A stretch of DNA of 64,000 bases, taken from positions 186,001 through 250,000 of the forward strand of contig NZ_WUQX01000003.1 of the NCBI RefSeq assembly GCF_009830285.1, written 5' to 3'. Of the stretch, positions 1 through 64,000 are shown in pieces (the stretch's first letter is position 1; every line of letters begins with the position of its first letter). A model generated the notes under the pieces. It saw only the letters and a program-made list of their open reading frames with translations, was not told the origin of the DNA and did not search any database. Source of the DNA: Sporofaciens musculi. Lineage in GTDB: Bacteria > Bacillota > Clostridia > Lachnospirales > Lachnospiraceae. Position numbers and translations under genes: made by a program.

Positions 1-1790
1 GCGGCAAATTCTGAATGTTCCAACTCCTCCCCCTCATAAACTACCGGAAACGGATTCTTTATCACACAGCCCTCTCCTGCCATCAGACGCTGAAACTCTT
101 CTTCTGAAAGCTTCCCTTCCGTATAAGCGTCCATATACATTTCATTGAACCCTACAACCTGCAGGGTCTCCCCCGGCTTCAATTCAAATCCCGGAGACAT
201 CCCGGCAACCAGTTCTTCCGTATCATAAAGAGAAAACTGGATTGCCGCAACAGATTCAACAGCATCATTTTGAGATAACTCATCTAAATCTTTTTCTGTA
301 AAGCCGGCCGTCTCATTGATAATCGAATAATCCCCAAGACGCATTTCTTCCATAAGACTGGCAGCATTTAAAAGCGAAGTAAAGCTCTGCAGGGCAATAA
401 ACACCGAAATACTCATCACAAGAGACAGGATTGTAATGGCCGTCCGTCCGGGGCTCCGCCTCAGATTCAGCCGGGCATAATAAGCCGCAAAATTCTTAAT
501 CCTTTTTGTCCTGCGGTTTCTGCGCCGGATCTTCGTATTCCCGCCTGACATGGCTACAGTCGGCGCCACCTTCCCCGCATACCGGACCGCCGGTACTGCC
601 GCGGCAAATGCAAAGAACACGGTGAGAAATGCACTGGCGGCAAGAAACAGTGGCTTCCCTGCGCTGTTTTCCCGGATAAGCTCCTTTAATCCCGCAGTAT
701 CATTTACCATAAAGAGCTCCGGGGACACAAAGCTCGTTGCCATCGAAAAGATACTTTCTGCTGAAAAATATCCTGCCAGTATCCCAACCGGGATTCCGGC
801 TGCACACAAAAGCAATATCTGCAGGAAAACTATCACCCAGAGCTGATCTTTCCCGCCTCCGATGGCGCGTAGCACGCCGTATTCTTTCATGCGCTTTGAC
901 ACGGAAATTTTCAGCACATTGTAAATCACAAGCCCTGATGCCAGAAGCACAAGGCCGCCTACCATGATACCCGCAATCCTAAGGAAGGAAACGTCCATTC
1001 CATCCTCCCCGCCTCCTTCCGGATTCTCATAGGGGATGCCCACTGCCGAAAGATAGACGATATTGTAGGTCACATCCAGTTCAGGAATCTGCAGGTTCTC
1101 TGCCACATCCTCCACCGTACTCTGCATAGTCTTCTTATCCGCGGTACAGAAATCCGCCACATAATATATCTGCTCTGACGGGAACAGCCGGGAAGCCGTC
1201 CCCTCCCCCACAATACCAGGGAGCATGCCATAAGTATAGGCTACATAGTTGCTCTTCGTGATTCCTGTAAGGGTAAATTCCTCCGTATAATCCACTGCAG
1301 GCAGAATCCCATGCCGCCACGATTTAGAAGCCGTCAGGGAAATCCGATCTCCGGATTTTCCCTGAAAGCCAAGAAACCTTAACACATCCTCTGACAGTGC
1401 AATCTCCATTGGATGTTCCGGAAGCCGTCCTTCCAGAAGCTCTGTAAAAGCCGGATACATCTCATAACTATGGTTCAGATATTCTACAAGGCTAAGCTTT
1501 AGCTGGCTGTTCAACTGGATTGTCCCAAGGTCAATGGCCGCTCCGACATAGGAAAAACGGGAATCGGATTTCACTTCTGCAAGCTGCTCTTCTGCAAGCT
1601 GCACGAAAGAGCCATACTTTTTCCCTGCAAGGGCGTCTGCCTGCTGCTCCTTCATCGCATTCAGAATCCCAATCGACTGGCCGATTACGGTTGTTATGAC
1701 TGTAGAGAGAACCACCGCAATCAGTATTAATATGGAAGTAACCTTCTGTGCACACAGCTCCCTCCATGCCAAAGTTCTGTAGGACTTCAT
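1..1790 (-). CDS. ABC transporter permease, FtsX/MacB-like (3' end outside window)
   Basis: Open reading frame running off the left edge; about 596 residues are visible. I translated it by eye. An N-terminal membrane segment (about residues 15-43) is followed by a roughly 200-residue extracytoplasmic domain. Then come membrane segments around 1010-890 and 830-770 on the sequence, a third near 660-600, and a second repeat beginning with an [17 protein letters not shown]-type motif at about 470-410. This double FtsX-core layout is typical of 750-850-residue exporters for antimicrobial peptides or lipoproteins. The ATG at 1790 overlaps the stop of the upstream ATPase gene (ATGA), indicating translational coupling. 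The two-component systems just upstream suggest a sensing/detoxification module. The substrate is not predictable. Confidence 0.85.
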
Positions 1791-2470
1791 ACTTCCACCC
1801 CGCTTCCTGTCTCTGAAAGGATTCCATCCACGATTACAAACTGCCTGTCAGCCATCTTCGCAATCCGGATGTCATGGGTAATGACCACCAGCGTTTTGTC
1901 CAGCTCCCTTCTGATATTGCAAAGAAGCTCCATCACCTCGCCGCCGCTTTTGCTGTCAAGATTTCCCGTCGGCTCGTCCGCAAAAATAATGTCCGGCTGT
2001 GCCGCTAAGGCACGGGCAATGGCCACACGCTGCTGCTGCCCTCCGGAAAGCTCATGGGGCAGATGATTCAGCCGCTTCTGGATTCCCAGAAGTTCTGTAA
2101 GCTTCCTAAGGTAAGCTTCATCCGGCTGCTTTTTATCCAATAGAAGCGGCATGATGATATTTTCCCTGGCCGTCAGAACCGGAAGGAGGTTAAACTGCTG
2201 GAAGATAAATCCGATACGCCTGCGCCGGAAAGCGGAAAGCTCCTTATCATGGAAACTGTAAATATCCCTGCCGCCATAGGAAAGCAGCCCTGATGTGGGA
2301 CGGTCCAGACCGGACAGCAGGTGAAGCAGCGTACTCTTCCCGCTACCCGAAGGGCCTGTAATAGAAAGGAAATCCCCCTGCCCGATTTTAAGGTCTGCCT
2401 TGTCGAGCGCTACCACGCGGCTCTCCCCGCTGCCATAGATTTTCGATAGTTCTCTTGCCTCAATGATCAT
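1787..2470 (-). CDS. ABC transporter ATP-binding protein (LolD/MacB/BceA type)
   Basis: A 227-residue ATPase. It has a Walker A (GPSGSGKST), a Q-loop (FQQFNLLP), the signature [15 protein letters not shown] and a Walker B ending in [10 protein letters not shown], then the H-loop in VVITHD. TGNLDS after Walker B is characteristic of the LolD/MacB/FtsE-like class that partners FtsX permeases, consistent with the overlapping permease gene downstream. The start is set at the ATG at 2470, preceded by AGGAGAG at good spacing. An upstream in-frame ATG at 2530 would add 20 residues unlike the family. It powers export or extraction from the membrane from the cytoplasmic face. Confidence 0.93.
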
Positions 2471-2728
2471 AAAAACACTCTCCTTATATTTTGTAAAACG
2501 GCCAAATGTCCGTAATGGAATGTAAACCATTGGATATCCGGATAAGAAGAGTGTAACTCATAAATCTCAAGAAACGTTCAAGATTATAAAATTGTCAAAT
2601 AATTCTAAACGAAGCGGCTGCCGCTGCTCCTCCGCCTGCCGGATTTTCTAATTTAAGCGTCCCTCCATGTTTCAGGCAAAGAACATGGGTACTATATAAT
2701 CCCATTCCAAAATGTTCCGCCTCCTCGT

Positions 2729-3697
2729 TCATTTTTTTCCGAAAGGTTTCGGACCCTCCCGAAGCATTTTCAGAGGGAATCCGGGGCCGTCATCCATGAC
2801 CGTCAAAACGACTCTGCCATCCTTCTCCCTTAGCAGTACAGACAGTTTTTTCACAGCAAACCGCGCCCCATTACTGATCAGATTCTCGGCAGCATTCAGG
2901 AAAATCTCATAATCCAGCCGGGTACTTCCTCTGGGCTCCACCGTAACCGTAGATTCTAATGCCGGAGCAAGAAACTTTATCGTATCCGCCAGTTCTGTCT
3001 CAAGCATGGAATAGGTACATTCTACGGCCCGAACCGGAAGCTGTTCCATTCTCTGGATACTGCTCATCGCCTCAACATAATTCTCGATACGCAGCGTATA
3101 ACCCGCAAGCCTGTCAAAGGTTCTCTGGTCGCCTTTCCCCTGCTGTATCAGCTTAACCGTTCCTTTTAAAACAGCAACCGGATTGCACAGGTCGTGGGAA
3201 AATGCGACATTCAGCCTCTTTCTGTCTTCCGCCTGCTCCCACAATTCCTGGTTCGCCTGAAGGAGTTCTGCCCGCATAATCTCAAATCCTCTGCAGATCT
3301 GCCCCAGTTCATCCTCTGAAATATCCGGAATGGAAAAATCCAGATCCCGATTCAGGATACGCTCCGTCCCCATCTTCAGGACAGAAATCGGCGTTTTCAG
3401 CTTGATACGGTAAAACAGAAGCCCTGCAGTCCCGATTCCGCCGGCAGGCAGCAAGATACATGCAAAAAGCTGAAAGCCGTCTATCATGCGCAGGATTCTC
3501 CGCTGCCCCTTTGTCGGCTGCTGAAGCAGTACATTCGTTCCATCCGCCCTGAATTCAATTCCCCCGGACGGGTAATTGTTCCGGACTTTCTCACAGCACA
3601 CGAAAAGCAGTAAAAGGAGACACAGCGAAAGAACGACACAGAGGGAAGACAGCACAAAAAACGCTCTCTTTAGACCCATTTTTTTCAGGCGTTCCAT
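2729..3697 (-). CDS. Sensor histidine kinase, frame broken near the C-terminus
   Basis: A 322-residue frame with two membrane segments (about 12-35 and 68-92), a HAMP-like linker, a DHp helix carrying SHDLCNPV and an ATP-binding domain with an N box and the G1 box (MDDGPGFPL). It stops at 2729 after FGKK. The missing G2 box continues in the next frame (EEAEHFGMGLYSTHV, then a HGG motif) down to a TGA at 2595-2597. The switch point is a run of seven A (2731-2737 region); eight would keep one frame of about 367 residues. The run read in frame is GGA AAA AAA TGA, so a minus-one slip would also join the frames. It overlaps the response regulator gene by 13 bases and should phosphorylate it. Confidence 0.8.
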   Translation of the reverse strand: MERLKKMGLKRAFFVLSSLCVVLSLCLLLLLFVCCEKVRNNYPSGGIEFRADGTNVLLQQPTKGQRRILRMIDGFQLFACILLPAGGIGTAGLLFYRIKLKTPISVLKMGTERILNRDLDFSIPDISEDELGQICRGFEIMRAELLQANQELWEQAEDRKRLNVAFSHDLCNPVAVLKGTVKLIQQGKGDQRTFDRLAGYTLRIENYVEAMSSIQRMEQLPVRAVECTYSMLETELADTIKFLAPALESTVTVEPRGSTRLDYEIFLNAAENLISNGARFAVKKLSVLLREKDGRVVLTVMDDGPGFPLKMLREGPKPFGKK

Positions 3698-4368
3698 TTA
3701 TATCCGCACCCCCAGACTGTCTCAATATAGCTGTGAAGCGTATGCTCGGCCAGTTTTGCCCTGAGCTTGCGGATATGCTCCATCACAGTGCCGCTGTTTC
3801 CTTCCCCGTCAATCCCCCAGATCATGTCATAGATCCGTTCCCGGTCAAATACCTGTCCCATATTCTTAGAGAGCAGTTCCAGGATGTCAAACTCTCTTTT
3901 CGTCAGCAAAACCGGATTTCCGTTTACCGACACACTTCGGGTCCCATAATCAACCGCCAGTTCGCCGAAAAAACGAACTGCCCTGCCGGCCGCCCGGTTA
4001 TCCAGCGTGCGCTGCTCCCTGCGCAAATGCGCCGCCACCCGCGCGCCAAGCTCATCCAGTTCAAAGGGCTTTACAATATAGTCATCCGCCCCTGCCTGAA
4101 AGCCGGTAATCTTATCCGGAGATTCCACCCTTGCAGTCAGAAACAGAATGGGGCAGGTGACAAATCCGCGGATTTTCCGGCAGACCTCCAGGCCGTCCAT
4201 CTTTGGCATATTGATATCAAGAAGAATCAAATCCGGCTTCACAGACAGTTTTTTTATCGCTTCCTCGCCGCTGTCAGCGGTATACACTTCATACTCCGGC
4301 TCAAAATACTCTCTTATCATGTCGGTGATTCCCGGTTCATCGTCCACAATCAGTATCTTATATCGCAT
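3685..4368 (-). CDS. OmpR-family response regulator
   Basis: A 227-residue regulator. The receiver domain has acidic residues in LIVDDEP, the phosphoacceptor Asp in LILLDINMPKMDG, the Thr in FLTAR and the Lys in DDYIVKPF. The C-terminal winged helix ends in ETVWGCGYKWN, the usual OmpR/PhoB end. It is co-transcribed with and overlaps the downstream kinase gene. It probably controls the neighbouring FtsX-type ABC exporter, an inference from gene order only. The start ATG at 4368 follows TTTGGAGG at normal spacing. Confidence 0.95.
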   Translation of the reverse strand: MRYKILIVDDEPGITDMIREYFEPEYEVYTADSGEEAIKKLSVKPDLILLDINMPKMDGLEVCRKIRGFVTCPILFLTARVESPDKITGFQAGADDYIVKPFELDELGARVAAHLRREQRTLDNRAAGRAVRFFGELAVDYGTRSVSVNGNPVLLTKREFDILELLSKNMGQVFDRERIYDMIWGIDGEGNSGTVMEHIRKLRAKLAEHTLHSYIETVWGCGYKWNA

Positions 4369-4427
4369 CTGATTTCCTCCAAATGTTTGATAGATCTCTA
4401 TTTTAGCACGAAAATATCAAGAAACTT

Positions 4428-5456
4428 TCAGAGAGTAGGAAAATTTATATAAAATGCCGAGCCGGCCCCTAATCCGCTGTCAGCTGCAATACTGCCCCCA
4501 TGCGCTTCAATAATAGATTTTGCAAGAGGCAGGCCAAGACCAATTCCCTGTGTATCCTTGGAATACCGACTTCTGTAAAACCTCTTAAAAATATAATACA
4601 GATCCTCCGGATGGATTCCAGTCCCGTTATCCTTTATGGCAATCTGCAGCGAAGACGCTGACATCTTCCACTCAATCCAGACAAAACCTCCCTTTTCCGT
4701 ATGGTCCAAAGCATTTTTTACAATATTTATCACTGCCTCCATCAGCCAGTTACGGTCACAGACAAAGTCTGTAGATTCATCTCCAGATAGAATAATCTCT
4801 TTTTCTTCCTGTCCGGCACGAAAACGGAAACTCTTTTTGATACGTTCCATCATCTCAGATATATTTTCCGTTTTCCTCTCCATTACAATTGTACCCGCAT
4901 CAAATTTTGAAATCTTTAACAGATTCTGTACCAATGTTTCAATCCTTTCCAGTTCCTGCTCGGAAAGATCGGCAAACTCTTTAATCGTAGGCAGATTTTC
5001 CGCCTCTCCCTGCAAAATCCCGTTATAAATATTTAAGGCTGCCAGGGGAGTCTTTAACTGATGAGAAATATCCGATATCGTATTTCTCAAGAACTCCTTC
5101 TCTTTCCCTTCCTTCTCAATATGTGCGTTCAGGATAGAAACCAAAGAATTCACTTCATGAAACAGCCTGTATAGTTCTCCCTCATCATAACATTCGATAC
5201 GTGCGTCTTTGCTGCCGGAAATATATTCCCTGATCTGCCACACTGCCTTCTCCATAACCTCATTCTGTTCTTTAAAATATCCATAGCATGCCAATATGAT
5301 CAGGAATCCCATAACGCAAGCGCCAATTCCAATGTAGAGAGCTGCCAGTGTGATTCCAAGTTGCATGAAAACAATAAAAAACACTGAAAACCCTATTATA
5401 TATAGAAGAATTTTACAGAACAGCGCTTTTATTTTTTGATTTGCCAGTATCTTCAT
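4428..5456 (-). CDS. Sensor histidine kinase of the second tandem two-component system
   Basis: A 342-residue kinase with two closely spaced N-terminal membrane segments (about 10-55) and almost no extracytoplasmic loop, like intramembrane-sensing kinases. The dimerisation helix carries SHQLKTPLAAL (His phosphoacceptor), and the ATPase domain has an N box (NIVKNALDHT), G1 (IKDNGTGI) and G2 (GIGLGLPLAK). All key motifs are present and the frame is intact, unlike the neighbouring kinase at 2729-3697. The cognate regulator lies 25 bases upstream at 5482-6192. The short-loop architecture together with an FtsX-type exporter nearby resembles BceS-type peptide-sensing modules; the ligand is not known. 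Confidence 0.94.
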   Translation of the reverse strand: MKILANQKIKALFCKILLYIIGFSVFFIVFMQLGITLAALYIGIGACVMGFLIILACYGYFKEQNEVMEKAVWQIREYISGSKDARIECYDEGELYRLFHEVNSLVSILNAHIEKEGKEKEFLRNTISDISHQLKTPLAALNIYNGILQGEAENLPTIKEFADLSEQELERIETLVQNLLKISKFDAGTIVMERKTENISEMMERIKKSFRFRAGQEEKEIILSGDESTDFVCDRNWLMEAVINIVKNALDHTEKGGFVWIEWKMSASSLQIAIKDNGTGIHPEDLYYIFKRFYRSRYSKDTQGIGLGLPLAKSIIEAHGGSIAADSGLGAGSAFYINFPTL

Positions 5457-5481
5457 AATACACCTCTACAAGATGTTTCCT

Positions 5482-6192
5482 TTACATCTTCCTGGATTCC
5501 ATGCCTCCCTCCGCCGGATTCCATTTATAACCCATACGGCGGACGGTTACAATTCTTTCCGGCTTTCCGGGATCATCCTCTATCTTTATACGAAGTCTCC
5601 GTATATAGGACGTAAGCGTATTATTGTCTATATAGTTTTCATCACAATCCCACAGCCTGTTTAAAATCTGCTCCGGTGAAAGTACAATGCCAGGATTTTC
5701 CATAAACAGGCACAGCAGTTTATATTCACTTGCCGTAAGGTCAAGCTGTTCGTCTCTTTTATAAACTTCTCCTTTTATGCGTTCCACCTTGATATCATTG
5801 GAACTAAGCTCCGATTTCTCCTGAGCAAAGTTGCCGCTTCTGCGGAGCAGGGCATTCACCCTTGACAAGAACACAGCCAGCTTAAATGGTTTCGTGATAT
5901 AATCATCCCCGCCGATATCAAGCCCCATGACAATATCCGTCTCATCATCCGCAGCAGTTAAAAACATAATCGGAACCCTGGAAGTCAGACGCATCTTTTT
6001 GCACAAATCAAAACCGGAACCGTCAGGGAGGGAGACATCCAGAATAACCAGGTCATATTTCCCATCAGCCCAGAGCGTATCAGCTTCCAGGCTTGTGCGG
6101 GCAACATCTATCCCATACCCTTCCTTTTTGACTGCAAAAGAAAGTCCGCTAATTAAACTTAAATCATCTTCCGTCAGTAAAATCTGTTTCAT
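5482..6192 (-). CDS. OmpR-family response regulator of the second tandem system
   Basis: A receiver plus winged-helix regulator of about 236 residues. The receiver shows LTEDD, LVILDVSLPDGSG (phosphoacceptor Asp), the Thr in FLTAAD and the Lys in DDYITKPF. The DNA-binding domain ends in TVRRMGYKWN. I prefer the ATG at 6192, which has GGAAGG ten bases upstream, over the GTG at 6201, which would sit on the ribosome binding site. It is first in a run of six minus-strand genes (two regulator/kinase pairs, then ATPase and permease), so it may head the operon. Confidence 0.94.
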   Translation of the reverse strand: MKQILLTEDDLSLISGLSFAVKKEGYGIDVARTSLEADTLWADGKYDLVILDVSLPDGSGFDLCKKMRLTSRVPIMFLTAADDETDIVMGLDIGGDDYITKPFKLAVFLSRVNALLRRSGNFAQEKSELSSNDIKVERIKGEVYKRDEQLDLTASEYKLLCLFMENPGIVLSPEQILNRLWDCDENYIDNNTLTSYIRRLRIKIEDDPGKPERIVTVRRMGYKWNPAEGGMESRKM

Positions 6193-6487
6193 TATATTCA
6201 CACCTTCCCTTAACGTTATCCTTTTGATGTTATCATCTGTATACCCACATTACAATAAACTGTCCCTTTTTTGCAGATAGAAGGGCGGTTTTTGCATATC
6301 GTTATAACAGACTTACTGTATAGACGCCATTCTTTTTATATGTCGCCAAGATATGGATTGTTTATGGGTACTTCTTCTTTAGGTCGAATATCAAATTCAA
6401 CAAAACATGGAACGAGCTATTGTTTGTAGGCGGAAGGGATTGTCCATTTTACGGTAGCATATCTGCCAAAGACATTGCAGTTTAATA

Positions 6488-7363
6488 TTATCCCACCATG
6501 CGTTCATTTATTTCCTTCTTTTCTTTGTGAAGATGCTTAGAGTACATATAATGGACCCAACTGGGAACCAGAAATCCTGATTTTCTGTTCTCTTCAATAT
6601 CTTTTTGTAACGACAACAAGGATTCCAAGTTTAAATTATTACTATCAGCCTCAATCAACTCTATTTTTGCACTTGCATGCTCCATCGCTTTAGTATATAT
6701 TGTTATTGCAATCATTTGCTCTATACTCCGTATAAAGATTGTACTCCCCAATATTATTAGACTCCAAGCAAAGTCTATTTTTATGGCAAGATAGGATATA
6801 AACGAAGCTACAAGCAAAACTGAAATGCCGATAAAGCTAATAACAATTTTTTTATAGTAGCTTACCAGCTTTACATTCCACCAAACATTTTCTTTTTGAC
6901 AGTTTAAAATGACCTTGTAATGATCATCGGAACTATATTCTGTATACCAGTCCCGTACTCCTCTTATAATGTCATCTCCTTTATGTGTTGTTTGTAGTTT
7001 ATAATCTTCTTTATTTTTATTTTTTATTTTAATGGCATATTCAATAAGTTTTTCCTTATTCTGAATCGGGAAGCCAAACAAAATATTATCTATAAGCCCT
7101 TTAGTTTCTGCTCCCCAAGTTATCAACATCTTCGTTTTATAATCCACTGCGAAAATTCCAACTGCCACTATGATTTCAACTATACCGGATGAGTGTTCTA
7201 AAAATGGGACAAACAACTTTCCTACTGCTAAAAACAGCAACAACAATGTCATTGTCCAACCTATCCTATTGAATATTTCCGCATGATCATATGAGACTCT
7301 TTGAGAATATAGTAAATCTAATACCTCATCATCATTTTGCCTTTCAAAAATAGTATCCTTCAT
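6488..7363 (-). CDS. Membrane effector of CBASS, S-4TM/SLATT-like
   Basis: A 291-residue protein with two membrane segments near residues 33-75 and two more near 165-215, separated by a cytoplasmic stretch. This fits the SMODS-associated four-TM (S-4TM) effector families found next to CD-NTases. In such systems the nucleotide second messenger made on phage infection is thought to gate the protein and damage the membrane. Its ATG overlaps the stop of the SEC-C frame upstream (ATGA), so it belongs to the CBASS operon. The gene is AT-rich compared with the flanks, consistent with transfer. The family assignment rests on topology and neighbours, not on a catalytic motif. Confidence 0.75.
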   Translation of the reverse strand: MKDTIFERQNDDEVLDLLYSQRVSYDHAEIFNRIGWTMTLLLLFLAVGKLFVPFLEHSSGIVEIIVAVGIFAVDYKTKMLITWGAETKGLIDNILFGFPIQNKEKLIEYAIKIKNKNKEDYKLQTTHKGDDIIRGVRDWYTEYSSDDHYKVILNCQKENVWWNVKLVSYYKKIVISFIGISVLLVASFISYLAIKIDFAWSLIILGSTIFIRSIEQMIAITIYTKAMEHASAKIELIEADSNNLNLESLLSLQKDIEENRKSGFLVPSWVHYMYSKHLHKEKKEINERMVG

Positions 7364-7584
7364 TCACATTTCTCCTTCAAATAATTCAATAACTCAAAAT
7401 AAATTTCTTCTACTCCTGCTTTCTTTATTCCATTTGCAAGTTCAATCATCTTTTTACCATGACACCGTTTAATAACTCTACCACTTCCACACGGACATAA
7501 ATCATTTCTCTTTATTCCATGAAATAAAATATATCTTAATATGGGAATCACTTTATCTATTGTAAGATTAAAATATTCTAGCAA
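7360..7584 (-). CDS. SEC-C zinc-binding tail, probably the 3' part of the E2-like gene
   Basis: A 74-codon frame containing CPCGSG followed by RCHG, a SEC-C metal-binding motif. It has no convincing start: the frame opens at a TTG without a ribosome binding site. Reading the bases between this frame and the E2-like frame (7585-7676) gives a third-frame segment containing LMYPNGERPHGFWGEY, which links the two parts. One extra T in each of two T5 runs, at about 7678-7682 and 7590-7594, would fuse all three into one E2-SEC-C protein of about 218 residues. It is therefore best read as the tail of a split gene. Its stop overlaps the start of the membrane effector. Confidence 0.7.
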   Translation of the reverse strand: MLEYFNLTIDKVIPILRYILFHGIKRNDLCPCGSGRVIKRCHGKKMIELANGIKKAGVEEIYFELLNYLKEKCE

Positions 7585-7675
7585 AAATCATACTCACCCC
7601 AAAATCCATGTGGTCTTTCCCCGTTTGGGTACATTAAATACCTGTCATAATATAGATAAGAACACAAATAATTTA

Positions 7676-8011
7676 TTAAGAAAAATTAATAAATTCTTTT
7701 TGTGAGTGTTTTCTGGCAAAAAGACGTAAACGAATACCAGACTCTAAACACAACTCGCCATCAGAATATCTGTGTATGTAATCAGATTTTATTGAATCAT
7801 TTACATCATACACAATAGGTATCTTTTCGGGATACTCGTCATCAATAACTATTTTTATTCCAAATTCACCTGTAAGGATAACATTTGAATTTGTCTCGTT
7901 ATGGTAAATTTCGATATTTCCCTGAAAAATATCCTCTCCTTGCTTTCTTTGATAGGTTAATTCAGGATACACATTTAGCATATCCTGAATTTCCCTTTCT
8001 GTCATTCCCAT
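7676..8011 (-). CDS. E2-like (ubiquitin-conjugating fold) CBASS accessory protein, 5' part of a split gene
   Basis: About 111 residues from the ATG at 8011, which directly follows the CD-NTase stop and has GGAG at five bases. The segment YPEKIPIVYDV, a His about 20 residues later and then GELCLES resemble the E2-like domain that accompanies CD-NTases in short type II CBASS; the Cys in ELCLE is the candidate catalytic residue. In studied systems such an E2 acts on the CD-NTase C-terminus to tune activity. The frame stops at 7676 after KEFINFS, but homologous-looking sequence continues in other frames to the SEC-C motif, so the gene is frameshifted or mis-sequenced. Confidence 0.7.
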   Translation of the reverse strand: MGMTEREIQDMLNVYPELTYQRKQGEDIFQGNIEIYHNETNSNVILTGEFGIKIVIDDEYPEKIPIVYDVNDSIKSDYIHRYSDGELCLESGIRLRLFARKHSQKEFINFS

Positions 8012-8012
8012 A

Positions 8013-9230
8013 TCATCTCCTATATGGCTTGGATGCCACATTGATATTAGCGGGCTCTTTTCTTGCATAAACACCCATATTCAAACTTTTCTGTAGATAA
8101 TCTTTTCCAAAATTATTTTCCAGAACGGCCACAAACTTCTCATCTTCCGTATCTAACGAAGTTAAATAGTCTTTTTTCAACATTCTAATCCATTGGAAAA
8201 AATATTGGGCTTTGCACGGCTCCTGATTCCATGAATCAACAAGGTTCTCACTTGGATTCAATGGATTCCGCAACACCCATTGCCCCCCAATACGCCTTAT
8301 TACATTTTTATTCTCATACCGTTTTGAAAACGCACTCTCGGTTAACGAAAGGTTTTCACCATATATCTCCAACTGCCCTACAATATAACTCAACAATGGA
8401 AATACTTCTAAGGATGGATCTGCCTCCTGTGCTAAAAGTGCAATTAGTGTTGTTACTATTACAGACGCTGATTTATACTCTTTTATATTTCCTTTTGTAT
8501 AGTAAACATCTGCATGGTATTTAACAATTTGAATAACTCGCTGCAAGGCTGACCGCTCCTGAATTTCTGGTATTTTTTCTACTGTTCCCTCATTTAATAC
8601 ATATAATCTTCCATCACGCCTTTTAGCCAGTCTTTGCCTTTCTGCTTTAACAAAACTTTCATTGAGCTCCTTAAACCAGTTTTGATAAGCCTTGGGATTG
8701 CTGGTTTTCCATGTATATTTTTCTCCATCTTTATGTGTGATTGCAATCTGGGAATCATATACCGAGAAATCTACCCCTTCCGTCACCAGAGTATTCTTTA
8801 ATATAATGTCATTTTCAGCTACAGCTGGCACAATATCCACGCTGAAACCAATTCCATTTACATCGGCATATTCTAACGTCCAACACTTGTCCCATTCTTC
8901 TTGAAGCATTTTCCGATAAGTTCCATCTGATTTTAAGGCATCTCCGACCATCTTTTTTATTTCTTCCGCTGTCGTATCGCTTTTATTTATATTAATCTCG
9001 CAAACGGCATCCAAATCATATGCCGCATCTTCACTTTCTTTATATGGTCTTACTACTGTACCCAAGCTGTAGGAGCCTTGTGGATAAATATCAGACTCTA
9101 TTCCTTGTTCATGCAAAAACGCCGCAACTGCATTGTAATGTTCAATCGCCTTTACGTATAAACTTTGGGGAATATCCAACCCCTCAATCAATTTTAATAT
9201 ATCTTTTTCTCTTTGTTTTCTATTGATCAT
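8013..9230 (-). CDS. CD-NTase (cGAS/DncV-like nucleotidyltransferase) of CBASS
   Basis: A 405-residue enzyme that should make a cyclic oligonucleotide from NTPs when phage is sensed. The nucleotidyltransferase core is clear: GS in PQGSYSLGT (residues 52-53), two metal-binding Asp in AAYDLDAV (72 and 74) and the third Asp in FSVDIVPAV (131). The second half is helical, as in the OAS-like CD-NTase domain. The start ATG at 9230 is preceded by GGAGG. The C-terminus ends in KPYRR rather than glycine. It is followed without a gap by the E2-like and membrane effector genes, making a complete operon. Which nucleotide is made cannot be told from sequence alone. Confidence 0.93.
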   Translation of the reverse strand: MINRKQREKDILKLIEGLDIPQSLYVKAIEHYNAVAAFLHEQGIESDIYPQGSYSLGTVVRPYKESEDAAYDLDAVCEININKSDTTAEEIKKMVGDALKSDGTYRKMLQEEWDKCWTLEYADVNGIGFSVDIVPAVAENDIILKNTLVTEGVDFSVYDSQIAITHKDGEKYTWKTSNPKAYQNWFKELNESFVKAERQRLAKRRDGRLYVLNEGTVEKIPEIQERSALQRVIQIVKYHADVYYTKGNIKEYKSASVIVTTLIALLAQEADPSLEVFPLLSYIVGQLEIYGENLSLTESAFSKRYENKNVIRRIGGQWVLRNPLNPSENLVDSWNQEPCKAQYFFQWIRMLKKDYLTSLDTEDEKFVAVLENNFGKDYLQKSLNMGVYARKEPANINVASKPYRR

Positions 9231-9244
9231 CCATATTCCTCCCA

Positions 9245-9457
9245 CTATTCAATATTATCTTTTAGACTTCCGTTCGGCTTTGACCGCAGGTACGTTGTTC
9301 CATTGGGATTCCTGACTGCCACATAATTCTGATAACCGGAGTTCCCTTTCTCCACCTGCCGAATAGCCTGTTCAAGCTTTATCTTTCTTCCGGATTCAAT
9401 ATTCACAAATTCCGTGTTTAATCCTGTATTTGATTCCTTAGAGACTTTTAACTTCAT
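9245..9457 (-). CDS. Small DUF3892-like protein
   Basis: About 70 residues ending with a motif YVAVRNPNGTTYLRSKPNG, then DNIE, typical of the short DUF3892 family often found beside nucleotide-signalling and restriction genes. AGGAGG lies just upstream of two consecutive ATG codons (9460 and 9457); the second has the better spacing. It precedes the CD-NTase by 14 bases in the same direction and is probably co-transcribed. Function is unknown; a modifier of the CBASS operon is possible by position only. Confidence 0.7.
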   Translation of the reverse strand: MKLKVSKESNTGLNTEFVNIESGRKIKLEQAIRQVEKGNSGYQNYVAVRNPNGTTYLRSKPNGSLKDNIE

Positions 9458-9648
9458 CATTTTCCTCCTAATTTCAGCCACATTTAATAAAGCAGTCCTT
9501 TTACTGCAGATACAAAATCTATAAAAACCAACAATGACCTGATTGGGAATTGGTCGAACTTCTGTTTCGGATTGAAATCAAGAATGATAGATGATAAAAT
9601 AACTTTTGTACATTTAGTGATCATCATCCATGGTCATTAACAATTTTC

Positions 9649-9673
9649 TAGCTGAAGTTGGCCGCTTCAGCTA
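9649..9673. terminator. Hairpin downstream of the ATPase/TOPRIM pair
   Basis: A nine-base-pair stem (TAGCTGAAG with CTTCAGCTA) and seven-base loop, 60 bases past the TOPRIM gene stop. The T-rich tail lies on the plus strand, so its action as a terminator for the minus-strand operon is uncertain. Confidence 0.45.
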
Positions 9674-9733
9674 TTTTAATTGCCACAGTTCTCTCTTTCC
9701 AATCTTTCATCATTTTTTGCTTATACCACCTCC

Positions 9734-10324
9734 TCACACCCCCAACTCTTTATACAGTAACTCCAAACCCTTCATTACCTCTCTGCTAATCAGGCCAATA
9801 TCCAAAGCCTGGACAAGACCGTTGACTTCACGCCCCTTTTTGGCATATATCTTATTTGCCTTTTTAAATAAATACTTCAATTTCTCATATCCATTAGAAC
9901 CTTGAGGTTCTATATCGGGACTTAGTTTTAAAAATCGCTTTATGCCCTCCTTATCAATTAGGAACCAATCCTCTATTGATTTTTCGGCCTTAATGTGGAT
10001 CACTTTATGTGCCCCATCATCAATTAAAAGCTTTTCCACCTCCTTCCAGTTAATTTTGGGCCTTTGTACATAACCAAATACATCTGTATCATAGCATACA
10101 GCAACTGTTATTTGATATCCTTCTACTTTAGGCTTAACCTCTTTCAAAAAAATACGATTTACTTCTTTTTTGTATCCGCCTATTCCATCTATACTTCTAT
10201 AAATCACTTTATGTTCGAGCTTTTTATCTACATGACATTCTCTTATGTATTTTATAAGAGCTTTATAAAACTCCACCTCTGTTTGTCCCTCAACAAACAA
10301 TACCAAGCACTTATTCAAATGCAT
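9734..10324 (-). CDS. TOPRIM-domain protein paired with an ATPase (AriB/RloB-like)
   Basis: 196 residues from the ATG at 10324. The N-terminus LVLFVEGQTEVEFYKAL carries the TOPRIM glutamate and VCYDTDVFG the DxD pair, suggesting a metal-dependent nuclease. The gene overlaps the end of the ATPase gene by 14 bases, so the two products are made together. Such ATPase/TOPRIM pairs occur in PARIS (AriA/AriB), RloAB and class 2 OLD-type phage defence. I cannot decide between these from sequence alone; PARIS-like is my preferred reading because of the separate AAA15-type ATPase and its location beside CBASS. Confidence 0.7.
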   Translation of the reverse strand: MHLNKCLVLFVEGQTEVEFYKALIKYIRECHVDKKLEHKVIYRSIDGIGGYKKEVNRIFLKEVKPKVEGYQITVAVCYDTDVFGYVQRPKINWKEVEKLLIDDGAHKVIHIKAEKSIEDWFLIDKEGIKRFLKLSPDIEPQGSNGYEKLKYLFKKANKIYAKKGREVNGLVQALDIGLISREVMKGLELLYKELGV

Positions 10325-11603
10325 CACACTCCAGATATTCTTCAATTCGGCTTTCGTTATCGGTCAACATAGAGAAAATATAATCTCCCATACCCATGTC
10401 AAAAGAATCTGCGTCATCCTCAAGCATTTTCTCTTTGTTCTTTTTAAATCCATGAAATTTGACCATCCCACCGTCCCGGTTTATGCCTACATAAATGCTC
10501 TCTAAATCCATAAAACTAATTATATATGGAGAATGGCTAGTAATTATTACTTTGCAGTCTTCTAACAAATCGGAAATTATCTGTAAGTATGTCCTGAATA
10601 AAGATGGATGAATGGAATTCTCAGGTTCTTCAATAGCAATCAAAGATATATTTCTTTCCTCTAAACTTGCCATTATGATTTTGGTCAAAATCATAAATAC
10701 CCTTTTCGCTCCATCAGACATTGCTTCAAAGTCAATAAGCCTACATAAATTCTTATCCCGAACAAACAACAAATATATACTATCCGAAACTATAAAAGGT
10801 ACATCATCAGGTACAACTATAGCTCCTTCACTGGAAATCTGAATTTCCTTAACAATTACATCCTCAATGTCAGGAAATAAGCTTTTATAGGCATCTAATA
10901 ACAAGTCGAATTTCCCCGGATTGATTTGTTTCAATTTTGCAATTACTCTCGGCAAACTACGCGAATCAATAAAATATTCTGAGCTTCCTTTACTTATAAT
11001 GGGATTTGGCATATAAAATTCTTTAGGATCAAGATTGTTTTCCATATACAACTTTAAATCATTCAATCTTTTAATAATTTCTATATAATACAGCTGATCA
11101 AACGCTTTCAGTTTATTAACAACTAACTCCATATTGCCTATCTGAGTATGCGTAGCGCACCTTCCAGTTTCTGAACTCTTATAGACGGCTTCTTGACCCT
11201 GCCTATTGATAAGTTGATTATATTTTTTCCCTTTTTCATCAATTTTTACTTTTAGATATTCATTTTTAATACTTGCTTCATCTTCTTTGATCCGCAACCA
11301 GCCAAAAGTAAATCCATAAATAATACGATATTTTACAGTTCTAATTATAGTAGTCATTTCAATTTCATATCGAAAATCCTTATCCAGAGAAGCTTTATTG
11401 ATTGGCATGGCATTATCTGATCTCATGAGACTTTGCCTCTGCTCCTCATTATATTTCATAAAGTTAATGCCAAAATCAATGCCCGATAGCACATTAGACT
11501 TGCCAAAATTATTCAATGCAACCAATGAAGTAATCTTGCTAAATGCAATATTAACATTGCTCAAATTTTTAAAACCATCCAATGCAATTCTTTGTATTTT
11601 CAT
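10311..11603 (-). CDS. AAA15/OLD-family ATPase (PARIS AriA-like)
   Basis: A 430-residue ATPase of the SMC/OLD type. It starts with an FKNLSNVNIAF-type strand and has a Walker A of the NNxGKSN form (ALNNFGKSN, residues 29-37). There is a signature-like AMSDGAKRV, then a Walker B LIAIEEPENSIHP and a D-loop/switch region ending in VIITSHSPYII. The start ATG at 11603 has AAAGGATCGG upstream; a more upstream ATG lacks a site. It overlaps the TOPRIM gene. In PARIS-type systems the ATPase holds the nuclease inactive until a phage anti-restriction protein is sensed; applying this here is inference. Confidence 0.78.
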   Translation of the reverse strand: MKIQRIALDGFKNLSNVNIAFSKITSLVALNNFGKSNVLSGIDFGINFMKYNEEQRQSLMRSDNAMPINKASLDKDFRYEIEMTTIIRTVKYRIIYGFTFGWLRIKEDEASIKNEYLKVKIDEKGKKYNQLINRQGQEAVYKSSETGRCATHTQIGNMELVVNKLKAFDQLYYIEIIKRLNDLKLYMENNLDPKEFYMPNPIISKGSSEYFIDSRSLPRVIAKLKQINPGKFDLLLDAYKSLFPDIEDVIVKEIQISSEGAIVVPDDVPFIVSDSIYLLFVRDKNLCRLIDFEAMSDGAKRVFMILTKIIMASLEERNISLIAIEEPENSIHPSLFRTYLQIISDLLEDCKVIITSHSPYIISFMDLESIYVGINRDGGMVKFHGFKKNKEKMLEDDADSFDMGMGDYIFSMLTDNESRIEEYLECDAFE

Positions 11604-12247
11604 AGGAAGCCGATCCTTTCTATTGTTTATCAATATAATACCACCTTTCCCAAAAAATGCAACACTTTTTTCGTTTTATTTAAAATTATGTTCTTAATAC
11701 ATATTTTTATTCACAATACGTAATATTAAATACCGTTTTTTATCTATCACATTTGCAAGTATCAAAAACCATCGTAATAAAAAGCATTTCGCTTTACTTT
11801 GTAAATATTTCTTTTATTTTGGGCACAACATTGGCACAAAACTTTCCTAAACTGGCACAGCTTTGCGATTTGTAGCGCAGATCCCGTATGTTAAAATTGG
11901 TATCGTGATAATTCATACACCGGCAGGCACACTCTCCCCATATGCGGTGCTACCACCTCAGCGGCTTCTGGAAGTTCAACCTTGTCCCCATCACCATCCG
12001 CTCACAGGAGGAGACTGTCCAAAAACTAAAATTTTACAAATGGGGCATAACATCACAATTCAGACATTCTAAGAAATAAATTGAGAATTAGATATGGGTG
12101 TTAAAACAGTACGAGATACAAAAGCGAAGAATGACAGACGGGCAGAAATAGTTTTAGAACAATCTGGAGAGGCAGGTATCAGAGAACATTACTGGAAATA
12201 AAGAGGCATGCCATATATTAGATCATACAGAATGTACGAGGAAACAT

Positions 12248-12534
12248 GTCCCTTTCACGATCTTCATCATCCTAGCACTCATCATGCTGTTGTCGTTTTT
12301 ACTTTTATTCGCTTTCATTAAGATCAACTGCATGAATATCCGGAACGCAGTCAAGATGGAACTAAGTAATGTCAGTGCCCGCGTTTATGCGTATACCTTC
12401 CATTCCCAAAGGGAAAGTCAAACTTGACTCCTATATAGCCGACCTACATTTAAGCTCTGCCTACCGAGACCCTGCGTACAGACTTCATAAACGGGATAGG
12501 GGAAAGGATAGAACTCTCCAATGATAATTACTGA
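12248..12534 (+). pseudogene. Remnant of a small membrane protein gene
   Basis: The first frame encodes a hydrophobic stretch (LALIMLLSFLLLFAF) followed by KMELSNVSARVYAYTFHS and a stop near 12426. The second frame then continues with DSYIADLHLSSAYRDPAYR, and a third with DFINGIGERIELSND to about 12530. The continuity of sense across three frames indicates one ancestral protein of about 95 residues with at least two shifts. The layout (one N-terminal membrane helix, then a short soluble part) is common in pilin-like or conjugation-associated small proteins, but I do not recognise the family. Confidence 0.45.
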
Positions 12535-12823
12535 TTATTATAGCTCGAAAGTTACCAAAAATCAGTCAGAATTTTAAAGCTTGATAGCTATCTATAAATT
12601 CAAGATATAGTTATAGTGAAAATATTTAGAATTGATATAAAGGAATTTTCCCCCTCTTCATTTATAACATGTTCTATATGTCCAGTTACCTTAGACACTA
12701 TGATTGATAACGTCTGTGTATCTTTGAATGATAAATAATTACTTGTTGGAAACTAAAACTATAAGCATCTCTTTCCCCTCTCTTTAATATCGAAGTAACC
12801 ATATTATTTTAAACATATAAAAT

Positions 12824-12842
12824 GGAGCCATTTTCTGGCTCC
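12824..12842 (-). terminator. Intrinsic terminator of the transport operon
   Basis: A seven-base-pair stem (GGAGCCA/TGGCTCC) with a five-base loop. On the minus strand it is followed by ATTTTATATGTTT and sits about 90 bases past the last gene of the operon. Confidence 0.7.
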
Positions 12843-12928
12843 TGCTTATCCTATATCTATGCATTCTTTTTAAGCAGTGCCAAAATATTCAATCTCAGCA
12901 CCACTTTTTCAAAAAATAATAATAATTT

Positions 12929-14095
12929 CTATTTTACTCTACCACAACTCTCACCACACATTCCTACTCTCCTAATCTGATGTCCAAGTGAAGCAATCCA
13001 GCCTCTCCCCTTTTTCTTCCTGCGAACCCGCAGGTGCAAAAGGAAATCCATGCAGACCAGCAGTATCAAAGCCCCTGCAAGAACCTCCGCCAGAATAACC
13101 CTCCGCCAAAGGCCAAACATCTTCTGCCAGACAAAAAACTCCTGATGAACGGCAAGACTTTGTATCTGCTCTGCCTTATCCCTAAAAAGCCTGCTGAAAA
13201 ATTCAAAATCCGACCAGTAGGTAGGCAGGTAATCGCTTCCCGGATTCGCCGCATTTACTCCCGCTATCATTATCACAAGCGCTGCCGCCAGACAGCACGG
13301 CAGGATACACCGCCTGCCGATCTCCGCCGCTTTGACACCCATCCGTTCCTCCGCTTTTTCATTCTCTATCCTTTTTGGCTTCTTACGGGTTTTCCTCGAA
13401 GCCGCAATTCCAATCACAATCAGGGAAACTGCCAAAATCATAAAATACAGCAGACTATCCAGAACATAATACAGCTGGCCGTCTATCTGCTGGCCGTCAG
13501 TGCTTCCAAATAGCGCTTCAATGATACTGACCGCCTGATTTACAGACTGGTCCTCCTCTTTATTGCGTACCGTAATCCCGTCAAATACTTCTCCTTCCTC
13601 TGCCGGAATCACACAGATAGGAGCACTCCCTTTCAGCACTCCGGCAATCTGCCAGTTCTTTTCATCCATTCTGACTTCCAACCCCAGCACATTATCCGAG
13701 CCAAACAACTGCCGAACCGTATCCTGGTCAAGCAGACAGACATTCTTTTCTCCTTCCGTAAAATACCTTCCGACAGCCAGCTCCTTTCCAAAGACGGCGG
13801 CCGGCTGCCCCTTCATCTGATAGCAGGATACTTTCTGGTCGTGCCCGGTATCCTCGGACAACACTTTGAAATCCCCACATGCTTTCCAGACTGCCCCTTC
13901 TGAAAAAATCTCACTGTCTTCACTTTTTTTCCACTGCTCAAAAGCCGTTTCTGTCACTGCCCCTGCCGGATAAGATAAGGACATCATGTCTGCCTGTTCC
14001 TTTAACCGCAAAAGCCCGTTTATGATCCAGATATTTACCATGACAAATACCAGCATCAACACCAGGATTCTGATTTTCTGCCATCTTATTTTCAT
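12929..14095 (-). CDS. FtsX/MacB-like membrane protein with extracytoplasmic domain
   Basis: 388 residues from the ATG at 14095 (GGTGAGAG upstream; earlier in-frame ATGs have no site). A membrane helix near residues 9-29 is followed by a roughly 170-residue extracytoplasmic part including VCLLDQDTVRQLFG and GLEVRMDEKNWQIAGVLKG, which resembles the MacB periplasmic core domain. Three more membrane helices follow at about 210-232, 262-282 and 338-360. The gene comes after an HlyD-like adaptor gene in the same operon. No ATPase sits beside it, so its energy source, if any, would be shared or encoded elsewhere. It may be a degenerate exporter permease. Confidence 0.6.
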   Translation of the reverse strand: MKIRWQKIRILVLMLVFVMVNIWIINGLLRLKEQADMMSLSYPAGAVTETAFEQWKKSEDSEIFSEGAVWKACGDFKVLSEDTGHDQKVSCYQMKGQPAAVFGKELAVGRYFTEGEKNVCLLDQDTVRQLFGSDNVLGLEVRMDEKNWQIAGVLKGSAPICVIPAEEGEVFDGITVRNKEEDQSVNQAVSIIEALFGSTDGQQIDGQLYYVLDSLLYFMILAVSLIVIGIAASRKTRKKPKRIENEKAEERMGVKAAEIGRRCILPCCLAAALVIMIAGVNAANPGSDYLPTYWSDFEFFSRLFRDKAEQIQSLAVHQEFFVWQKMFGLWRRVILAEVLAGALILLVCMDFLLHLRVRRKKKGRGWIASLGHQIRRVGMCGESCGRVK

Positions 14096-14181
14096 TCTCT
14101 CACCTATGCCTGTTTCCATACAAAATGCATTGATCCCATTCTTATCACTTTCATAGATAATTATCATCCGCATATCCGTTT

Positions 14182-15585
14182 TTACTCTTTCAGCCTTACC
14201 CGGTCTCCTTCTACCACATACTTTTCAGATGATACAATCACCTGATCCGTGTTCGTAAGCGTGGAAGTGATTGCCGCACTTTTCGCATCTTTCTCTAACA
14301 CAGTAACCGGAACGCGCTTTGCAGTCTGCAGCGTGCCAAGCATACGGTCTTCCTCGGAAAGAACCAGACAGTACGCTTCATTTGCATCTTCCCGCAGTGC
14401 GCTAAGCGGTATAATCTGGTCATACTCTTTTTCTGATGAGGTCTCAATACTCCAGGTAAACTGTTCCCCGCCTCCCACATTTGTATTCTCCGGAAGCGGC
14501 GCTCGCCAGAATGTCTGCATAGAAGAAGCACCTTGGCCTGCCGTGTCATCCCCGCTGCCTCCCTCTGCTGTTTCTCCCGTCTCCATTCCTATGGATTCAA
14601 TCTTTACGGTTTTTTTCTTCCCTGCTGCAAGCTGGACTCCCACTTCGGCGCCGACCTTTAATTTTTCTTTATCTTCTGCCTTGACCATGCCCTTTAGCTG
14701 GAAACCGCCGCTCCCAGTCACAAAGATTTCCGAGCCTGTAGTCACCGCGCCGGCCTGCACACCAACCTGCAATACGGTACAATCTGAAACTGCGCAGATC
14801 TTACCGTCTGCCGCCTGATAGGACAAAAGCCGTTCCAGCTCCTTTCTGGCCTGTTCAACCTGCACCTGCGCTGCTTCGGCTCCCAAAAGCGCCGCCTGGG
14901 CCGCATTTGCTGCATTCGTATTCTGGGCCGCATCCTCCTGTCTTGCCAGTTCATAAGCATTCTGTGCCTGGTTTACGGCCTGCTGGGCTGTCTGTACTTC
15001 TGCATTCGCTTCCTGAAGTGCCGCTTCCAGCTCCTGCTTCTTCGCAGCAACGTCGTCCTCTTCCCCATCCGGTACAGGCGAATTAATAAACTGGTTGTAG
15101 GCTGCCTCCGCCTCCGCCGCTTTCTGCTGGGCCGTCTGAAGCCCAAGCTGCGCCTCGGAAAGCGTCTGTCCTGCCCCTGTCGTTGCCGGAACCCTCGCCG
15201 GTTCCCTGGCAGACACCTGCTGCTGTGATACCTGCAATTCTAACTGGTTCAGTTCAGCCTGTTTCTTATCAATTGACTGCTGCAGATACTCCTTACGGAA
15301 TTGAACCAGACGCTCCCCCGCTTTTACCGTGCTTCCCGGATCTGCCACCCATTCCACCTGCTGTTCAGGCCATAAAAATAACTGGTCCTGCTGTACCGTC
15401 ACCACAGTACCGTTCCCATCGTAAGAATAAGACAGCTTTCCCCGTCCCACCTTCTCTACTCCCACCTGAGCTACCAGCATAGAGGCTGCCGCTCTGGAAA
15501 TAACCCCGCCGGCCGCCATAATGATCAGAAATCCGGCAATAATCCGAATCATCCATTTTTGATTTATCTTTTTTTTCCTGTCCAC
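14182..15585 (-). CDS. HlyD/RND-adaptor-like membrane fusion protein
   Basis: 467 residues from a GTG at 15585 with GGAAGG nine bases upstream. One N-terminal membrane helix (about 13-33) is followed by a lipoyl-like beta segment. A long Gln/Ala/Glu-rich coiled coil follows (about residues 75-260, rich in QQ, AA and EA pairs), then a return lipoyl/barrel region with FVTGSGGFQLKGMVKAEDKEK. This is the standard adaptor layout. In Gram-positive bacteria such proteins join ABC exporters with FtsX-like permeases, fitting the gene downstream. It lies 77 bases after a sugar-type ABC importer, which is an uncommon combination. Confidence 0.8.
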   Translation of the reverse strand: MDRKKKINQKWMIRIIAGFLIIMAAGGVISRAAASMLVAQVGVEKVGRGKLSYSYDGNGTVVTVQQDQLFLWPEQQVEWVADPGSTVKAGERLVQFRKEYLQQSIDKKQAELNQLELQVSQQQVSAREPARVPATTGAGQTLSEAQLGLQTAQQKAAEAEAAYNQFINSPVPDGEEDDVAAKKQELEAALQEANAEVQTAQQAVNQAQNAYELARQEDAAQNTNAANAAQAALLGAEAAQVQVEQARKELERLLSYQAADGKICAVSDCTVLQVGVQAGAVTTGSEIFVTGSGGFQLKGMVKAEDKEKLKVGAEVGVQLAAGKKKTVKIESIGMETGETAEGGSGDDTAGQGASSMQTFWRAPLPENTNVGGGEQFTWSIETSSEKEYDQIIPLSALREDANEAYCLVLSEEDRMLGTLQTAKRVPVTVLEKDAKSAAITSTLTNTDQVIVSSEKYVVEGDRVRLKE

Positions 15586-15662
15586 TTCGTCAATCCTTCC
15601 ATAATTAGTGTCTTGTCTCGTTGACAGACAAGCGAACCCATACATATCCCTGTAAAAAGTGG

Positions 15663-16505
15663 TTAAGCCTTCACCCCGGATGCCACAATCCCCTGTTCCA
15701 GGCTGTCCTGGCCATAGAAGAACAAAAGCAGCGCCGGAAGCAGTGTTATGATGGATGCCGCAAAAGCTGCCGCAATCTCCGTATTTACCATCTGCGGCAG
15801 ATAAAGCGACAGGGGCCACAGCGCCTCTGTCTTAAGGTATGTCATTGGCTGTTCGATTGTATTCCAGTATTCCAGGAATCCCAGTATCAGGATAGAGAAA
15901 ATACCTGGCATCCCCAGCGGTATGCCCATAGATACAAATATCCTTAAGTCCCCGGCGCCGTCAATCTTTGCCGCCTCCAGCAGTTCCTTCGGAATACCTG
16001 CAAAGGTCTTCTGCAGGATAAATACCGGCAGTGTGGAGAAAATACCCGGCAGGATCACCGCCGCACGGGTGTCCATTAAGTCCATCGTATTCAGGACCAG
16101 ATACCCAGATACCATTGTTACCTGAAACGGCAGGATCATCAGAAGCATATAAAGAAACCACAGCACCTTTTTCCCCGGAAAACGGAACTGGGCAAATGCC
16201 CATGCCGCAGGCACCGCTGCAAGGAGCTGCCCTGCCAGCACCAGGATGGTCTGTATCATGGAATTCCAGAAAGCGGTAAAATACTCCGGCGAATCCAGCA
16301 AAAGGCGGACATACGCGCGCAATGTCGGGTACATGGGGAAAACACGCAGTTTTGCACTTTCCCCATAATCTGCAAGCACCGCGCCGCATGTTTCCAGAAG
16401 TTCCTGTCTTCCCATCAGAGAATTTGCAGTAAGCATAAAGAGCGGAAATACCATAACCGCAAGGACAATCAGAAGGAACACCCTAAGAGCCCACTGCACC
16501 AGCAC
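15663..16505 (-). CDS. ABC sugar-type permease (MalG/AraQ-like)
   Basis: 280 residues from a GTG at 16505, which has a perfect GGAGG seven bases upstream and begins just after the stop of the preceding permease gene. A longer ATG frame from 16562 would overlap that gene and lacks a site. Six membrane helices are expected. The EAA-type loop contains ELLEAAKIDGAGDLRIF, the conserved cytoplasmic contact with the ATPase. It pairs with the MalF-like permease and the binding lipoprotein upstream. No dedicated ATPase is encoded here, so a shared MsmK-type ATPase elsewhere is likely, as in many Firmicutes. Confidence 0.92.
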   Translation of the reverse strand: MLVQWALRVFLLIVLAVMVFPLFMLTANSLMGRQELLETCGAVLADYGESAKLRVFPMYPTLRAYVRLLLDSPEYFTAFWNSMIQTILVLAGQLLAAVPAAWAFAQFRFPGKKVLWFLYMLLMILPFQVTMVSGYLVLNTMDLMDTRAAVILPGIFSTLPVFILQKTFAGIPKELLEAAKIDGAGDLRIFVSMGIPLGMPGIFSILILGFLEYWNTIEQPMTYLKTEALWPLSLYLPQMVNTEIAAAFAASIITLLPALLLFFYGQDSLEQGIVASGVKA

Positions 16506-16506
16506 T

Positions 16507-17394
16507 TTATATCCTCCGCTCTTCGATTTTCTTTGTATGATTTTTCCACCATTCTTCCGCACCCAGTATCCCTCCTGTCAGAATGACTAACATCACAGCC
16601 GCCGCCGTCATCTTCTGAATATCCAGATTCACAAACCAGTTGTTGAAAAGATGCTGCAGCATATAAATACTCTCATGGGGATAGTCTCCCGCCAGCAGAT
16701 ACGCCTCCCGGAATACCCGGAATGCGTTTACAAACGAAAGGAGCCCCGTTACAAATGTTGTTTCTTTTAACTGCGGCAGGGTAATATACCAGAAACAGGC
16801 CCATTCTCCCGCCCCCTGTACCCTTGCCGCCTCATACTGCTCCTCTGGAATCGCGCCAAGCCCCGCGAGCCAGAGTATCATGTCATAGCCAAGATTCTTC
16901 CATATATAACAGGCAACCAGTATCCAGAACGCCGAGTCAGACGCAAGCCAGTCACGTCCAGTAATCCCGAATATTCCTACAAGCTGCCCAAGCCATCCTT
17001 TTTCATCAAATACCATCTGAAAGAAAACCACTACAGATGCCGCCGGAATCGCCATCGGAAGAAGGAACCCTGTCTTCATCCATCTCTGGAACTTTGTCAC
17101 ATGGCCTACTAAAACCGCTGTGCCAAGCGACAGGACCAGAAGCAGGGGAAGGCAGACCGCCATGAATCTCGCCGTATTCCCTGCTGCCAAGCGAAACGCC
17201 TCATTCTCCACCACCATCCGGTAGTTTTCCATGCCCACAAATCCGCTGCCTACTGCCTGCTGAAAAGACCTTTTGACAACATCCATAAATGGAATGAGCA
17301 CGAAGCCCCCCGTCCCCAGGAGGCTTGGGAGCAGGAACAGGTATCCGTTCCTGACCTCCCTTCCTTGTCTTTCCGATCTCTTTTTATTCCGCAA
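16507..17394 (-). CDS. ABC sugar-type permease (MalF/UgpA-like)
   Basis: An inner-membrane permease of about 295 residues with the typical first helix GYLFLLPSLLGTGGFVLIPF and the EAA loop EEQYEAARVQGAGEWACFW. The start is uncertain. The frame opens at 17499, but that would overlap the binding-protein gene by over 100 bases. A TTG at 17394 overlaps its stop by 11 bases and gives the usual family length. It forms the heterodimeric channel with the MalG-like protein downstream, and the two genes are separated by a single base. Confidence 0.85.
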   Translation of the reverse strand: MRNKKRSERQGREVRNGYLFLLPSLLGTGGFVLIPFMDVVKRSFQQAVGSGFVGMENYRMVVENEAFRLAAGNTARFMAVCLPLLLVLSLGTAVLVGHVTKFQRWMKTGFLLPMAIPAASVVVFFQMVFDEKGWLGQLVGIFGITGRDWLASDSAFWILVACYIWKNLGYDMILWLAGLGAIPEEQYEAARVQGAGEWACFWYITLPQLKETTFVTGLLSFVNAFRVFREAYLLAGDYPHESIYMLQHLFNNWFVNLDIQKMTAAAVMLVILTGGILGAEEWWKNHTKKIEERRI

Positions 17395-19633
17395 GGTACG
17401 TATCCACTTTCTGTGCGATGTTTTTTGCTGCCGTTTTTGCATCAACATTTCCTCCCAGACATTCATCTGCCTCTGCCTGATAAATATTCCAGATGACACA
17501 GTCCTGTGTAGCCGGCTTCTCTAATGTGCGGCAAATGGCAATCAGGCCATCGACCTCCTCTTCTGTCGGGTAGCTTACATCCAGCACAATCTCTTCCTCG
17601 CCTTCAAACTTCCAGCTTGACATGGTCACAAGCCCTGTTGCATATTCACTTGCCAGCTCCTCCTTGAGGATTCCCATTCCGGATTCCAATACCGACAATC
17701 CGTCTCCTACTGGCTTGCCCTGTACTTCCGGCGAAAACAGATACTTCACAAATTCCTCTGCGATGTCCTTCTGCTTTGTGTCTTTATTAATTCCTATGAT
17801 ACCTTTCGGTATATAAAGCCCATCCAGTGTATCCGGTGAAAGACTCATCTGACGCATAAGCGTATACGGGGTCATCATATCCGTCACGCTAGCAATCTTA
17901 CTGGTGGCGACGCTGTCCGGATGGTTGATAATGGCTGCGCTTCCTCCGTTGCTGAACATATCCTGCTGGAAAATCTTTGCCGCCGTTCCCATATCCATCT
18001 GGGCCGACCCGTCCTCGTCGAATATCTCCGCCCGCGCATTTGCCGCAATCTTAACTTCTATCTCCAGCAGATCTGCCAGCTTCTCCTGGTCAACCTTGCC
18101 GTCCTTATTAATAACCTCATCCTGATACATCTGAAATAAGAAATCACGGATATAATCCCTCTGCGCAATTCCAAATATGCTTGCCTGGGGATGCTCTTCC
18201 AAGTAGGATTTCAGGCTGTCAAGGGATGACAGCGCTGCCTTTGTATTTTCATCTCCGTATATAACCGGCATGCTGAATTTCACCGGCATTCCGTATATCT
18301 TTCCGTCCTTCTGCGCTGTGCTTTTCAATATGGATTCCAGGTACGTCTCCTGCGCTGTCAGCTCATCTGCCAGGTCTGTCAGGTCAGCCAGGATTCCTTT
18401 CTCAATATACGACTCTGCCGAGAGGCCGTCTAACAGAAGTACATCCGCCCCGTTTCCTCCAAGCAGCTCTGTGTTCAGGGTACGGATATCGTCCATGGTA
18501 ATCCCTTCCTCTTTCCCCGAAGTCAGGAATTCTACTTTAACATCCGGATGTGCCTTCTGGAATCCGAGAAGCGCATCCTCTACCGTCGCATTTTCCGAAA
18601 GGCCGAATACCCTCAGCGTATTCTCGGGAATCGCCATTGCCTCGGCGTCATACACATAATGCATAAGGCTCCACGTTGACGCTTTTGGCTGGCTGTAGAG
18701 GACATAAAAATCATCCTCCTGCCCTTTTATGAATCCCGCTATACGGTTCAAAGAAGAGCCCATTGACGCCATCGTGCCATCCAGGATTACTTCTCCAACC
18801 TCATTGCCCAATACCATCCGCATGATACCTTCTCCGGAAATGATGTACCAGTTTTCTTCATTACCGCACATCATGATCCCTTCCTGCTGGTCAATCTTCA
18901 TCGTGCCCTTCTCTGCTGCCCCGGAATCATAGACCGTAACCACGCCATCCTCCGTATTTGCTGCCATATCCCCGTTTTCCGCCGCAAAAAGCATCCTCTG
19001 CTCACTGGAACTGCCTTCTACACTGTTAAGCTCCTGCATGACCTCCATCGAAGATGCGTCGATCACTACCACTTTTGACTGGTACATGTCACTCAGCCAG
19101 TAGTTCCCTGCCCCGTCAACCTGAAGATTGGTCACCGCAGGGTATCCGTTATCGCCCTGCTGGCTAAGATAAGGAATGGACTGCTCAGCACCTGTCTGTC
19201 CGTCCTCACTTTTTGCAATATGCGTAAGCATCTCTTCGTCCGTACTTCTTGCAATCTGTGCCCCCTCTTTTGTTTCCTGTATTTCCTGCAGGCGGAGGTT
19301 CTGCCCTCCGTAAAGCTGGCCAATCCAGTCCAGCGGGGTCTGTTCCCAGTTCCCTTCCTTATATTCATAACGGAATACCTTCGTATCTTCTGCCTCTGAA
19401 AATAGAACCGGGTTTCCATCCTTTGACTTTGCCATGTTCAGGATCTTCTCCCCCTCCTGTATCGGCAGTTCCATATCATTCTCCACATAACGGCCCTTCA
19501 CAGAAGTATTCTCTTTATTCTGTTCTTCCGTTTTTCCCTTGCCGCAACCGGATAATAAACCTGCTGCCAATACGGCAGATAACAAAAATGCCGCCGTACG
19601 CTTTACGTATCTTCCATGCCTTCCCATTTTCAT
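17384..19633 (-). CDS. Extracellular solute-binding lipoprotein with large N-terminal extension
   Basis: 749 residues, far longer than the usual 420-450 of family 1 solute-binding proteins. A lipoprotein signal ends in AAGLLSGCGKG. Residues about 40-320 form a beta-rich region resembling a propeller, with repeated NYWLSD/NWYIIS-like strands. The binding domain begins near residue 335 with TLRVFGLSENATVEDALLGF and runs to the end, including an FVKYLFSPEVQGK-type hinge. It delivers an unidentified, probably carbohydrate, ligand to the two permeases downstream. The propeller could bind a polymer or cell-wall ligand; that is inference. Confidence 0.85.
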   Translation of the reverse strand: MKMGRHGRYVKRTAAFLLSAVLAAGLLSGCGKGKTEEQNKENTSVKGRYVENDMELPIQEGEKILNMAKSKDGNPVLFSEAEDTKVFRYEYKEGNWEQTPLDWIGQLYGGQNLRLQEIQETKEGAQIARSTDEEMLTHIAKSEDGQTGAEQSIPYLSQQGDNGYPAVTNLQVDGAGNYWLSDMYQSKVVVIDASSMEVMQELNSVEGSSSEQRMLFAAENGDMAANTEDGVVTVYDSGAAEKGTMKIDQQEGIMMCGNEENWYIISGEGIMRMVLGNEVGEVILDGTMASMGSSLNRIAGFIKGQEDDFYVLYSQPKASTWSLMHYVYDAEAMAIPENTLRVFGLSENATVEDALLGFQKAHPDVKVEFLTSGKEEGITMDDIRTLNTELLGGNGADVLLLDGLSAESYIEKGILADLTDLADELTAQETYLESILKSTAQKDGKIYGMPVKFSMPVIYGDENTKAALSSLDSLKSYLEEHPQASIFGIAQRDYIRDFLFQMYQDEVINKDGKVDQEKLADLLEIEVKIAANARAEIFDEDGSAQMDMGTAAKIFQQDMFSNGGSAAIINHPDSVATSKIASVTDMMTPYTLMRQMSLSPDTLDGLYIPKGIIGINKDTKQKDIAEEFVKYLFSPEVQGKPVGDGLSVLESGMGILKEELASEYATGLVTMSSWKFEGEEEIVLDVSYPTEEEVDGLIAICRTLEKPATQDCVIWNIYQAEADECLGGNVDAKTAAKNIAQKVDTYLAE

Positions 19634-19783
19634 TCACATAATCTCCCTTCATACATAATGCGCAGTTTATGAACAGCTGCACGCCAGCTTGCTGAAAGCA
19701 GGCAGGTCATAAATGCTATCTACCACTATACACATTTTTCCTCAAAAAGACTTCCAAGAACAAAACTACTTTTCCGCCCTTTG

Positions 19784-21760
19784 TTAAGGTGTTTTTGAGG
19801 TTTCCATCATCTCACAGCATTTTACATTCACCACCGCCCCTGACTCTGGCTCCTCCACATCTGCCTCGATTCCTCCCCTGTAGCCAAGAGGACAAAGAAG
19901 GGGTTGCACGTCAAGCTTTGTCCATACTAACCGTCCTCTCCATTCTTTAAGTTCTTCCTCTGTCTCATAGTGTTCTATCCTCACGCCGCCTGCATATCCA
20001 TCCCCCACATAAGTTTCTTCTTTTCTATCTGGAACATCCTCCTTTACCTTAAGGGATTGAACCGGATAATCCAGCAAATCCTCCCTTATCTCTTCATGCT
20101 CCTTAAGAAATGCACAAGTCTTTTCAAAAAACGGATAAATCAAGAGCTCCTCCGTCTCGCCCCATTTATCTGAGTTCATTTCCACAATTCCGGACGGCGC
20201 CGCTTCTCTAAGCTCTTCCATCCGAAATTCCAGTACCTCTTCCTTATAAAGTTTGAGAAATACTTCCTTTTCCTCCTTCGTAAGCTTAAGTATCTGATTG
20301 CATACACCGTCCTTCCATGCAAAACGGTTATCCCCTACATTTTCCCACAACAGGGCGGGATATGCTTTCTCCTTATATTCCTTCGTTTCAAAAACTCTAG
20401 AAAAGGACTGAAAATCCACCTCGTCTACCGGATAGACACGGTATCGCTGTCTCCCGTCTTTCATCTCATAACAAACTGTCGCAAAGCTATACTCCCATGC
20501 CTTTCCATCAGTTTCTGCCTTCTCCTTAAGGCTCTGAATCCAGAAAAGTCCCTCTGCAAGCCCCTCCTCTGTAAATTTAAACTGCTCAAGCTTCCTCTCA
20601 GTCTCATAAGTTTCTTTTCCGGGGAAGTTTTCTTCATACTCTGCCTGGGACATATCCATCCCATTGACACAGATTCTGACAGCACTGACCTCATCCCTCT
20701 CCGGGGAAAAATCGTTAAAAGCTTTTGCACCTGCAGCAAAACCTTCTGTCATCAGAAGGACAAGTGCGCATTCTGCAGCCATCTGCCATTTTCTTCTGAA
20801 AAGTGCATTTCCCTGTCTTTGTATCAGCATCTCTGCCAGAATATGAAAAAGGAAAACCAGAAGAATTCCATATCCCATAGCCAAATTCCCAAACAATAGC
20901 GCCAGAACAACAGACACAAAAAATACAAATGCCCTCTCTGCCGCGGAAAATGCGAATACCTTTCCTACATTCTCCACCTTTCTCTTCCGCTCCAGACATA
21001 CCATCAGGACGGCAAAGAGCAAAATCCAGAAAAACGCCGCCAGAACAATCTCCTTTTCCGGAACATATTCCAATGCCTCGATCTTATCATACAGAAAGGC
21101 TCCGGTAAGCTTGCGGGCAAGCTGTTCCGGCGTCAGCGCTTCTTTCATTGCCTCAAGCTCCGGAATCCGATAGAAAGTCTTAAAGAAATATTTTGCATAG
21201 GCATTTCCAATCCCCTGAAAAACCACCTGTCCCCCATAAATAAAAGAAGCAAATAAAACCAGTACCGTAACAAATCTTCCACCTGCCAGAAAAGAAACAA
21301 TACTGATATGATAAAAGATAAGAAATACTAATGAAAACAGAACCGCACTTTGCAGCACATAGTAACCGGCATAAGCTACAAAATCTCTGTTTATACTGCA
21401 TTCATAAAAACCGCAGACCGCCATGCTGATAAACAGAGGGAATAACACCTGCACAATCCCGTGTATATATTTACTCCAAAAAATCGTTCCTCTTTTTACC
21501 GGAAGACTATAATAAAAATCCAGCTTCACAGGCTGCTCCAGATAACAGAAGCCTGCGGCAGCGGCCAATACTCCAAGCCCCATGCTAAGATAAAGCAGAC
21601 TTTCGCTTCCAATTCCGGAAAAAGTAGAATAGGAATCACTCTGCAGTGCGAAAATCGTAACTACTATATAGATAAAAAAACCGCCCCAGGAAAGAAAGGC
21701 TGTCACATGCCCTCTGCCTGCTTCCTTAATCCAGTTCCATAAATACCTTACAGATGTCAT
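19784..21760 (-). CDS. ABC-2 type permease with extracytoplasmic domain
   Basis: 658 residues. The first half has six or more membrane helices starting with LSWGGFFIYIVVTIFAL and a conserved FYYSLPVKRGTIFWSKY segment typical of ABC-2 permeases of the YtrC/YtrD kind. A further helix lies near residue 330, and the rest is a large hydrophilic domain of about 300 residues with no membrane helices. The gene overlaps the ATPase gene upstream by 35 bases. It is probably an exporter or a membrane-stress module; the substrate is unknown. Confidence 0.8.
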   Translation of the reverse strand: MTSVRYLWNWIKEAGRGHVTAFLSWGGFFIYIVVTIFALQSDSYSTFSGIGSESLLYLSMGLGVLAAAAGFCYLEQPVKLDFYYSLPVKRGTIFWSKYIHGIVQVLFPLFISMAVCGFYECSINRDFVAYAGYYVLQSAVLFSLVFLIFYHISIVSFLAGGRFVTVLVLFASFIYGGQVVFQGIGNAYAKYFFKTFYRIPELEAMKEALTPEQLARKLTGAFLYDKIEALEYVPEKEIVLAAFFWILLFAVLMVCLERKRKVENVGKVFAFSAAERAFVFFVSVVLALLFGNLAMGYGILLVFLFHILAEMLIQRQGNALFRRKWQMAAECALVLLMTEGFAAGAKAFNDFSPERDEVSAVRICVNGMDMSQAEYEENFPGKETYETERKLEQFKFTEEGLAEGLFWIQSLKEKAETDGKAWEYSFATVCYEMKDGRQRYRVYPVDEVDFQSFSRVFETKEYKEKAYPALLWENVGDNRFAWKDGVCNQILKLTKEEKEVFLKLYKEEVLEFRMEELREAAPSGIVEMNSDKWGETEELLIYPFFEKTCAFLKEHEEIREDLLDYPVQSLKVKEDVPDRKEETYVGDGYAGGVRIEHYETEEELKEWRGRLVWTKLDVQPLLCPLGYRGGIEADVEEPESGAVVNVKCCEMMETSKTP

Positions 21761-22640
21761 ATCCTGCCTCCTTCATTGCCGTCATAAAAATTTCCTCCAG
21801 GCTCATAGGGATTTCCCCCACGAACACCGGAACCCTGCGAGTTATCCTTTCCAATATTTCCTTCTTATCCCCTTTTACCACCAGCGTTGTAAAATATCCC
21901 TCTTTCTCATACCGCAGAACTTGCAGTTCCTTTTCAAGTTCCTCCTTCATATCTTCCTGGCCTTCAAACACACACTGAAGTTTCATCACATTGCCGGAAC
22001 GCTCCCTCATATCCCCTGCCTTTAGAATGCCTCCCTTATGCATAATCCCGATATTATGGCAGATATCCTCCAAATCCTTAAGCTTGTGTGCCGCGACCAC
22101 AACGGTAAGCTTACGTTCTTCTATTTCCCTTCGGAACAGCTCCTTCATAGTTTCCGTCATCACCGGATCCAGCCCGTCAAATACTTCATCGAACAATAGA
22201 TATTTTGTTCCTGAACAAAGGGCAAGGATCAAAAATGCCTGCCGTTTCATCCCCTTAGAGAATGTGCGCAATGGAAGCTCCATATCAAGATTTAAAAGCT
22301 TTGCCATATACGCCGCACTATCTCTCTCCAAGAATGGATAATGCCTTCTGTAAAACCGGACCATCTCTTCCAGATTTACATTAGGAAAATAGTAAGGTGT
22401 ATCCGGGAGATAAAAGACAGATGACTTACACGATGGATTTTCGTATATATTTTCTCCGTCAAAAAGAATCCTTCCTGTGTCACAGCCAAGCACCCCTGCC
22501 ATCATCCGAAGAAGGGTGCTCTTTCCCGCTCCGTTTGTTCCAAGAAGGCCAAACATACTCCCATCCGGAATCTCAAAAGATACCTGGTTCACTGCACATA
22601 TATGCTCAAATTCTTTTGTTACATTTTCTACCTTAATCAC
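21726..22640 (-). CDS. ABC transporter ATP-binding protein
   Basis: 304 residues from a GTG at 22640 with AGAGGT upstream; the frame opens further up without a site. It has a Walker A (GLLGTNGAGKSTLLRMM), the signature FSKGMKRQAFL, a Walker B YLLFDEVFDGLD, an H-loop VVAAHK and a C-terminal extension of about 90 residues, as in ABC-2 ATPases of the YtrB/CcmA type. The signature deviates from LSGGQ but matches the KGMKQ form usual in this group. It forms an exporter with the overlapping permease. Confidence 0.93.
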   Translation of the reverse strand: MIKVENVTKEFEHICAVNQVSFEIPDGSMFGLLGTNGAGKSTLLRMMAGVLGCDTGRILFDGENIYENPSCKSSVFYLPDTPYYFPNVNLEEMVRFYRRHYPFLERDSAAYMAKLLNLDMELPLRTFSKGMKRQAFLILALCSGTKYLLFDEVFDGLDPVMTETMKELFRREIEERKLTVVVAAHKLKDLEDICHNIGIMHKGGILKAGDMRERSGNVMKLQCVFEGQEDMKEELEKELQVLRYEKEGYFTTLVVKGDKKEILERITRRVPVFVGEIPMSLEEIFMTAMKEAGYDICKVFMELD

Positions 22641-22688
22641 AACTGTACCTCTTTCTCGCTTTTTCTGATACACGAACTGCTGCGCATT

Positions 22689-22735
22689 AAAAAGGGCCTG
22701 CCGGAAAATGATTTGTTTCCCGACGAACCCTTTTT
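22689..22735. terminator. Inverted repeat, probable two-way terminator
   Basis: Arms AAAAAGGG and CCCTTTTT with an inner imperfect stem, placed between the lipoprotein gene (minus) and the ABC ATPase gene (minus). T-tracts flank both sides. Confidence 0.6.
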
Positions 22736-22795
22736 AGTACCATCTCATATTATGTACATCCAGTCCATCCTGCCAATATATAACAGCTCGTCTGC

Positions 22796-23341
22796 TCAAT
22801 TACCAAAATCCATAATCATTACGGAAGAAGCATGTATGGTATCGCCATCCCTCGTACCTGATACTTCTGTCTGCCTACCGCTTGCCAAATCAGCACTGCT
22901 GCCCGGTGTATCTGTATGCGTTGCCCCCATATCCGTAGATGAGCGCACCGTGAAGGTGGTCTGTTCTGTAAATACAATCTCCAACTGTTTCGCTTCCTCC
23001 GGGTCAAGCACCGCAACCTGCCCCGCATCTCCCTGGTCGTCTGTCTGAATCTCCTTTCCCGTAAAAGAGCCTTCTAAAACTTCTCCTATTTCTACTGACA
23101 GTCCGTTTATCGGTGTGCCTGTGCTTTCCGTCTCCCCGGCTATCTTCGGATTGTCGCTGTCCGGCGTCTGCCCTGCCTGTGTATCTTCCGTCTTCTTTTC
23201 CGGTTTTGAAGCTCCCTGTGTATCTGTATCCTTCGTACTGTCTTCTTTTCCGCTTCCGCATGCCACAAGCAACAACGCCAAAAAGGCTGCAACTGCCATG
23301 ACACATAATCTTCGGTTTCTGTTCTTTCCTTCATTTGCCAT
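22796..23341 (-). CDS. Small secreted lipoprotein
   Basis: 181 residues with a lipoprotein signal (basic NRNRRL, then a hydrophobic core ending LLVACGSG). A Ser/Thr/Lys/Glu/Asp-rich linker with repeated TQ and DT motifs covers about residues 30-75. The C-terminal domain has IVFTEQTTFTVRSSTD and ends DTIHASSVMIMDFGN. The folded part may be a small beta domain exposed on the cell surface. I do not recognise a family. It lies divergent from a two-component system and a single-TM protein (25707-26282) of similar general build, so it could be part of that regulon. Confidence 0.75.
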   Translation of the reverse strand: MANEGKNRNRRLCVMAVAAFLALLLVACGSGKEDSTKDTDTQGASKPEKKTEDTQAGQTPDSDNPKIAGETESTGTPINGLSVEIGEVLEGSFTGKEIQTDDQGDAGQVAVLDPEEAKQLEIVFTEQTTFTVRSSTDMGATHTDTPGSSADLASGRQTEVSGTRDGDTIHASSVMIMDFGN

Positions 23342-23451
23342 CTCTAAAATCCTGCCTTTCTAAAATATTTGTCATATATATCCTACCAAGCCATTCTCTA
23401 AAAAAACTCTAAAACTGCTAAAATTTTTGTGAAATTATAATCCAAGGAAAT

Positions 23452-23480
23452 TTGACATGATATTGTTGAAGTGGTATTAT
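23452..23480 (+). promoter_or_regulatory. Sigma-A-type promoter of a small RNA
   Basis: TTGACA at 23452-23457 and TATTAT at 23475-23480 with exactly 17 bases between, followed within about 90 bases by a strong terminator and no gene. Confidence 0.75.
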
Positions 23481-23486
23481 ACTAAT

Positions 23487-23575
23487 AAGCAGTTGAGTAT
23501 GACCCCTTCTGCTATAGTTTTTATGATTATTTCTGAAATAGGAGTTTGATATAAATCAAGCTCCTATTTTTAATT
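23487..23575 (+). ncRNA. Candidate small structured RNA
   Basis: About 90 bases between a near-consensus promoter and an intrinsic terminator. The 5' part can fold as AGCAG/CTGCT around a loop containing GACCCCTT. The 3' part is a 14-base-pair stem (23537-23550 with 23555-23568, one G-U pair, four-base loop) followed by a T-tract. I see no convincing reading frame with a ribosome binding site. It lies between divergently oriented genes. It could be a regulatory RNA of the adjacent two-component system or a copy-control type antisense RNA; no match to a known family is claimed. Confidence 0.5.
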
Positions 23576-23720
23576 TCTATATCCACACCAAAAAATAAGA
23601 TTTATAAAATACAAAAACGGCCCTTCATTTTGCAAAAGAGAACGAGGTTATTGTCCGCAGTCTGCCCTAATGATAGAATCGCATTGTGATTTATATGATT
23701 CAAAGTAAGGAGTGTGAAAG

Positions 23721-24404
23721 ATGCGTATTTTAATTGTAGAAGACGACAGAGAATTATGCAGCGCCTTAAAATTACAGCTTTCTGCCAAAAAACATACTGT
23801 TGACTGCTGCCACGCCGGAAGTGAGGCGATCTATCTTGCCATGTCCGGCGCTTACGACCTAATTCTTTTGGACCGCATGCTGCCGGAGCTCGACGGACTG
23901 GCCATCCTGAAAGCCATCCGCCAGAATCACATCACCATACCCATCATCCTGACAACTGCACTGAGTTCTGTAGACGACCGGATTGCCGGCCTGGACTGCG
24001 GGGCAGACGACTATCTGGTAAAACCCTACGCCATAGAGGAGCTCCTTGCGCGTATCCGCGCCCTCTCCAGAAGGCCCCTTGCATTTTCAGACCAGACCTG
24101 TCTATCCTTTCTGGATATCCAGTTCGATATGGAGGCCAGGATTCTGACCTGCAACGAAAAAGAGCAGCGCCTTTCCAAACAAAAGGCTCTCCTCATGGAA
24201 TTCTTCTTACGCAATCCGGGAAAGACCCTGACAAGGGAACAGATCTTCCTGCGTGTCTGGGGTTCGGAAAGCGCCGTAGAAGACGGCAATCTTGATACAT
24301 ATATTTATTTCCTCAGAAAACACCTGCGCTCTTTAGGGAGCTGCGCAAATATTGCCACAGTACATGGCATGGGATACCGATTGGAGGACGGCAATGTTTC
24401 CTAA
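23721..24404 (+). CDS. OmpR-family response regulator
   Basis: 227 residues. The receiver has VEDDRE, the phosphoacceptor Asp in LILLDRMLPELDG, the Thr in LTTALS and the Lys in DDYLVKPY. The winged-helix domain ends in TVHGMGYRLED. AAGGAG lies nine bases before the ATG. The kinase gene overlaps its end by 11 bases. It is probably the regulator of the small lipoprotein and/or the membrane-anchored protein next door, by position only. Confidence 0.95.
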   Translation: MRILIVEDDRELCSALKLQLSAKKHTVDCCHAGSEAIYLAMSGAYDLILLDRMLPELDGLAILKAIRQNHITIPIILTTALSSVDDRIAGLDCGADDYLVKPYAIEELLARIRALSRRPLAFSDQTCLSFLDIQFDMEARILTCNEKEQRLSKQKALLMEFFLRNPGKTLTREQIFLRVWGSESAVEDGNLDTYIYFLRKHLRSLGSCANIATVHGMGYRLEDGNVS

Positions 24405-25680
24405 ACTACAGAGAAAATTAGTTTTTCTTTATACCTTAAGTACCGGGCTGATCATAACTTTTATCCTGTCCATAACATTTCTTTTCTACTTTACCTCACA
24501 GGAAAACCGCCAGGAATCACTGTTCCAAAAACATCTTTTTACTCTGATGTTCCAGCTTCAGGGTAATTCCCACTTTACGGATCTGTTTCTGGCACAGATG
24601 GAGGAGAAAAACCAGCTCATCATTCATATAGAAGAAAACAACTCGCCCCTTTTCTTTCCTGGTTCATACAGACCGGATACGAGACGGGAGATTCTTCTTT
24701 CATATGCAGAAAAAGCCGCAGACAAGGAAGGCATTTTCACAGATTCCTACCCTATCTCCTCAAACATGTTGCAGACCTCCATATTTCAAATCCATGGAGA
24801 CAGCCGGGATGTCTATCTTGGGAATATCCTTGTCCTCCAGACCCCTGCCGGATATAAGAAGCTCACCCTGCTGCAGGACATCTCTGACAGCAGGAAGAAA
24901 TCCCTGAAAACCGGATGTTTCTATTTATTTATCGACCTGTTTGGAATCCTGCTCCTCTTTCTGAGCGGCCGCTGGTTCGTCCGCCGTTCCCTGCGCCCTC
25001 TGGAAGAAACATACCAAAAGCAGCAGGATTTTGTAGCCGCAGCCTCCCATGAGCTTCGTTCTCCGATTGCAGTCATCCAAATGACCGCAGATGCAGTCTC
25101 TTCCCATTCAGCAGAGGATACCCGTCTGCTTTCTGTTATTAAAAACGAATGCCGCAGGGGAAGCGCCCTGATTAAAAATCTTCTGCTCCTTGCTTCTGCC
25201 GAACAGAGGGAATGGGCTGTAAGAAAACGGAAATTTGAAATAGACGATCTCCTCCTAAGCCTTTTGGAGCTTTACGAACCGCTCTGCCTGTCCAAAAACG
25301 GAACCCTGCAGTTACGCCTGCCGGAGGAGCCGCTTCCGCCAGTATCAGCAGACCCCGAACTATGCCGACAGATTTTGACCATCCTGCTCGATAACGCCAT
25401 CGCATATTCTCTGACGCGGCCTTCAAGAAAAATCCTTCTTAGGGCTGAACACTGCCATCCCCATACACTGGTTTTCGTCGTGGACCATGGCCCCGGAATC
25501 CCTGACGAGGAAAAAGAATTTATCTTCGACCGCTTTTATAAAAGTGATAAATCCCGAAATAAAAAAGACCATTTCGGACTTGGCCTGTCCATTGCCATTA
25601 CCCTTGCAAAAATCCAGGGATTAAAGCTTGGCGTGCAGGATACAGACGGCGGCGGAAGTACTTTCTATTTGCAGATATAA
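24394..25680 (+). CDS. Sensor histidine kinase
   Basis: 428 residues from the ATG at 24394, with GGAGG inside the end of the regulator gene. Two membrane helices (about 10-33 and 172-192) enclose a roughly 140-residue sensor domain. The DHp helix has ASHELRSPIAVIQ, and the ATPase domain shows ILLDNAIAYS (N box), VVDHGPGIP (G1) and HFGLGLSIA (G2). All motifs are intact. It pairs with the overlapping regulator. The stimulus is unknown. Confidence 0.95.
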   Translation: MFPKLQRKLVFLYTLSTGLIITFILSITFLFYFTSQENRQESLFQKHLFTLMFQLQGNSHFTDLFLAQMEEKNQLIIHIEENNSPLFFPGSYRPDTRREILLSYAEKAADKEGIFTDSYPISSNMLQTSIFQIHGDSRDVYLGNILVLQTPAGYKKLTLLQDISDSRKKSLKTGCFYLFIDLFGILLLFLSGRWFVRRSLRPLEETYQKQQDFVAAASHELRSPIAVIQMTADAVSSHSAEDTRLLSVIKNECRRGSALIKNLLLLASAEQREWAVRKRKFEIDDLLLSLLELYEPLCLSKNGTLQLRLPEEPLPPVSADPELCRQILTILLDNAIAYSLTRPSRKILLRAEHCHPHTLVFVVDHGPGIPDEEKEFIFDRFYKSDKSRNKKDHFGLGLSIAITLAKIQGLKLGVQDTDGGGSTFYLQI

Positions 25681-25706
25681 TCAAAAATGACAGGAGGATC
25701 AAACAC

Positions 25707-26282
25707 ATGCCATACTACAAAAAACCTACATTCTGGATAATAACCGCAGCCGCCATAATATGCCTTACCGTATTTATACTCTTTTCCAGAAACTTAAAGG
25801 AAGACAGCAGTAATCCTGCAGCTTCAGCGGATGACAAAAAGCATTCGGCTTCTTTTTCGGCTGCCATTATAGAAGCCGACGAGCATTCCTTACTGGTCGA
25901 ACCTGTAGAGGGCTCTGCTGAATTATCATCCTCTGACCGCATTTCAATTCCTATAGAATATATGCCAAAATACCCCACTCCAAAGGTTGGGGATATCATC
26001 AGCATCCAGTATAACGGTGAAATTATGGAATCCTATCCCGCACAACTAGGGGAAATATATGACATCCGGTTTATAGAGACAGACAGCGGCAGGCTCCATT
26101 ATCACAACAACTGGTACAATAGGGAAGGCCTGACCGCTGAAACCATAGAATGGCTAACCTGGTACAATAGCCTGACTGAAGAAGAACAGTTGGCCGTAAG
26201 CCATGTCCCGGCAGACCTGCTCGAACTGGAAGGTCTGGCTAATGGCTCAGATATGGAAGCGGAAACCAAAGATGCCGATTAG
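25707..26282 (+). CDS. Membrane-anchored protein of unknown function
   Basis: 191 residues with one N-terminal membrane helix (WIITAAAIICLTVFILFSR) and a Ser/Ala-rich linker, then a compact domain with ISIPIEYMPKYPTPKVGDII and ISIQYNGEIMESYPAQLG, which looks like a small OB-like beta barrel. It ends in an acidic tail. It follows the kinase gene by 26 bases and likely belongs to the same operon, perhaps as an output or accessory of the sensor. It ends four bases before the convergent tenA stop. No family recognised. Confidence 0.75.
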   Translation: MPYYKKPTFWIITAAAIICLTVFILFSRNLKEDSSNPAASADDKKHSASFSAAIIEADEHSLLVEPVEGSAELSSSDRISIPIEYMPKYPTPKVGDIISIQYNGEIMESYPAQLGEIYDIRFIETDSGRLHYHNNWYNREGLTAETIEWLTWYNSLTEEEQLAVSHVPADLLELEGLANGSDMEAETKDAD

Positions 26283-26286
26283 CGCC

Positions 26287-26961
26287 CTATTTGCTCATGT
26301 TCCAGGCCATCTCCCAGAAAGCCAGCTCGTAGCGGGAACAGGCCACAAAAATATCTTCCAGATGCCGCACCTGCTGTTCGGTATAGTGCAGGGTCAGCCG
26401 GTCTGTCATTTCCAGCAGCAGGACGTTCGCTTCGCCGTAATGGGGATTAGCGTAGCCTCTGACCCAATCGCCGTAGAATGGATGATCCTGTGCCAACGGA
26501 TTGTTCTCTACAATCTTTTTGGCAATCACCTCATAGCTGTAGGCACAGGACAGGATAGCGGCCAGAATCTCCGCCTCCCCCTCTTCATAAGCCACCCGGA
26601 GCATATAGGACGTATAGGAAAGATTGTCCAGCGACCGGGGCGTTGCCTCCAGTTCCTCCCGTGAAACTGAGAACTTACCCATATAGCCCCGATGGATATC
26701 CATCTCTCCCTCGGTCAGCAGGGTCACATACCTGGAGAAAAGCTGAATGGTTTCGGGGCTTTTTGCCTTGGCAATGCCCAGGGCGAACACCTTCGTATAC
26801 TCCTCCAGATAAAGGTAATCCTGAATGATGTAATACTTAAACTTCGCCTGCTCCAAAGTACCGTCCTGGATACCCTTCACAAAGGGATTCTCATTGTAAG
26901 CCGCCCAAATGTCTTTTGTTGCGGATAAAAGCCGTTCTGTTGTCTTTATGGTTGTTTTCAT
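26287..26961 (-). CDS. tenA: Aminopyrimidine aminohydrolase / thiaminase II
   Basis: 224 residues matching TenA from end to end. It starts with RLLSATKDIWAAYNENPFVKGI and has a conserved YYIIQDYLYLEEY segment, the Cys in AAILSCAYSYEVIA and a C-terminal FWEMAW motif. TenA salvages base-degraded thiamine by hydrolysing aminopyrimidines to HMP. It is the last gene of a thiamine salvage operon, and its start overlaps thiD. Confidence 0.95.
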   Translation of the reverse strand: MKTTIKTTERLLSATKDIWAAYNENPFVKGIQDGTLEQAKFKYYIIQDYLYLEEYTKVFALGIAKAKSPETIQLFSRYVTLLTEGEMDIHRGYMGKFSVSREELEATPRSLDNLSYTSYMLRVAYEEGEAEILAAILSCAYSYEVIAKKIVENNPLAQDHPFYGDWVRGYANPHYGEANVLLLEMTDRLTLHYTEQQVRHLEDIFVACSRYELAFWEMAWNMSK

Positions 26962-27767
26962 GACTCTGCCTCCTTTGCGTATTCACCGGTCAGATTGAAA
27001 TTGTGCTGCATGGGTCCTCGGCCCTTCCCCAGGTTCAGCATGGCATTAAGCGCGCCGGAGATGTATTCTTTGGACCGCCGGATGGATGTGGGCAGGTCAA
27101 ATCCCTTGGCCAGATTTGCCGCTATGGCGCTGGACAACGTACAGCCGGTTCCATGGGTATTGGAATTATCAATGTGAGTTCCGTAGAACCATGTCCCCGC
27201 GCCATCCGCATAGAGGTAGTCATTGGCGTCGTTGATGTTGTGCCCGCCCTTGAGCAGGACCGCGCATCCATAGGCGCCGCTGATCTGTCTGGCCGCGGCT
27301 TCAATATCCTCCTGGCTTTGAATGGCCATGCCAGACAGGATCTCTGCCTCCGGGATATTGGGCGTAGCCACAGCCGCCAGGGGGAGCAGGCAGGTTTTCA
27401 GTGTATCCACCGCCACTTCGGAAATCAGCCGGTCGCCGCTGGTAGCCACCATTACCGGGTCCACCACAACGTTCCCCGCCTGATAGAAGCGCAGCCGTTC
27501 TGCAATCTTCTCAATCAGTCCGCAGGAGGCCACCATACCGATCTTCGCCGCATCGGGCGGGATGTCCTCAAATACCGCGTCAATCTGCTGTCCGAGAAAA
27601 TCGGGCGTCATCTCTACAATTTCTCTTACACCGGTGGTATTCTGCGCTACCAGCGCCGTAATGGCGCTCATGGCGAAAACACCGTTCATGGTCATCGTTT
27701 TCAGATCGGCCTGAATCCCGGCGCCTCCGCTAGGGTCTGTCCCAGCGATTGATAATACTGTTCTCAT
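26958..27767 (-). CDS. thiD: HMP/HMP-phosphate kinase
   Basis: 269 residues. The N-terminus SIAGTDPSGGAGIQADLKTM is the ThiD fingerprint. Further motifs are VDPVMVATSGDRLI and HGTGCTLSSAIAANLAKG, the anion hole with the catalytic Cys region. It phosphorylates HMP twice to HMP-PP, the pyrimidine substrate of ThiE. It overlaps tenA by four bases. Base composition is clearly richer in G+C than in neighbouring operons, as for the whole thi block. Confidence 0.97.
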   Translation of the reverse strand: MRTVLSIAGTDPSGGAGIQADLKTMTMNGVFAMSAITALVAQNTTGVREIVEMTPDFLGQQIDAVFEDIPPDAAKIGMVASCGLIEKIAERLRFYQAGNVVVDPVMVATSGDRLISEVAVDTLKTCLLPLAAVATPNIPEAEILSGMAIQSQEDIEAAARQISGAYGCAVLLKGGHNINDANDYLYADGAGTWFYGTHIDNSNTHGTGCTLSSAIAANLAKGFDLPTSIRRSKEYISGALNAMLNLGKGRGPMQHNFNLTGEYAKEAES

Positions 27768-27861
27768 TGCTATCTCTCCTTTGCATTATTTTTATTAAGC
27801 GACGGAAAGTGGTGCCCCCGATCCGCCGCTTGAAGCTTTCGGATGTCAGGAAGTAAATTCC

Positions 27862-28521
27862 TTAAACCGGAAGGAGCTTCTGAAGTTTATCCAGCTGCGC
27901 CAAGTCTTTCAGGTATACATCGGACAGAACGCGGATTTCTTCCTGATTCTTTTCATGGCTGTCACAGACCGCCGCCACAGGGAACCCGGCTTCTTTCGCC
28001 GCTTTGATGGCATAGAGCGCGTCATCAAACACAACCGTCTCTGACTTTTCTGTTCCCAGGAAGCGAAGTGCCGCCTCAAAGATATCCGGCTCATCCTTGC
28101 CGTGTCCCACTTCATTGCAGGTGAAAATCTCGCCAAAATAAGACAGCGCTTTGCACCGCTTCAGAGCGGCCTCCACCAGATACCGGTCAGTGGCAGTGGC
28201 GATACACAGCTTGACGCCGCTTGCCCTAAACCGCTTAAGCAGCTCCTCCACCCCCGGTTTCAGCGGAACCTCAAAACAGTAATACCGCTCCAACATGGCG
28301 TTGACCCCATCCATGATCTCATCAATACCAAGCTTCACGCCATACTCGGTCTGATAGTAGCGGGCCGCCTGGCGCAGGCTCATATTCTTAAACACCTCGT
28401 TCAGATTCTCTTTCGGCTCATATCCGATAGAGCGCAGATAAGTCTCTCCGATGGTGTCCCAGATAAACATGGAGTCCAACAGCGTGCCGTCCACATCAAA
28501 AATCGCGCCGCGAATCCTCAT
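27862..28521 (-). CDS. HAD-family phosphatase in thiamine operon
   Basis: 219 residues with the HAD motif I DVDGTLLDS (nucleophile Asp), a helical cap, motif II in CIATATDR and motif III/IV in HGKDEPDIFEAA and VVFDDALYAI. It resembles beta-phosphoglucomutase-like HAD-IA enzymes. Its place between thiE and thiD, with a four-base overlap with thiE, makes a role as a thiamine-phosphate phosphatase attractive, but that is inference from context. Confidence 0.88.
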   Translation of the reverse strand: MRIRGAIFDVDGTLLDSMFIWDTIGETYLRSIGYEPKENLNEVFKNMSLRQAARYYQTEYGVKLGIDEIMDGVNAMLERYYCFEVPLKPGVEELLKRFRASGVKLCIATATDRYLVEAALKRCKALSYFGEIFTCNEVGHGKDEPDIFEAALRFLGTEKSETVVFDDALYAIKAAKEAGFPVAAVCDSHEKNQEEIRVLSDVYLKDLAQLDKLQKLLPV

Positions 28522-29159
28522 GCCCTCACCATCCCCTCTGCCAACAGGCGAAGCTTTCGGCAGGTATCCTCAATATCCTCCGCCGAAAAAATGGCTGATA
28601 CCAGGGCCACACCGTCCACACCGCTGCCGGACAGCTTAAGAAGGTTGCCCCGGTTAATGCCTCCGATGGCCACAACGGGCACGTCAACCGCATCGCAGAT
28701 GGCGCGTAAGGTCTCATTCGTCATCTGATCCACATCTGTCTTCGTGCTTGTGGGGAACACCGCCCCCAGACCCAGATAGTCCGCACCGTTCCGAACAGCC
28801 CGTCGTGCTTCTTCCACCGTATGGACAGAGACACCCAGGAGCATAGCGTCCCCCACCCGGCGGCGAACCTCGCCCGCCGCCATGTCCTCCTGGCCCACAT
28901 GGATACCGTCCGCCTGGCAGGCGATGGCGACGTCCACATTGTCATTCACAATGAACGGCACGCCATACCGGTGGCACAGGGCACAGATATCTTTGGCCTC
29001 CTGAAGAAACGCCGTCTCATCCATCTCTTTCTCCCGCAGCTGCACACAAGTCACACCGCCCTTCAATGCCGCCTCCACCTGCTCACAGAGCGTCTGTTCC
29101 CCTGTCCAGGCCCGGTCAGTAACGGCATAGAGCAGCATATAGCGTTTATCGCACTTCAT
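28518..29159 (-). CDS. thiE: Thiamine-phosphate synthase
   Basis: 213 residues with a TIM-barrel fold. The N-terminal VTDRAWTGEQTL, VQLREKEMDE and FIVNDNVDVA motifs, HVGQEDM and the phosphate-binding VVAIGGINRGN loop are all in the usual order. It joins HMP-PP with hydroxyethylthiazole phosphate. The gene overlaps thiM by 14 bases and the phosphatase by four. Confidence 0.97.
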   Translation of the reverse strand: MKCDKRYMLLYAVTDRAWTGEQTLCEQVEAALKGGVTCVQLREKEMDETAFLQEAKDICALCHRYGVPFIVNDNVDVAIACQADGIHVGQEDMAAGEVRRRVGDAMLLGVSVHTVEEARRAVRNGADYLGLGAVFPTSTKTDVDQMTNETLRAICDAVDVPVVAIGGINRGNLLKLSGSGVDGVALVSAIFSAEDIEDTCRKLRLLAEGMVRA

Positions 29160-29967
29160 AATTTGCTCCTTTCTCCAACCTTGCAGGAGTCAGGCGGTAC
29201 ATGGCGTCGATGATATAGTTCCGATAGGAAGCGTTGCCGTCCAGTTCGGTCATACGCCTGTGGGCAATCTCCCCGCACAGACCCATGGCGCACACGGCTG
29301 CGGCTGCCGCCTCAAGGGGATGCTCCGGGTTGGCGGTGACAAAGGCCGCCGTCAGGATGGAAAGCTGGCAGCCGGTCCCGGTAATAGAAGACATCTCCGG
29401 ATGGCCGTTGCGGATACAGAATGCCCGCTCTTTGTCCGCCACGATATCAATGGCTCCGGTGACAGCAATAACCGCCCCGGTGCGCCGGGCCAGTTCCCTG
29501 GCAAAGGATACCGCCCCGTCCAGATTGTCTTCTGTCACCCTGTCCGCCACGTCGGCATCCACCCCTTTGGTGGTGCCGCTGCCGTAAGCCAGCGTCTTCA
29601 TCTCCGAGATGTTGCCCCGGATTACCGTAAGCTTTAGCTCCTCAAGCAGCCGAAGTGCCGTATCCGTCCGCAGCGCGGAGGCCCCAGCTCCCACCGGATC
29701 CAGCACCACAGGATGCCTCAGCTCGTTGGCACGCTTCCCGGCAGCAAGCATAACCGGGATGGTGCGCTGATTCAGTGTGCCGATGTTGATAGCCAGCCCT
29801 TTGCAGATGCCGGTGATTTCCACGGCATCCTCCGGGTCATCTGCCATAATGGGTGAGCCGCCGCAGGCCAGCAGCATATTGGCACAGTCGTTGACGGTGA
29901 CATAGTTGGTGATACAATGAACCAGGGGTGACTTCCCCCGTACATTTTCAAAAATCTGTTCAAACAT
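29146..29967 (-). CDS. thiM: Hydroxyethylthiazole kinase
   Basis: 273 residues from the ATG at 29967 with AAAGGAG nine bases upstream; the open frame extends to 30072 but that part lies in the riboswitch terminator. Motifs include SPLVHCITNYVTVNDCAN near the start, VVLDPVGAGAS and SITGTGCQLS. It phosphorylates the thiazole alcohol for ThiE. Genes for de novo thiamine synthesis (thiC, thiG, thiS) are absent here, so this is a salvage route. Confidence 0.96.
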   Translation of the reverse strand: MFEQIFENVRGKSPLVHCITNYVTVNDCANMLLACGGSPIMADDPEDAVEITGICKGLAINIGTLNQRTIPVMLAAGKRANELRHPVVLDPVGAGASALRTDTALRLLEELKLTVIRGNISEMKTLAYGSGTTKGVDADVADRVTEDNLDGAVSFARELARRTGAVIAVTGAIDIVADKERAFCIRNGHPEMSSITGTGCQLSILTAAFVTANPEHPLEAAAAAVCAMGLCGEIAHRRMTELDGNASYRNYIIDAMYRLTPARLEKGANYEVR

Positions 29968-30070
29968 AGTATGATACTCCTTTGTAAAATGAGAAAAAAC
30001 ATCCCTGCATGGCGGCGCTTTCCCGGTTGATGGCAGGCCGATATTGTCTGCCTGGCTGCTAAAACTCAAC

Positions 30071-30105
30071 AAAAAACAGGAGACATCTGCATAGCATGCC
30101 CCCTG
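30071..30105 (-). terminator. Riboswitch-controlled intrinsic terminator
   Basis: A ten-base-pair stem (30096-30105 with 30077-30086, two G-U pairs) and nine-base loop, followed on the minus strand by TTTTTT. It lies between the TPP aptamer and thiM, so thiamine pyrophosphate binding should favour this structure and stop transcription. Confidence 0.85.
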
Positions 30106-30109
30106 AAAA

Positions 30110-30210
30110 AGTACCGATCTCCACGACTTCCTCCGGCGGCATTATCCGCATCAGGTTCAAGGGTCGAAGGTCTACCTTCCTCTCAGCCTGTCACACAAGC
30201 TCCCCTGTTT
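30110..30210 (-). promoter_or_regulatory. TPP (THI-box) riboswitch
   Basis: On the minus strand the sequence has the conserved GGGGAGC, GCTGAGAGG, CCCTTGAACCTGAT and GGATAATGCC blocks in the right order and spacing. It governs the thiM-thiE-HAD-thiD-tenA operon. Confidence 0.96.
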
Positions 30211-30334
30211 ATTTTGTTATAGGAATTATATCATTCCATTTATTGCTTTGCAAGTGACTGTCTTAAGAAAAATGAATTTTATGTGAAGCCTATCTGCCTA
30301 TCTTAAGCGACAGCTTCATGAAATAGACAAGCCC

Positions 30335-30361
30335 AAAAGAAGGGCTAAAAGCCCTTCTTTT
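30335..30361. terminator. Strong intrinsic terminator
   Basis: An eleven-base-pair stem (AAAAGAAGGGC/GCCCTTCTTTT) with a five-base loop. It serves minus-strand transcripts arriving from the ABC operon and insulates the thiamine riboswitch. Confidence 0.85.
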
Positions 30362-30459
30362 CACCATAATATTTTCAATTCAATTCTCTTCAAATTCTCA
30401 TTTGATTCCACAAAAGTACTACTGTCCGCAACATTGTTAACTTGTTTACTAGTTACAGA
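30361..30459 (-). other. Peptide-like frame with a strong ribosome binding site but no start codon
   Basis: A 32-codon open stretch reading SVTSKQVNNVADSS and ending NLKRIELKILW, then a stop that overlaps the terminator. GGAAGGAGG lies a few bases upstream, yet the triplets after it (TTT ATC TGT or GGT TTA TCT) give no usable start. Either a start codon was lost or damaged, or this is a fortuitous frame. The layout (ribosome site, about 30 codons, terminator) is that of a small peptide gene. The rest of 30462-30776 is AT-rich and shows nothing I can name. Confidence 0.35.
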
Positions 30460-30776
30460 TAAACCTCCTTCCTATTTTTTATGTTTTCCCTCCTTTTCTC
30501 TATAATCTCACAATGCAATATAAAACTTTCCTGTCTCCTAAAAACAAAAAAACTTCACCAAAAAGCAAAGTTATTTCTGTTCCAAACTACATCCAGCATA
30601 AGCTGTCTGCCAAAATTAAAATATTGCATCTATCTAAAGTATAACATGCAAAGCCTCTGATCCGTATGGATTCCTCATACCATACCGGACTATTCTGTAC
30701 CACTTTGACTCCATAAAGAAAAGGCTGGATACATTTTGCATAAATATATACTTTCTTCTCTTAAATTCTCTTTTCA

Positions 30777-31430
30777 TCACCCGTTTATTTCCTGCTTATA
30801 AAATATTCTGCAGCTTATTCTATACATTGTGTAAATCCAGATCGCCGCAATCAAGGGAGACGCACATAAAATTGTAAAAATAAGCTGATCCGTGATTTTC
30901 ACACCGAGCATCATTAATATTTCATACACCATAAAACATATTCCCAAAGGAACAGCAAATGAAATCAGTAAAAGCATACGCCCCTTTTCCGCACCATACT
31001 TAAAGACCAATGGAATAGACATACTTCCGAAAATAACCGAGACGATGAGTCCGACAAATCCCATAAAAAGCATTGTTACTATCCCTTCCATACTTAACGC
31101 CATCTTATGCATAGCCACTCCCCCTGCCACACCAAAAATGGTTCCTACGCAAATACCAGCAATACAGAAAATAATAAGAACAATAAATTTGGCCTTAACT
31201 ATATCTTTTTTACATATCGGCATAACCAAAGCATATTTAGACCATTTACAATGATCATCAAACGTAAACGTTGTTACAATCATCATGCTGCATAACACTC
31301 CTGATGAAATAATATAGCTTTCCACCCCCGAAACCATAATCAAACCAATAGCAAACACCAGTAAGATTAACAGCATCGACTTTGCATTATGACCAATATT
31401 ATATAAATCTTTTAAAATGAGACTCTTCAT
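30777..31430 (-). CDS. ABC-2 family permease
   Basis: 217 residues with six predicted membrane helices and the N-terminus MKSLILKDLYNIGHNAK, followed by FTFDDHCKWSKYALVMPI. This pattern is characteristic of the small ABC2_membrane_5 permeases of Firmicute exporters. It overlaps the ATPase gene upstream by 32 bases. With the AraC-type regulator it forms a three-gene module. The substrate is unknown; self-protection against a peptide is common for such pairs. Confidence 0.88.
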   Translation of the reverse strand: MKSLILKDLYNIGHNAKSMLLILLVFAIGLIMVSGVESYIISSGVLCSMMIVTTFTFDDHCKWSKYALVMPICKKDIVKAKFIVLIIFCIAGICVGTIFGVAGGVAMHKMALSMEGIVTMLFMGFVGLIVSVIFGSMSIPLVFKYGAEKGRMLLLISFAVPLGICFMVYEILMMLGVKITDQLIFTILCASPLIAAIWIYTMYRISCRIFYKQEING

Positions 31431-32286
31431 TTGACTGCTCCCCCTTTACATACATCAAAAGCATATCTTCTATCGATATTGTATCTACCATAGCATTTTT
31501 ATATTTTCTTTTTGCCTTTTCCTTATCCCCAACAAGTATGTTCCATCTGGTCCCATCCTTCCGGCACGCTAAGATATCTGCTTTATCAACTTTCTCAAAC
31601 AAGCCTGACTCACATCGAATTACCCCGTAACCATTGTACAGGTCACTTTTCCTCTTAGAGAAGATAACCCTCCCACGATGAATGAATGTAATATAATCTG
31701 CCACTTTTTCCAGATCTGTAGTAATATGCGACGACATCAAGATGGAACGCCCCTCTTCTTTGACAAATCCTGCAAATATCTCAAGAATATCATCCCGCAT
31801 AACCGGGTCAAGTCCGCTCGTTGCCTCATCCAGAATTAACAACTTCGGCCGATGCGACAATGCAGCAGCAATACTCAATTTCATTTTCATCCCTTTGGAC
31901 AAGGTTTTAATTTCTTTTATCTGTGGAATACTGAAACGCTCCAGGAGATTCTGATATGTAGGGTTATCCCATTGCTTATATGCTGCAGCACAAATTTTTC
32001 CAACTTTTTCTGGTGTCAGTGTCTCGTAAAAATTAATCCCATCAAATACAACGCCTATATTTTCTTTGATCTGTATTGTCGAATCAAGTTCCTTCCCCCA
32101 GAATCTTACTGTTCCCTTATCTTTTTTTATAAGACCCAGAATGGCGTTGATTGTTGTGCTTTTTCCGGCTCCGTTTTCTCCTATTAATCCCATAATGGAA
32201 CCTTTAGGAATTGAAAAGGAAACCTGATCCAGTTTAAAATCCCCATATTTCTTTGTCAAATCCTTAATCTGCAATATTTCATCCAT
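31399..32286 (-). CDS. ABC transporter ATP-binding protein
   Basis: 295 residues with a Walker A (GLIGENGAGKSTTINAI), the signature LSKGMKMKLSIAAAL, a Walker B LLILDEATSGLD and an H-loop MSSHITTDLEKVAD. A C-terminal domain of about 80 residues follows, as in EcsA/YhcH-type exporters. GGAGG lies seven bases before the ATG. It works with the overlapping ABC-2 permease. Confidence 0.94.
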   Translation of the reverse strand: MDEILQIKDLTKKYGDFKLDQVSFSIPKGSIMGLIGENGAGKSTTINAILGLIKKDKGTVRFWGKELDSTIQIKENIGVVFDGINFYETLTPEKVGKICAAAYKQWDNPTYQNLLERFSIPQIKEIKTLSKGMKMKLSIAAALSHRPKLLILDEATSGLDPVMRDDILEIFAGFVKEEGRSILMSSHITTDLEKVADYITFIHRGRVIFSKRKSDLYNGYGVIRCESGLFEKVDKADILACRKDGTRWNILVGDKEKAKRKYKNAMVDTISIEDMLLMYVKGEQSNEESHFKRFI

Positions 32287-32331
32287 GATCTGTCCTCCGT
32301 ATCCAGAAACGACTGGACTTTTCCTTATCTT

Positions 32332-33102
32332 TCATATAATGATAGGAATCCATATCTGGCTTACATAATCCTTATCCTTTGGATTCCCTTCACCATACCA
32401 TTCCACCGCCGGACATTCCCCATATTGGAATGAATGTCTGGGCAGCCATTCCCCTTTTAAATATTTCCATCCATTTTGTATTGCATGCGGTACCTCACCC
32501 CTGCACTCTATAATCGCCCAAGTATGTCCTGATAATTTATATTCAGAAACATTCCGTAATTCATGCCTTATGGATGGACGGACTTCACCCAGCGAAATGC
32601 CTCCTTTGAAATCACTTTCCAGCTGCTGTGACAATACAATCATAACTGAATGCTGCCATTCATTTTTATTATCAGAGACCCCTGCCGGCCAGATCTCTTC
32701 TTTTGTCTGAATATTCCAGGAATACTGCTGTTTTCGTATCTTCTCCATTTGGGGATAAATCTGCAACCTTGTTTCATGCTTCCTTGCCTCTCTCGGTGAA
32801 ACGCCATGAAACCTGCGGAACGCCTTAGTAAAAGAGGTAGGTGATTCATATCCGTATCTATTGCTTACTTCTGCAATCCTAATGCAGCTGCCTTTTAAAT
32901 CATATCCGGCAAATGTAAGCTTACGCAGCCGGATATATTCGGACAGGCTGATTCCGTTTATATAAGAGAATACCTTTTGGAAAAAAGCATAAGAACAACC
33001 GGCAATCTCTTCAATTTCCTTTTCATCTATAGCCCGCTCTCCATAATCCAGGCTACTCTCAATACAACTGATTATTCTCTGTAACTTTTCATCCCACTCC
33101 AT
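32332..33102 (-). CDS. AraC-family regulator with GyrI-like ligand domain
   Basis: 256 residues. The N-terminal part holds two helix-turn-helix motifs of the AraC type (IAGCSYAFFQKVFSYINGIS and VSNRYGYESPTSFTKAFRRF, then GVSPREARK). The C-terminal half resembles the GyrI/effector-binding domain (LSGHTWAIIECRGEVPHAIQ and an EWLPRHSF segment). Such Rob/BmrR-like proteins bind hydrophobic or cationic compounds and induce exporters. It is probably the regulator of the ABC exporter 45 bases downstream. Confidence 0.9.
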   Translation of the reverse strand: MEWDEKLQRIISCIESSLDYGERAIDEKEIEEIAGCSYAFFQKVFSYINGISLSEYIRLRKLTFAGYDLKGSCIRIAEVSNRYGYESPTSFTKAFRRFHGVSPREARKHETRLQIYPQMEKIRKQQYSWNIQTKEEIWPAGVSDNKNEWQHSVMIVLSQQLESDFKGGISLGEVRPSIRHELRNVSEYKLSGHTWAIIECRGEVPHAIQNGWKYLKGEWLPRHSFQYGECPAVEWYGEGNPKDKDYVSQIWIPIII

Positions 33103-33300
33103 ATCATCTCTCTTTCTTTGCCTTACATCTCCCTTTGCTATGCCTGTGCCTTGCCGGCACTGGTTTTAAGCCCCAGAAACGCAATATAAGTTTATCAACC
33201 CTACCTTTCTCCTGCAACAAGGTTGTCCATTTTTGCAGAATGAGGCGCCATATTTGCAGTTAAAGGATCTCCTGCTATCAGGCATTCTATTTTTCTACTT

Positions 33301-34614
33301 TTAATCCTGTGTTGACAATAACAGTACTGCTGTAAATACATCTTTTTCTACTTTACAAGAGAGATAACCCCCATACTTTTCCGCCATCTTATTTACGCTG
33401 CCAATCCCCAGGCCATGCAGACCTTTTTCTTTTTTGGTTGACAGGAGCGTATCCCCCTGCACGGCAATCTCCCCTGAATATCCATTTATAATCCTGAATA
33501 CACAAAACCCTCCGACATCCTGCATAAAAATACGTACCTTCACATATTTCTGTCCCCGACATTCTCCGGCGGCACGCAGCGCATTGTCTAGCAGATTTCC
33601 CAGTATTGCGACCAGATCAATATCGGAAACCATCTCTAATCTTACTCCCGGCTCCACATAAGCATCAAATTCAACCTGGTTCTTTTCCGCCCGTCCTTTT
33701 TTCTCGGATAATATCATGTTCAGTACATGATGGCTGCAGAATATTTCCGTCCCACTGTCCTCTATATGCCCGTTCATCTCCTCCACTGCCTTCATAATAC
33801 TTTTACAGTCGCCCTGCCTTGCAAAATTATGAATCATAGACAGGTAATGGTTCATATTATGAACGAACTCATTATGGCTTCCCTGCACTTCGTCCATCTG
33901 CGTATAATATTTTAAATCTGCCTGCTGTTTTGTAATGAGAATCTGATTTTCCGCATTTTGGTACATTTCTTCCGAATATCTGTTAAATGCATAGAACACA
34001 AGGATATTCCCGGTCAGCAGAAGGCTGAAGCAAACGGTGATCAGTACCTTTACATAGACATTCGTACCAAAATCAAAACCCGAATAGAAAATTCCTGCCA
34101 TGATACCAAAACCGGCCACCGGCAGGCACAGATATTCCAAAAAGATATGATTATCCATCTTCCTCTTTGATGTCCCGATAAACTGTTCTACCAGTACAAA
34201 CATAATATAGGTTAAAAGTTTCAGGGACAGGATCTCCAGATGAACCCCTGACATCAGCATATTCTTCTCATTCGTCTGGTTGAAGATAATTGCAAACAGA
34301 CACTCACTCGCGAATATAATGGAATATGCGACTACGTAGCACAAAACCCTGCTCCCCGTCTTTCCTTCAAATAAAACCATCACAAAGACAAAGCTTATGA
34401 CTATGAACATGACAAGGTTCAGCTCCCGTTTCCCCACCAGATTCACCGCATACAGGCTGAACACCGCCCCTGCATTCGTAAGATAAAGCTTCTTAGGTTC
34501 CAGCGCCCAGGACTTCTTTTCAAAAAAACATTCAAAAAAGGTATAGACAAGATATATCTCCACGATACAGTACACCAGTAATATATATTTATCAATAAAG
34601 TTCATACTATTCAT
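33301..34614 (-). CDS. GHKL sensor kinase, AgrC-like
   Basis: 437 residues from the ATG at 34614, with GGAG just inside the end of the regulator gene. The N-terminal half has about six membrane helices. A cytoplasmic helix bears the phosphoacceptor in FVHNMNHYLSMIH, and the GHKL ATPase domain follows with LGNLLDNALRAA and GLGIGSVNKMAEKYGG. This is the layout of peptide-pheromone receptors (AgrC, PlnB). No agrB or agrD gene is present nearby, so the ligand gene is elsewhere or lost. Confidence 0.92.
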   Translation of the reverse strand: MNSMNFIDKYILLVYCIVEIYLVYTFFECFFEKKSWALEPKKLYLTNAGAVFSLYAVNLVGKRELNLVMFIVISFVFVMVLFEGKTGSRVLCYVVAYSIIFASECLFAIIFNQTNEKNMLMSGVHLEILSLKLLTYIMFVLVEQFIGTSKRKMDNHIFLEYLCLPVAGFGIMAGIFYSGFDFGTNVYVKVLITVCFSLLLTGNILVFYAFNRYSEEMYQNAENQILITKQQADLKYYTQMDEVQGSHNEFVHNMNHYLSMIHNFARQGDCKSIMKAVEEMNGHIEDSGTEIFCSHHVLNMILSEKKGRAEKNQVEFDAYVEPGVRLEMVSDIDLVAILGNLLDNALRAAGECRGQKYVKVRIFMQDVGGFCVFRIINGYSGEIAVQGDTLLSTKKEKGLHGLGIGSVNKMAEKYGGYLSCKVEKDVFTAVLLLSTQD

Positions 34615-34618
34615 AGCA

Positions 34619-35368
34619 TCACTCCATATATTTGCGGCTGACCCATTCTGCAAAATAACTCCGGAATTCCTTTAGCCTGGAGCGGGAAATCGTCAGAATC
34701 GTGCCATCCTTTAATTTCATCTCCCCGTCCGAGCACATCTTGACCACATACCTCAGATTGACAATATAACTGTTATGTGCGTATGCAAACCCAAAGGGGT
34801 GCAGAATCTCATACAGTTCCCCAAGCTTCTGCCTTGTGGTCAGCTTATGTTCAAAAGAATACTCTATCTGTTCCCTGCCCACATGAATCCTACTCCCATG
34901 TTTTGTATTCTCAATATATAATATATCATCCGGAACGAGGGCTACGCTGTTATGGTAATAATTCCCAACAATACAGGGAACATTCTGATTCTCCTTAATC
35001 TGCCTGACCACTGCACACATCTCTGAAATCATCCGTTCCTCAGAATAACTTTTAAGCAGATAACGAAACGGTGTCGCTTTAAACGACTCATCCGTGGGCA
35101 TGTGTACACCTGAGCAGAATACAAGGATACTCCTGGGAAAGACCTCCCGAAACCTTGCCGCCGTTTCATGTCCGTCAAGCCCCTCCATCTGCATGTCCAG
35201 AATCAGCAGATCGCACCTCTTTCTGTTCCGGATTCCCTGCACAAGATCTTCACCTGAATAATACTCGCTAAACAGAATCTCTCCCTTATCCATTCCGCTT
35301 TTTGCCATAACTCCTTTTATATAATCAACAAACGCTCGATCATCATCACAAATTATAATATTATACAT
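34619..35368 (-). CDS. LytTR-family response regulator, AgrA-like
   Basis: 249 residues. The receiver has ICDDD and the phosphoacceptor Asp in LLILDMQMEGLDG. The LytTR DNA-binding domain contains ILYIENTKHGSRIHV, HPFGFAYAHNSYIVN and a closing LTISRSRLKEFRSYFAEW. It lies four bases before the kinase gene. AgrA-type regulators bind paired direct repeats; I saw no clear site upstream. Confidence 0.93.
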   Translation of the reverse strand: MYNIIICDDDRAFVDYIKGVMAKSGMDKGEILFSEYYSGEDLVQGIRNRKRCDLLILDMQMEGLDGHETAARFREVFPRSILVFCSGVHMPTDESFKATPFRYLLKSYSEERMISEMCAVVRQIKENQNVPCIVGNYYHNSVALVPDDILYIENTKHGSRIHVGREQIEYSFEHKLTTRQKLGELYEILHPFGFAYAHNSYIVNLRYVVKMCSDGEMKLKDGTILTISRSRLKEFRSYFAEWVSRKYME

Positions 35369-35415
35369 AATTCCCCTATAATTCCTTACTGAACATCAGA
35401 GGGCTGTTCCCTTAT

Positions 35416-36297
35416 CTATATACTTTCACTTCCAAGCTTCTCCAATAATTCCATATATTTATTCTGGTAGGAATCTACCTTCTCCTGCATTTTTTCTTTT
35501 AATTTTTCGATTTCCTGCGAATGCTGCTGTTTTAACTTAAGCTGTTCCCTTTCACCCGACAGGGCTGACTCTGCCAGTCTGCTTTCCATCTCGGCGACTG
35601 CCTTTTTGTGCGCTTCTTCCTGCTCCATGAGCGCACGCTTCTTCTCCAACTCTGCTTCCTTCTGCAGCCGTTCCAGATTTTCAATGCGTTTCTGAAGCTC
35701 TGTATTGGAGTCTGCAAGCTCCTCTTTCTCTGCCAGAATACTTTCTGTCTTCTGAACGGCCGATTCCATACTGGCAATTTTATTGCGCAAATCACTGCAT
35801 GACTCGCTCAAATTCCGGTTTAAGGCATCTTTATCAACCAGTTTGCTACGAAAATCTTCCTGCTGTTCCATAATCTTTGCATCCTGTGCATGGATTTTTT
35901 CAACGAGCTCTTCATTTTCTTTTTGCAGCGCAGAGATCCTCTTATAATTTTCATCCTTTAATTCTGCCATCGTCCGGTTCTTTATCTGCAGGTCTGAAAT
36001 CGTCTCGTCTTTTGACCGGAGCAAAAGCTCATACTCCGCCCGGACAGTTTCTTTCATATTATGCTTTCCTTCCACCGCATCCATATACATCCGGTTTAAG
36101 ATACTGCCATAATTCTCAAATTGCTCCAGATTCTCCCTGTCATCTACCAGTACCACCTTTGCCTTCTGGAGTGAATATGCCTCTATCATCCGGGCAAACG
36201 CCGCCTGCTGCCCTTCCCCGATCTCCTCTGTAATCTGCCGTATCCGCTCGGCGGTATCTTCATCGATCCGATACGATTTGGGTTTTGTCTCAGCCAT
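35416..36297 (-). CDS. Coiled-coil DNA-binding protein, KfrA-like
   Basis: 293 residues from the ATG at 36297 with GGAGG eight bases upstream. A short N-terminal domain (YRIDEDTAERIRQITEEIG, then FARMIEAYS) looks like a ribbon-helix-helix or KfrA-type DNA-binding unit. Residues about 90-285 are almost pure coiled coil rich in Glu, Lys and Gln. Plasmid KfrA proteins with this layout help stabilise large plasmids and repress their own promoter. A perfect 21-base palindrome lies 90-125 bases upstream, between this gene and the divergent conjugation genes, and is a likely operator. Confidence 0.7.
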   Translation of the reverse strand: MAETKPKSYRIDEDTAERIRQITEEIGEGQQAAFARMIEAYSLQKAKVVLVDDRENLEQFENYGSILNRMYMDAVEGKHNMKETVRAEYELLLRSKDETISDLQIKNRTMAELKDENYKRISALQKENEELVEKIHAQDAKIMEQQEDFRSKLVDKDALNRNLSESCSDLRNKIASMESAVQKTESILAEKEELADSNTELQKRIENLERLQKEAELEKKRALMEQEEAHKKAVAEMESRLAESALSGEREQLKLKQQHSQEIEKLKEKMQEKVDSYQNKYMELLEKLGSESI

Positions 36298-36386
36298 GTT
36301 ACTTTCCTCCGTTATTTTCTCTTTCATCTGATTGTAACACGTGAATTCTATTAATACAACCTTGATAATAAGCTATTATAAATAAA

Positions 36387-36421
36387 TGTAATACACTACA
36401 TTGTAATACAATGTATTACAA
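36387..36421. promoter_or_regulatory. Palindromic operator between divergent genes
   Basis: TTGTAATACA, a central A and TGTATTACAA form a perfect 21-base palindrome at 36401-36421. An extra half-site TGTAATACA lies at 36387-36395, 14 bases before the first arm. It suits a dimeric ribbon-helix-helix-type repressor. Confidence 0.65.
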
Positions 36422-36575
36422 ATTATTTCTTTATAAAACTTGCCTGCCTCAACTTTTACTGTTATACTTAAGATACTTTTTCAGTTTATTTCCTTTCGGA
36501 AACATTCGTTTAGCAATTCCTGGAGACAGGTCTCTTGATTCTACACGAAACCATTATCAAACGAAAGGAGAAAAC

Positions 36576-38135
36576 ATGCAGATAAAGACATATTTTGAAA
36601 AAAGCCTGTGCGAAAGCGCCGGGCTTTTTTCTTTGCAAAAGAAACAGGCAGACCTGTTCCTGCTGTCACAGACCGGCCTGATTACCTACAGACAACTTGC
36701 CCTCTGCAATCTTCATGGAAAAACAGAGACCGCCGGAAGGCTTTCTCTCAAGACGTTGGAAAAAGACGGGCTTATCCAGTCAAGAAAACTGCCAAACCAA
36801 CATCAAAATAAATATTATTTCCTTACCCCAAAAGGACGCTCCATACTGAAATCGCTTTTTCCTCCTATTCTTCTGGAATACCTGCAGATAAGCCTGGAAA
36901 AACGCTTACCGGCAGGCACACAGCAGATATACCACCGAATCCGGGCAAACGATTTTTATTTTGTTTATATCGGTTCCCCAAAAAGCCATCCAGTACCATG
37001 GATTTTAGAATACCCACTAAAGCCCTTGGCATCCCCCGGAAAAGAAGCCGAGCCAAGGTGTGACGGAATCCTTATTACTCCACACACAAAATACTATATT
37101 GAACAGGATAACAATACACAATCCGAAAATGTCATTCTTCAGAAACTGCAGCATTACCGGCAGGCGGGCATCCTCAGAGAAAACGAGACCGGAAACATCC
37201 TGATCTTCTGTCTTGCTTTTCCACACAAACGCTCCCTCACTGCAAAGCCTTCCTTCTCCCTGTACCGTGTTCTCCTGCATTTTACGAAAATATGGTTTAT
37301 CTTTGAGGAAGACTGCAAAGTACCGCTGGATTACCGGCAGTTCCTCCAGGTATTGGAATGTTCTGCGCTGAAAAGAACGATCTCGGCGAATGAAATCCAA
37401 GTCTTCCAGAGCCTGCACAGCCGCCATCCGGAAATGGACAGCCTCGCAGATGTATATACCCTGAAGAAAATGTATCTTGATGATACCAGTTATTCTGATA
37501 TGCAGGATTTGGATATGGATGAACTGTTTCAAAAACGGGTGCATTCACATTTCCGGCGTGTTTACAGCGAACATCCTTCGCTCGTGTCCCACGCTTTAAA
37601 TGGAAATCCGATTTTCACCGTTCCCAATCACAGGCTCCCTCTTTACCAGCCGTATATTATGCCCTATGAATATGATTTTCCAGAGCAGCTCCTGAAATGT
37701 CTCTTATTTAACGGGCTGAATACAGATGGCTGGGAATATCAGCACCCACTGCGAATCATACGCCAGGATCAGACAGAGCTCCGTTTCTTCCAAGGATTCT
37801 GCCATAAAAAATACGGCTATATAGCGTGTGAACATCTTACTATAGATTTAAGCTCCCGTATCCGTATTCAGAAATTTTTCCAGTCCGGGACCGATGCCAA
37901 AACACCGGTTTTCCTGCTTTTATTTTCATCCGTCCAGAATCTTACAGATATAGAATCCCTCTGCAAAACACCTGGCAAAAACACTACTGTACTGATGATT
38001 GACTGCAGCCGCCCTCTTCATCTTAACCCGCCGCCAGCTATTTTTCTGGCTGACGGCAGCAAGCTTCCCGTTATTTTTGAATGTGACGAATTTGACGGCC
38101 AGCTCCGGATCGTCACCAGAAAGGAGACCTGTTAA
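36576..38135 (+). CDS. Replication-relaxation-like winged-helix protein
   Basis: 519 residues from the ATG at 36576 with AAAGGAG upstream. The N-terminal 90 residues form a winged helix (LLSQTGLITYRQLALCNL, then LEKDGLIQSRK and KYYFLTPKGRSIL), as in the Replic_Relax family found next to conjugation genes. A nuclease-like middle part follows (CDGILITPHTKYYIEQDNNT), then a less conserved C-terminal half. It overlaps the coupling-protein gene by one base. It is likely to act on the transfer or replication origin, but the catalytic role is not established. A terminator-like hairpin lies inside its first 20 codons. Confidence 0.65.
   Translation: MQIKTYFEKSLCESAGLFSLQKKQADLFLLSQTGLITYRQLALCNLHGKTETAGRLSLKTLEKDGLIQSRKLPNQHQNKYYFLTPKGRSILKSLFPPILLEYLQISLEKRLPAGTQQIYHRIRANDFYFVYIGSPKSHPVPWILEYPLKPLASPGKEAEPRCDGILITPHTKYYIEQDNNTQSENVILQKLQHYRQAGILRENETGNILIFCLAFPHKRSLTAKPSFSLYRVLLHFTKIWFIFEEDCKVPLDYRQFLQVLECSALKRTISANEIQVFQSLHSRHPEMDSLADVYTLKKMYLDDTSYSDMQDLDMDELFQKRVHSHFRRVYSEHPSLVSHALNGNPIFTVPNHRLPLYQPYIMPYEYDFPEQLLKCLLFNGLNTDGWEYQHPLRIIRQDQTELRFFQGFCHKKYGYIACEHLTIDLSSRIRIQKFFQSGTDAKTPVFLLLFSSVQNLTDIESLCKTPGKNTTVLMIDCSRPLHLNPPPAIFLADGSKLPVIFECDEFDGQLRIVTRKETC
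36598..36630 (+). terminator. Terminator-like hairpin inside the start of the coding region
   Basis: AAAAAAGCC (36598-36606) pairs with GGCTTTTTT (36622-36630), with an inner GTGC-GAAA-GCGC tetraloop hairpin. It begins 22 bases after the start codon, so translation of the leader would compete with it. Confidence 0.6.
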
Positions 38136-40477
38136 TGAATAAAACAAACCGTTCTTTTCCTGCAGTTGCCTATGGTCTGTTCCTCTGCCATCTGCTTGCG
38201 TACAGCCTTCGGTTTATCTTTGCACTGTACCGAATCGACTATTCACTGCTCCCTTGCGGCTTTGTTTATCGTTTTTGCGCTATGACGTTTCCGATACTTC
38301 TCTGGCTCTTATCTACCGTCTCAGAAGCGTTTAACTATCACCGTTTTAAGCTTGCCGCCTATATTGCAACCCTGTATTACGAAACACTCATAATCATTAC
38401 AGTTGTATTTCAGCTTTTATCAAAGTTATTCCTTCCCTCTGTTCTTGCGATTGAGACAGACGAAATCTTTACAAAGGGCATGGTTCTTTTTCTTGCCCGC
38501 CTGATTACAGAGCTCCCTCTCCTGCCGCTTTTTTATATACTGATGAAGTCTTTCCTCCGCCCAGCCAGGGACGCAAAAAGCCGCAGTGTTATTCTTTCCT
38601 TTAAGCTGACCTATTATCTGCAAACCGGAAAGCAAAAAAGAAGGATCCAGTATCCTTTGTCTATCGCCAGGGACATCCGCAGCGGGAAACGTATTACCAT
38701 ATCAGAAACAGACCGTTTTCTGCATACATTGGTAGACGGAACCAGTGGAACCGGGAAAACGTCTTCCACGATTCTGCCCGCAATCCGTGACGATCTGGAT
38801 ATGCGTTGTCAGGCAGAGCAGGAACAGATAAAGGCTATGCACAAGCTTGTGCAGGACGGCCTATATACCTATACCGGCTCTTTCTCATATTTTTCCCTGT
38901 CCAATTTTCGTCCTGCCAAAGAAGCAATGCCGGACAGCTGCACCGAAACTGCCGCCACTTACGCCTCTCCCGAATCTATCCGCATGCAGTATCCGGTCTG
39001 CGGAATTACGGTTCTGGCACCGGAGGATTCTCTGACAGATGACGTATGCAGGCTGTGTGAGGCACGCGGCATTCCCTATCACAGAATTGACGCAACACAC
39101 ACCTTTGAAGGAACACTCAAGCCAAACTGGACTGGCATGAACCCATTTTTTATATCACCTTCTCTAAGCGGCAATGCACTCCATCAGGCTATTGTTAAAA
39201 AAGCGGTCATCTTTTCAGATGTCATGCAGGTAATTACCGATCTGAAGGGGAAGGCAGATTCCTATTTCACCGGACTCAACAGGCAGATGCTTGCAAACCT
39301 GGCCATTCTTGTCATGAACACGGTTCCTGTCCTTTACAAACGCCAGGCCACCCCTGCTGACCTGCAGCTGCTCATTAACAACTTCGACCTCCTGCCGCCT
39401 TATGTGAGCAAACTGGACGAGCTTGACAGGGAGCAGAAGCGTTATTCCTTTATCTCTCAATATATCCGGGAGGACCTCCTTGGGAAAGGCCGTCCAAAGA
39501 TGGAGGATCAGAGCCGTGGTACCAGGAATATCATCAATGAGTTTTTACTGATGCCAGAAAGCAAAGATGTCTACTGTGCGCAAGCCTCCATTGACTTTGA
39601 CCAGATTCTTGAAAACGGGGAGATTACAGTCTGCAATTACGACCTTGCCTCCGGTGACAGCAACGCGATTGCATTCGGTCTGTTTTTTCTGCTCTCATTC
39701 AACAATGCGGTATTGTCCCGTCCAGGAACAGAAAAAACAAGGATTCCGCACTTCTTCTATGTTGACGAGCTTCCTGTGCTGATCCACAGTTCTCTAGAGA
39801 AAAATTTCTCCTTATTCAGGAAATTCCGGGTAGCCATGTTCTGTGCAATCCAGACTTTAGACCAGTTTGAGAAAAACGAAATCACAAAGTATCTGAAAGG
39901 CGTAATCTTAGGCTGCGCCCATATTTTTGTATTCGGACGTTCTTCACTGTCAGATATGGAAGTATTTTCTGCAATGGCAGGAATCCATGATGAGGTGGAG
40001 GAACAGTCAACCGTTTCTGAGACAGCCCTGTCAGATGATTCGCCTTCTCTCTCTTATTCTTCAAGAGAGACATGTACGCAGAAAAATCTGGTGGAGGAGA
40101 CAGATATCCGTATGAAGGATTTTCAGGAAATCACTCTTTTTACCACCAAGAATGGCCGTCCGCTCCCGCCATTGCATGCAAGAGTCGAATTTTTAAAGCC
40201 CGAAGACTGGTCTCCCCAAAAAAGAGAGTCTTTCTCTGCTGAAATTTTCAGGCCATATACTGGCCCTGCATCTTCTGCCACCCCCGCCTCATCCTTAGCC
40301 GGAAACAGCTGTGCTGCATTTTCTGGAAGAGAACTTGTTTCTGAATACTGTTGTTATGATTTTGATTCTTCCGAAACCAGACGCAGTGCAGCGCCAAAAA
40401 TGCCGTCTCCTTCCCAGACGCAGGAATCCCGGCCGCCTGTACCCGATGGCAGCGAATCTTTAGACGGTTTATTCTGA
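38135..40477 (+). CDS. VirD4/TraG-type conjugative coupling ATPase
   Basis: 780 residues. Three to four N-terminal membrane helices precede a Walker A (DGTSGTGKTSSTILPAI, about residue 205). Walker B appears as HFFYVDELPVL, followed by FCAIQTLDQFEKNE and a conserved GVILGCAHIFVFGRSS. A long polar tail of about 80 residues ends the protein. Coupling proteins bring the relaxosome DNA to the type IV secretion channel at the cell membrane. It starts within the stop of the upstream gene (TAATG). It is the strongest single sign that this element conjugates. Confidence 0.9.
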   Translation: MNKTNRSFPAVAYGLFLCHLLAYSLRFIFALYRIDYSLLPCGFVYRFCAMTFPILLWLLSTVSEAFNYHRFKLAAYIATLYYETLIIITVVFQLLSKLFLPSVLAIETDEIFTKGMVLFLARLITELPLLPLFYILMKSFLRPARDAKSRSVILSFKLTYYLQTGKQKRRIQYPLSIARDIRSGKRITISETDRFLHTLVDGTSGTGKTSSTILPAIRDDLDMRCQAEQEQIKAMHKLVQDGLYTYTGSFSYFSLSNFRPAKEAMPDSCTETAATYASPESIRMQYPVCGITVLAPEDSLTDDVCRLCEARGIPYHRIDATHTFEGTLKPNWTGMNPFFISPSLSGNALHQAIVKKAVIFSDVMQVITDLKGKADSYFTGLNRQMLANLAILVMNTVPVLYKRQATPADLQLLINNFDLLPPYVSKLDELDREQKRYSFISQYIREDLLGKGRPKMEDQSRGTRNIINEFLLMPESKDVYCAQASIDFDQILENGEITVCNYDLASGDSNAIAFGLFFLLSFNNAVLSRPGTEKTRIPHFFYVDELPVLIHSSLEKNFSLFRKFRVAMFCAIQTLDQFEKNEITKYLKGVILGCAHIFVFGRSSLSDMEVFSAMAGIHDEVEEQSTVSETALSDDSPSLSYSSRETCTQKNLVEETDIRMKDFQEITLFTTKNGRPLPPLHARVEFLKPEDWSPQKRESFSAEIFRPYTGPASSATPASSLAGNSCAAFSGRELVSEYCCYDFDSSETRRSAAPKMPSPSQTQESRPPVPDGSESLDGLF

Positions 40478-40505
40478 TTACACCCTAATATAGTAGGAGG
40501 ATATT

Positions 40506-40841
40506 ATGGCAATAAAAAAACTAAAAAATTATAAAACCGACGCCTTTATGACCCACAGTCCATTTCATTTTCAAGAAGGATACCAAATACAGATTGAAAA
40601 CAGGAACAAAAACTGCTCGCACACCGAAATCGACACCCTTGCATTAAAAGGGTTGTTAAACTCTGTTGACTTTGAAATCCTGAAGCTTCTCGGAACCTAC
40701 TGCTATGTCAACACCCACAACCTGAACTATGCTTTAAACCACACTCTTCCGGAAAATTACCGAAAACAAGATTACAAAAGAAATTTGAAAAAGCTGTCAG
40801 ATGCCGGAATTCTCCTTAAGCTCCATCTGTATGCAGACTGA
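40506..40841 (+). CDS. N-terminal part of a second replication-relaxation-like protein (frame broken)
   Basis: 111 residues with AGGAGG at good distance from the ATG. The segment VDFEILKLLGTYCYVNTHNL, then YKRNLKKLSDAGILLKLHLY is a winged helix like that of 36576-38135. It stops at a TGA in a region where all three frames are needed to keep reading toward the longer frame starting at 40865. A typical homologue would be about 330 residues, so this is probably the 5' half of a split gene. Confidence 0.65.
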   Translation: MAIKKLKNYKTDAFMTHSPFHFQEGYQIQIENRNKNCSHTEIDTLALKGLLNSVDFEILKLLGTYCYVNTHNLNYALNHTLPENYRKQDYKRNLKKLSDAGILLKLHLYAD

Positions 40842-40864
40842 CGGCGAGGGCAGCGCCCGTCAGA

Positions 40865-41509
40865 TTGTTTCCCCTTTACGGTTTTATTCCTTATCCCCCC
40901 GGAGCGCGCAGTTATATTTCTTCCCTTATGGAAGTCCCATATATCTCCAACCAGACATTGCCTGCTTACCGGATCATTGAGTTGATGGCAGCCGCACAGC
41001 TTTTGATTCGTTTTCAGGCATCCTACCGCAATTCCGTAAAAAAGATCCTTTTTAATCTGCATAAACAGATTGGCTCTCATCTGCTCCTTCTGGATGCATA
41101 CATCCGTTATTCCGCCAGCCAGGGGGACAGCTCCTCTCCTGCTGTCCATCTGTTTCTTTTATGCGGAAGGGATAACGGGGACAATTATGCTGATATAGTT
41201 CTTCGCAGCCGCCTGCTCTTTTGCTGGCTTGACCGGCGCAAAGAGGAATATCCTTGCCATATGATTTTGCTTCTGTTAGAGAGTATCTCTGATATTCCCC
41301 CAGTTTATCTTCAGGTTCGCAAGCCATATATGTCGGGTAAAACAGGCATTACAGATTCGTTGTATCCACTTTATTTTACTTTGGATACAAACGTACTGGT
41401 TCAACCGTTGTTTGATGCATTATACCAATGTGAAATCGAAGAAGACTCCGGAAGATGTACAATCAGCAAGATTTCTTTGGGAATGGCTGCTTCACTTTGC
41501 CATGGATAA
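40865..41509 (+). CDS. C-terminal part of the second replication-relaxation-like protein
   Basis: 214 codons opening at a TTG without a ribosome binding site, 24 bases after the stop of the preceding part and in another frame. The content (YISNQTLPAYRIIELMAAAQ and LLLDAYIRYSASQ) looks like a genuine globular protein. It is most simply explained as the continuation of 40506-40841 after one or more indels around 40838-40870. No catalytic motif was recognised. Confidence 0.5.
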   Translation: MFPLYGFIPYPPGARSYISSLMEVPYISNQTLPAYRIIELMAAAQLLIRFQASYRNSVKKILFNLHKQIGSHLLLLDAYIRYSASQGDSSSPAVHLFLLCGRDNGDNYADIVLRSRLLFCWLDRRKEEYPCHMILLLLESISDIPPVYLQVRKPYMSGKTGITDSLYPLYFTLDTNVLVQPLFDALYQCEIEEDSGRCTISKISLGMAASLCHG

Positions 41510-41518
41510 AAGGAAAAA

Positions 41519-41531
41519 CCTAACCGTTAGG
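41519..41531. repeat. parS-like 13-bp palindrome, copy 1
   Basis: CCTAACCGTTAGG, just after the split relaxation-like gene; extended by AA and GTT on the flanks. Confidence 0.7.
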
Positions 41532-41799
41532 GTTTCACAGCAAAATTATCGGATTTGTATTGTTCACTAAAAATTTGTCTTATTATTTTTGTTCCTTTAC
41601 GCTTTATACTTTTCACATTAATATATGCCATGTTATTATGGTATAATTTTTAAAATTTATTTTTTGCTTTATGCCAGGATGGAACCGGGGCTTTTGTCCA
41701 TCTTCCACCATTTCTGCATTATGCAGTCATATTACAGGTTGATATGATCTATTGTGACTGCATTTGCAGCCACAGGCTATAAAGCCATGGGAGGTATAT

Positions 41800-42990
41800 A
41801 TGGGTACATTTCGTAATGTCTCTAAGGCAGAACCTTGTCCAATTTGCGGCAAATCCGACTGGTGCAGCATTCTCATCCCGGACAACGTCGCTTATCCCGG
41901 ACAGCTTCTTTACGTCTGCCGGAGAATCCACTCTCCCGAAGCACAGAGTCCAGTCAACGGCAAAACCTACTACTACATAAAGGAGCTTCCTGACAGTTCA
42001 TGCCTTTATTCTGATATTGAGAAAAGAGGCCGGGTATCTGAAAAGTCTTTTGGTTACACCTATCGTCCCGCACAGGAAGCCCCTGCCCCACCAGCCGACT
42101 ATGGGACCATTCCTCTGCCTAACAACGATTTGGATTTAATTTATACAGATTTTATGAACCTGCTTTGCTTATCAAAGAAGCACTATGCAGGATTGCGATC
42201 CGAGAGATGGCCAAAGGATTTAATCAGAGATAGTTTTATACGTTCCCTGTCTTTTCCAAGAAAGTTTGACAGCGTCAAAGGGTTCTACAGTGACCATGTG
42301 GAACGGCACAGGATTTGCCAGCTTTTGCTAAAAAAACACAAAACTCTGAAGGGAGTTCCTGGTTTTTATCAGGAGGCTGATCTTCAATGGACTTTCACAG
42401 GACACCCCGGAATGCTGATACCTATCTATGATACTGACGGAATGTTGTACCGTATCCGGCTGCGCCTCGACCATCCAGGAAAAGATGAGAAAGGGAAGGA
42501 AAAGGATAAGTATAAAAACTTTTCTTCATTTTACCCTTCAAAAGATAGCAATAACATTCTTTCGAATGAATATCTTAATGGCTGCCGGGCCGGCAGCCAT
42601 ATCGGGTTCTATTTTCACCCTTCCACAGATGACCCTGGCGTATGCTATATTACAGAGGGTGAGAAAAAAGCAATCGTTGCAAACTATTTTCTGCGTTGCA
42701 TTGTAATCTCGCTTCCCGGTGTAAATTCACATGCCAAATTAACCAAAACGGACAAATCCGGTAGATCCGTTCTTGATTTTTTGAAAACTCTGGGATGCAA
42801 GAGTGCGGTTGTTGCCTATGACGCCGATAAAAATGTTAATGAGCATGTCCATCGGCATGAAAAAAAATTAGTAGCACTTTTAAAAAATCATTCATTTCAT
42901 ACGTATATCGGCAGCTGGAATCCAGGTTTCGGAAAAGGATTAGATGACATTCTGGTACTTGGGGTAAAGCCTCAGGTATTTCCAGTTTAA
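41800..42990 (+). CDS. TOPRIM primase-like protein with zinc finger (DUF3854-like)
   Basis: 396 residues from the ATG at 41800 with GGGAGG five bases upstream. An N-terminal zinc finger (CPICGKSDWC and a later Cys in VCRR) is followed by a central domain. A TOPRIM-like core then shows CYITEGEKKAIVANYF (the Glu/Gly start) and AVVAYDADKNVNEH (the DxD pair). This zinc-plus-TOPRIM layout is that of plasmid and phage primases and related DUF3854 proteins. It could prime replication of the element or the transferred strand. A P4-type helicase domain is absent. It is flanked by parS-like sites at both ends. Confidence 0.8.
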   Translation: MGTFRNVSKAEPCPICGKSDWCSILIPDNVAYPGQLLYVCRRIHSPEAQSPVNGKTYYYIKELPDSSCLYSDIEKRGRVSEKSFGYTYRPAQEAPAPPADYGTIPLPNNDLDLIYTDFMNLLCLSKKHYAGLRSERWPKDLIRDSFIRSLSFPRKFDSVKGFYSDHVERHRICQLLLKKHKTLKGVPGFYQEADLQWTFTGHPGMLIPIYDTDGMLYRIRLRLDHPGKDEKGKEKDKYKNFSSFYPSKDSNNILSNEYLNGCRAGSHIGFYFHPSTDDPGVCYITEGEKKAIVANYFLRCIVISLPGVNSHAKLTKTDKSGRSVLDFLKTLGCKSAVVAYDADKNVNEHVHRHEKKLVALLKNHSFHTYIGSWNPGFGKGLDDILVLGVKPQVFPV

Positions 42991-43021
42991 AATAGAGGAT
43001 GGTGTACCCATCCTCTCAGAC

Positions 43022-43034
43022 CCTAACCGTTAGG
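43022..43034. repeat. parS-like 13-bp palindrome, copy 2
   Basis: CCTAACCGTTAGG overlapping the stop codon of the ParB gene (43030-43032). Confidence 0.7.
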
Positions 43035-44076
43035 TTTCCATTTTTAATGCATCAATCTTCTCATCAATGCTCTTTTTCAGCCCTTCCAGCGTTTCGATAA
43101 CCACCGAGACTTCGTTGTCCTTGATTAAGGACTCCTCATCTAATACCTCATGGAGGCTCTTCGCACACTTCATGATTATTTTAGTCCCGTTTTTACGCCT
43201 GACGCGCACACCCGTTTTTTGCTCTGGCTTTTCATTTCTTCCAACAGCAGATTTCACATCGGATGAAAGCTGTTCTAATTTCAGATTACTAATCATTTCT
43301 AAAATCCGAACCTTTTTTACACTTTCAGCTCCTTCTTTTTCCGTCTGTTTCCGTATCATCTCTGCAAGGCTTCTTTGCTTCTCTTCATTCAATGTACTTG
43401 CACTGGAAAGTCCGGACCAGGAATAAACCTCCGAATCTGCCATTGTCTGCAACTCCGGTATCAGCTTCAAAAGCGCCCGGTACTTTTCAACGGATTTGAT
43501 ATCCAGTTCCATGTCAATAGCGACCAGTTCATTAATTGCCGTTATCTCCCCTTCTTTGAGCAACCCTTCCCTTTTCTTATGCTTAATCTCCATTTCATGG
43601 GCCTCAAAAAGTCCCTGAGCAAGTCTTGCCAGAATCATTGGCTTTTCCTTTCTGCCATGCAGATTGCCAAGAAACAGCCGCATCCTTCGCTCCCATTCCT
43701 CTTTTGGTGCTTCTGTAACCAGAACCGGATATTTATCAATACCGGCCAGCCGCCCTGCTTCTCTCCTGCGGTGCCCGGATTCTATCCTGTATTTCCCTTC
43801 ATGCGGATATGCCAGAATGATCCCCTGGAAACCATAATCCTTCATGGATCGGGACAGCATTTCCACTTCAGATTCACCGTATATTTCAAGATTATAAGGA
43901 TCATCTTCCAGCATGTTATCTTCCAGATACCTTATCTTCTCTTTTACTTCGTCTGGAAGTTCATTTACATTCGTTTCATCCGTTATCTCCTTCTGGAAAT
44001 CTTCTGATTTACTTGCTGCTTTCTGCATCGTATTACGTTTTGTAAGCGCCTGGCTTGCCAAACTCCTCTTTGCCAT
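43030..44076 (-). CDS. parB: ParB-family partition protein
   Basis: 348 residues. The ParB N-terminal CTPase fold contains EVEMLSRSMKDYGFQGIILAYP and the IESGHRRREAGRLAG arginine patch. A central helix-turn-helix region follows (ELVAIDMELDIKSVEKYRAL), then a C-terminal part rich in Glu/Lys ending in a dimerisation-like helix. It should bind the CCTAAC(C/G)GTTAGG palindromes and load onto DNA for segregation. It directly follows parA (stop and start adjacent). Its own stop codon lies inside one of the palindromes. Confidence 0.9.
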   Translation of the reverse strand: MAKRSLASQALTKRNTMQKAASKSEDFQKEITDETNVNELPDEVKEKIRYLEDNMLEDDPYNLEIYGESEVEMLSRSMKDYGFQGIILAYPHEGKYRIESGHRRREAGRLAGIDKYPVLVTEAPKEEWERRMRLFLGNLHGRKEKPMILARLAQGLFEAHEMEIKHKKREGLLKEGEITAINELVAIDMELDIKSVEKYRALLKLIPELQTMADSEVYSWSGLSSASTLNEEKQRSLAEMIRKQTEKEGAESVKKVRILEMISNLKLEQLSSDVKSAVGRNEKPEQKTGVRVRRKNGTKIIMKCAKSLHEVLDEESLIKDNEVSVVIETLEGLKKSIDEKIDALKMET

Positions 44077-44925
44077 TTATATTCCCCTTTCTTCCTGAAT
44101 TCTCTCCTCCATCTCCTTCATCAGCATTTTATAATCCTTTGCAATCTCACTGCTTCCACAGCTGATGCAAAGCGGCCTTTTCTCCCACTCGCTAATCTGC
44201 ATACTCGAATAATCATGGCGGATCGTTGTCCGAAACAGCCGCATGGAAGTCCTTGTTTCATCCTCCATGCTGTATTCATATAAGGCTTTCTGATCCCCTT
44301 TATATAATTGTGTACTTATATAAAACAACCCCAGTACCTGCAGTCTCTTATTCCCATATTCCTCCCGCGCTTCGCGGCACCTGTCAATGACGTCTTCATA
44401 TCCATGCGTACTGGTGTTCTTGGCGAGATGCAGAGGAACAATTACATAATCGCAGGCTACCAGGTAGGTCATTGTCACCATATTATGTGCGGGCGGAAAA
44501 TCTATAAATATATAATCATAATATCCATCCAACATATCAAGTTTGCGTTTCAGAAGATTCATGTCGGTTCCACTGTAATAATCCATATCTCCGCTTCCGA
44601 GAATAATATCCAGTTTTAAATTGATTTTCCTGAATTTGTTTCTCCATTTCCTGCGAGCGGAAAATTCACAGGTCCTGATATGATTATGAATATTCAGATC
44701 TTCCTCCAACAAATTATAAAGTGTATCAATCCCCTCTTTTACTCTTCCGTTCTCCAGAATATCTTCATTGTCTTCATAGAAGAACTGAGTCAGATTGATT
44801 TGGGAATCCCCGTCAATCAGCAGAACCCTTTTTCCCGCTAATGCAAATTCGGCTGCCAGGTTGATGATAGAACTGGTCTTTCCCACGCCCCCTTTTCTGT
44901 TATAATCCCCTATTACAATAGCCAC
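44077..44925 (-). CDS. parA: ParA/Soj-family partition ATPase
   Basis: 282 residues with the deviant Walker A (YNRKGGVGKTSSIINLA), Walker A-prime LLIDGDSQINLTQF, and Walker B YIFIDFPPAHN. The ParA fold is complete. It has no N-terminal DNA-binding extension, so operon control probably falls to ParB. AGGAGG lies a few bases upstream, and a parS-like palindrome sits 23-35 bases before the start codon, between a possible promoter (TTGAAA and TAATAA about 16 bases apart) and the gene. Confidence 0.95.
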   Translation of the reverse strand: MAIVIGDYNRKGGVGKTSSIINLAAEFALAGKRVLLIDGDSQINLTQFFYEDNEDILENGRVKEGIDTLYNLLEEDLNIHNHIRTCEFSARRKWRNKFRKINLKLDIILGSGDMDYYSGTDMNLLKRKLDMLDGYYDYIFIDFPPAHNMVTMTYLVACDYVIVPLHLAKNTSTHGYEDVIDRCREAREEYGNKRLQVLGLFYISTQLYKGDQKALYEYSMEDETRTSMRLFRTTIRHDYSSMQISEWEKRPLCISCGSSEIAKDYKMLMKEMEERIQEERGI

Positions 44926-44947
44926 GCCGCTTCCTCCTTTTGCACAA

Positions 44948-44960
44948 CCTAACCGTTAGG
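44948..44960. repeat. parS-like 13-bp palindrome, copy 3 (parA leader)
   Basis: CCTAACCGTTAGG between the likely promoter and the ribosome binding site of parA; positioned for autoregulation by ParB. Confidence 0.75.
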
Positions 44961-45173
44961 TTTCATATTTTATTACTTTTCTTATTATTACACATATGAA
45001 TTATAATTTCAACTTAAATTTTATCTTTAAGAACAAATTAATATTTTATAGATTTTAAAAATATATTTTTCAATTTAAATTATCTGGCTTTACCACAGAA
45101 GAAATAAAATCAGAAATTCCGACATTTTCCTCGAATTAATTTTCTGAGAGTTTAAACAGGTAAAAGCCAAAAC

Positions 45174-45186
45174 CCTAACGGTTAGG
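45174..45186. repeat. parS-like 13-bp palindrome, copy 4
   Basis: CCTAACGGTTAGG in the 775-base spacer between parA and the next plus-strand operon. The spacer is AT-rich; besides this it holds copies 5 and 6, a promoter and a leader terminator. Confidence 0.75.
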
Positions 45187-45342
45187 TTTTGATAATTACT
45201 CTATTCACTTTATTTATGTTTAATATTATTATTGTATACTGTTTTTGTATACATTGTATCTCTTTATATAATTTTATTTACCAGCCGTCTGTATTTCCGC
45301 ATGCTTTTAAAGCTACTCTGAAGCAGTTACGGAATCATAAAA

Positions 45343-45355
45343 CCTAACCGTTAGG
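45343..45355. repeat. parS-like 13-bp palindrome, copy 5
   Basis: CCTAACCGTTAGG, 169 bases from copy 4. Confidence 0.75.
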
Positions 45356-45424
45356 GTCATTCTAAAAAAACATTTTGTTATCCCTGACCATAGGGCCATA
45401 CCACATTTCGTATAAAACACAGAA

Positions 45425-45437
45425 CCTAACCGTTAGG
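45425..45437. repeat. parS-like 13-bp palindrome, copy 6
   Basis: CCTAACCGTTAGG, 82 bases from copy 5 and about 100 bases upstream of the operon promoter at 45533. Confidence 0.75.
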
Positions 45438-45532
45438 GTGACAGCAAAAAAATCCACCCCTTTGCGAAGCGAACTATAAATGGATCAAAAAGCTGAACCG
45501 TAACGAAATATTTTCTCAGACATACATATGAA

Positions 45533-45561
45533 TTGACAATCTGACACATGATTGATATACT
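45533..45561 (+). promoter_or_regulatory. Sigma-A-type promoter of the clamp-loader operon
   Basis: TTGACA at 45533-45538 and TATACT at 45556-45561 with exactly 17 bases between. It would give a leader of about 130 bases before the first gene. Confidence 0.8.
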
Positions 45562-45658
45562 TTAAAAAACTTGTTTTTTGATCCCGGATGACCTTTGGTT
45601 TTCCGTTTCTTTCAATCCCTAGCGATAGGTGAAATAAGTTTTGATATACTATGTAGGC

Positions 45659-45681
45659 AGACATCCATTGATGTCTTTTTT
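45659..45681 (+). terminator. Leader terminator just upstream of the ribosome binding site
   Basis: A seven-base-pair stem (AGACATC/GATGTCT) and four-base loop followed by a T-tract, ending about ten bases before AAAAGGAGG. It would stop transcription before the clamp-loader operon unless overridden. Confidence 0.75.
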
Positions 45682-45700
45682 ATTTTAAAAGGAGGAAAAC

Positions 45701-47440
45701 ATGAACGAAACAACAAATCTATTTATTATGCTTGGACTTATCGAGGATAAACCAGATAAATCCAATGAAAGTCAAGAAGATAAGGATTGCATGAATTACT
45801 TGTCAGAAGGGGAAAGAATATTATCATTAGCAAGGGAGAAAAAAGAACGGGTCATTTTTAAAACTCATAACCTAACGGTTAGGTTGTGCGATTTAAAATA
45901 TCCCCGGCTTGATGTGGAAGAATATAAAGCCAAGCAGCAAATACAAAGTGCTATAGAAAGAGAAATCAAAAAAAATCTAAAAGAAATAAAAACGGAGGAA
46001 TGTCTAAGTAGCAAAGGCATTCCTTTTTTATTGCACTTTGTTAATAAAAACTATGGCTGCAAAATCGAATCTGCATCCAACTTATTTGAAAAAGGATTAG
46101 CCAGGGATGTCAGCCGGTCGAACATTATTTTAACAATTAAAATAAAAGACACAACATTTTATCTTCCATGCAGTCCTGGGAAACGTTTCTCTAATGGCAG
46201 CTATCATTACAAATCAAATCCTCGTCATTTCATCCATATGTACCATGCCGAAAACTTTTTTTATCCTTTGTTCGGAATAAACTGGCTTAATCAGCTGAAA
46301 ATGGATTCTTTTGACGATCCGGATATCGAAAATACCATGAAGCACCTGATTCGTGACTTGGTATCGATATTGGAAAATTATAAATGGGATATGACTGATC
46401 TGCCAAAATGGTTTTCCAGCTATCTAATCGATTGTGGTTATCAGGAGAATACAATACATAACTGTTATATCAAAGCATCCGGTTCCGAAAGCAAACCGGC
46501 AACACTCTATAAGGATTATTTCAAAAGCCATTCCGAACTGTTTAACCTACTTTCTTTTGTATATGGGGATTCCTATCTGTCTTATGATATTTTACTAAAT
46601 GTTTCCGGGAAATCTGCCATGATAGACCTGCCTTACTATTACAGAGAATACATATTCATGACATTAAGGCACTATATCGCAAACATACATGATCTTGCAG
46701 AGGAAGAAAAACATCGAAATGAACTAAAAAGGATAGTCGCACGTGCCTACCAAACCAAGAAAAATATTCCAAAGCATGTCATACATAAAATGAAATCCTC
46801 AGAATTAAACACATATTTTGGCTTTATCGAATTTGACGAAGATGTAGACCTGAATCTGGTTGATTCCATAACGGAAGAATTCAAGAAATTAAACCAGAAT
46901 ATTTTCAATGGCTATATAAGCAAAAACGTTGCTCTGCGCTTTCGGAAACTTGGGAAACACCATGCAACTGGTCTGTATTATCCCTCCATTGATACTATGG
47001 TAGTTGATTTCAGGCATCCAACATCTTTTATCCATGAATATTTTCATATGCTTGATGATATGCTCGGCGACCTGTCCATGAAATGTGAATTTGACCAGGT
47101 GGCACTGCAATACCAGCAGCTTCTGATATCTTCTGTGGAAAAAGAACGCGAGGAGGGAAAGGAAATTCTGCCAAAAAAGGGGAAATATAATCTTAACTAT
47201 TTTCTAAGAAAGTGTGAGATTTTTGCACGATGTGGAGAAATACATTTATTCCGCAATCTTCACATTGTCAGTTCCCTTCTAAAGCCCGAAGAAACCTCTT
47301 ATTTCGCTTACCCGGATGATAAAATCCTAAACAGTATGATTGGGGAATATTATACAAACTTATTAGACAGAATGAAAAATATATCTTATAAAACGGGAGA
47401 AGATGTATATGAAAAAAATCTACATTTCGCATCTGTCTGA
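45701..47440 (+). CDS. Large protein with HExxH metallopeptidase-like motif
   Basis: 579 residues with AAAGGAGG before the ATG. The only clear motif is FIHEYFHMLDDMLG near residue 450, a HExxH zinc site inside a helix. The sequence before it (TGLYYPSIDTMVVDFRHP) looks like the edge strand usual in zincins, and a possible third ligand lies in CEIFARCGEIH about 65 residues later. The first 400 residues match nothing I know. It heads an operon with an OB/HD-like protein, a delta-prime-like protein and DnaX, so its role may be in processing element proteins during replication or transfer. One parS-like palindrome lies in its coding region at 45871. Confidence 0.6.
   Translation: MNETTNLFIMLGLIEDKPDKSNESQEDKDCMNYLSEGERILSLAREKKERVIFKTHNLTVRLCDLKYPRLDVEEYKAKQQIQSAIEREIKKNLKEIKTEECLSSKGIPFLLHFVNKNYGCKIESASNLFEKGLARDVSRSNIILTIKIKDTTFYLPCSPGKRFSNGSYHYKSNPRHFIHMYHAENFFYPLFGINWLNQLKMDSFDDPDIENTMKHLIRDLVSILENYKWDMTDLPKWFSSYLIDCGYQENTIHNCYIKASGSESKPATLYKDYFKSHSELFNLLSFVYGDSYLSYDILLNVSGKSAMIDLPYYYREYIFMTLRHYIANIHDLAEEEKHRNELKRIVARAYQTKKNIPKHVIHKMKSSELNTYFGFIEFDEDVDLNLVDSITEEFKKLNQNIFNGYISKNVALRFRKLGKHHATGLYYPSIDTMVVDFRHPTSFIHEYFHMLDDMLGDLSMKCEFDQVALQYQQLLISSVEKEREEGKEILPKKGKYNLNYFLRKCEIFARCGEIHLFRNLHIVSSLLKPEETSYFAYPDDKILNSMIGEYYTNLLDRMKNISYKTGEDVYEKNLHFASV
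45871..45883. repeat. parS-like 13-bp palindrome, copy 7 (inside a gene)
   Basis: CCTAACGGTTAGG read as codons for LTVR within the HExxH protein gene. Confidence 0.65.
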
Positions 47441-48422
47441 ACATCTGGAAGAAGAACTGGAAGAAGAGTTTTATCTAAAAGAAATTGCCTTAAGCTATAC
47501 AGAAGGAAATGGAATCCCATATCTGTTCCTGAAACTCCAGGATAAAACCGGCGTTATCTACGGACGGATATGGGAAAATAATATAGACGAGAGATACCTT
47601 CATTTTAAAGGCAAAGTCATCAAAATATGGGGCGAGGTGCTAAAAAACTACAAGAACCAGTTAGAGTTCACAATTCAAAAAATAAGCCCTGTAACCGAGT
47701 ATTCGCTCAGCAGCTTTATTGACGGTTTAAATGAGCTGGAAAAAGAACATTATTTAAACCTGCTGGATAAACAGAGCAGTTTAGTCTCACATGCCCCCTT
47801 CCGGGAACTATTAAATCTGGTATTGAAAGGTCAAAAAAACAGGCTGGCTGAAACTCCTGCCGGCCTGACCTGTTCGGGCGCATATAACGGCGCCCTGCTC
47901 GTCCAGACTGTATCTGTCACAAGCATTGCAATCCAGATTATACGTTCGCAAAAGATGTACGCATACCATCCGGACCTCAAGATTCCATATCAGGAGGACT
48001 TGCTAATCACTGGCTCCCTTCTGTTCGGCATCGGAATTACAAACCTTTATACGCCTTTTCCTGAAGCGGAAAAAGTCAGTGAGTATGCGCTGCTCCCTAA
48101 AGATATCCTAAGCATACAGATCATTGAATCATATATAAAAGAAATGAAACACCATATTTCGACAGAAGATAAAAATCTTCTTTATAATGTGATCCAAACA
48201 GCTTATAAAAAGGAAAGATGGAAGGCTATGAACCGGGAAGCATTAATATTGAACCTTGCATACACATCTTATTTGCAGATCAGTAGTATGGAATTTTATA
48301 TGACAGAAAACCAACAGAAAAGTGGGGCAGTATACGTTTCAAAACTCAATAACTATTTATATTTGTCTAAAACGAAGCTACAAGGAGGAATTGGAAATGC
48401 ACCAACATCTATACATAAATAG
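47409..48422 (+). CDS. OB-fold plus degenerate HD-domain protein (YhaM-like, probably non-catalytic)
   Basis: 337 residues from the ATG at 47409 (GGGAG nine bases upstream). An OB-like segment (YLFLKLQDKTGVIYGRIWEN, then VIKIWGEVLKNYKNQLEFTI) comes first, followed by a helical domain that aligns in outline with the HD domain of YhaM-type exoribonucleases. The metal ligands appear lost: GALLVQTVSVTSIA stands where GGLLEHTLSVA is usual, and DLLITGSLLFGIG where a LLHDIGK motif is usual. It may therefore bind nucleic acid without cleaving it. It overlaps the delta-prime-like gene by 26 bases. A structural role in the clamp-loader operon is possible. Confidence 0.6.
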   Translation: MKKIYISHLSEHLEEELEEEFYLKEIALSYTEGNGIPYLFLKLQDKTGVIYGRIWENNIDERYLHFKGKVIKIWGEVLKNYKNQLEFTIQKISPVTEYSLSSFIDGLNELEKEHYLNLLDKQSSLVSHAPFRELLNLVLKGQKNRLAETPAGLTCSGAYNGALLVQTVSVTSIAIQIIRSQKMYAYHPDLKIPYQEDLLITGSLLFGIGITNLYTPFPEAEKVSEYALLPKDILSIQIIESYIKEMKHHISTEDKNLLYNVIQTAYKKERWKAMNREALILNLAYTSYLQISSMEFYMTENQQKSGAVYVSKLNNYLYLSKTKLQGGIGNAPTSIHK

Positions 48423-49305
48423 AGATACAATGGACGAGATTGAAAATTATCTCTCATTGACCGAACCGCCGGGTATTATACTACAGGGTATTCCAGGGCT
48501 TGGGCAAGAGCTTGCGGCAAGATATATAGCTGCAAAGCTTCTAAAGTGCCAGGAGTCAGACTTAGAAAAAAATCCCGACTATTACCAGACAACCCAATCG
48601 GCCCTGAAAGTAGATGATATTGAACAGCTTCTCGAAGCGAGCCGCCGTAACAGTATTGGAGATGTAAAAGTATTTATTCTTTTTTGTGCCCATACTGTAT
48701 CGAGGACAGCACAAAACCGTCTTTTAAAACTATTAGAAGACAGAGCTTCAAGTAATAAGCTGATTATTGTCTCGGAAAAAGACAGCCTGCTCGATACCAT
48801 CAAAAGCCGCTGTTATTCTGTCCTTTTTCACCCGCTTAGGGAAGAAGCGATGGAAAAATATCTGAAGGAATTAAAAATTGATAAGGATTGTATCGGCTTC
48901 GTAGGTTTTTTAGCGGAAAATGCTCCTTATTCCATTACTGCATCTATGGAAGGGATAAATGAATACATGAACTGCTACAGGAGGATCCGTCAGATAACTC
49001 TCCGGGAAAATTTACTGCAATTACTTCATGTACTGAAAGAAAAAGACGATAATGAATTCTTCAAAAATCATGAAGCACATCCTGTGTGGAACATACGTAT
49101 GCTCTTATATCCTTTTTATCAGTTTTTAGCAGAATCTACCGGGAAAGTTCCCAGTAAGGGATATCCCTTCCCGGATACGTTATATACAAGATCACAAGCA
49201 TTAGAAATCATGGAATATGGACTGGAGCATTTATTCATGGCTCAACGTTCCTATACAAAAAACGATTATTTCAATCTGATACGATATATAATCCAAATAA
49301 AATAA
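48397..49305 (+). CDS. DNA polymerase III delta-prime-like protein
   Basis: 302 residues from the ATG at 48397 with AAGGAGG upstream. It has an AAA+ clamp-loader fold with a degenerate P-loop (GIPGLGQE, Lys replaced by Gln), as in delta-prime subunits that do not hydrolyse ATP. Further motifs are a sensor-1-like KVFILFCAHTVSRTAQNRLLKLLE and the SRC motif in DTIKSRCYSVLF. Canonical delta-prime zinc cysteines are not seen. Followed 13 bases later by dnaX, it should form a clamp loader with that product. Confidence 0.82.
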   Translation: MHQHLYINRDTMDEIENYLSLTEPPGIILQGIPGLGQELAARYIAAKLLKCQESDLEKNPDYYQTTQSALKVDDIEQLLEASRRNSIGDVKVFILFCAHTVSRTAQNRLLKLLEDRASSNKLIIVSEKDSLLDTIKSRCYSVLFHPLREEAMEKYLKELKIDKDCIGFVGFLAENAPYSITASMEGINEYMNCYRRIRQITLRENLLQLLHVLKEKDDNEFFKNHEAHPVWNIRMLLYPFYQFLAESTGKVPSKGYPFPDTLYTRSQALEIMEYGLEHLFMAQRSYTKNDYFNLIRYIIQIK

Positions 49306-49318
49306 AAGGAGGAATTTT

Positions 49319-50692
49319 ATGTTATACTCAACATACAGGCCGCAAACATTCAAAGAAGTAGTAGGGCAGGAAAATAATATCTTAACGCTGAAAGAACAGT
49401 GTAAAACAAAAAAATTTGATTCTGCCTATCTTTTTGCAGGCCACAGGGGAACAGGAAAGACGACCATTGCACGTATCCTTGCAAGAACAGTATGCTGTGA
49501 GGCCCCAAGTGAAAACGGTCCCTGCAATCAATGCAAAAACTGCAGGTCGATTCTGGAAGGAAAAACATTAGACTGTATTGAAATGGATGCGGCATCGCAT
49601 AACTCTATTACAGATATAAAAGAACTTATTGTATCAGCCCAGTATATGCCTACCATATTGCCGAAAAAGATATATATCATAGATGAAGTACATAATCTTT
49701 CAGCAGCTGCATTTGACGCACTCCTGAAAACAATCGAGGAACCGCCGGAACATTGTCTGTTCATACTCTGTACGACAGAAATGCATAAAATTCCTGCAAC
49801 TATACGTTCCAGATGTTCTATTTACCAGTTCCGGACTATATCAATTGATGTAATCTGCGGCAGACTATCCTCCGTTTTAACTGAAATGGGAAAACAGTAT
49901 GAGGATGATGCCATAAAGCTGATCGCAAAACAGGCTGACGGGTCTATGAGGGATGCCCTCAGTATCACAGAAAAGCTAATGATCTCCTGTGAAAAAGTAA
50001 CAGTAGAGCATGTGATGAAATCCCTTTGCCTTATGGATAGCGAGGTTGCTTTGCAGATCATGCGTTCGATTGTAAATGGTGACGGCAGGCAGGCAATCCT
50101 CTTGCTTCAGAGAATCTGCGAAGAAGGAAAAAATTTGGTGCAGCTGGTCGAACGTATACTCCAATGCTGTACGGATGGGATCGTTCTTTCTGCATCATCT
50201 GGAACTGCAGCTTTATATAATACAAAAGAATATCGGGATGCACTGTATGAAATAATTAGTTCCTGCCAAATTGAAATATTATTCTGGTATGTGGAGCAAT
50301 TCAGTATTCTTCGTGAAAAAATAAGGAACAGTCTGAATCCTTATATGGACGTCCTTGTATACCTGATAAAATGCTGCAACATAAAACTCCCTCAAAGTGA
50401 CACAGCAGTGTTGCTTCAACGAATCAGTGTTTTGGAGGAAAAAATACTCAATCATGAATGCGATTCTGTGCATAAAGAAGATTCCAACAAAATTGAATTA
50501 AACGATAACATCGTCAATGATTCCGATGACAGTTTTCATACAGGCTCAGACATGGATGAAAATCCATTTACAGTTGACACAGAAACATTTGAAAATGAGC
50601 AGGCCGGCCTGGTTCCGGCACAGGATGTGAAAGAAGATACCGATGACGGAATAGATGATTATATACTAAGCTTACTCGGAGGTCATCTTTAA
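49319..50692 (+). CDS. dnaX: DNA polymerase III gamma/tau-like clamp-loader ATPase
   Basis: 457 residues. It has a Walker A (FAGHRGTGKTTIARIL), a zinc module with four Cys (VCCEAPSENGPCNQCKNC), a Walker B IYIIDEVHNLS, sensor 1 in LFILCTTEMHKIP and the SRC motif IRSRCSIYQF. A domain III collar follows, then an acidic tail of about 90 residues ending DDYILSLLGGHL. Chromosomal DnaX of Clostridia is usually longer, so this is a short, element-borne form. AAAGGAGG precedes the ATG. Confidence 0.93.
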   Translation: MLYSTYRPQTFKEVVGQENNILTLKEQCKTKKFDSAYLFAGHRGTGKTTIARILARTVCCEAPSENGPCNQCKNCRSILEGKTLDCIEMDAASHNSITDIKELIVSAQYMPTILPKKIYIIDEVHNLSAAAFDALLKTIEEPPEHCLFILCTTEMHKIPATIRSRCSIYQFRTISIDVICGRLSSVLTEMGKQYEDDAIKLIAKQADGSMRDALSITEKLMISCEKVTVEHVMKSLCLMDSEVALQIMRSIVNGDGRQAILLLQRICEEGKNLVQLVERILQCCTDGIVLSASSGTAALYNTKEYRDALYEIISSCQIEILFWYVEQFSILREKIRNSLNPYMDVLVYLIKCCNIKLPQSDTAVLLQRISVLEEKILNHECDSVHKEDSNKIELNDNIVNDSDDSFHTGSDMDENPFTVDTETFENEQAGLVPAQDVKEDTDDGIDDYILSLLGGHL

Positions 50693-51472
50693 CTCTGCTA
50701 ATCTTCCTGCTGTATGGTATGATTATAGCTATATATTTTCCCAGACAGGTTACTACAAATGGAAATATAAGAATGCGAAGAGAAAACATTTCTTAATTTG
50801 CAACAATTCTGGAATGCTGTGAAAGAACGTCTGATTCCTATTCTTTTAAGACAAATCTGTATCCTGTATACGTGATCGCAGCAAAATATATAGATGTCTG
50901 TGGGTTGTTTTTTTGTAAAATCGAATATATACGTTAAGTAGTTCAGAATACCTCATCTATGATTATGGGATTATGGGGTATTCTGAAAATAAACTATAAT
51001 TTAATGTAAAAACATGTTATACTAAAATCGTTCTATGAATCTGATAAAATTATTCTGTGGATATATGTATGGGGAGGGGAGTAAAACCTTATATAAATAT
51101 ATTTATCATAATATAATTCATATATAGTTATATATATAATTGATAAATGCTGAATATGAAAAACCCCGTATTTACAAGGGAAAATGGAATTATAGACGGG
51201 AGAGAAACTTCCAGTGAGGATGAAAGTATGCCTCTGTGGAAGATTTTTTTATAATGTAGATGAAAATTTTCGCAGAAGAATGATATTTTTCACTTGTGGA
51301 TGAAAATTTTCCATTTTGTTCCCATAACAATAGATATGGATGAATCGCAAAATAGTTTTTATAGGGTAAGGAAAAGTTATCCTTTCAAAAATGGAATAGA
51401 TTTATTGATTTTCCGGCTAAAAGAAGGGGAATCACTGGCTGGAAATAAAAAAGGGCACAACAAAAAGACCCA
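50693..51472. other. AT-rich spacer between dnaX and a convergent replication gene
   Basis: 780 bases without a convincing gene. It holds a very AT-rich stretch (51090-51160), several DnaA-box-like TGTGGAT elements and four direct repeats at exactly 40-base spacing (listed separately). It may be a second origin, a regulatory site or a site bound by the nearby replication protein. Confidence 0.5.
51216..51351 (+). repeat. Four direct repeats with exact 40-bp period
   Basis: Units start at 51216, 51256, 51296 and 51336. The two central ones read GTAGATGAAAATTTTC and GTGGATGAAAATTTTC; the outer two (GAGGATGAAAGTATGC and ATGGATGAATCGC) are more diverged. The 40-base period is near four helical turns, putting all units on one face of DNA. 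Confidence 0.65.
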
Positions 51473-52717
51473 TTATGCCGTCTGGAATAATGAAGATTCC
51501 TGCCGGTTATTCTTATCGTGGAGAATGGTCCGTATAAGGGCGCCTATGCTTGTGACTTTAAACTGTGAGTTATAATTTTCATAAACATAACCGATACAGT
51601 TTTTGACTGCATCAAATGTATATGTAGTGCAGAGAACCCCTAAGTCCTTATATTCCTTTGCGGATAAGTGGAAAGGAACAAATAAGGATTTATCCAGCTT
51701 TGTCAGAGTTTTGGTCAGAATTCCCTCCTGGGCCAAAAAGGATGCGTCAGCCTCGTCGGGCCGGATTTTTGTAAGGATACTCTGGTTTATACAGTCCATT
51801 GCTTTATCGAGGCTGGAAATGTAATCTTTTATAAGGGAAGTATTCTGTGCAACATTCTTATCATAATTCCTGCGGCCATGGCAGAGGGGATTCATTTTTA
51901 AATGGATATGTTCTTCGTCACCGTCAAAAGCGACCGAAAAAAGCTCCGAAACAGAAGATAAAGCATGCCGTATGATTCCTGGCTTACAGTAGTTAGGAAG
52001 AAAACGGCGCAGGAAATCATAATCCTGCGTGACAGTCAGTTCTTTTTCCGGATTACGGTTCGTATCAATATCTAAAGCAGCGCGCAGAAAAATCCGGAGC
52101 TGGTTCAGGTCTGTAATCTGAATCAGCTTCTCCAGACATTCATAATTAAATGTGGCATATCCCCGGCCGCCTTTATCAGCAGGAAGAGAATATGTTTCAT
52201 ATTCGGTCAGGATGACCTGGATCCTTTTTTTAGAAAGTCCATCAGATGAACACATAATATATCCATATTCCTGCAATACAGAATTAGCATTTTTAACGGA
52301 ACGGACGGTGCAATCAAGCATGCCGGCCAGCTCTCTGGGGGAAAGGCCGCGAACTAAGCCATGCTCATCAGGACTGGCAAAATGATAGATGAGCAGCAGC
52401 TTTAAGGCTATGGATTTTAACCTTTTGGCATTTCCAAAGATATTTTTCTCGTTTACGCTTTTACACGTTTCATGTACAACTGTTTTGTAAACGGCACAGG
52501 GGCAGTTCTTACAACGGTTCTTGGCTTCTTTCTGAATCTCCTCCGGCATAAACTCATAAAAATCAATGTTCTTGTAATTATCGCACGCAAAACAGCCAGA
52601 CGCTGCATAATCCAGTTCCTGGCTTTCTGTATATATGACTTCTTTATGGTTTTTCTGAATTCCGATTGCTTTGATAAAAGGAGCTTTACCAATCCGTGCA
52701 TATTTTGATAATTCCAA
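51473..52717 (-). CDS. Putative replication or regulatory protein with zinc cluster and winged helix
   Basis: About 414 residues. I prefer a TTG start at 52717 with GAGGTGA upstream; a GTG at 52726 would sit on that site. A Cys cluster near residues 40-80 (GCFACDN and CKNCPCAVY) suggests zinc binding. A helix-turn-helix follows (LSPRELAGMLDCTVRSVKNA, then LQEYGYI). The rest is helical, without a recognised enzyme motif. The gene sits between the 40-base repeats and the iteron region, pointing to a role in initiation or its control. Confidence 0.6.
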   Translation of the reverse strand: MELSKYARIGKAPFIKAIGIQKNHKEVIYTESQELDYAASGCFACDNYKNIDFYEFMPEEIQKEAKNRCKNCPCAVYKTVVHETCKSVNEKNIFGNAKRLKSIALKLLLIYHFASPDEHGLVRGLSPRELAGMLDCTVRSVKNANSVLQEYGYIMCSSDGLSKKRIQVILTEYETYSLPADKGGRGYATFNYECLEKLIQITDLNQLRIFLRAALDIDTNRNPEKELTVTQDYDFLRRFLPNYCKPGIIRHALSSVSELFSVAFDGDEEHIHLKMNPLCHGRRNYDKNVAQNTSLIKDYISSLDKAMDCINQSILTKIRPDEADASFLAQEGILTKTLTKLDKSLFVPFHLSAKEYKDLGVLCTTYTFDAVKNCIGYVYENYNSQFKVTSIGALIRTILHDKNNRQESSLFQTA

Positions 52718-52960
52718 GCTAATCACCTCATGTCAGAATATTGATTCAGGACAAACAATAAAAATATGTGACTGTACCACAAAAACACCCAATATTGACT
52801 GATTCGGCAATAATACTTGAAAATAGAGAAAGAATAGTCTATAATATTAATGCAGTATCAGCCATTGGTCAATAGCAGTATATATGATTGATCTCTGATT
52901 GATATTGTAGTAGTAGCTAAACCGCCAAGAAAAGCTACTGTAAGTATATTTTATATTCGA

Positions 52961-53007
52961 TGTGAATAACTTTTTTGAAACCGCCAAATTTCACAAAGTT
53001 ATTCACA
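52961..53007. promoter_or_regulatory. Inverted pair of DnaA boxes at the edge of the origin
   Basis: TGTGAATAACTTT (52961-52973) and AAAGTTATTCACA (52995-53007) are perfect inverted repeats and each contains a TTATTCACA DnaA box. A third near-box TTATCAACA lies at 53013-53021. A T-run follows, so it could also fold as a terminator. Confidence 0.7.
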
Positions 53008-53073
53008 TTTTTTTATCAACATTCTAAATATACTACATATTTTGGGATTTGTAAAATCAAAAAGTCGCACCCG

Positions 53074-54060
53074 AAAAAGCGGACTAAATTGAAAAAACTA
53101 TGTGTTTAAAGGGGATTTTAAATATATTTTTTCTGCAAATTTATGATACAAGAAAATGGGAAAATGCGGAAAAGCCTTGATTTTACGGGGTTTTTAGGAT
53201 TCGGGACTTTTTAGAAAAAAAGTGAAAAAATTTTTATAAAAATGAGCCATTTTTTATGGACTAAATTGGGAAATCATGATAGATTATAAAAAAGAAGCCG
53301 TAAAAAACGGACTGAATAGAAGATTTTAACAGGAATCAGGGCTGAGTTCTCAAATTTTCCTCAAAAGATCTGTATTGGGGGAAAGATATATTTTTTGGGG
53401 GAAATCATACAATGAAAAAAGTGTACCCTTTAAAACGGACTGAATAAAAAAATCAGAAAAAATACACCCAAAATAACAGACTGAATAAATTTGAAAGAAA
53501 AAAGTACCCTTAAAAAGCGGACTAAATGAAAAAAAAATAGAAAAAAACACCTAAAAAAGCGGACTAAATTCATTTTTTGTGGGGTGAATCGTGGGAAAGA
53601 TAGCGACAAAATTAATGGATCTGCTATCTGAAACAAAAAGATAGCGACAAAATCAGTTTATCTGGTACAGAATGATAAAGATAGCGACAAAATTAAAATT
53701 TGTATTTAAATTGCGGCAGTTATTGTGATATCCGGTGCAGATGGCGGCAGCCTTCCGTGAAAAAGAACACCTGAAAAAGCGGACTAAATGGGGGAACGAG
53801 AACGGAATGGATAGAAAAAATGAGCTTGAAAAAGTGGACTAAATAAAGGGGCAGGGATACAGATTCATGAAAAATGCACCCGGATTAGTGGACTAAATAG
53901 AAACCGGGAATGTGTACAGACTGAAAAAATGTGCCGTAAAAAGCGGACTAAAAGTAAGTTTGGTATAAAGAGTAGCAGAAAAACATACCCTCAAAAACGG
54001 ACTAAATGATGAATCGGAGCATATAGAGATAAAAAGTGCACCCAAAAAAGCGGACTAAAT
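53074..54060 (+). repeat. Origin iterons, family A (about 13 copies)
   Basis: Consensus GTRCACCC, a few bases, then AAAAAGCGGACTAAAT. The GGACTAAAT core (or a variant) starts at 53081, 53258, 53309, 53437, 53478, 53519, 53561, 53781, 53836, 53890, 53945, 53999 and 54052. Two clusters are regular: 41, 41 and 42 bases, then 55, 54, 55, 54 and 53 bases. Irregular or variant copies are those at 53258, 53309, 53437 and 53478. Typical of an iteron-type plasmid origin with the initiator gene alongside. Confidence 0.88.
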
Positions 54061-54168
54061 GATAAAAATGAGGGGTATATCAGCAAAAGATAACGACAAA
54101 ATCGAGATATGCGGTATAGGTGATGGAAGATGGAGACAAAGTTCCGGATTGAGATAGCGACAAAGTTT
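53599..54168 (+). repeat. Origin iterons, family B (about 6 copies)
   Basis: GATAGCGACAAAAT cores at 53599, 53640 and 53680 (41- and 40-base spacing), and variants at 54089, 54129 and 54153. They interleave with family A and lie next to the gene at 54193-55851. A second initiator or a copy-control protein may bind them. Confidence 0.8.
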
Positions 54169-54192
54169 TAAGGGCAAGAAACCGCAGAAAGC

Positions 54193-55851
54193 TTAATCTG
54201 CTCCTGCGGTTTTTGTGATATCGACACATTCTACATCAATAATCTTTGAAGGATCATCAAGCGCTTTTGTATTAAACTCATAAGCAATCAGTTCTTTGGA
54301 GTCCAGTGGGAGGAACTGGATTGTAACAGCAGAGTTTTTATTGATAAACTCAAAATCTTTAATTACAATCTGCTCTGATTTCAATATGGACATATGGTTT
54401 GTCAGCTCTTTGACCAGGGCAGCGTTTCCGATTTTCTGAAGTTTCATGTGAAGGCGGAAATAATTCAGCGGAAGGGTCTTGGTATAGGAGTTCTTTGCAT
54501 ATTCCGTAAGGCGCTCCTGTTGAAGGATCATCATGATGCCCTTTGTCTGCGGAGAGTCAACACTTTTATAGGAGTCTGTTAAAATATTGATGTACTTTTT
54601 CTGGACATAGGTGCGGATCCACTGCTCAGAAGGGGTGTATTGGAAATAATTCTCCTGGAAGTTGATGTACAGGTAATTCAGCAATCCAAGGGATGTTGTT
54701 TCAATAAGTTCACCGGTCTCCCGGCTCCGCACAGTAATCGTATAATCATAGTTTTTCAGTTTTTCCAGCCGGTTTCCAATGTCTTCATAGTGTTTTTTCT
54801 TTGGAACCCGGATATTGAAAACCCTTCTTGTAAATTCCCTTAAATCAACCCGGATGTGCTGGGTTGAAAGCGTTTCTCCATTGATCAGATTAAAGAGCTG
54901 CGTCATAATCTCGCGGTCTTTCATATCCAGTTCCCGCTGTTTCAGGTTAATCTGGAACTCTTTCATAATCTTAGAGAGATTTTTTTCCGTGACTGTACTT
55001 GGAAGATTCACGTCCGGATTATATTTTACCGTAATGTCGCCTTCTATCCCCTTGTCTTCGTCCTTATAGCTGTACTGGTTGAAAAAGGTAAGTTCATTTT
55101 CTAACAGTTGCGGCTCGAAATCCATTACCGTGCTTCGGAACGAGAATAGTGGATGCTCGTTGAATTCGGTGGGGTATTTTGTATTAAAGCCTTCAATCGA
55201 TCCGCCAAAGGCATCCTTTATAATTAGAAGGGACTCGAAGGTGATGTCATTGATGAAAGCGTTGGCCAGAGTCTTGGTCGGCTTCTGGGCCGTAAAAGAA
55301 AAATCTGTAATAGGAGCGGTCGTATCGGAACGCCAGTTGTCAATTTCATTGTACTTGTCGAGCATGATCTCCTCAATGGTCCGGTCATCATCCTGTGAAC
55401 GGTCCATATTATTGATTAATGACGTGGATTCCGCATATTTTCTCAATAACCGGGGATTTTTTGGCCTCATTTTCTCTGGAGGCCCCATTTCTTCCTTGAT
55501 ACTGTTGAACCAGTTCCTTTTATATACGCGCCGGTTCTCGCGGTAGGTACGAATCGACTGCTCAATATTTTCCTTGGAAAGTGCAATATATGTACAGACG
55601 GTGATAATATCCTCCAGTGATACGGACTTTCTGCGGGAATCTTTTTTGTCCTGGGAAGAAGGCTCCGTATCTGATGCCCTGGATAAAGGTTTTGTGGTTT
55701 TGATGTAGTTTTCATCTATATATAACTCTGGCTTTTTACCCCTGATATACTTCTCATAAGTGGCAATCAGGTTTTTGTGGATATTTGGCTGGATGAATAA
55801 TGCTATCTTTTCATATTTCTCATATTGGTTGCTATCTATCATATCTGACAT
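54193..55851 (-). CDS. Putative replication initiator of the iteron origin
   Basis: 552 residues from the ATG at 55851 with GGAGGTG six bases upstream. Largely helical and charged, it shows no recognised catalytic motif. Segments such as QRELDMKDREIMTQLFNLIN and RKVFN-like basic patches (TRRVFNIRVPKKKHYEDIG) suit winged-helix initiators. It ends 12 bases from the last iteron region, and iterons lie downstream of its stop rather than at its promoter, so autoregulation by iteron binding is not obvious. The assignment rests on location. Confidence 0.6.
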   Translation of the reverse strand: MSDMIDSNQYEKYEKIALFIQPNIHKNLIATYEKYIRGKKPELYIDENYIKTTKPLSRASDTEPSSQDKKDSRRKSVSLEDIITVCTYIALSKENIEQSIRTYRENRRVYKRNWFNSIKEEMGPPEKMRPKNPRLLRKYAESTSLINNMDRSQDDDRTIEEIMLDKYNEIDNWRSDTTAPITDFSFTAQKPTKTLANAFINDITFESLLIIKDAFGGSIEGFNTKYPTEFNEHPLFSFRSTVMDFEPQLLENELTFFNQYSYKDEDKGIEGDITVKYNPDVNLPSTVTEKNLSKIMKEFQINLKQRELDMKDREIMTQLFNLINGETLSTQHIRVDLREFTRRVFNIRVPKKKHYEDIGNRLEKLKNYDYTITVRSRETGELIETTSLGLLNYLYINFQENYFQYTPSEQWIRTYVQKKYINILTDSYKSVDSPQTKGIMMILQQERLTEYAKNSYTKTLPLNYFRLHMKLQKIGNAALVKELTNHMSILKSEQIVIKDFEFINKNSAVTIQFLPLDSKELIAYEFNTKALDDPSKIIDVECVDITKTAGAD

Positions 55852-55888
55852 CTTATTCACCTCCGTAACAGCAAGCGTCTATTTTCTT

Positions 55889-55917
55889 ATTATATTATAA
55901 AGGGAAAAAATATGCAA
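55889..55917 (-). promoter_or_regulatory. Promoter of the putative initiator gene
   Basis: On the minus strand TTGCAT (55917-55912) and TATAAT (55894-55889) are 17 bases apart, about 40 bases before the start codon. Confidence 0.65.
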
Positions 55918-56020
55918 ACTTTTCCGACAGCAGCTATCAGTATGGAACAAATAAATCAGATGTGCCTGGTTGTAAGAAGAGAGGAGTTACTGTAAAATGG
56001 ATAACTAGGGAGGTGGATAT

Positions 56021-56221
56021 ATGGAGAGCCATATGTATCGGGGGAATATCAGACCGGGAAGCCGGGTAAAAATCATTTTAAAGAAGGATCAGAAATCAGG
56101 TAAGCTGACAGAGGGGTACGTGGACAGGATACTTACTAACCGACCGGTTCATACCAGAGGTATCAAGGTCATGTTAAAGGATGGGCAGGTAGGCAGGGTA
56201 CAGCAGATACTGGAGCCGTGA
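56021..56221 (+). CDS. ywbE: YwbE-family small protein
   Basis: 66 residues with GGGAGG seven bases before the ATG. The sequence VKIILKKDQKSGKLTEGYVD, then TNRPVHTRGIKVMLKDGQVG matches the YwbE (DUF2196) family over its whole length. Function is unknown; a KOW/OB-like nucleic-acid binding fold is plausible. It is usually a chromosomal gene, so its place beside the plasmid-type origin is unusual. Confidence 0.9.
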   Translation: MESHMYRGNIRPGSRVKIILKKDQKSGKLTEGYVDRILTNRPVHTRGIKVMLKDGQVGRVQQILEP

Positions 56222-56386
56222 AACAATGACAAAGAGAATCTAAAGAGAATCTAAACGGAAAAAAGAATTGCGGTTTCAGGGAAAGAATGGTAAACTAGAA
56301 CAAACCTGATTTGTTTTATTCCGAAATCTTTAGATTTGGAAAGATGGGGGAATTCCTGGAAACAGGTCTATGCATACAGAGTAAAA

Positions 56387-56410
56387 GGGCACCTTGCGGG
56401 GTGCTTTTTT
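56387..56410 (+). terminator. Leader terminator upstream of the methyltransferase gene
   Basis: GCACC/GGTGC stem (extended by G-T and A-T pairs) with a six-base loop and TTTTTT, about 48 bases before the start codon. Confidence 0.7.
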
Positions 56411-56457
56411 GTTACCCGTTTTGCGGTCAGGAAATCATATAAAAGGAGGATATTTTT

Positions 56458-57537
56458 ATGGAGCAACATGTAAAGAAACAGAATTCATTTTTTCAGACAA
56501 GAATGAATCAGGCAAAGCTTGGGGCGTATTATACAGACCCGGCACACTGCCAATGGATTGCCGGGCTTTTGGATTTCCCAGAAAATGAGGAAGTCTGCGG
56601 CCTGGAGCCCGCTATCGGTGACGGAAACGCGATTATTACGGTCATGGGGCGCAGAAACAACGAAAACATACATATTTTCGGGGTAGAGTTAAATGAGGCC
56701 ACAGCAGATATGGCAATCAATCATCCATTGATTGATGAATGTATCTACGGTAATTTTTTGACAGATGCGGTTATCACAAAAGGCGCATTTTCCTTCTGCT
56801 TTGCGAACCCGCCCTATGGGGAAGAAGACGGGGAGAGGCTGGAATGGAGATTTTTCAACAAAATCGTACCATGCCTAAGAGAACAGGCTATCTTTGTTTT
56901 TGTCATTCCTTATTATGTAATGGCCGAGCCTATGTTTTTAAAGGCATGGCACACGAATTTTATCACGGAATGCTGCTACCGTTTTCATGAACAAGAGTAT
57001 AAAAAGTGGAAGCAGGTAGTCCTGATTGGAAGGAAAGCAGAAAAGCGGCCAATAGATGGGGAGCAGCTGGCAAAGATAAAAAAGGATATCGACTCTCCGG
57101 AGAAAATCCCGCTTTTGCCGAAAGGGTATGACGGAAAGAAAATAAGAGTGCTGCCATCTAAGAAAAAAGATATAGCGGAATTTAAAAACAAGGAATTCAA
57201 TGCCGAGCGTGCAAAGAGATGTCTGGGAAAGAGTGCGCTTAATGATCTGGTGAAAGAGAAGATAACACAGCAGAAATTTATTGCGGATAACCTGAGCAGG
57301 CCCCCGATCATGCCAAATGCAGGACAGATGTATCTGATGGCAATATCCGGCGCCGGGCAGGGGCTTGTGGGTTCGGAAGCGTCCAGTGACCTGCATCTGC
57401 AGAGAGGAATGGTTACAAATGTAGAGGAAAGTGAGATGCGGATGGACGAGAATGGCAGAATGGTAGAGGCAGTTCAGCGATTTTCCAAGGTTGGCTTCCA
57501 GATTATTGAAAATAGTGGAATGATACGCAGATTGTAG
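56458..57537 (+). CDS. N6-adenine DNA methyltransferase-like protein
   Basis: 359 residues with AAAGGAGG upstream. The N-terminus MNQAKLGAYYTDPAHCQWIA, motif I in GLEPAIGDGNAI and motif IV FANPPYGEE identify an N6-adenine methyltransferase fold of the DUF6094 kind. The C-terminal 150 residues are less conserved. No restriction enzyme is next to it. With the following helicase gene it could be an element maintenance or anti-restriction function; the target site is unknown. Confidence 0.85.
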   Translation: MEQHVKKQNSFFQTRMNQAKLGAYYTDPAHCQWIAGLLDFPENEEVCGLEPAIGDGNAIITVMGRRNNENIHIFGVELNEATADMAINHPLIDECIYGNFLTDAVITKGAFSFCFANPPYGEEDGERLEWRFFNKIVPCLREQAIFVFVIPYYVMAEPMFLKAWHTNFITECCYRFHEQEYKKWKQVVLIGRKAEKRPIDGEQLAKIKKDIDSPEKIPLLPKGYDGKKIRVLPSKKKDIAEFKNKEFNAERAKRCLGKSALNDLVKEKITQQKFIADNLSRPPIMPNAGQMYLMAISGAGQGLVGSEASSDLHLQRGMVTNVEESEMRMDENGRMVEAVQRFSKVGFQIIENSGMIRRL

Positions 57538-57541
57538 GGAG

Positions 57542-57566
57542 AACAGGCAGGAGCCTGTTTTTTTTT
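57542..57566 (+). terminator. Leader terminator upstream of the helicase gene
   Basis: A seven-base-pair stem AACAGGC/GCCTGTT, four-base loop and a nine-T run, directly before the ribosome binding site of the helicase gene. Confidence 0.8.
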
Positions 57567-57584
57567 AACGAGGAGGAAAAGAAT

Positions 57585-60500
57585 TTGCATGTAACAGCAG
57601 GGAATATAATTACCCATCTATATTATGCAGTAGCGGCGGACGGCAGACTGCTGATCTTGTCAAACTTTAATGAAGATTTTATGTCTGTGGCGGGTTTATG
57701 TGCCAATATCGGCTTAGGGACGGAATCTGTTGCAATCATAGAGAATGGGAAGTATATAGAGACATTTCCGCCGGCAGCGGAGGTGGATAACTATCAAGTA
57801 AAGATACAAAACGGACGCGAGTGTCTGTATCAGGGTGTGAGCCTGTCAAGACTTATCAGTAGAGAATACCTTTTTATTGAGAAAAAGAACTGGGAAGAGC
57901 AGTTGTATGCCTATCTGATGAACCAGTTTGAATTTCCAATCCTGCGCCGCTGGATCCCGTATGTGACAGAGGAAGCCATGGCAAAAAAGCTTTTACACAT
58001 ATCGGAGATGAAGGTGATCGGGGAAACAGGGCTGTTTGACGGGTATGAAATCTGGCATTCAGAAATGACAAATGAAGCGCTTCTTTCCATTCTGCAGGCG
58101 GGTCTGTCAGATAAAAAGATCCATATTTCAGAACAGGAGCAGCGGCCACTGGATTTCTCAGATATGGACGATTATTTTAACAAATACGGGCATACGCTGG
58201 TTGATAACCTGGAAAGACTGCTGAAGCCATTGACATCGATGAAGGATAAAGTGGAAGAGCTTACGTTTATCGGCAAGAGTTTATACCCACAGCAGGCGGC
58301 TGTCGTGAACGGCGCGGTTGAATGTCTGAAAAAAAAGAAATATGCATTTCTCATTGAAAGCATGGGAGCAGGCAAGACCCTTCAGGGGCTGGGGGTTGCT
58401 GAGGCTTTTTTTAACCAGGAGTATCTTAGGAAGCATTCTGAAAAGACCGTAAAGGAGGTTTATACGGACGGCAGGCTGATAAAGTTCAGGGTTATCATCA
58501 TGTGTCCGGCGCATCTGGTACATAAATGGGAGGAATTTATCTATGAAGAAAGTCCTTATGCGAAGGTAGAGATTATTGAAAAGCTGTCACAGCTGACTGC
58601 TCTCAGGAAAAAGGGGAAAACTCCGGCAGGGAAAGAGTATTATATAGTCGGGAAAGACACCGGGAAATTATCCTATGCCTATATGCCGACTCCAACCCAA
58701 ATAAAGGTTAAGAAGCCTAAAGTGCCTGTATGCAGCCATTGTGAGAAGGAGTTTCTGGCTGACCTGCGGTCATCTTGTGGGTGCGGGTGCCGTAAATGGG
58801 AACTGATGGAACAAAGAGAGGCCGTAAAGGGGATGATATGTCCGAAATGCGGTGAAATACTTCTGGCTGCAGACGGATCGGGAAGTATTGATGAGACGAC
58901 AGGTGAATACAGAGTCCTGATGCCGGAGAATTTTGCCCAGCAGAACAGTGCGAACCGTTTCTGCCGGTGCTGCGGGGAGATTCTGTGGATGCCGGCCTGT
59001 GAACCGGTTGACAACAGGATTATGTATTGGAAGCCGAAGGAAAAGCCAAAGAAATGGAAGAAAATATCACACTATGCGAACCGTGCCATGAAAGGCAGAA
59101 AATCTGTATGGGTTATGAAGGGCAGAGAAATGCTGTACAAGGAGCTCAATCAGCTTACAGACGAAGAGATAGAGGAGATGGACATCTATGGGCCAAGGCG
59201 CTTTGGACTGACACGTTATATCAAAAAGTATCTGGCCGGGTATTTTGATCTGGCGATTTTTGATGAAGTACAGTCTTACAAGGCAGGCGGGAGCGCACAG
59301 GGATATGCCATGCACGACCTGATAAAGGCAAGCAGGAAACAGCTGGCACTGACAGGAACAATAGCAGGAGGATATGCATCGGATCTTTTTTATACGCTGT
59401 TCAGGCTGGATCCTGGCAGGATGCGGGCAAAAGGCTATCGGTACAGCAGTGCGGGAGAAAGGAGGTTTGTTGAAAAATACGGAACGGTGGAAACGGTCTA
59501 TGAAATCAAGGAAGGGGGGAATTACCATTCAATGTCGCGCGGGCGGGTGATAACACCGCAGCGCTGTCTGCCGGGCATATCCGTGCTGATCTTTACAGAA
59601 TTTTTGCTGGACACGTCCTTGTTCCTGGATCTCTCAGACCTGAGCAGATATCTTCCGAAGCTATATGAAGATGTGGTCATCGTGCCTTTGGAGAGCCGGA
59701 TATATGAGGAGTATTGCCGGGTAAGGGCATGCATGAAGGAGGAAATGAAAGAGAGGAGCGGAAAACTAATTATGGGGAGTTTTCTGCAGTTTTCTCTTTC
59801 TTATACGGATATGCCGTATAACCGCGGATCGATACTTTCCCCTGCGACAGGGGAGATGATTGTAGAACCGGAAGACTTAAGCTGCCTGATAGAAGAGGGA
59901 AAGCTTCTTAATAAAGAGCAGAAGCTGAAAGAGATTGTAAGCAGGGAGCTTGGCGAAGGAAGAAATTGCTTTATCTACTGTGAGTATACCGGAGAACGGG
60001 AAAGATCCATATCCTATCGGCTAAAGAATGTTTTAGAACAAACCTGCGGCCTGTGCGGGTATGAGGTGGTTGTGATAGAAAGCGCATATCCCGCCGCAGT
60101 AAAAGGGAGGAGTGGATGCACCAGAAGGCTGCGGAAGGCGCCAGGGTGTTCATCACAAATGCGAAATGTGTTTCAACCGGACTCGATTTTGCATTTGTTT
60201 ATCAAGGAAAAAAAATATAACTATCCGACAATTATATTTTACCAGCTTGGGTATGACATGATTACAATCTGGCAGAGCAGCCGCAGGCATTACCGGCTGA
60301 ACCAGACAGAAGAATGCAGGACATACTATCTGGTTTCAGAGAGGACCATTCAGATGGATGCCGTTGAGCTGGTGGCGACGAAGGAGGTTGCGACCAGTTC
60401 CATACAGGGACATTTCTCGGCGGAAGGGCTGTACACAATGGCACGCGGGATAGACCCGCGCGTAATCCTTGCGCAGTCTGTAGCGGATAAAAGCGAAAAG

Positions 60501-60812
60501 AAAGAGCAGGGATTAAGGAAGATGATGGATGTCCTGAATGAACGGAACAACCAGGGCCGGGAAACGGCCAGCTATAAAAAGATGATGGTTTTTTCTGAAC
60601 TGACGGGTTTAAGCGAAGTCCCCGTCCTGGATGACCCGTTCGGCGAATATGAAGCAGCTACGGGACGGGACATACTGGATCTGGTTTTTGCTTTCGACAA
60701 CCATAATGCAGGGGAGCCGGAGGATATCACCCTTAAGCAGGAAGAAACAGTGGATTCAGAAGAGCCGGAGGATACAGAGCTGAAAGAACTTTTAGAGTTA
60801 TTATTTTTTTAG
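57585..60812 (+). CDS. SNF2-type helicase/ATPase with zinc ribbons, internal frame disturbance
   Basis: 1075 residues from a TTG start with AGGAGG eight bases upstream. Motif I is IESMGAGKTLQG (about residue 258), followed by a zinc-rich insert with CSHCEKEF, CGCGC, CPKCGE and CRCCGE. Motif II is FDEVQSYKA (about 557), motif III LALTGTIAGG, and motif VI QSSRRHYRLNQ (about 893). Between 60105 and 60207 the frame gives unlikely sequence, while the neighbouring frame reads KREEWMHQKAAEGARVFITN and then CVSTGLDFAFVYQG, the expected motif V. One A missing in the run at 60101-60104 and one extra in the A8 run at 60208-60215 explain this. Confidence 0.85.
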   Translation: MHVTAGNIITHLYYAVAADGRLLILSNFNEDFMSVAGLCANIGLGTESVAIIENGKYIETFPPAAEVDNYQVKIQNGRECLYQGVSLSRLISREYLFIEKKNWEEQLYAYLMNQFEFPILRRWIPYVTEEAMAKKLLHISEMKVIGETGLFDGYEIWHSEMTNEALLSILQAGLSDKKIHISEQEQRPLDFSDMDDYFNKYGHTLVDNLERLLKPLTSMKDKVEELTFIGKSLYPQQAAVVNGAVECLKKKKYAFLIESMGAGKTLQGLGVAEAFFNQEYLRKHSEKTVKEVYTDGRLIKFRVIIMCPAHLVHKWEEFIYEESPYAKVEIIEKLSQLTALRKKGKTPAGKEYYIVGKDTGKLSYAYMPTPTQIKVKKPKVPVCSHCEKEFLADLRSSCGCGCRKWELMEQREAVKGMICPKCGEILLAADGSGSIDETTGEYRVLMPENFAQQNSANRFCRCCGEILWMPACEPVDNRIMYWKPKEKPKKWKKISHYANRAMKGRKSVWVMKGREMLYKELNQLTDEEIEEMDIYGPRRFGLTRYIKKYLAGYFDLAIFDEVQSYKAGGSAQGYAMHDLIKASRKQLALTGTIAGGYASDLFYTLFRLDPGRMRAKGYRYSSAGERRFVEKYGTVETVYEIKEGGNYHSMSRGRVITPQRCLPGISVLIFTEFLLDTSLFLDLSDLSRYLPKLYEDVVIVPLESRIYEEYCRVRACMKEEMKERSGKLIMGSFLQFSLSYTDMPYNRGSILSPATGEMIVEPEDLSCLIEEGKLLNKEQKLKEIVSRELGEGRNCFIYCEYTGERERSISYRLKNVLEQTCGLCGYEVVVIESAYPAAVKGRSGCTRRLRKAPGCSSQMRNVFQPDSILHLFIKEKKYNYPTIIFYQLGYDMITIWQSSRRHYRLNQTEECRTYYLVSERTIQMDAVELVATKEVATSSIQGHFSAEGLYTMARGIDPRVILAQSVADKSEKKEQGLRKMMDVLNERNNQGRETASYKKMMVFSELTGLSEVPVLDDPFGEYEAATGRDILDLVFAFDNHNAGEPEDITLKQEETVDSEEPEDTELKELLELLFF

Positions 60813-60826
60813 GAGGATAAGATATT

Positions 60827-61996
60827 ATGTTTAAAATGAAAGTACACAGCGGGGCATTTGTAGAAACCATGAGAAAGGTATCAATCGGAATACCCGTATC
60901 AAGCCAAAAAAGTGAAAGTGACGGGGTAAAGATTGTTTTTTACAAATCGATTAAGGGAATGCCGGATATGAGCAAGGGGATCTTCCTTGCCTTTGACGGG
61001 AAGGTTCAGGCAGTGAGCTCTATGGATATCAGTAATGTAACTGCTGATGTAGAAGAAGCGGAGGTACATATCAGCGGGAAGAAAGCGCTTGCTGCTGCAA
61101 ATGCGTATGCGGCGCTGGATATGGCCCTTGAAATCGAGATTGACAAGGATGTGAAGATTTCCGCGGCAGGAAATAAAGTAACCCTCCCGCTTGGCCAGAA
61201 AATCGTGGCGTTAAAGCCGGATGGCCGGCTCCTGCAGGAAATTGAGATGCATACGGAGGATTTTATCAATTTCGTGAACTTTGCCTCCAGCTGCTATGGG
61301 GAAGAAAAAGGTAGCCGCGGTCTGCATTGCGTTGGAATCCGTATAGATCCGGAAAAGAAGGTCATGATAGGGGCAAGCAGCAACGGTACTCGCTGCGCTT
61401 ATGCAGAATCCCAGAATGTCACGTTCCGCCCGGTTAAAAATAAAGAGGAAGGGGCGGCCGACAATAAAGTCATTACTGTGGTGATAGAGGGCAAGACTTT
61501 GAGAAACGCAGTAAAGAATCTGGAGAAGAAGAAGGTGACCATAGGGATTGACGCGAAAATGCTGCGGATAAAATGCGGCAGCGATGTGGTTATGATCATG
61601 ACACAGGAGATTCCGTTTCCGATGGATGCGATACTGCAGGTGATGGACAGGACTAAGCGGGTGGGAGCGTGGAAAGCCCGGCTGACCAATGTTCTTCAGG
61701 CGCTTGCAATCTATGAAATTACAATGGAGACACCCTGGCTGGAAATTAAAAAGCAGGGGGAGACGCAGGTAATCCTGCAGGGAAAGGACGAGCAGTCAAA
61801 TGCCGCTGTAATCTGTGCACAGGATGGGGACATACAGACAGTGGCAGTAAATGAAAAAGAATTCAAGAACAGCCTGTCCGTTTTTTCAAAAGAAAAGGAT
61901 ATTATCATAGAAACGATGTCGGATAAGATGCCGATTGTGATGCGTCAGCATGAAGATGATAAGAATAAGATTTTTCTGATGCCGGTTTCAGAATAA
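60827..61996 (+). CDS. Sliding-clamp (DnaN)-like protein
   Basis: 389 residues with AGGAGG before the ATG. The length and three-part build resemble the beta clamp (about 370 residues). It has repeated segments of alternating strands with a long helix in each third (KALAAANAYAALDMALEI, then TEDFINFVNFASSC and RNAVKNLEKK). The ending PIVMRQHEDDKNKIFLMPVS is close to the usual clamp C-terminus. Overall similarity to chromosomal DnaN looks low, so it is called clamp-like. It follows the helicase gene by 14 bases. Together with DnaX and the delta-prime-like protein it suggests an element-specific clamp system. Confidence 0.72.
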   Translation: MFKMKVHSGAFVETMRKVSIGIPVSSQKSESDGVKIVFYKSIKGMPDMSKGIFLAFDGKVQAVSSMDISNVTADVEEAEVHISGKKALAAANAYAALDMALEIEIDKDVKISAAGNKVTLPLGQKIVALKPDGRLLQEIEMHTEDFINFVNFASSCYGEEKGSRGLHCVGIRIDPEKKVMIGASSNGTRCAYAESQNVTFRPVKNKEEGAADNKVITVVIEGKTLRNAVKNLEKKKVTIGIDAKMLRIKCGSDVVMIMTQEIPFPMDAILQVMDRTKRVGAWKARLTNVLQALAIYEITMETPWLEIKKQGETQVILQGKDEQSNAAVICAQDGDIQTVAVNEKEFKNSLSVFSKEKDIIIETMSDKMPIVMRQHEDDKNKIFLMPVSE

Positions 61997-62199
61997 AACG
62001 GTGTATATTATCTGTTTGTTAATTTTTTACCAAAATGGGAGAATTTGTACTATATTGGGAGAAAAAGGATTCATTTGTAGATTCCTTATATTTCCGGCTA
62101 TGTGCGTAGCTTGCAGTTATCTACTTTTTCGTTTATGATTTGGATAAGGATAAACACATGTGATTTATACAAATTTCATATAATGGAGGAGGCTTGCAC

Positions 62200-62568
62200 T
62201 TGAAGATTTTTTGTGTAGCCGAACGACTTGCTGTCCCTGCGAGGAGGCTGGGCGTTATGGCTCTGGCTGCGTCAGCATCGGAGTGGGACTTTATGACAAG
62301 CAGTCCCGGTGAATCCGGGGTCTTTAATTCTTTGATCGCAAAGATGAAGGATATTGGGGCTTCCGGATATGAACTGATGTTGACACTGGGCATTATAGGG
62401 CTTGTTTTCTCAATCATCTTTACGGCGGTATCGCTTCTGCTTACAAGCAATGCCCAGAAGAAAGAGGAGAAAAAGAGCCATGCGTTAGTCATATGTTTAG
62501 CCGGAATTGTTATTTTTTCAGTTTTTAGCATCATCGGGTTTTTTAAGTCGATTGGCACAGGTTTATAA
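62200..62568 (+). CDS. VirB2/TrbC-like pilin-type membrane protein
   Basis: 122 residues from a TTG at 62200 (GGAGGAGG seven bases upstream). A signal peptide-like start ends in ALAASAS, followed by a polar segment and two membrane helices (LMLTLGIIGLVFSIIFTAVS and ALVICLAGIVIFSVFSIIGF). This is the usual layout of type IV secretion pilin subunits. It is the first gene of the secretion cluster that runs off the right edge. Between it and the clamp gene lie 203 bases with two TGGGAGAA repeats and no gene. Confidence 0.65.
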   Translation: MKIFCVAERLAVPARRLGVMALAASASEWDFMTSSPGESGVFNSLIAKMKDIGASGYELMLTLGIIGLVFSIIFTAVSLLLTSNAQKKEEKKSHALVICLAGIVIFSVFSIIGFFKSIGTGL

Positions 62569-62572
62569 CATG

Positions 62573-62599
62573 ACAGGACCTCCGGGTCCTGTTTTTTTT
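62573..62599 (+). terminator. Leader terminator upstream of the PrgI-like gene
   Basis: An eight-base-pair stem ACAGGACC/GGTCCTGT, four-base loop and an eight-T run, 20 bases before the start codon. Confidence 0.8.
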
Positions 62600-62617
62600 C
62601 ATTTGGAGGTGGAAGAG

Positions 62618-62968
62618 ATGTCCAGGTTAGGTGTATTCCCGATACCGGGGGAATTTAAGAGTGAGGACAGATGGTTCCGGTATTTTAACAGAAAACAGGC
62701 GCTGGTGCTGGTAGTCAGCGGAATCATTGACTATAGGGTGCTTATGGGGGCAAGTGCGAAGGGGATGCTGGTTCCTGCACTTATAGTCATGATATTTTTA
62801 ACCCTGCTGGTGATGGGGATCGTCATGATCCGCCTGCCGGTGGATGCAATGTTCTTAGCCGGCGGAGGGATCACGATTGATGAATTGATCTTCCGGATTT
62901 TCTACCGGATGATACACGGGGAGATTTATGTAAAAAATTATGACGGTAGAGACGGGGAAGAACTATGA
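62618..62968 (+). CDS. PrgI/VirB3-like membrane protein
   Basis: 116 residues from the ATG at 62618 with GGAGG upstream. The start VFPIPGEFKSEDRWFRYFNR, a Gln right after it and two membrane helices (about 30-47 and 52-75) are typical of PrgI/TcpE-type subunits that sit beside VirB4 in Gram-positive conjugation. Its end overlaps the next gene by four bases. An upstream open frame from 62507 is spurious. Confidence 0.78.
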   Translation: MSRLGVFPIPGEFKSEDRWFRYFNRKQALVLVVSGIIDYRVLMGASAKGMLVPALIVMIFLTLLVMGIVMIRLPVDAMFLAGGGITIDELIFRIFYRMIHGEIYVKNYDGRDGEEL

Positions 62969-63378
62969 GAAGCATGATGAAAAGAAAGCAAAGAGGGCTT
63001 TTACTTCTGCTCCTTTTGGTTTTGCTTGCGGGGGCAGGCGGGTGTGCAAAGGAAGGCGGGGAAGATCCCTTTGATTTCTCGAAAATTGAGCCTAAAGACC
63101 TGAACCCGTGGACCTATGTGGAGGATACTGCGCTTTCTGAAAGCGGCCCCCTTACAGACCTTGCAGCCTCGTCCTCAGAGCTTGGAATTACCGTAGGAAT
63201 CATGGGGATTGTGTTTTCTGTATTTTATATGGTGATCCGGATCTGTTTTATGCGTAGCGCGGCAGCGAAGGAAGATGTAAAACGTGAGGCGCTGATGAAA
63301 GGGATGATTGCGATTATGCTGTTCAGTATCCCGTTCTGGCTTGCGCTGTTCAAACAGTTTGCAGATTTATTAGTGTAG
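62965..63378 (+). CDS. Lipoprotein-like small membrane protein of the conjugation cluster
   Basis: 137 residues. A basic start is followed by a Leu-rich core ending in LLAGAGGCAKEGG, a good lipobox. A polar segment follows, then two membrane helices (about 75-95 and 110-130). The layout resembles the pilin-like protein at 62200-62568, with a similar spacing of helices. Probably a structural piece of the secretion channel; no named family recognised. Confidence 0.65.
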   Translation: MRSMMKRKQRGLLLLLLLVLLAGAGGCAKEGGEDPFDFSKIEPKDLNPWTYVEDTALSESGPLTDLAASSSELGITVGIMGIVFSVFYMVIRICFMRSAAAKEDVKREALMKGMIAIMLFSIPFWLALFKQFADLLV

Positions 63379-63394
63379 CAGAAGAGGGAGAGAC

Positions 63395-64000
63395 ATGCAG
63401 ATAATAAACGATTTGGTAAGAAACATACAGATGATTGCGGCTGCGGTTATTATAATCCTTTTATTATTTGGCGGTATTGGAGTATATCTGTTCCGCACAA
63501 GAAAAACGGCGGCCGCGGAGAAGGAGGTGGATTACTCTGAGTTCAGGAGAAAGGATGTTATGGAGTACGTGAAGCTGGATGATGTTGCAGAGGATATGCT
63601 GGTTTCAGATAATGGCAGGCGGTTCATTGCGGCAATTAAATGCCAGGGTTTTTCGTTCGCCGATGCCGAGGTAGAGGAAAAACTCCAGACGATCCGGGGC
63701 TATGTGACATTTTTTAATGTGCTTGATAATAACCCGATTCAGTACCGGCAGTCGGCCCGGGATGTAAACCTTGACGGACTGATTAAAGACTATCAGGAAC
63801 AGGCGGCAAGGCTGCAGGAACGCCGTTTTTCCCTGAATCTGGACTATACCGATACAAAAGAAGAATCAGAAGCGCCGGATCTCCTGGCAGAGGATTATAA
63901 CATCTATTATGAGAAATTGAAACAGATGCAGAGGGAACTGATCTCATTAGGCTACCAGATTGACCAGTTAAATGCACAGATCCAGTATATGACGGCCATC
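63395..64000 (+). CDS. VirB4/TraC-like secretion protein, N-terminal part (cut by window edge)
   Basis: At least 202 residues from the ATG at 63395 (GAGGGAG upstream). One membrane helix (about 12-32) is followed by a soluble domain with EYVKLDDVAEDMLVSDNGRR, then FFNVLDNNPIQYRQSARDV. This domain resembles the N-terminal part of VirB4-like ATPases that follow PrgI-type genes. The ATPase motifs would lie beyond the right edge, so the assignment is provisional. Read by eye; the frame is open to the end. Confidence 0.55.
   Translation, partial: MQIINDLVRNIQMIAAAVIIILLLFGGIGVYLFRTRKTAAAEKEVDYSEFRRKDVMEYVKLDDVAEDMLVSDNGRRFIAAIKCQGFSFADAEVEEKLQTIRGYVTFFNVLDNNPIQYRQSARDVNLDGLIKDYQEQAARLQERRFSLNLDYTDTKEESEAPDLLAEDYNIYYEKLKQMQRELISLGYQIDQLNAQIQYMTAI

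Follow-up and report, generated by a model that had tools for sequence, protein, structure and literature searches.

It is generally assumed that a plasmid borrows the sliding clamp and the clamp loader of its host. The locus described here encodes DnaX, a delta-prime-like protein and a DnaN-like clamp on one replicon with an origin of its own, which raises the question of whether a plasmid may replicate with a private processivity apparatus. The window, i.e. the whole stretch of 64,000 nucleotides that was analysed, belongs to contig NZ_WUQX01000003.1 (C1; 287,404 bp). The two ends of C1 share 23.9 kb, so the replicon is probably circular with a size of about 263.5 kb, and 33 of its 325 ORFs are duplicated within the redundant end. 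Coordinates are positions within the window, while those with the prefix C1: refer to the whole contig. Most likely, the window is part of an iteron-controlled, conjugative-type replicon of about 263.5 kb that carries a private processivity module.

Table 1. Features of the replication and transfer backbone in the window; Hespellia percentages refer to the homologue on the Hespellia contig.
Feature	Coordinates	Strand	Evidence
Replication-relaxation family protein	36411..38135	+	PF13814 37.1 bits (cut-off 25.3)
VirD4/TraG-type coupling protein	38135..40477	+	PF10412 25.5 and PF12696 24.8 bits, both above cut-offs
Zinc and DUF3854 TOPRIM-type primase-like protein	41800..42990	+	PF12965 45.0 bits (cut-off 23)
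ParB	43030..44076	-	PF02195 23.4 bits, slightly below cut-off 26.3
ParA	44077..44925	-	PF13614 106.4 bits
First gene of run into delta-prime/dnaX	45701..47440	+	No family above cut-off; Hespellia 45%
OB-fold, YhaM-like protein	47403..48422	+	NF010007 40.8 bits (cut-off 460); Hespellia 55%
Delta-prime-like clamp-loader subunit	48397..49305	+	PF13177 55.1 bits (cut-off 27)
DnaX, 457 aa	49319..50692	+	TIGR02397 364.2 bits (cut-off 250)
Origin-adjacent protein	51473..52726	-	phrog_13905 8.1e-8 (unknown function); Hespellia 60%
Iteron origin	53058..54167	.	12 bipartite iterons and 5 copies of second repeat
Putative replication initiator	54193..55860	-	tblastn to annotated replication initiator protein A
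DUF6094 methyltransferase-like protein	56458..57537	+	PF19587 77.8 bits
SNF2/phage-type helicase, directly upstream of clamp	57585..60812	+	phrog_62 1.3e-20
Divergent DnaN-like sliding clamp, 389 aa	60827..61996	+	TIGR00663 27.8 bits; canonical HMM 31.1 bits
PrgI-like protein	62507..62968	+	PF12666 14.8 bits, below cut-off

C1 carries the VirD4 and VirB4 ATPases by which conjugative plasmids are recognised. The PrgI-like gene opens a T4SS run that continues beyond the window and includes VirB4 (C1:250344-252614), which matches DUF87 proteins in plasmid T4SS clusters and whose own Pfam scores lie below the cut-offs. Among the scanned C1 proteins the Replic_Relax family protein is the only relaxase candidate, and MOB-suite classes 11 related VirB4 plasmids as non-mobilizable. 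Judging from their scores, the PRTRC proteins of the plasmid are PRTRC-like only, as A (72.1 vs 101.8), B (39.5 vs 131.45) and ThiF (91.2 vs 144.75) all stay below the membership cut-offs. Further, the helicase matches PF00176 at 3e-4, below the cut-off, and is 57-58% identical to its Hespellia homologue, and the YhaM-like gene overlaps the start of the delta-prime gene.

The first-pass annotation had named four proteins here: DnaX, an ATPase-dead partner resembling delta-prime, a DnaN-like clamp and a zinc-TOPRIM primase-like protein. All four are open frames at or adjoining the places where it had put them, and the profile scores in Table 1 agree with the names, the zinc and TOPRIM features of the primase-like protein being judged by eye. 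DnaX is the clearest of these cases: in addition to a score above the curated cut-off it has intact motifs (Walker A GHRGTGKT, the Cys4 zinc module, IYIIDEVH, SRC and GSMRD), so that the cut-off, Walker A/B, zinc module and SRC that define the family are all present. It is 55-58% identical to the Hespellia copy and 38% identical to the chromosomal copy of the same genome. At 457 aa vs 534 aa for the chromosomal DnaX it is also short, and may lack the polymerase-binding part. The extreme tails of the two plasmid proteins, ILSLL in the window and ILNLF in Hespellia, resemble a clamp-binding motif by eye only, and one strict form of this motif has no match across 45 backbone ORFs.

In the delta-prime protein the Walker A motif is degenerate (GIPGLGQE) and the acidic pair of Walker B is absent, while SRC is retained, in line with the description as ATPase-dead. 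The DNA_pol3_delta2 domain together with SRC places it with HolB, at a score below the NCBIfam holB equivalog cut-off (68.1 vs 180.6). Its Hespellia homologue, 46-48% identical, still has GLPGLGKS. The first-pass annotation had seen neither a delta subunit nor a polymerase in the window. This holds for the window itself, but delta is encoded elsewhere on the same replicon (C1:71535-72473), where a HolA protein scores 116.2 bits with TIGR01128 (cut-off 80); with PF06144 it reaches 19.3 on the protein (cut-off 21) and 21.8 in the genome search. This delta has an LFGDK stretch at what we take to be the usual clamp-binding place. A complete loader of DnaX, delta and delta-prime is therewith encoded on one replicon. 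That delta belongs to the conserved module is unsupported, since the Hespellia MAG has no delta relative besides a chromosomal-type one (23%), an absence to be read with the fact that the 70-kb Hespellia contig may be a fragment.

The clamp is much more divergent and lies below every curated cut-off, far below for TIGR00663 (E 1.1e-6; cut-off 137.65) and less so for PF00712 (19.2 vs 24.4). However, an HMM that we built from 11 canonical clamps ranks it at the top of all C1 ORFs, with 3.6 bits for the runner-up and 10.5 bits for the best of 2000 shuffles, the significant alignment being confined to residues 212-387. The homology to DnaN, as judged from these scores, is weak but real and beyond chance. 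Two AF2 predictions from alignments of 2 and 4 rows reached pLDDT values of only 30.9 and 31.8 and gave no usable model, so that a three-domain fold and a dimeric ring are presumed only. The best match to PDB sequences has an E of 0.87, and no match was found in PHROGs. Searches for the clamp, in which the peptide-pattern scans are strict enough for distant relatives to escape, gave no match in plasmids and phages or in viral contigs; in genome contigs one search found none and another the Hespellia contig only. Other viral scans returned three DnaN in one case and two distant DnaX in another, and three further ones gave no match. No second DnaN is found on C1 with TIGR00663, so no clamp other than the divergent one is recognised there as a partner of the loader.

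Separate dnaX, holB-like (L004, assigned by reading), holA and dnaN genes lie on the chromosome, together with two Pol III alpha genes. The plasmid genes are therefore extra copies, and the possibility that they are the only copies in the genome, and hence simply the host replisome, is excluded. No Pol III alpha is found on C1 with PF07733, and Pfam shows no DNA polymerase family among the 24 C1 ORFs of at least 500 aa (two of them scanned in part), although a polymerase that is fragmented or of a type not yet known could escape these scans.

A comparison with chromosomal DnaX, proposed in the first-pass annotation, points the same way: in a tree of 14 rows the window and Hespellia copies form a single clade (100/100) without chromosomal copies. 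Together with the chromosomal set, this supports the earlier view of the genes as belonging to the element. Most other forks in this tree are open, as are 7 of the 11 inner branches. A single origin of plasmid DnaX was rejected, since this small tree requires two or more changes on its starred branches and a single origin occurs in none of the 200 bootstrap trees. However, when the labels were shuffled 500 times, equally few changes sufficed in 78 cases, which means that clustering of the plasmid label does not exceed chance.

The origin sits between the loader genes and the clamp gene. Its 12 iterons (C1:239079-240060) end in GCGGACTAAAT or a close variant, and it also holds five copies of AAAGATAGCGACAAAATT with at most three mismatches. 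Both repeat families are shared with the Hespellia contig, which has 10 iterons, and the iterons have a single orientation throughout. The iteron core matches the window 11 times against 1.2 expected, nine of these matches being inside the array, while DnaA-box-like sites in the window (5 vs 2.3 expected) are not significantly enriched. A direct-repeat array adjoining an initiator gene is what characterises iteron plasmids, and is found here with an initiator assigned by weak similarity only (23% over 77%, E 3e-13 in tblastn; no Pfam family above cut-off).

The module occurs in one second replicon. The 70-kb contig of the Hespellia MAG has a collinear backbone of 42 kb with delta-prime, dnaX, origin and clamp in identical order, the three proteins being 46-63% identical to those of the window (63% for the clamp). 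In both replicons the clamp gene directly precedes the PrgI/VirB4 run. The loader and clamp genes are thus linked both to T4SS genes and to an iteron origin that is itself conserved.

The first-pass annotation considered clamp and loader genes on plasmids unusual. This needs correction, as other large plasmids of Bacillota repeatedly carry such genes. Like C1, five opened Bacilli plasmids (L. sphaericus NZ_CP014857, L. irui, Sporosarcina pSP10-266k, Alkalihalophilus pBpOF4-01 and Rossellomorea) encode DnaX, delta-prime and a divergent DnaN-like protein ahead of a VirB4 T4SS cluster, the gene order on the five being dnaX, delta-prime, clamp. Four of them have ThiF upstream of dnaX, whereas it was not seen for Rossellomorea; delta is located elsewhere on each. 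Unlike C1, all five also encode a canonical DnaN, and two encode Pol III alpha; the Bacilli divergent clamp may therefore not be the replicative one. Among 10 plasmid records searched, seven have delta and three Pol III alpha, and 10 of 11 Bacilli records with the divergent clamp annotate it as a hypothetical protein. A grouping of the window clamp with the Bacilli divergent clamps is unsupported (18.3 bits with that set vs 31.1 with canonical clamps). In total 131 plasmid records bear dnaX. They cannot be counted as 131 precedents, as several of the few opened have chromosome-type neighbours: in the C. difficile, Priestia, Monoglobus and Enterococcus records these are ybaB/recR, ribosomal genes or tRNA ligases, which makes misassembly or moved chromosomal DNA likely.

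Butyrivibrio proteoclasticus pCY186 resembles C1 as a plasmid of Lachnospiraceae that bears dnaX along with replication genes; unlike C1 it has PolC, DnaB and a DnaA/Hda protein and no DnaN or delta match. The replication genes are not treated in the accessible part of its genome paper (PMC2914790). Phage systems such as T4, with gp45 as clamp and gp44/62 as loader, resemble C1 in being mobile elements with their own clamp and loader. According to an excerpt of PMC7544198, T4 supplies a polymerase as well, and the clamp and loader that it encodes belong to the archaeal/eukaryotic type, whereas C1 has bacterial DnaX/DnaN-type proteins and no recognised polymerase. RK2 shares the iteron origin but relies on the host clamp and loader: in the available text of PMC4980987, TrfA binds the host clamp and clamp loading takes place at the plasmid origin. 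Among the matches listed in the open-access literature there was no plasmid-borne clamp and loader without a polymerase, and a limited search of that literature gave no description of the dnaX/delta-prime/divergent-clamp/VirB4 arrangement.

Our preferred reading, to which we give a probability of roughly 0.55, is that the private clamp and loader serve the plasmid at its own origin, while the polymerase is borrowed from the host. The initiator would open the iteron origin, and the plasmid loader, acting as one complex, would place the plasmid's own clamp, presumably a ring, on the primed DNA at this site as well as on lagging-strand primers. Host PolC or DnaE would then be recruited to this clamp. 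With its own clamp loaded and a host polymerase recruited, plasmid replication would be independent of the supply and the partners of the host clamp.

The clamp and loader could instead act mainly after conjugation, on the incoming single strand once the DUF3854 protein has primed it and before the host replisome takes over, much as the first-pass annotation had suggested. The position of the clamp gene, directly before the conjugation genes in the window and in Hespellia and upstream of them in the five opened Bacilli plasmids, speaks for this part of the suggestion, as does the primase-like gene within the backbone. But the iteron origin, too, lies between loader genes and the clamp gene, which makes vegetative replication at least as likely, and we regard a role mainly in establishment as unlikely. 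A clamp that serves as a sliding platform for the helicase, the methyltransferase and PRTRC-like proteins in modification, repair or maintenance, and not as a processivity factor, would agree with the gene order methyltransferase-helicase-clamp. It would also agree with the DEAD/DEAH helicase encoded just after the clamp on two Bacilli plasmids, those of Sporosarcina and L. irui, and, with an intron gene in between, on pBpOF4-01 (the L. irui helicase is a weak relative of that in the window, 3.5e-7), and with the canonical DnaN on the five Bacilli plasmids. On C1, however, the loader has no other recognised clamp to work with, and this role seems distinctly improbable to us.

That the proteins are nothing more than paralogues or decaying remnants taken up from a host chromosome, with no special role, would explain the strong divergence of clamp and delta-prime and the lost ATPase motifs of the latter. 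Captures may happen, since the pCY186 DnaX groups with the chromosomal copy of the window genome (98/99). However, the frames are open, the catalytic motifs of DnaX are intact and the module has been kept in the same order in a second replicon, leaving very little room for such an origin. Just as hard to credit is a ring or loader that titrates host polymerase or clamp and so slows the host: the plasmid does duplicate parts of the replisome for which the chromosome has genes, but no sign of inhibition was found and the genes sit in the replication backbone.

Beyond this replicon, we propose only tentatively that large conjugative-type plasmids of Bacillota recurrently carry a private clamp and a complete loader, some without a polymerase, as an orthogonal processivity channel that arose at least twice, in Lachnospiraceae and in Bacilli. 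If so, plasmid initiators and loaders would hand a private ring to host polymerases and uncouple the replication of the plasmid from that of the chromosome. Such a plasmid would represent a natural orthogonal replisome, with its own clamp and loader and a borrowed polymerase, in which the specificity between clamp and polymerase could be tested in pairs, and it would be relevant to what limits large plasmids in their host range and their establishment.

The genome totals 5,763,728 bases in 3 contigs, of which C1 (NZ_WUQX01000003.1), the contig containing the window at C1:186001-250000, is 287,404 bp long. The first 23.9 kb of C1 are 99.6% identical to its end, flush to both ends, and we therefore take C1 for a circular replicon, ~263.5 kb long, whose assembled ends are redundant. 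The redundancy is probably an assembly artefact, and annotation would count its genes twice. No tRNA or tmRNA genes were found on C1 by ARAGORN. The backbone contains ParA, ParB-like genes, VirD4 and a Replic_Relax protein, and the T4SS run includes VirB4 and a lysozyme-like/NlpC protein.

Features of C1 and of plasmid pBpOF4-01 (w, window position; L013 and L058, stretches of C1 and pBpOF4-01)
Feature	Location	Strand	Remark
DncV-like/SMODS nucleotidyltransferase match	w 8013-9245	-	34.7 bits; AAA_15/AAA_21 ATPase nearby; possible CBASS-like defence locus
DncV-like/SMODS nucleotidyltransferase match	w 10311-11633	-	30.9 bits; same locus
ThiD-like and ThiM-like thiamine salvage kinases	w 26958-27767 and 29146-30072	-	plasmid-borne
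YhaM-like OB-fold protein	w 47403-48422	+	HD residues seemingly lost in C1 and Hespellia replicons (by eye)
Delta-prime	w 48397-49305	+	
DnaX	w 49319-50692	+	
P0009, origin-adjacent protein	w 51473-52726	-	
Iteron array	between P0009 and P0010		12 bipartite iterons, single orientation
P0010, putative replication initiator	w 54193-55860	-	
P0003, DnaN-like protein	w 60827-61996	+	
Redundant ends	C1:1-23896 and C1:263514-287404		small differences break reading frames
Cluster	C1:63063-72473 (L013:3063-12473)		PAPS-reductase-like protein, PRTRC-like B (Prok-E2_D), A (JAB), ThiF, UvrD-type helicase, delta
Delta	C1:71535-72473		
NACHT-type NTPase	C1:99288-103976	-	1562 aa; PF05729 30.0 bits; 43% relative on Hespellia contig; no PADLOC match (first 639 residues)
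Surface protein	C1:116557-122592	-	2011 aa; thioester domain (TED_2), many SpaA repeats (two-part scan)
dnaX, N-terminal piece	L058:9296-9712		precedes the maturase gene
Group II intron maturase gene	L058:10456-12252		splits dnaX

The first-pass annotation described a conjugative replicon with its own clamp loader and sliding clamp. Its loader assignments are confirmed: DnaX scores 364 bits with all motifs present, and the delta-prime, called ATPase-dead, has a clear domain match and has lost Walker A and B. The Hespellia relative of this delta-prime retains GLPGLGKS, so that the loss of Walker A is not a trait of the family.

Of the claimed DnaN-like clamp, the homology stands and the clamp fold stays putative. 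P0003 scores 27.8 bits against TIGR00663, aligned over 53-388, and 31.1 bits against our own model of 11 canonical clamps, with significant alignment limited to residues 212-387; in controls for this model, 2000 shuffles reached at most 10.5 and the next of 325 C1 ORFs 3.6. By eye, SSNGTRC lies roughly at the D-x-H-R place of canonical clamps, and the C-terminus is LMPVSE, compared with LPV in the latter. AlphaFold2, run with 2 and 4 sequences, gave no usable fold model. The profile scores support P0003 as a clamp homologue, a remote relative of DnaN. A search for further relatives in its own genome matched P0003 alone.

Neither delta nor polymerase had been seen in the window. For delta this is true of the window, but a copy is encoded beyond it on C1 (TIGR01128, 116 bits). 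No polymerase was recognised on C1: none of its 24 ORFs of at least 500 aa matched a Pfam DNA polymerase family (orf126 and orf192 scanned in part). Pol III alpha was found solely on another contig, C2, whose two genes are taken for DnaE and PolC. Further, dnaX, dnaN and holA are also present as chromosomal genes, and a 329-aa chromosomal DnaX/HolB-type protein is read as holB.

Each iteron consists of AAAAA, then ~CACCC, then AAAAGCGGACTAAAT or a variant; 3 more single matches are dispersed over C1 outside the array. A second repeat, AAAGATAGCGACAAAATT, has 5 copies between P0009 and P0010 and 6 in the window, versus 0.18 expected. The loader genes flank the origin on one side, and a methyltransferase, a helicase and the clamp on the opposite side. 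P0010 is 23% identical to an annotated replication initiator A (E 3e-13). Among 392 genomes of the order only two distant relatives were found besides P0010 itself; Hespellia is absent among the matching rows and seems not to be in that sample.

P0003 is present in 2 of 397 family genomes, its own included. The other is a Hespellia MAG, whose contig JAQUVD010000020.1 is collinear with C1:221.4-262.9 kb and contains both repeat families, including 10 copies of the iteron. A search of this MAG for a plasmid-type delta was negative.

The divergent clamp of an L. sphaericus plasmid matches 11 plasmid records from six genera, its own included. On five plasmids examined (L. sphaericus, Sporosarcina, L. 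irui, pBpOF4-01 and Rossellomorea) the order is dnaX, delta-prime, divergent clamp; adjacent members are separated by no more than one small gene, and the trio lies upstream of VirB4. All five additionally have a canonical DnaN. For the L. irui delta-prime, annotated as hypothetical, the assignment comes from the window profile (4.6e-9). The clamp of P. polymyxa pPPM1a and that of Peribacillus adjoin the T4SS, with no dnaX within the stretch shown. Delta (PF06144) occurs on 7 and Pol III alpha (PF07733) on 3 of 10 plasmid records, which are not frequencies since the records were selected for dnaX, VirB4 or clamp matches.

A DnaX tree of 14 rows places the window copy with that of Hespellia in a long-branched clade (100/100); a separate clade unites four Bacilli plasmid copies (97/98), and the pCY186 copy groups with the chromosomal copy of the window genome (98/99). 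Of the 11 inner branches 7 are open, and 78 of 500 label shuffles required no more changes than the real plasmid label. Plasmid loaders thus probably have more than one origin, though the sample is small.

The genes, their motifs, linkage and conservation are directly observed; complex formation, loading, polymerase choice and timing we infer. Phage-encoded clamps and loaders are already known (PMC7544198), and pCY186 is a recorded plasmid with a fuller replisome. Among the matches listed in a literature search there was no description of a polymerase-less clamp and loader on conjugative-type iteron plasmids. We judge it most likely, at slightly better than even odds (about 0.55), that the plasmid's private clamp and loader would work at the iteron origin with a polymerase borrowed from the host. 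In RK2, TrfA binds the host clamp (PMC4980987), indicating that clamp recruitment is a real step at an iteron origin, and one that a plasmid might take over.
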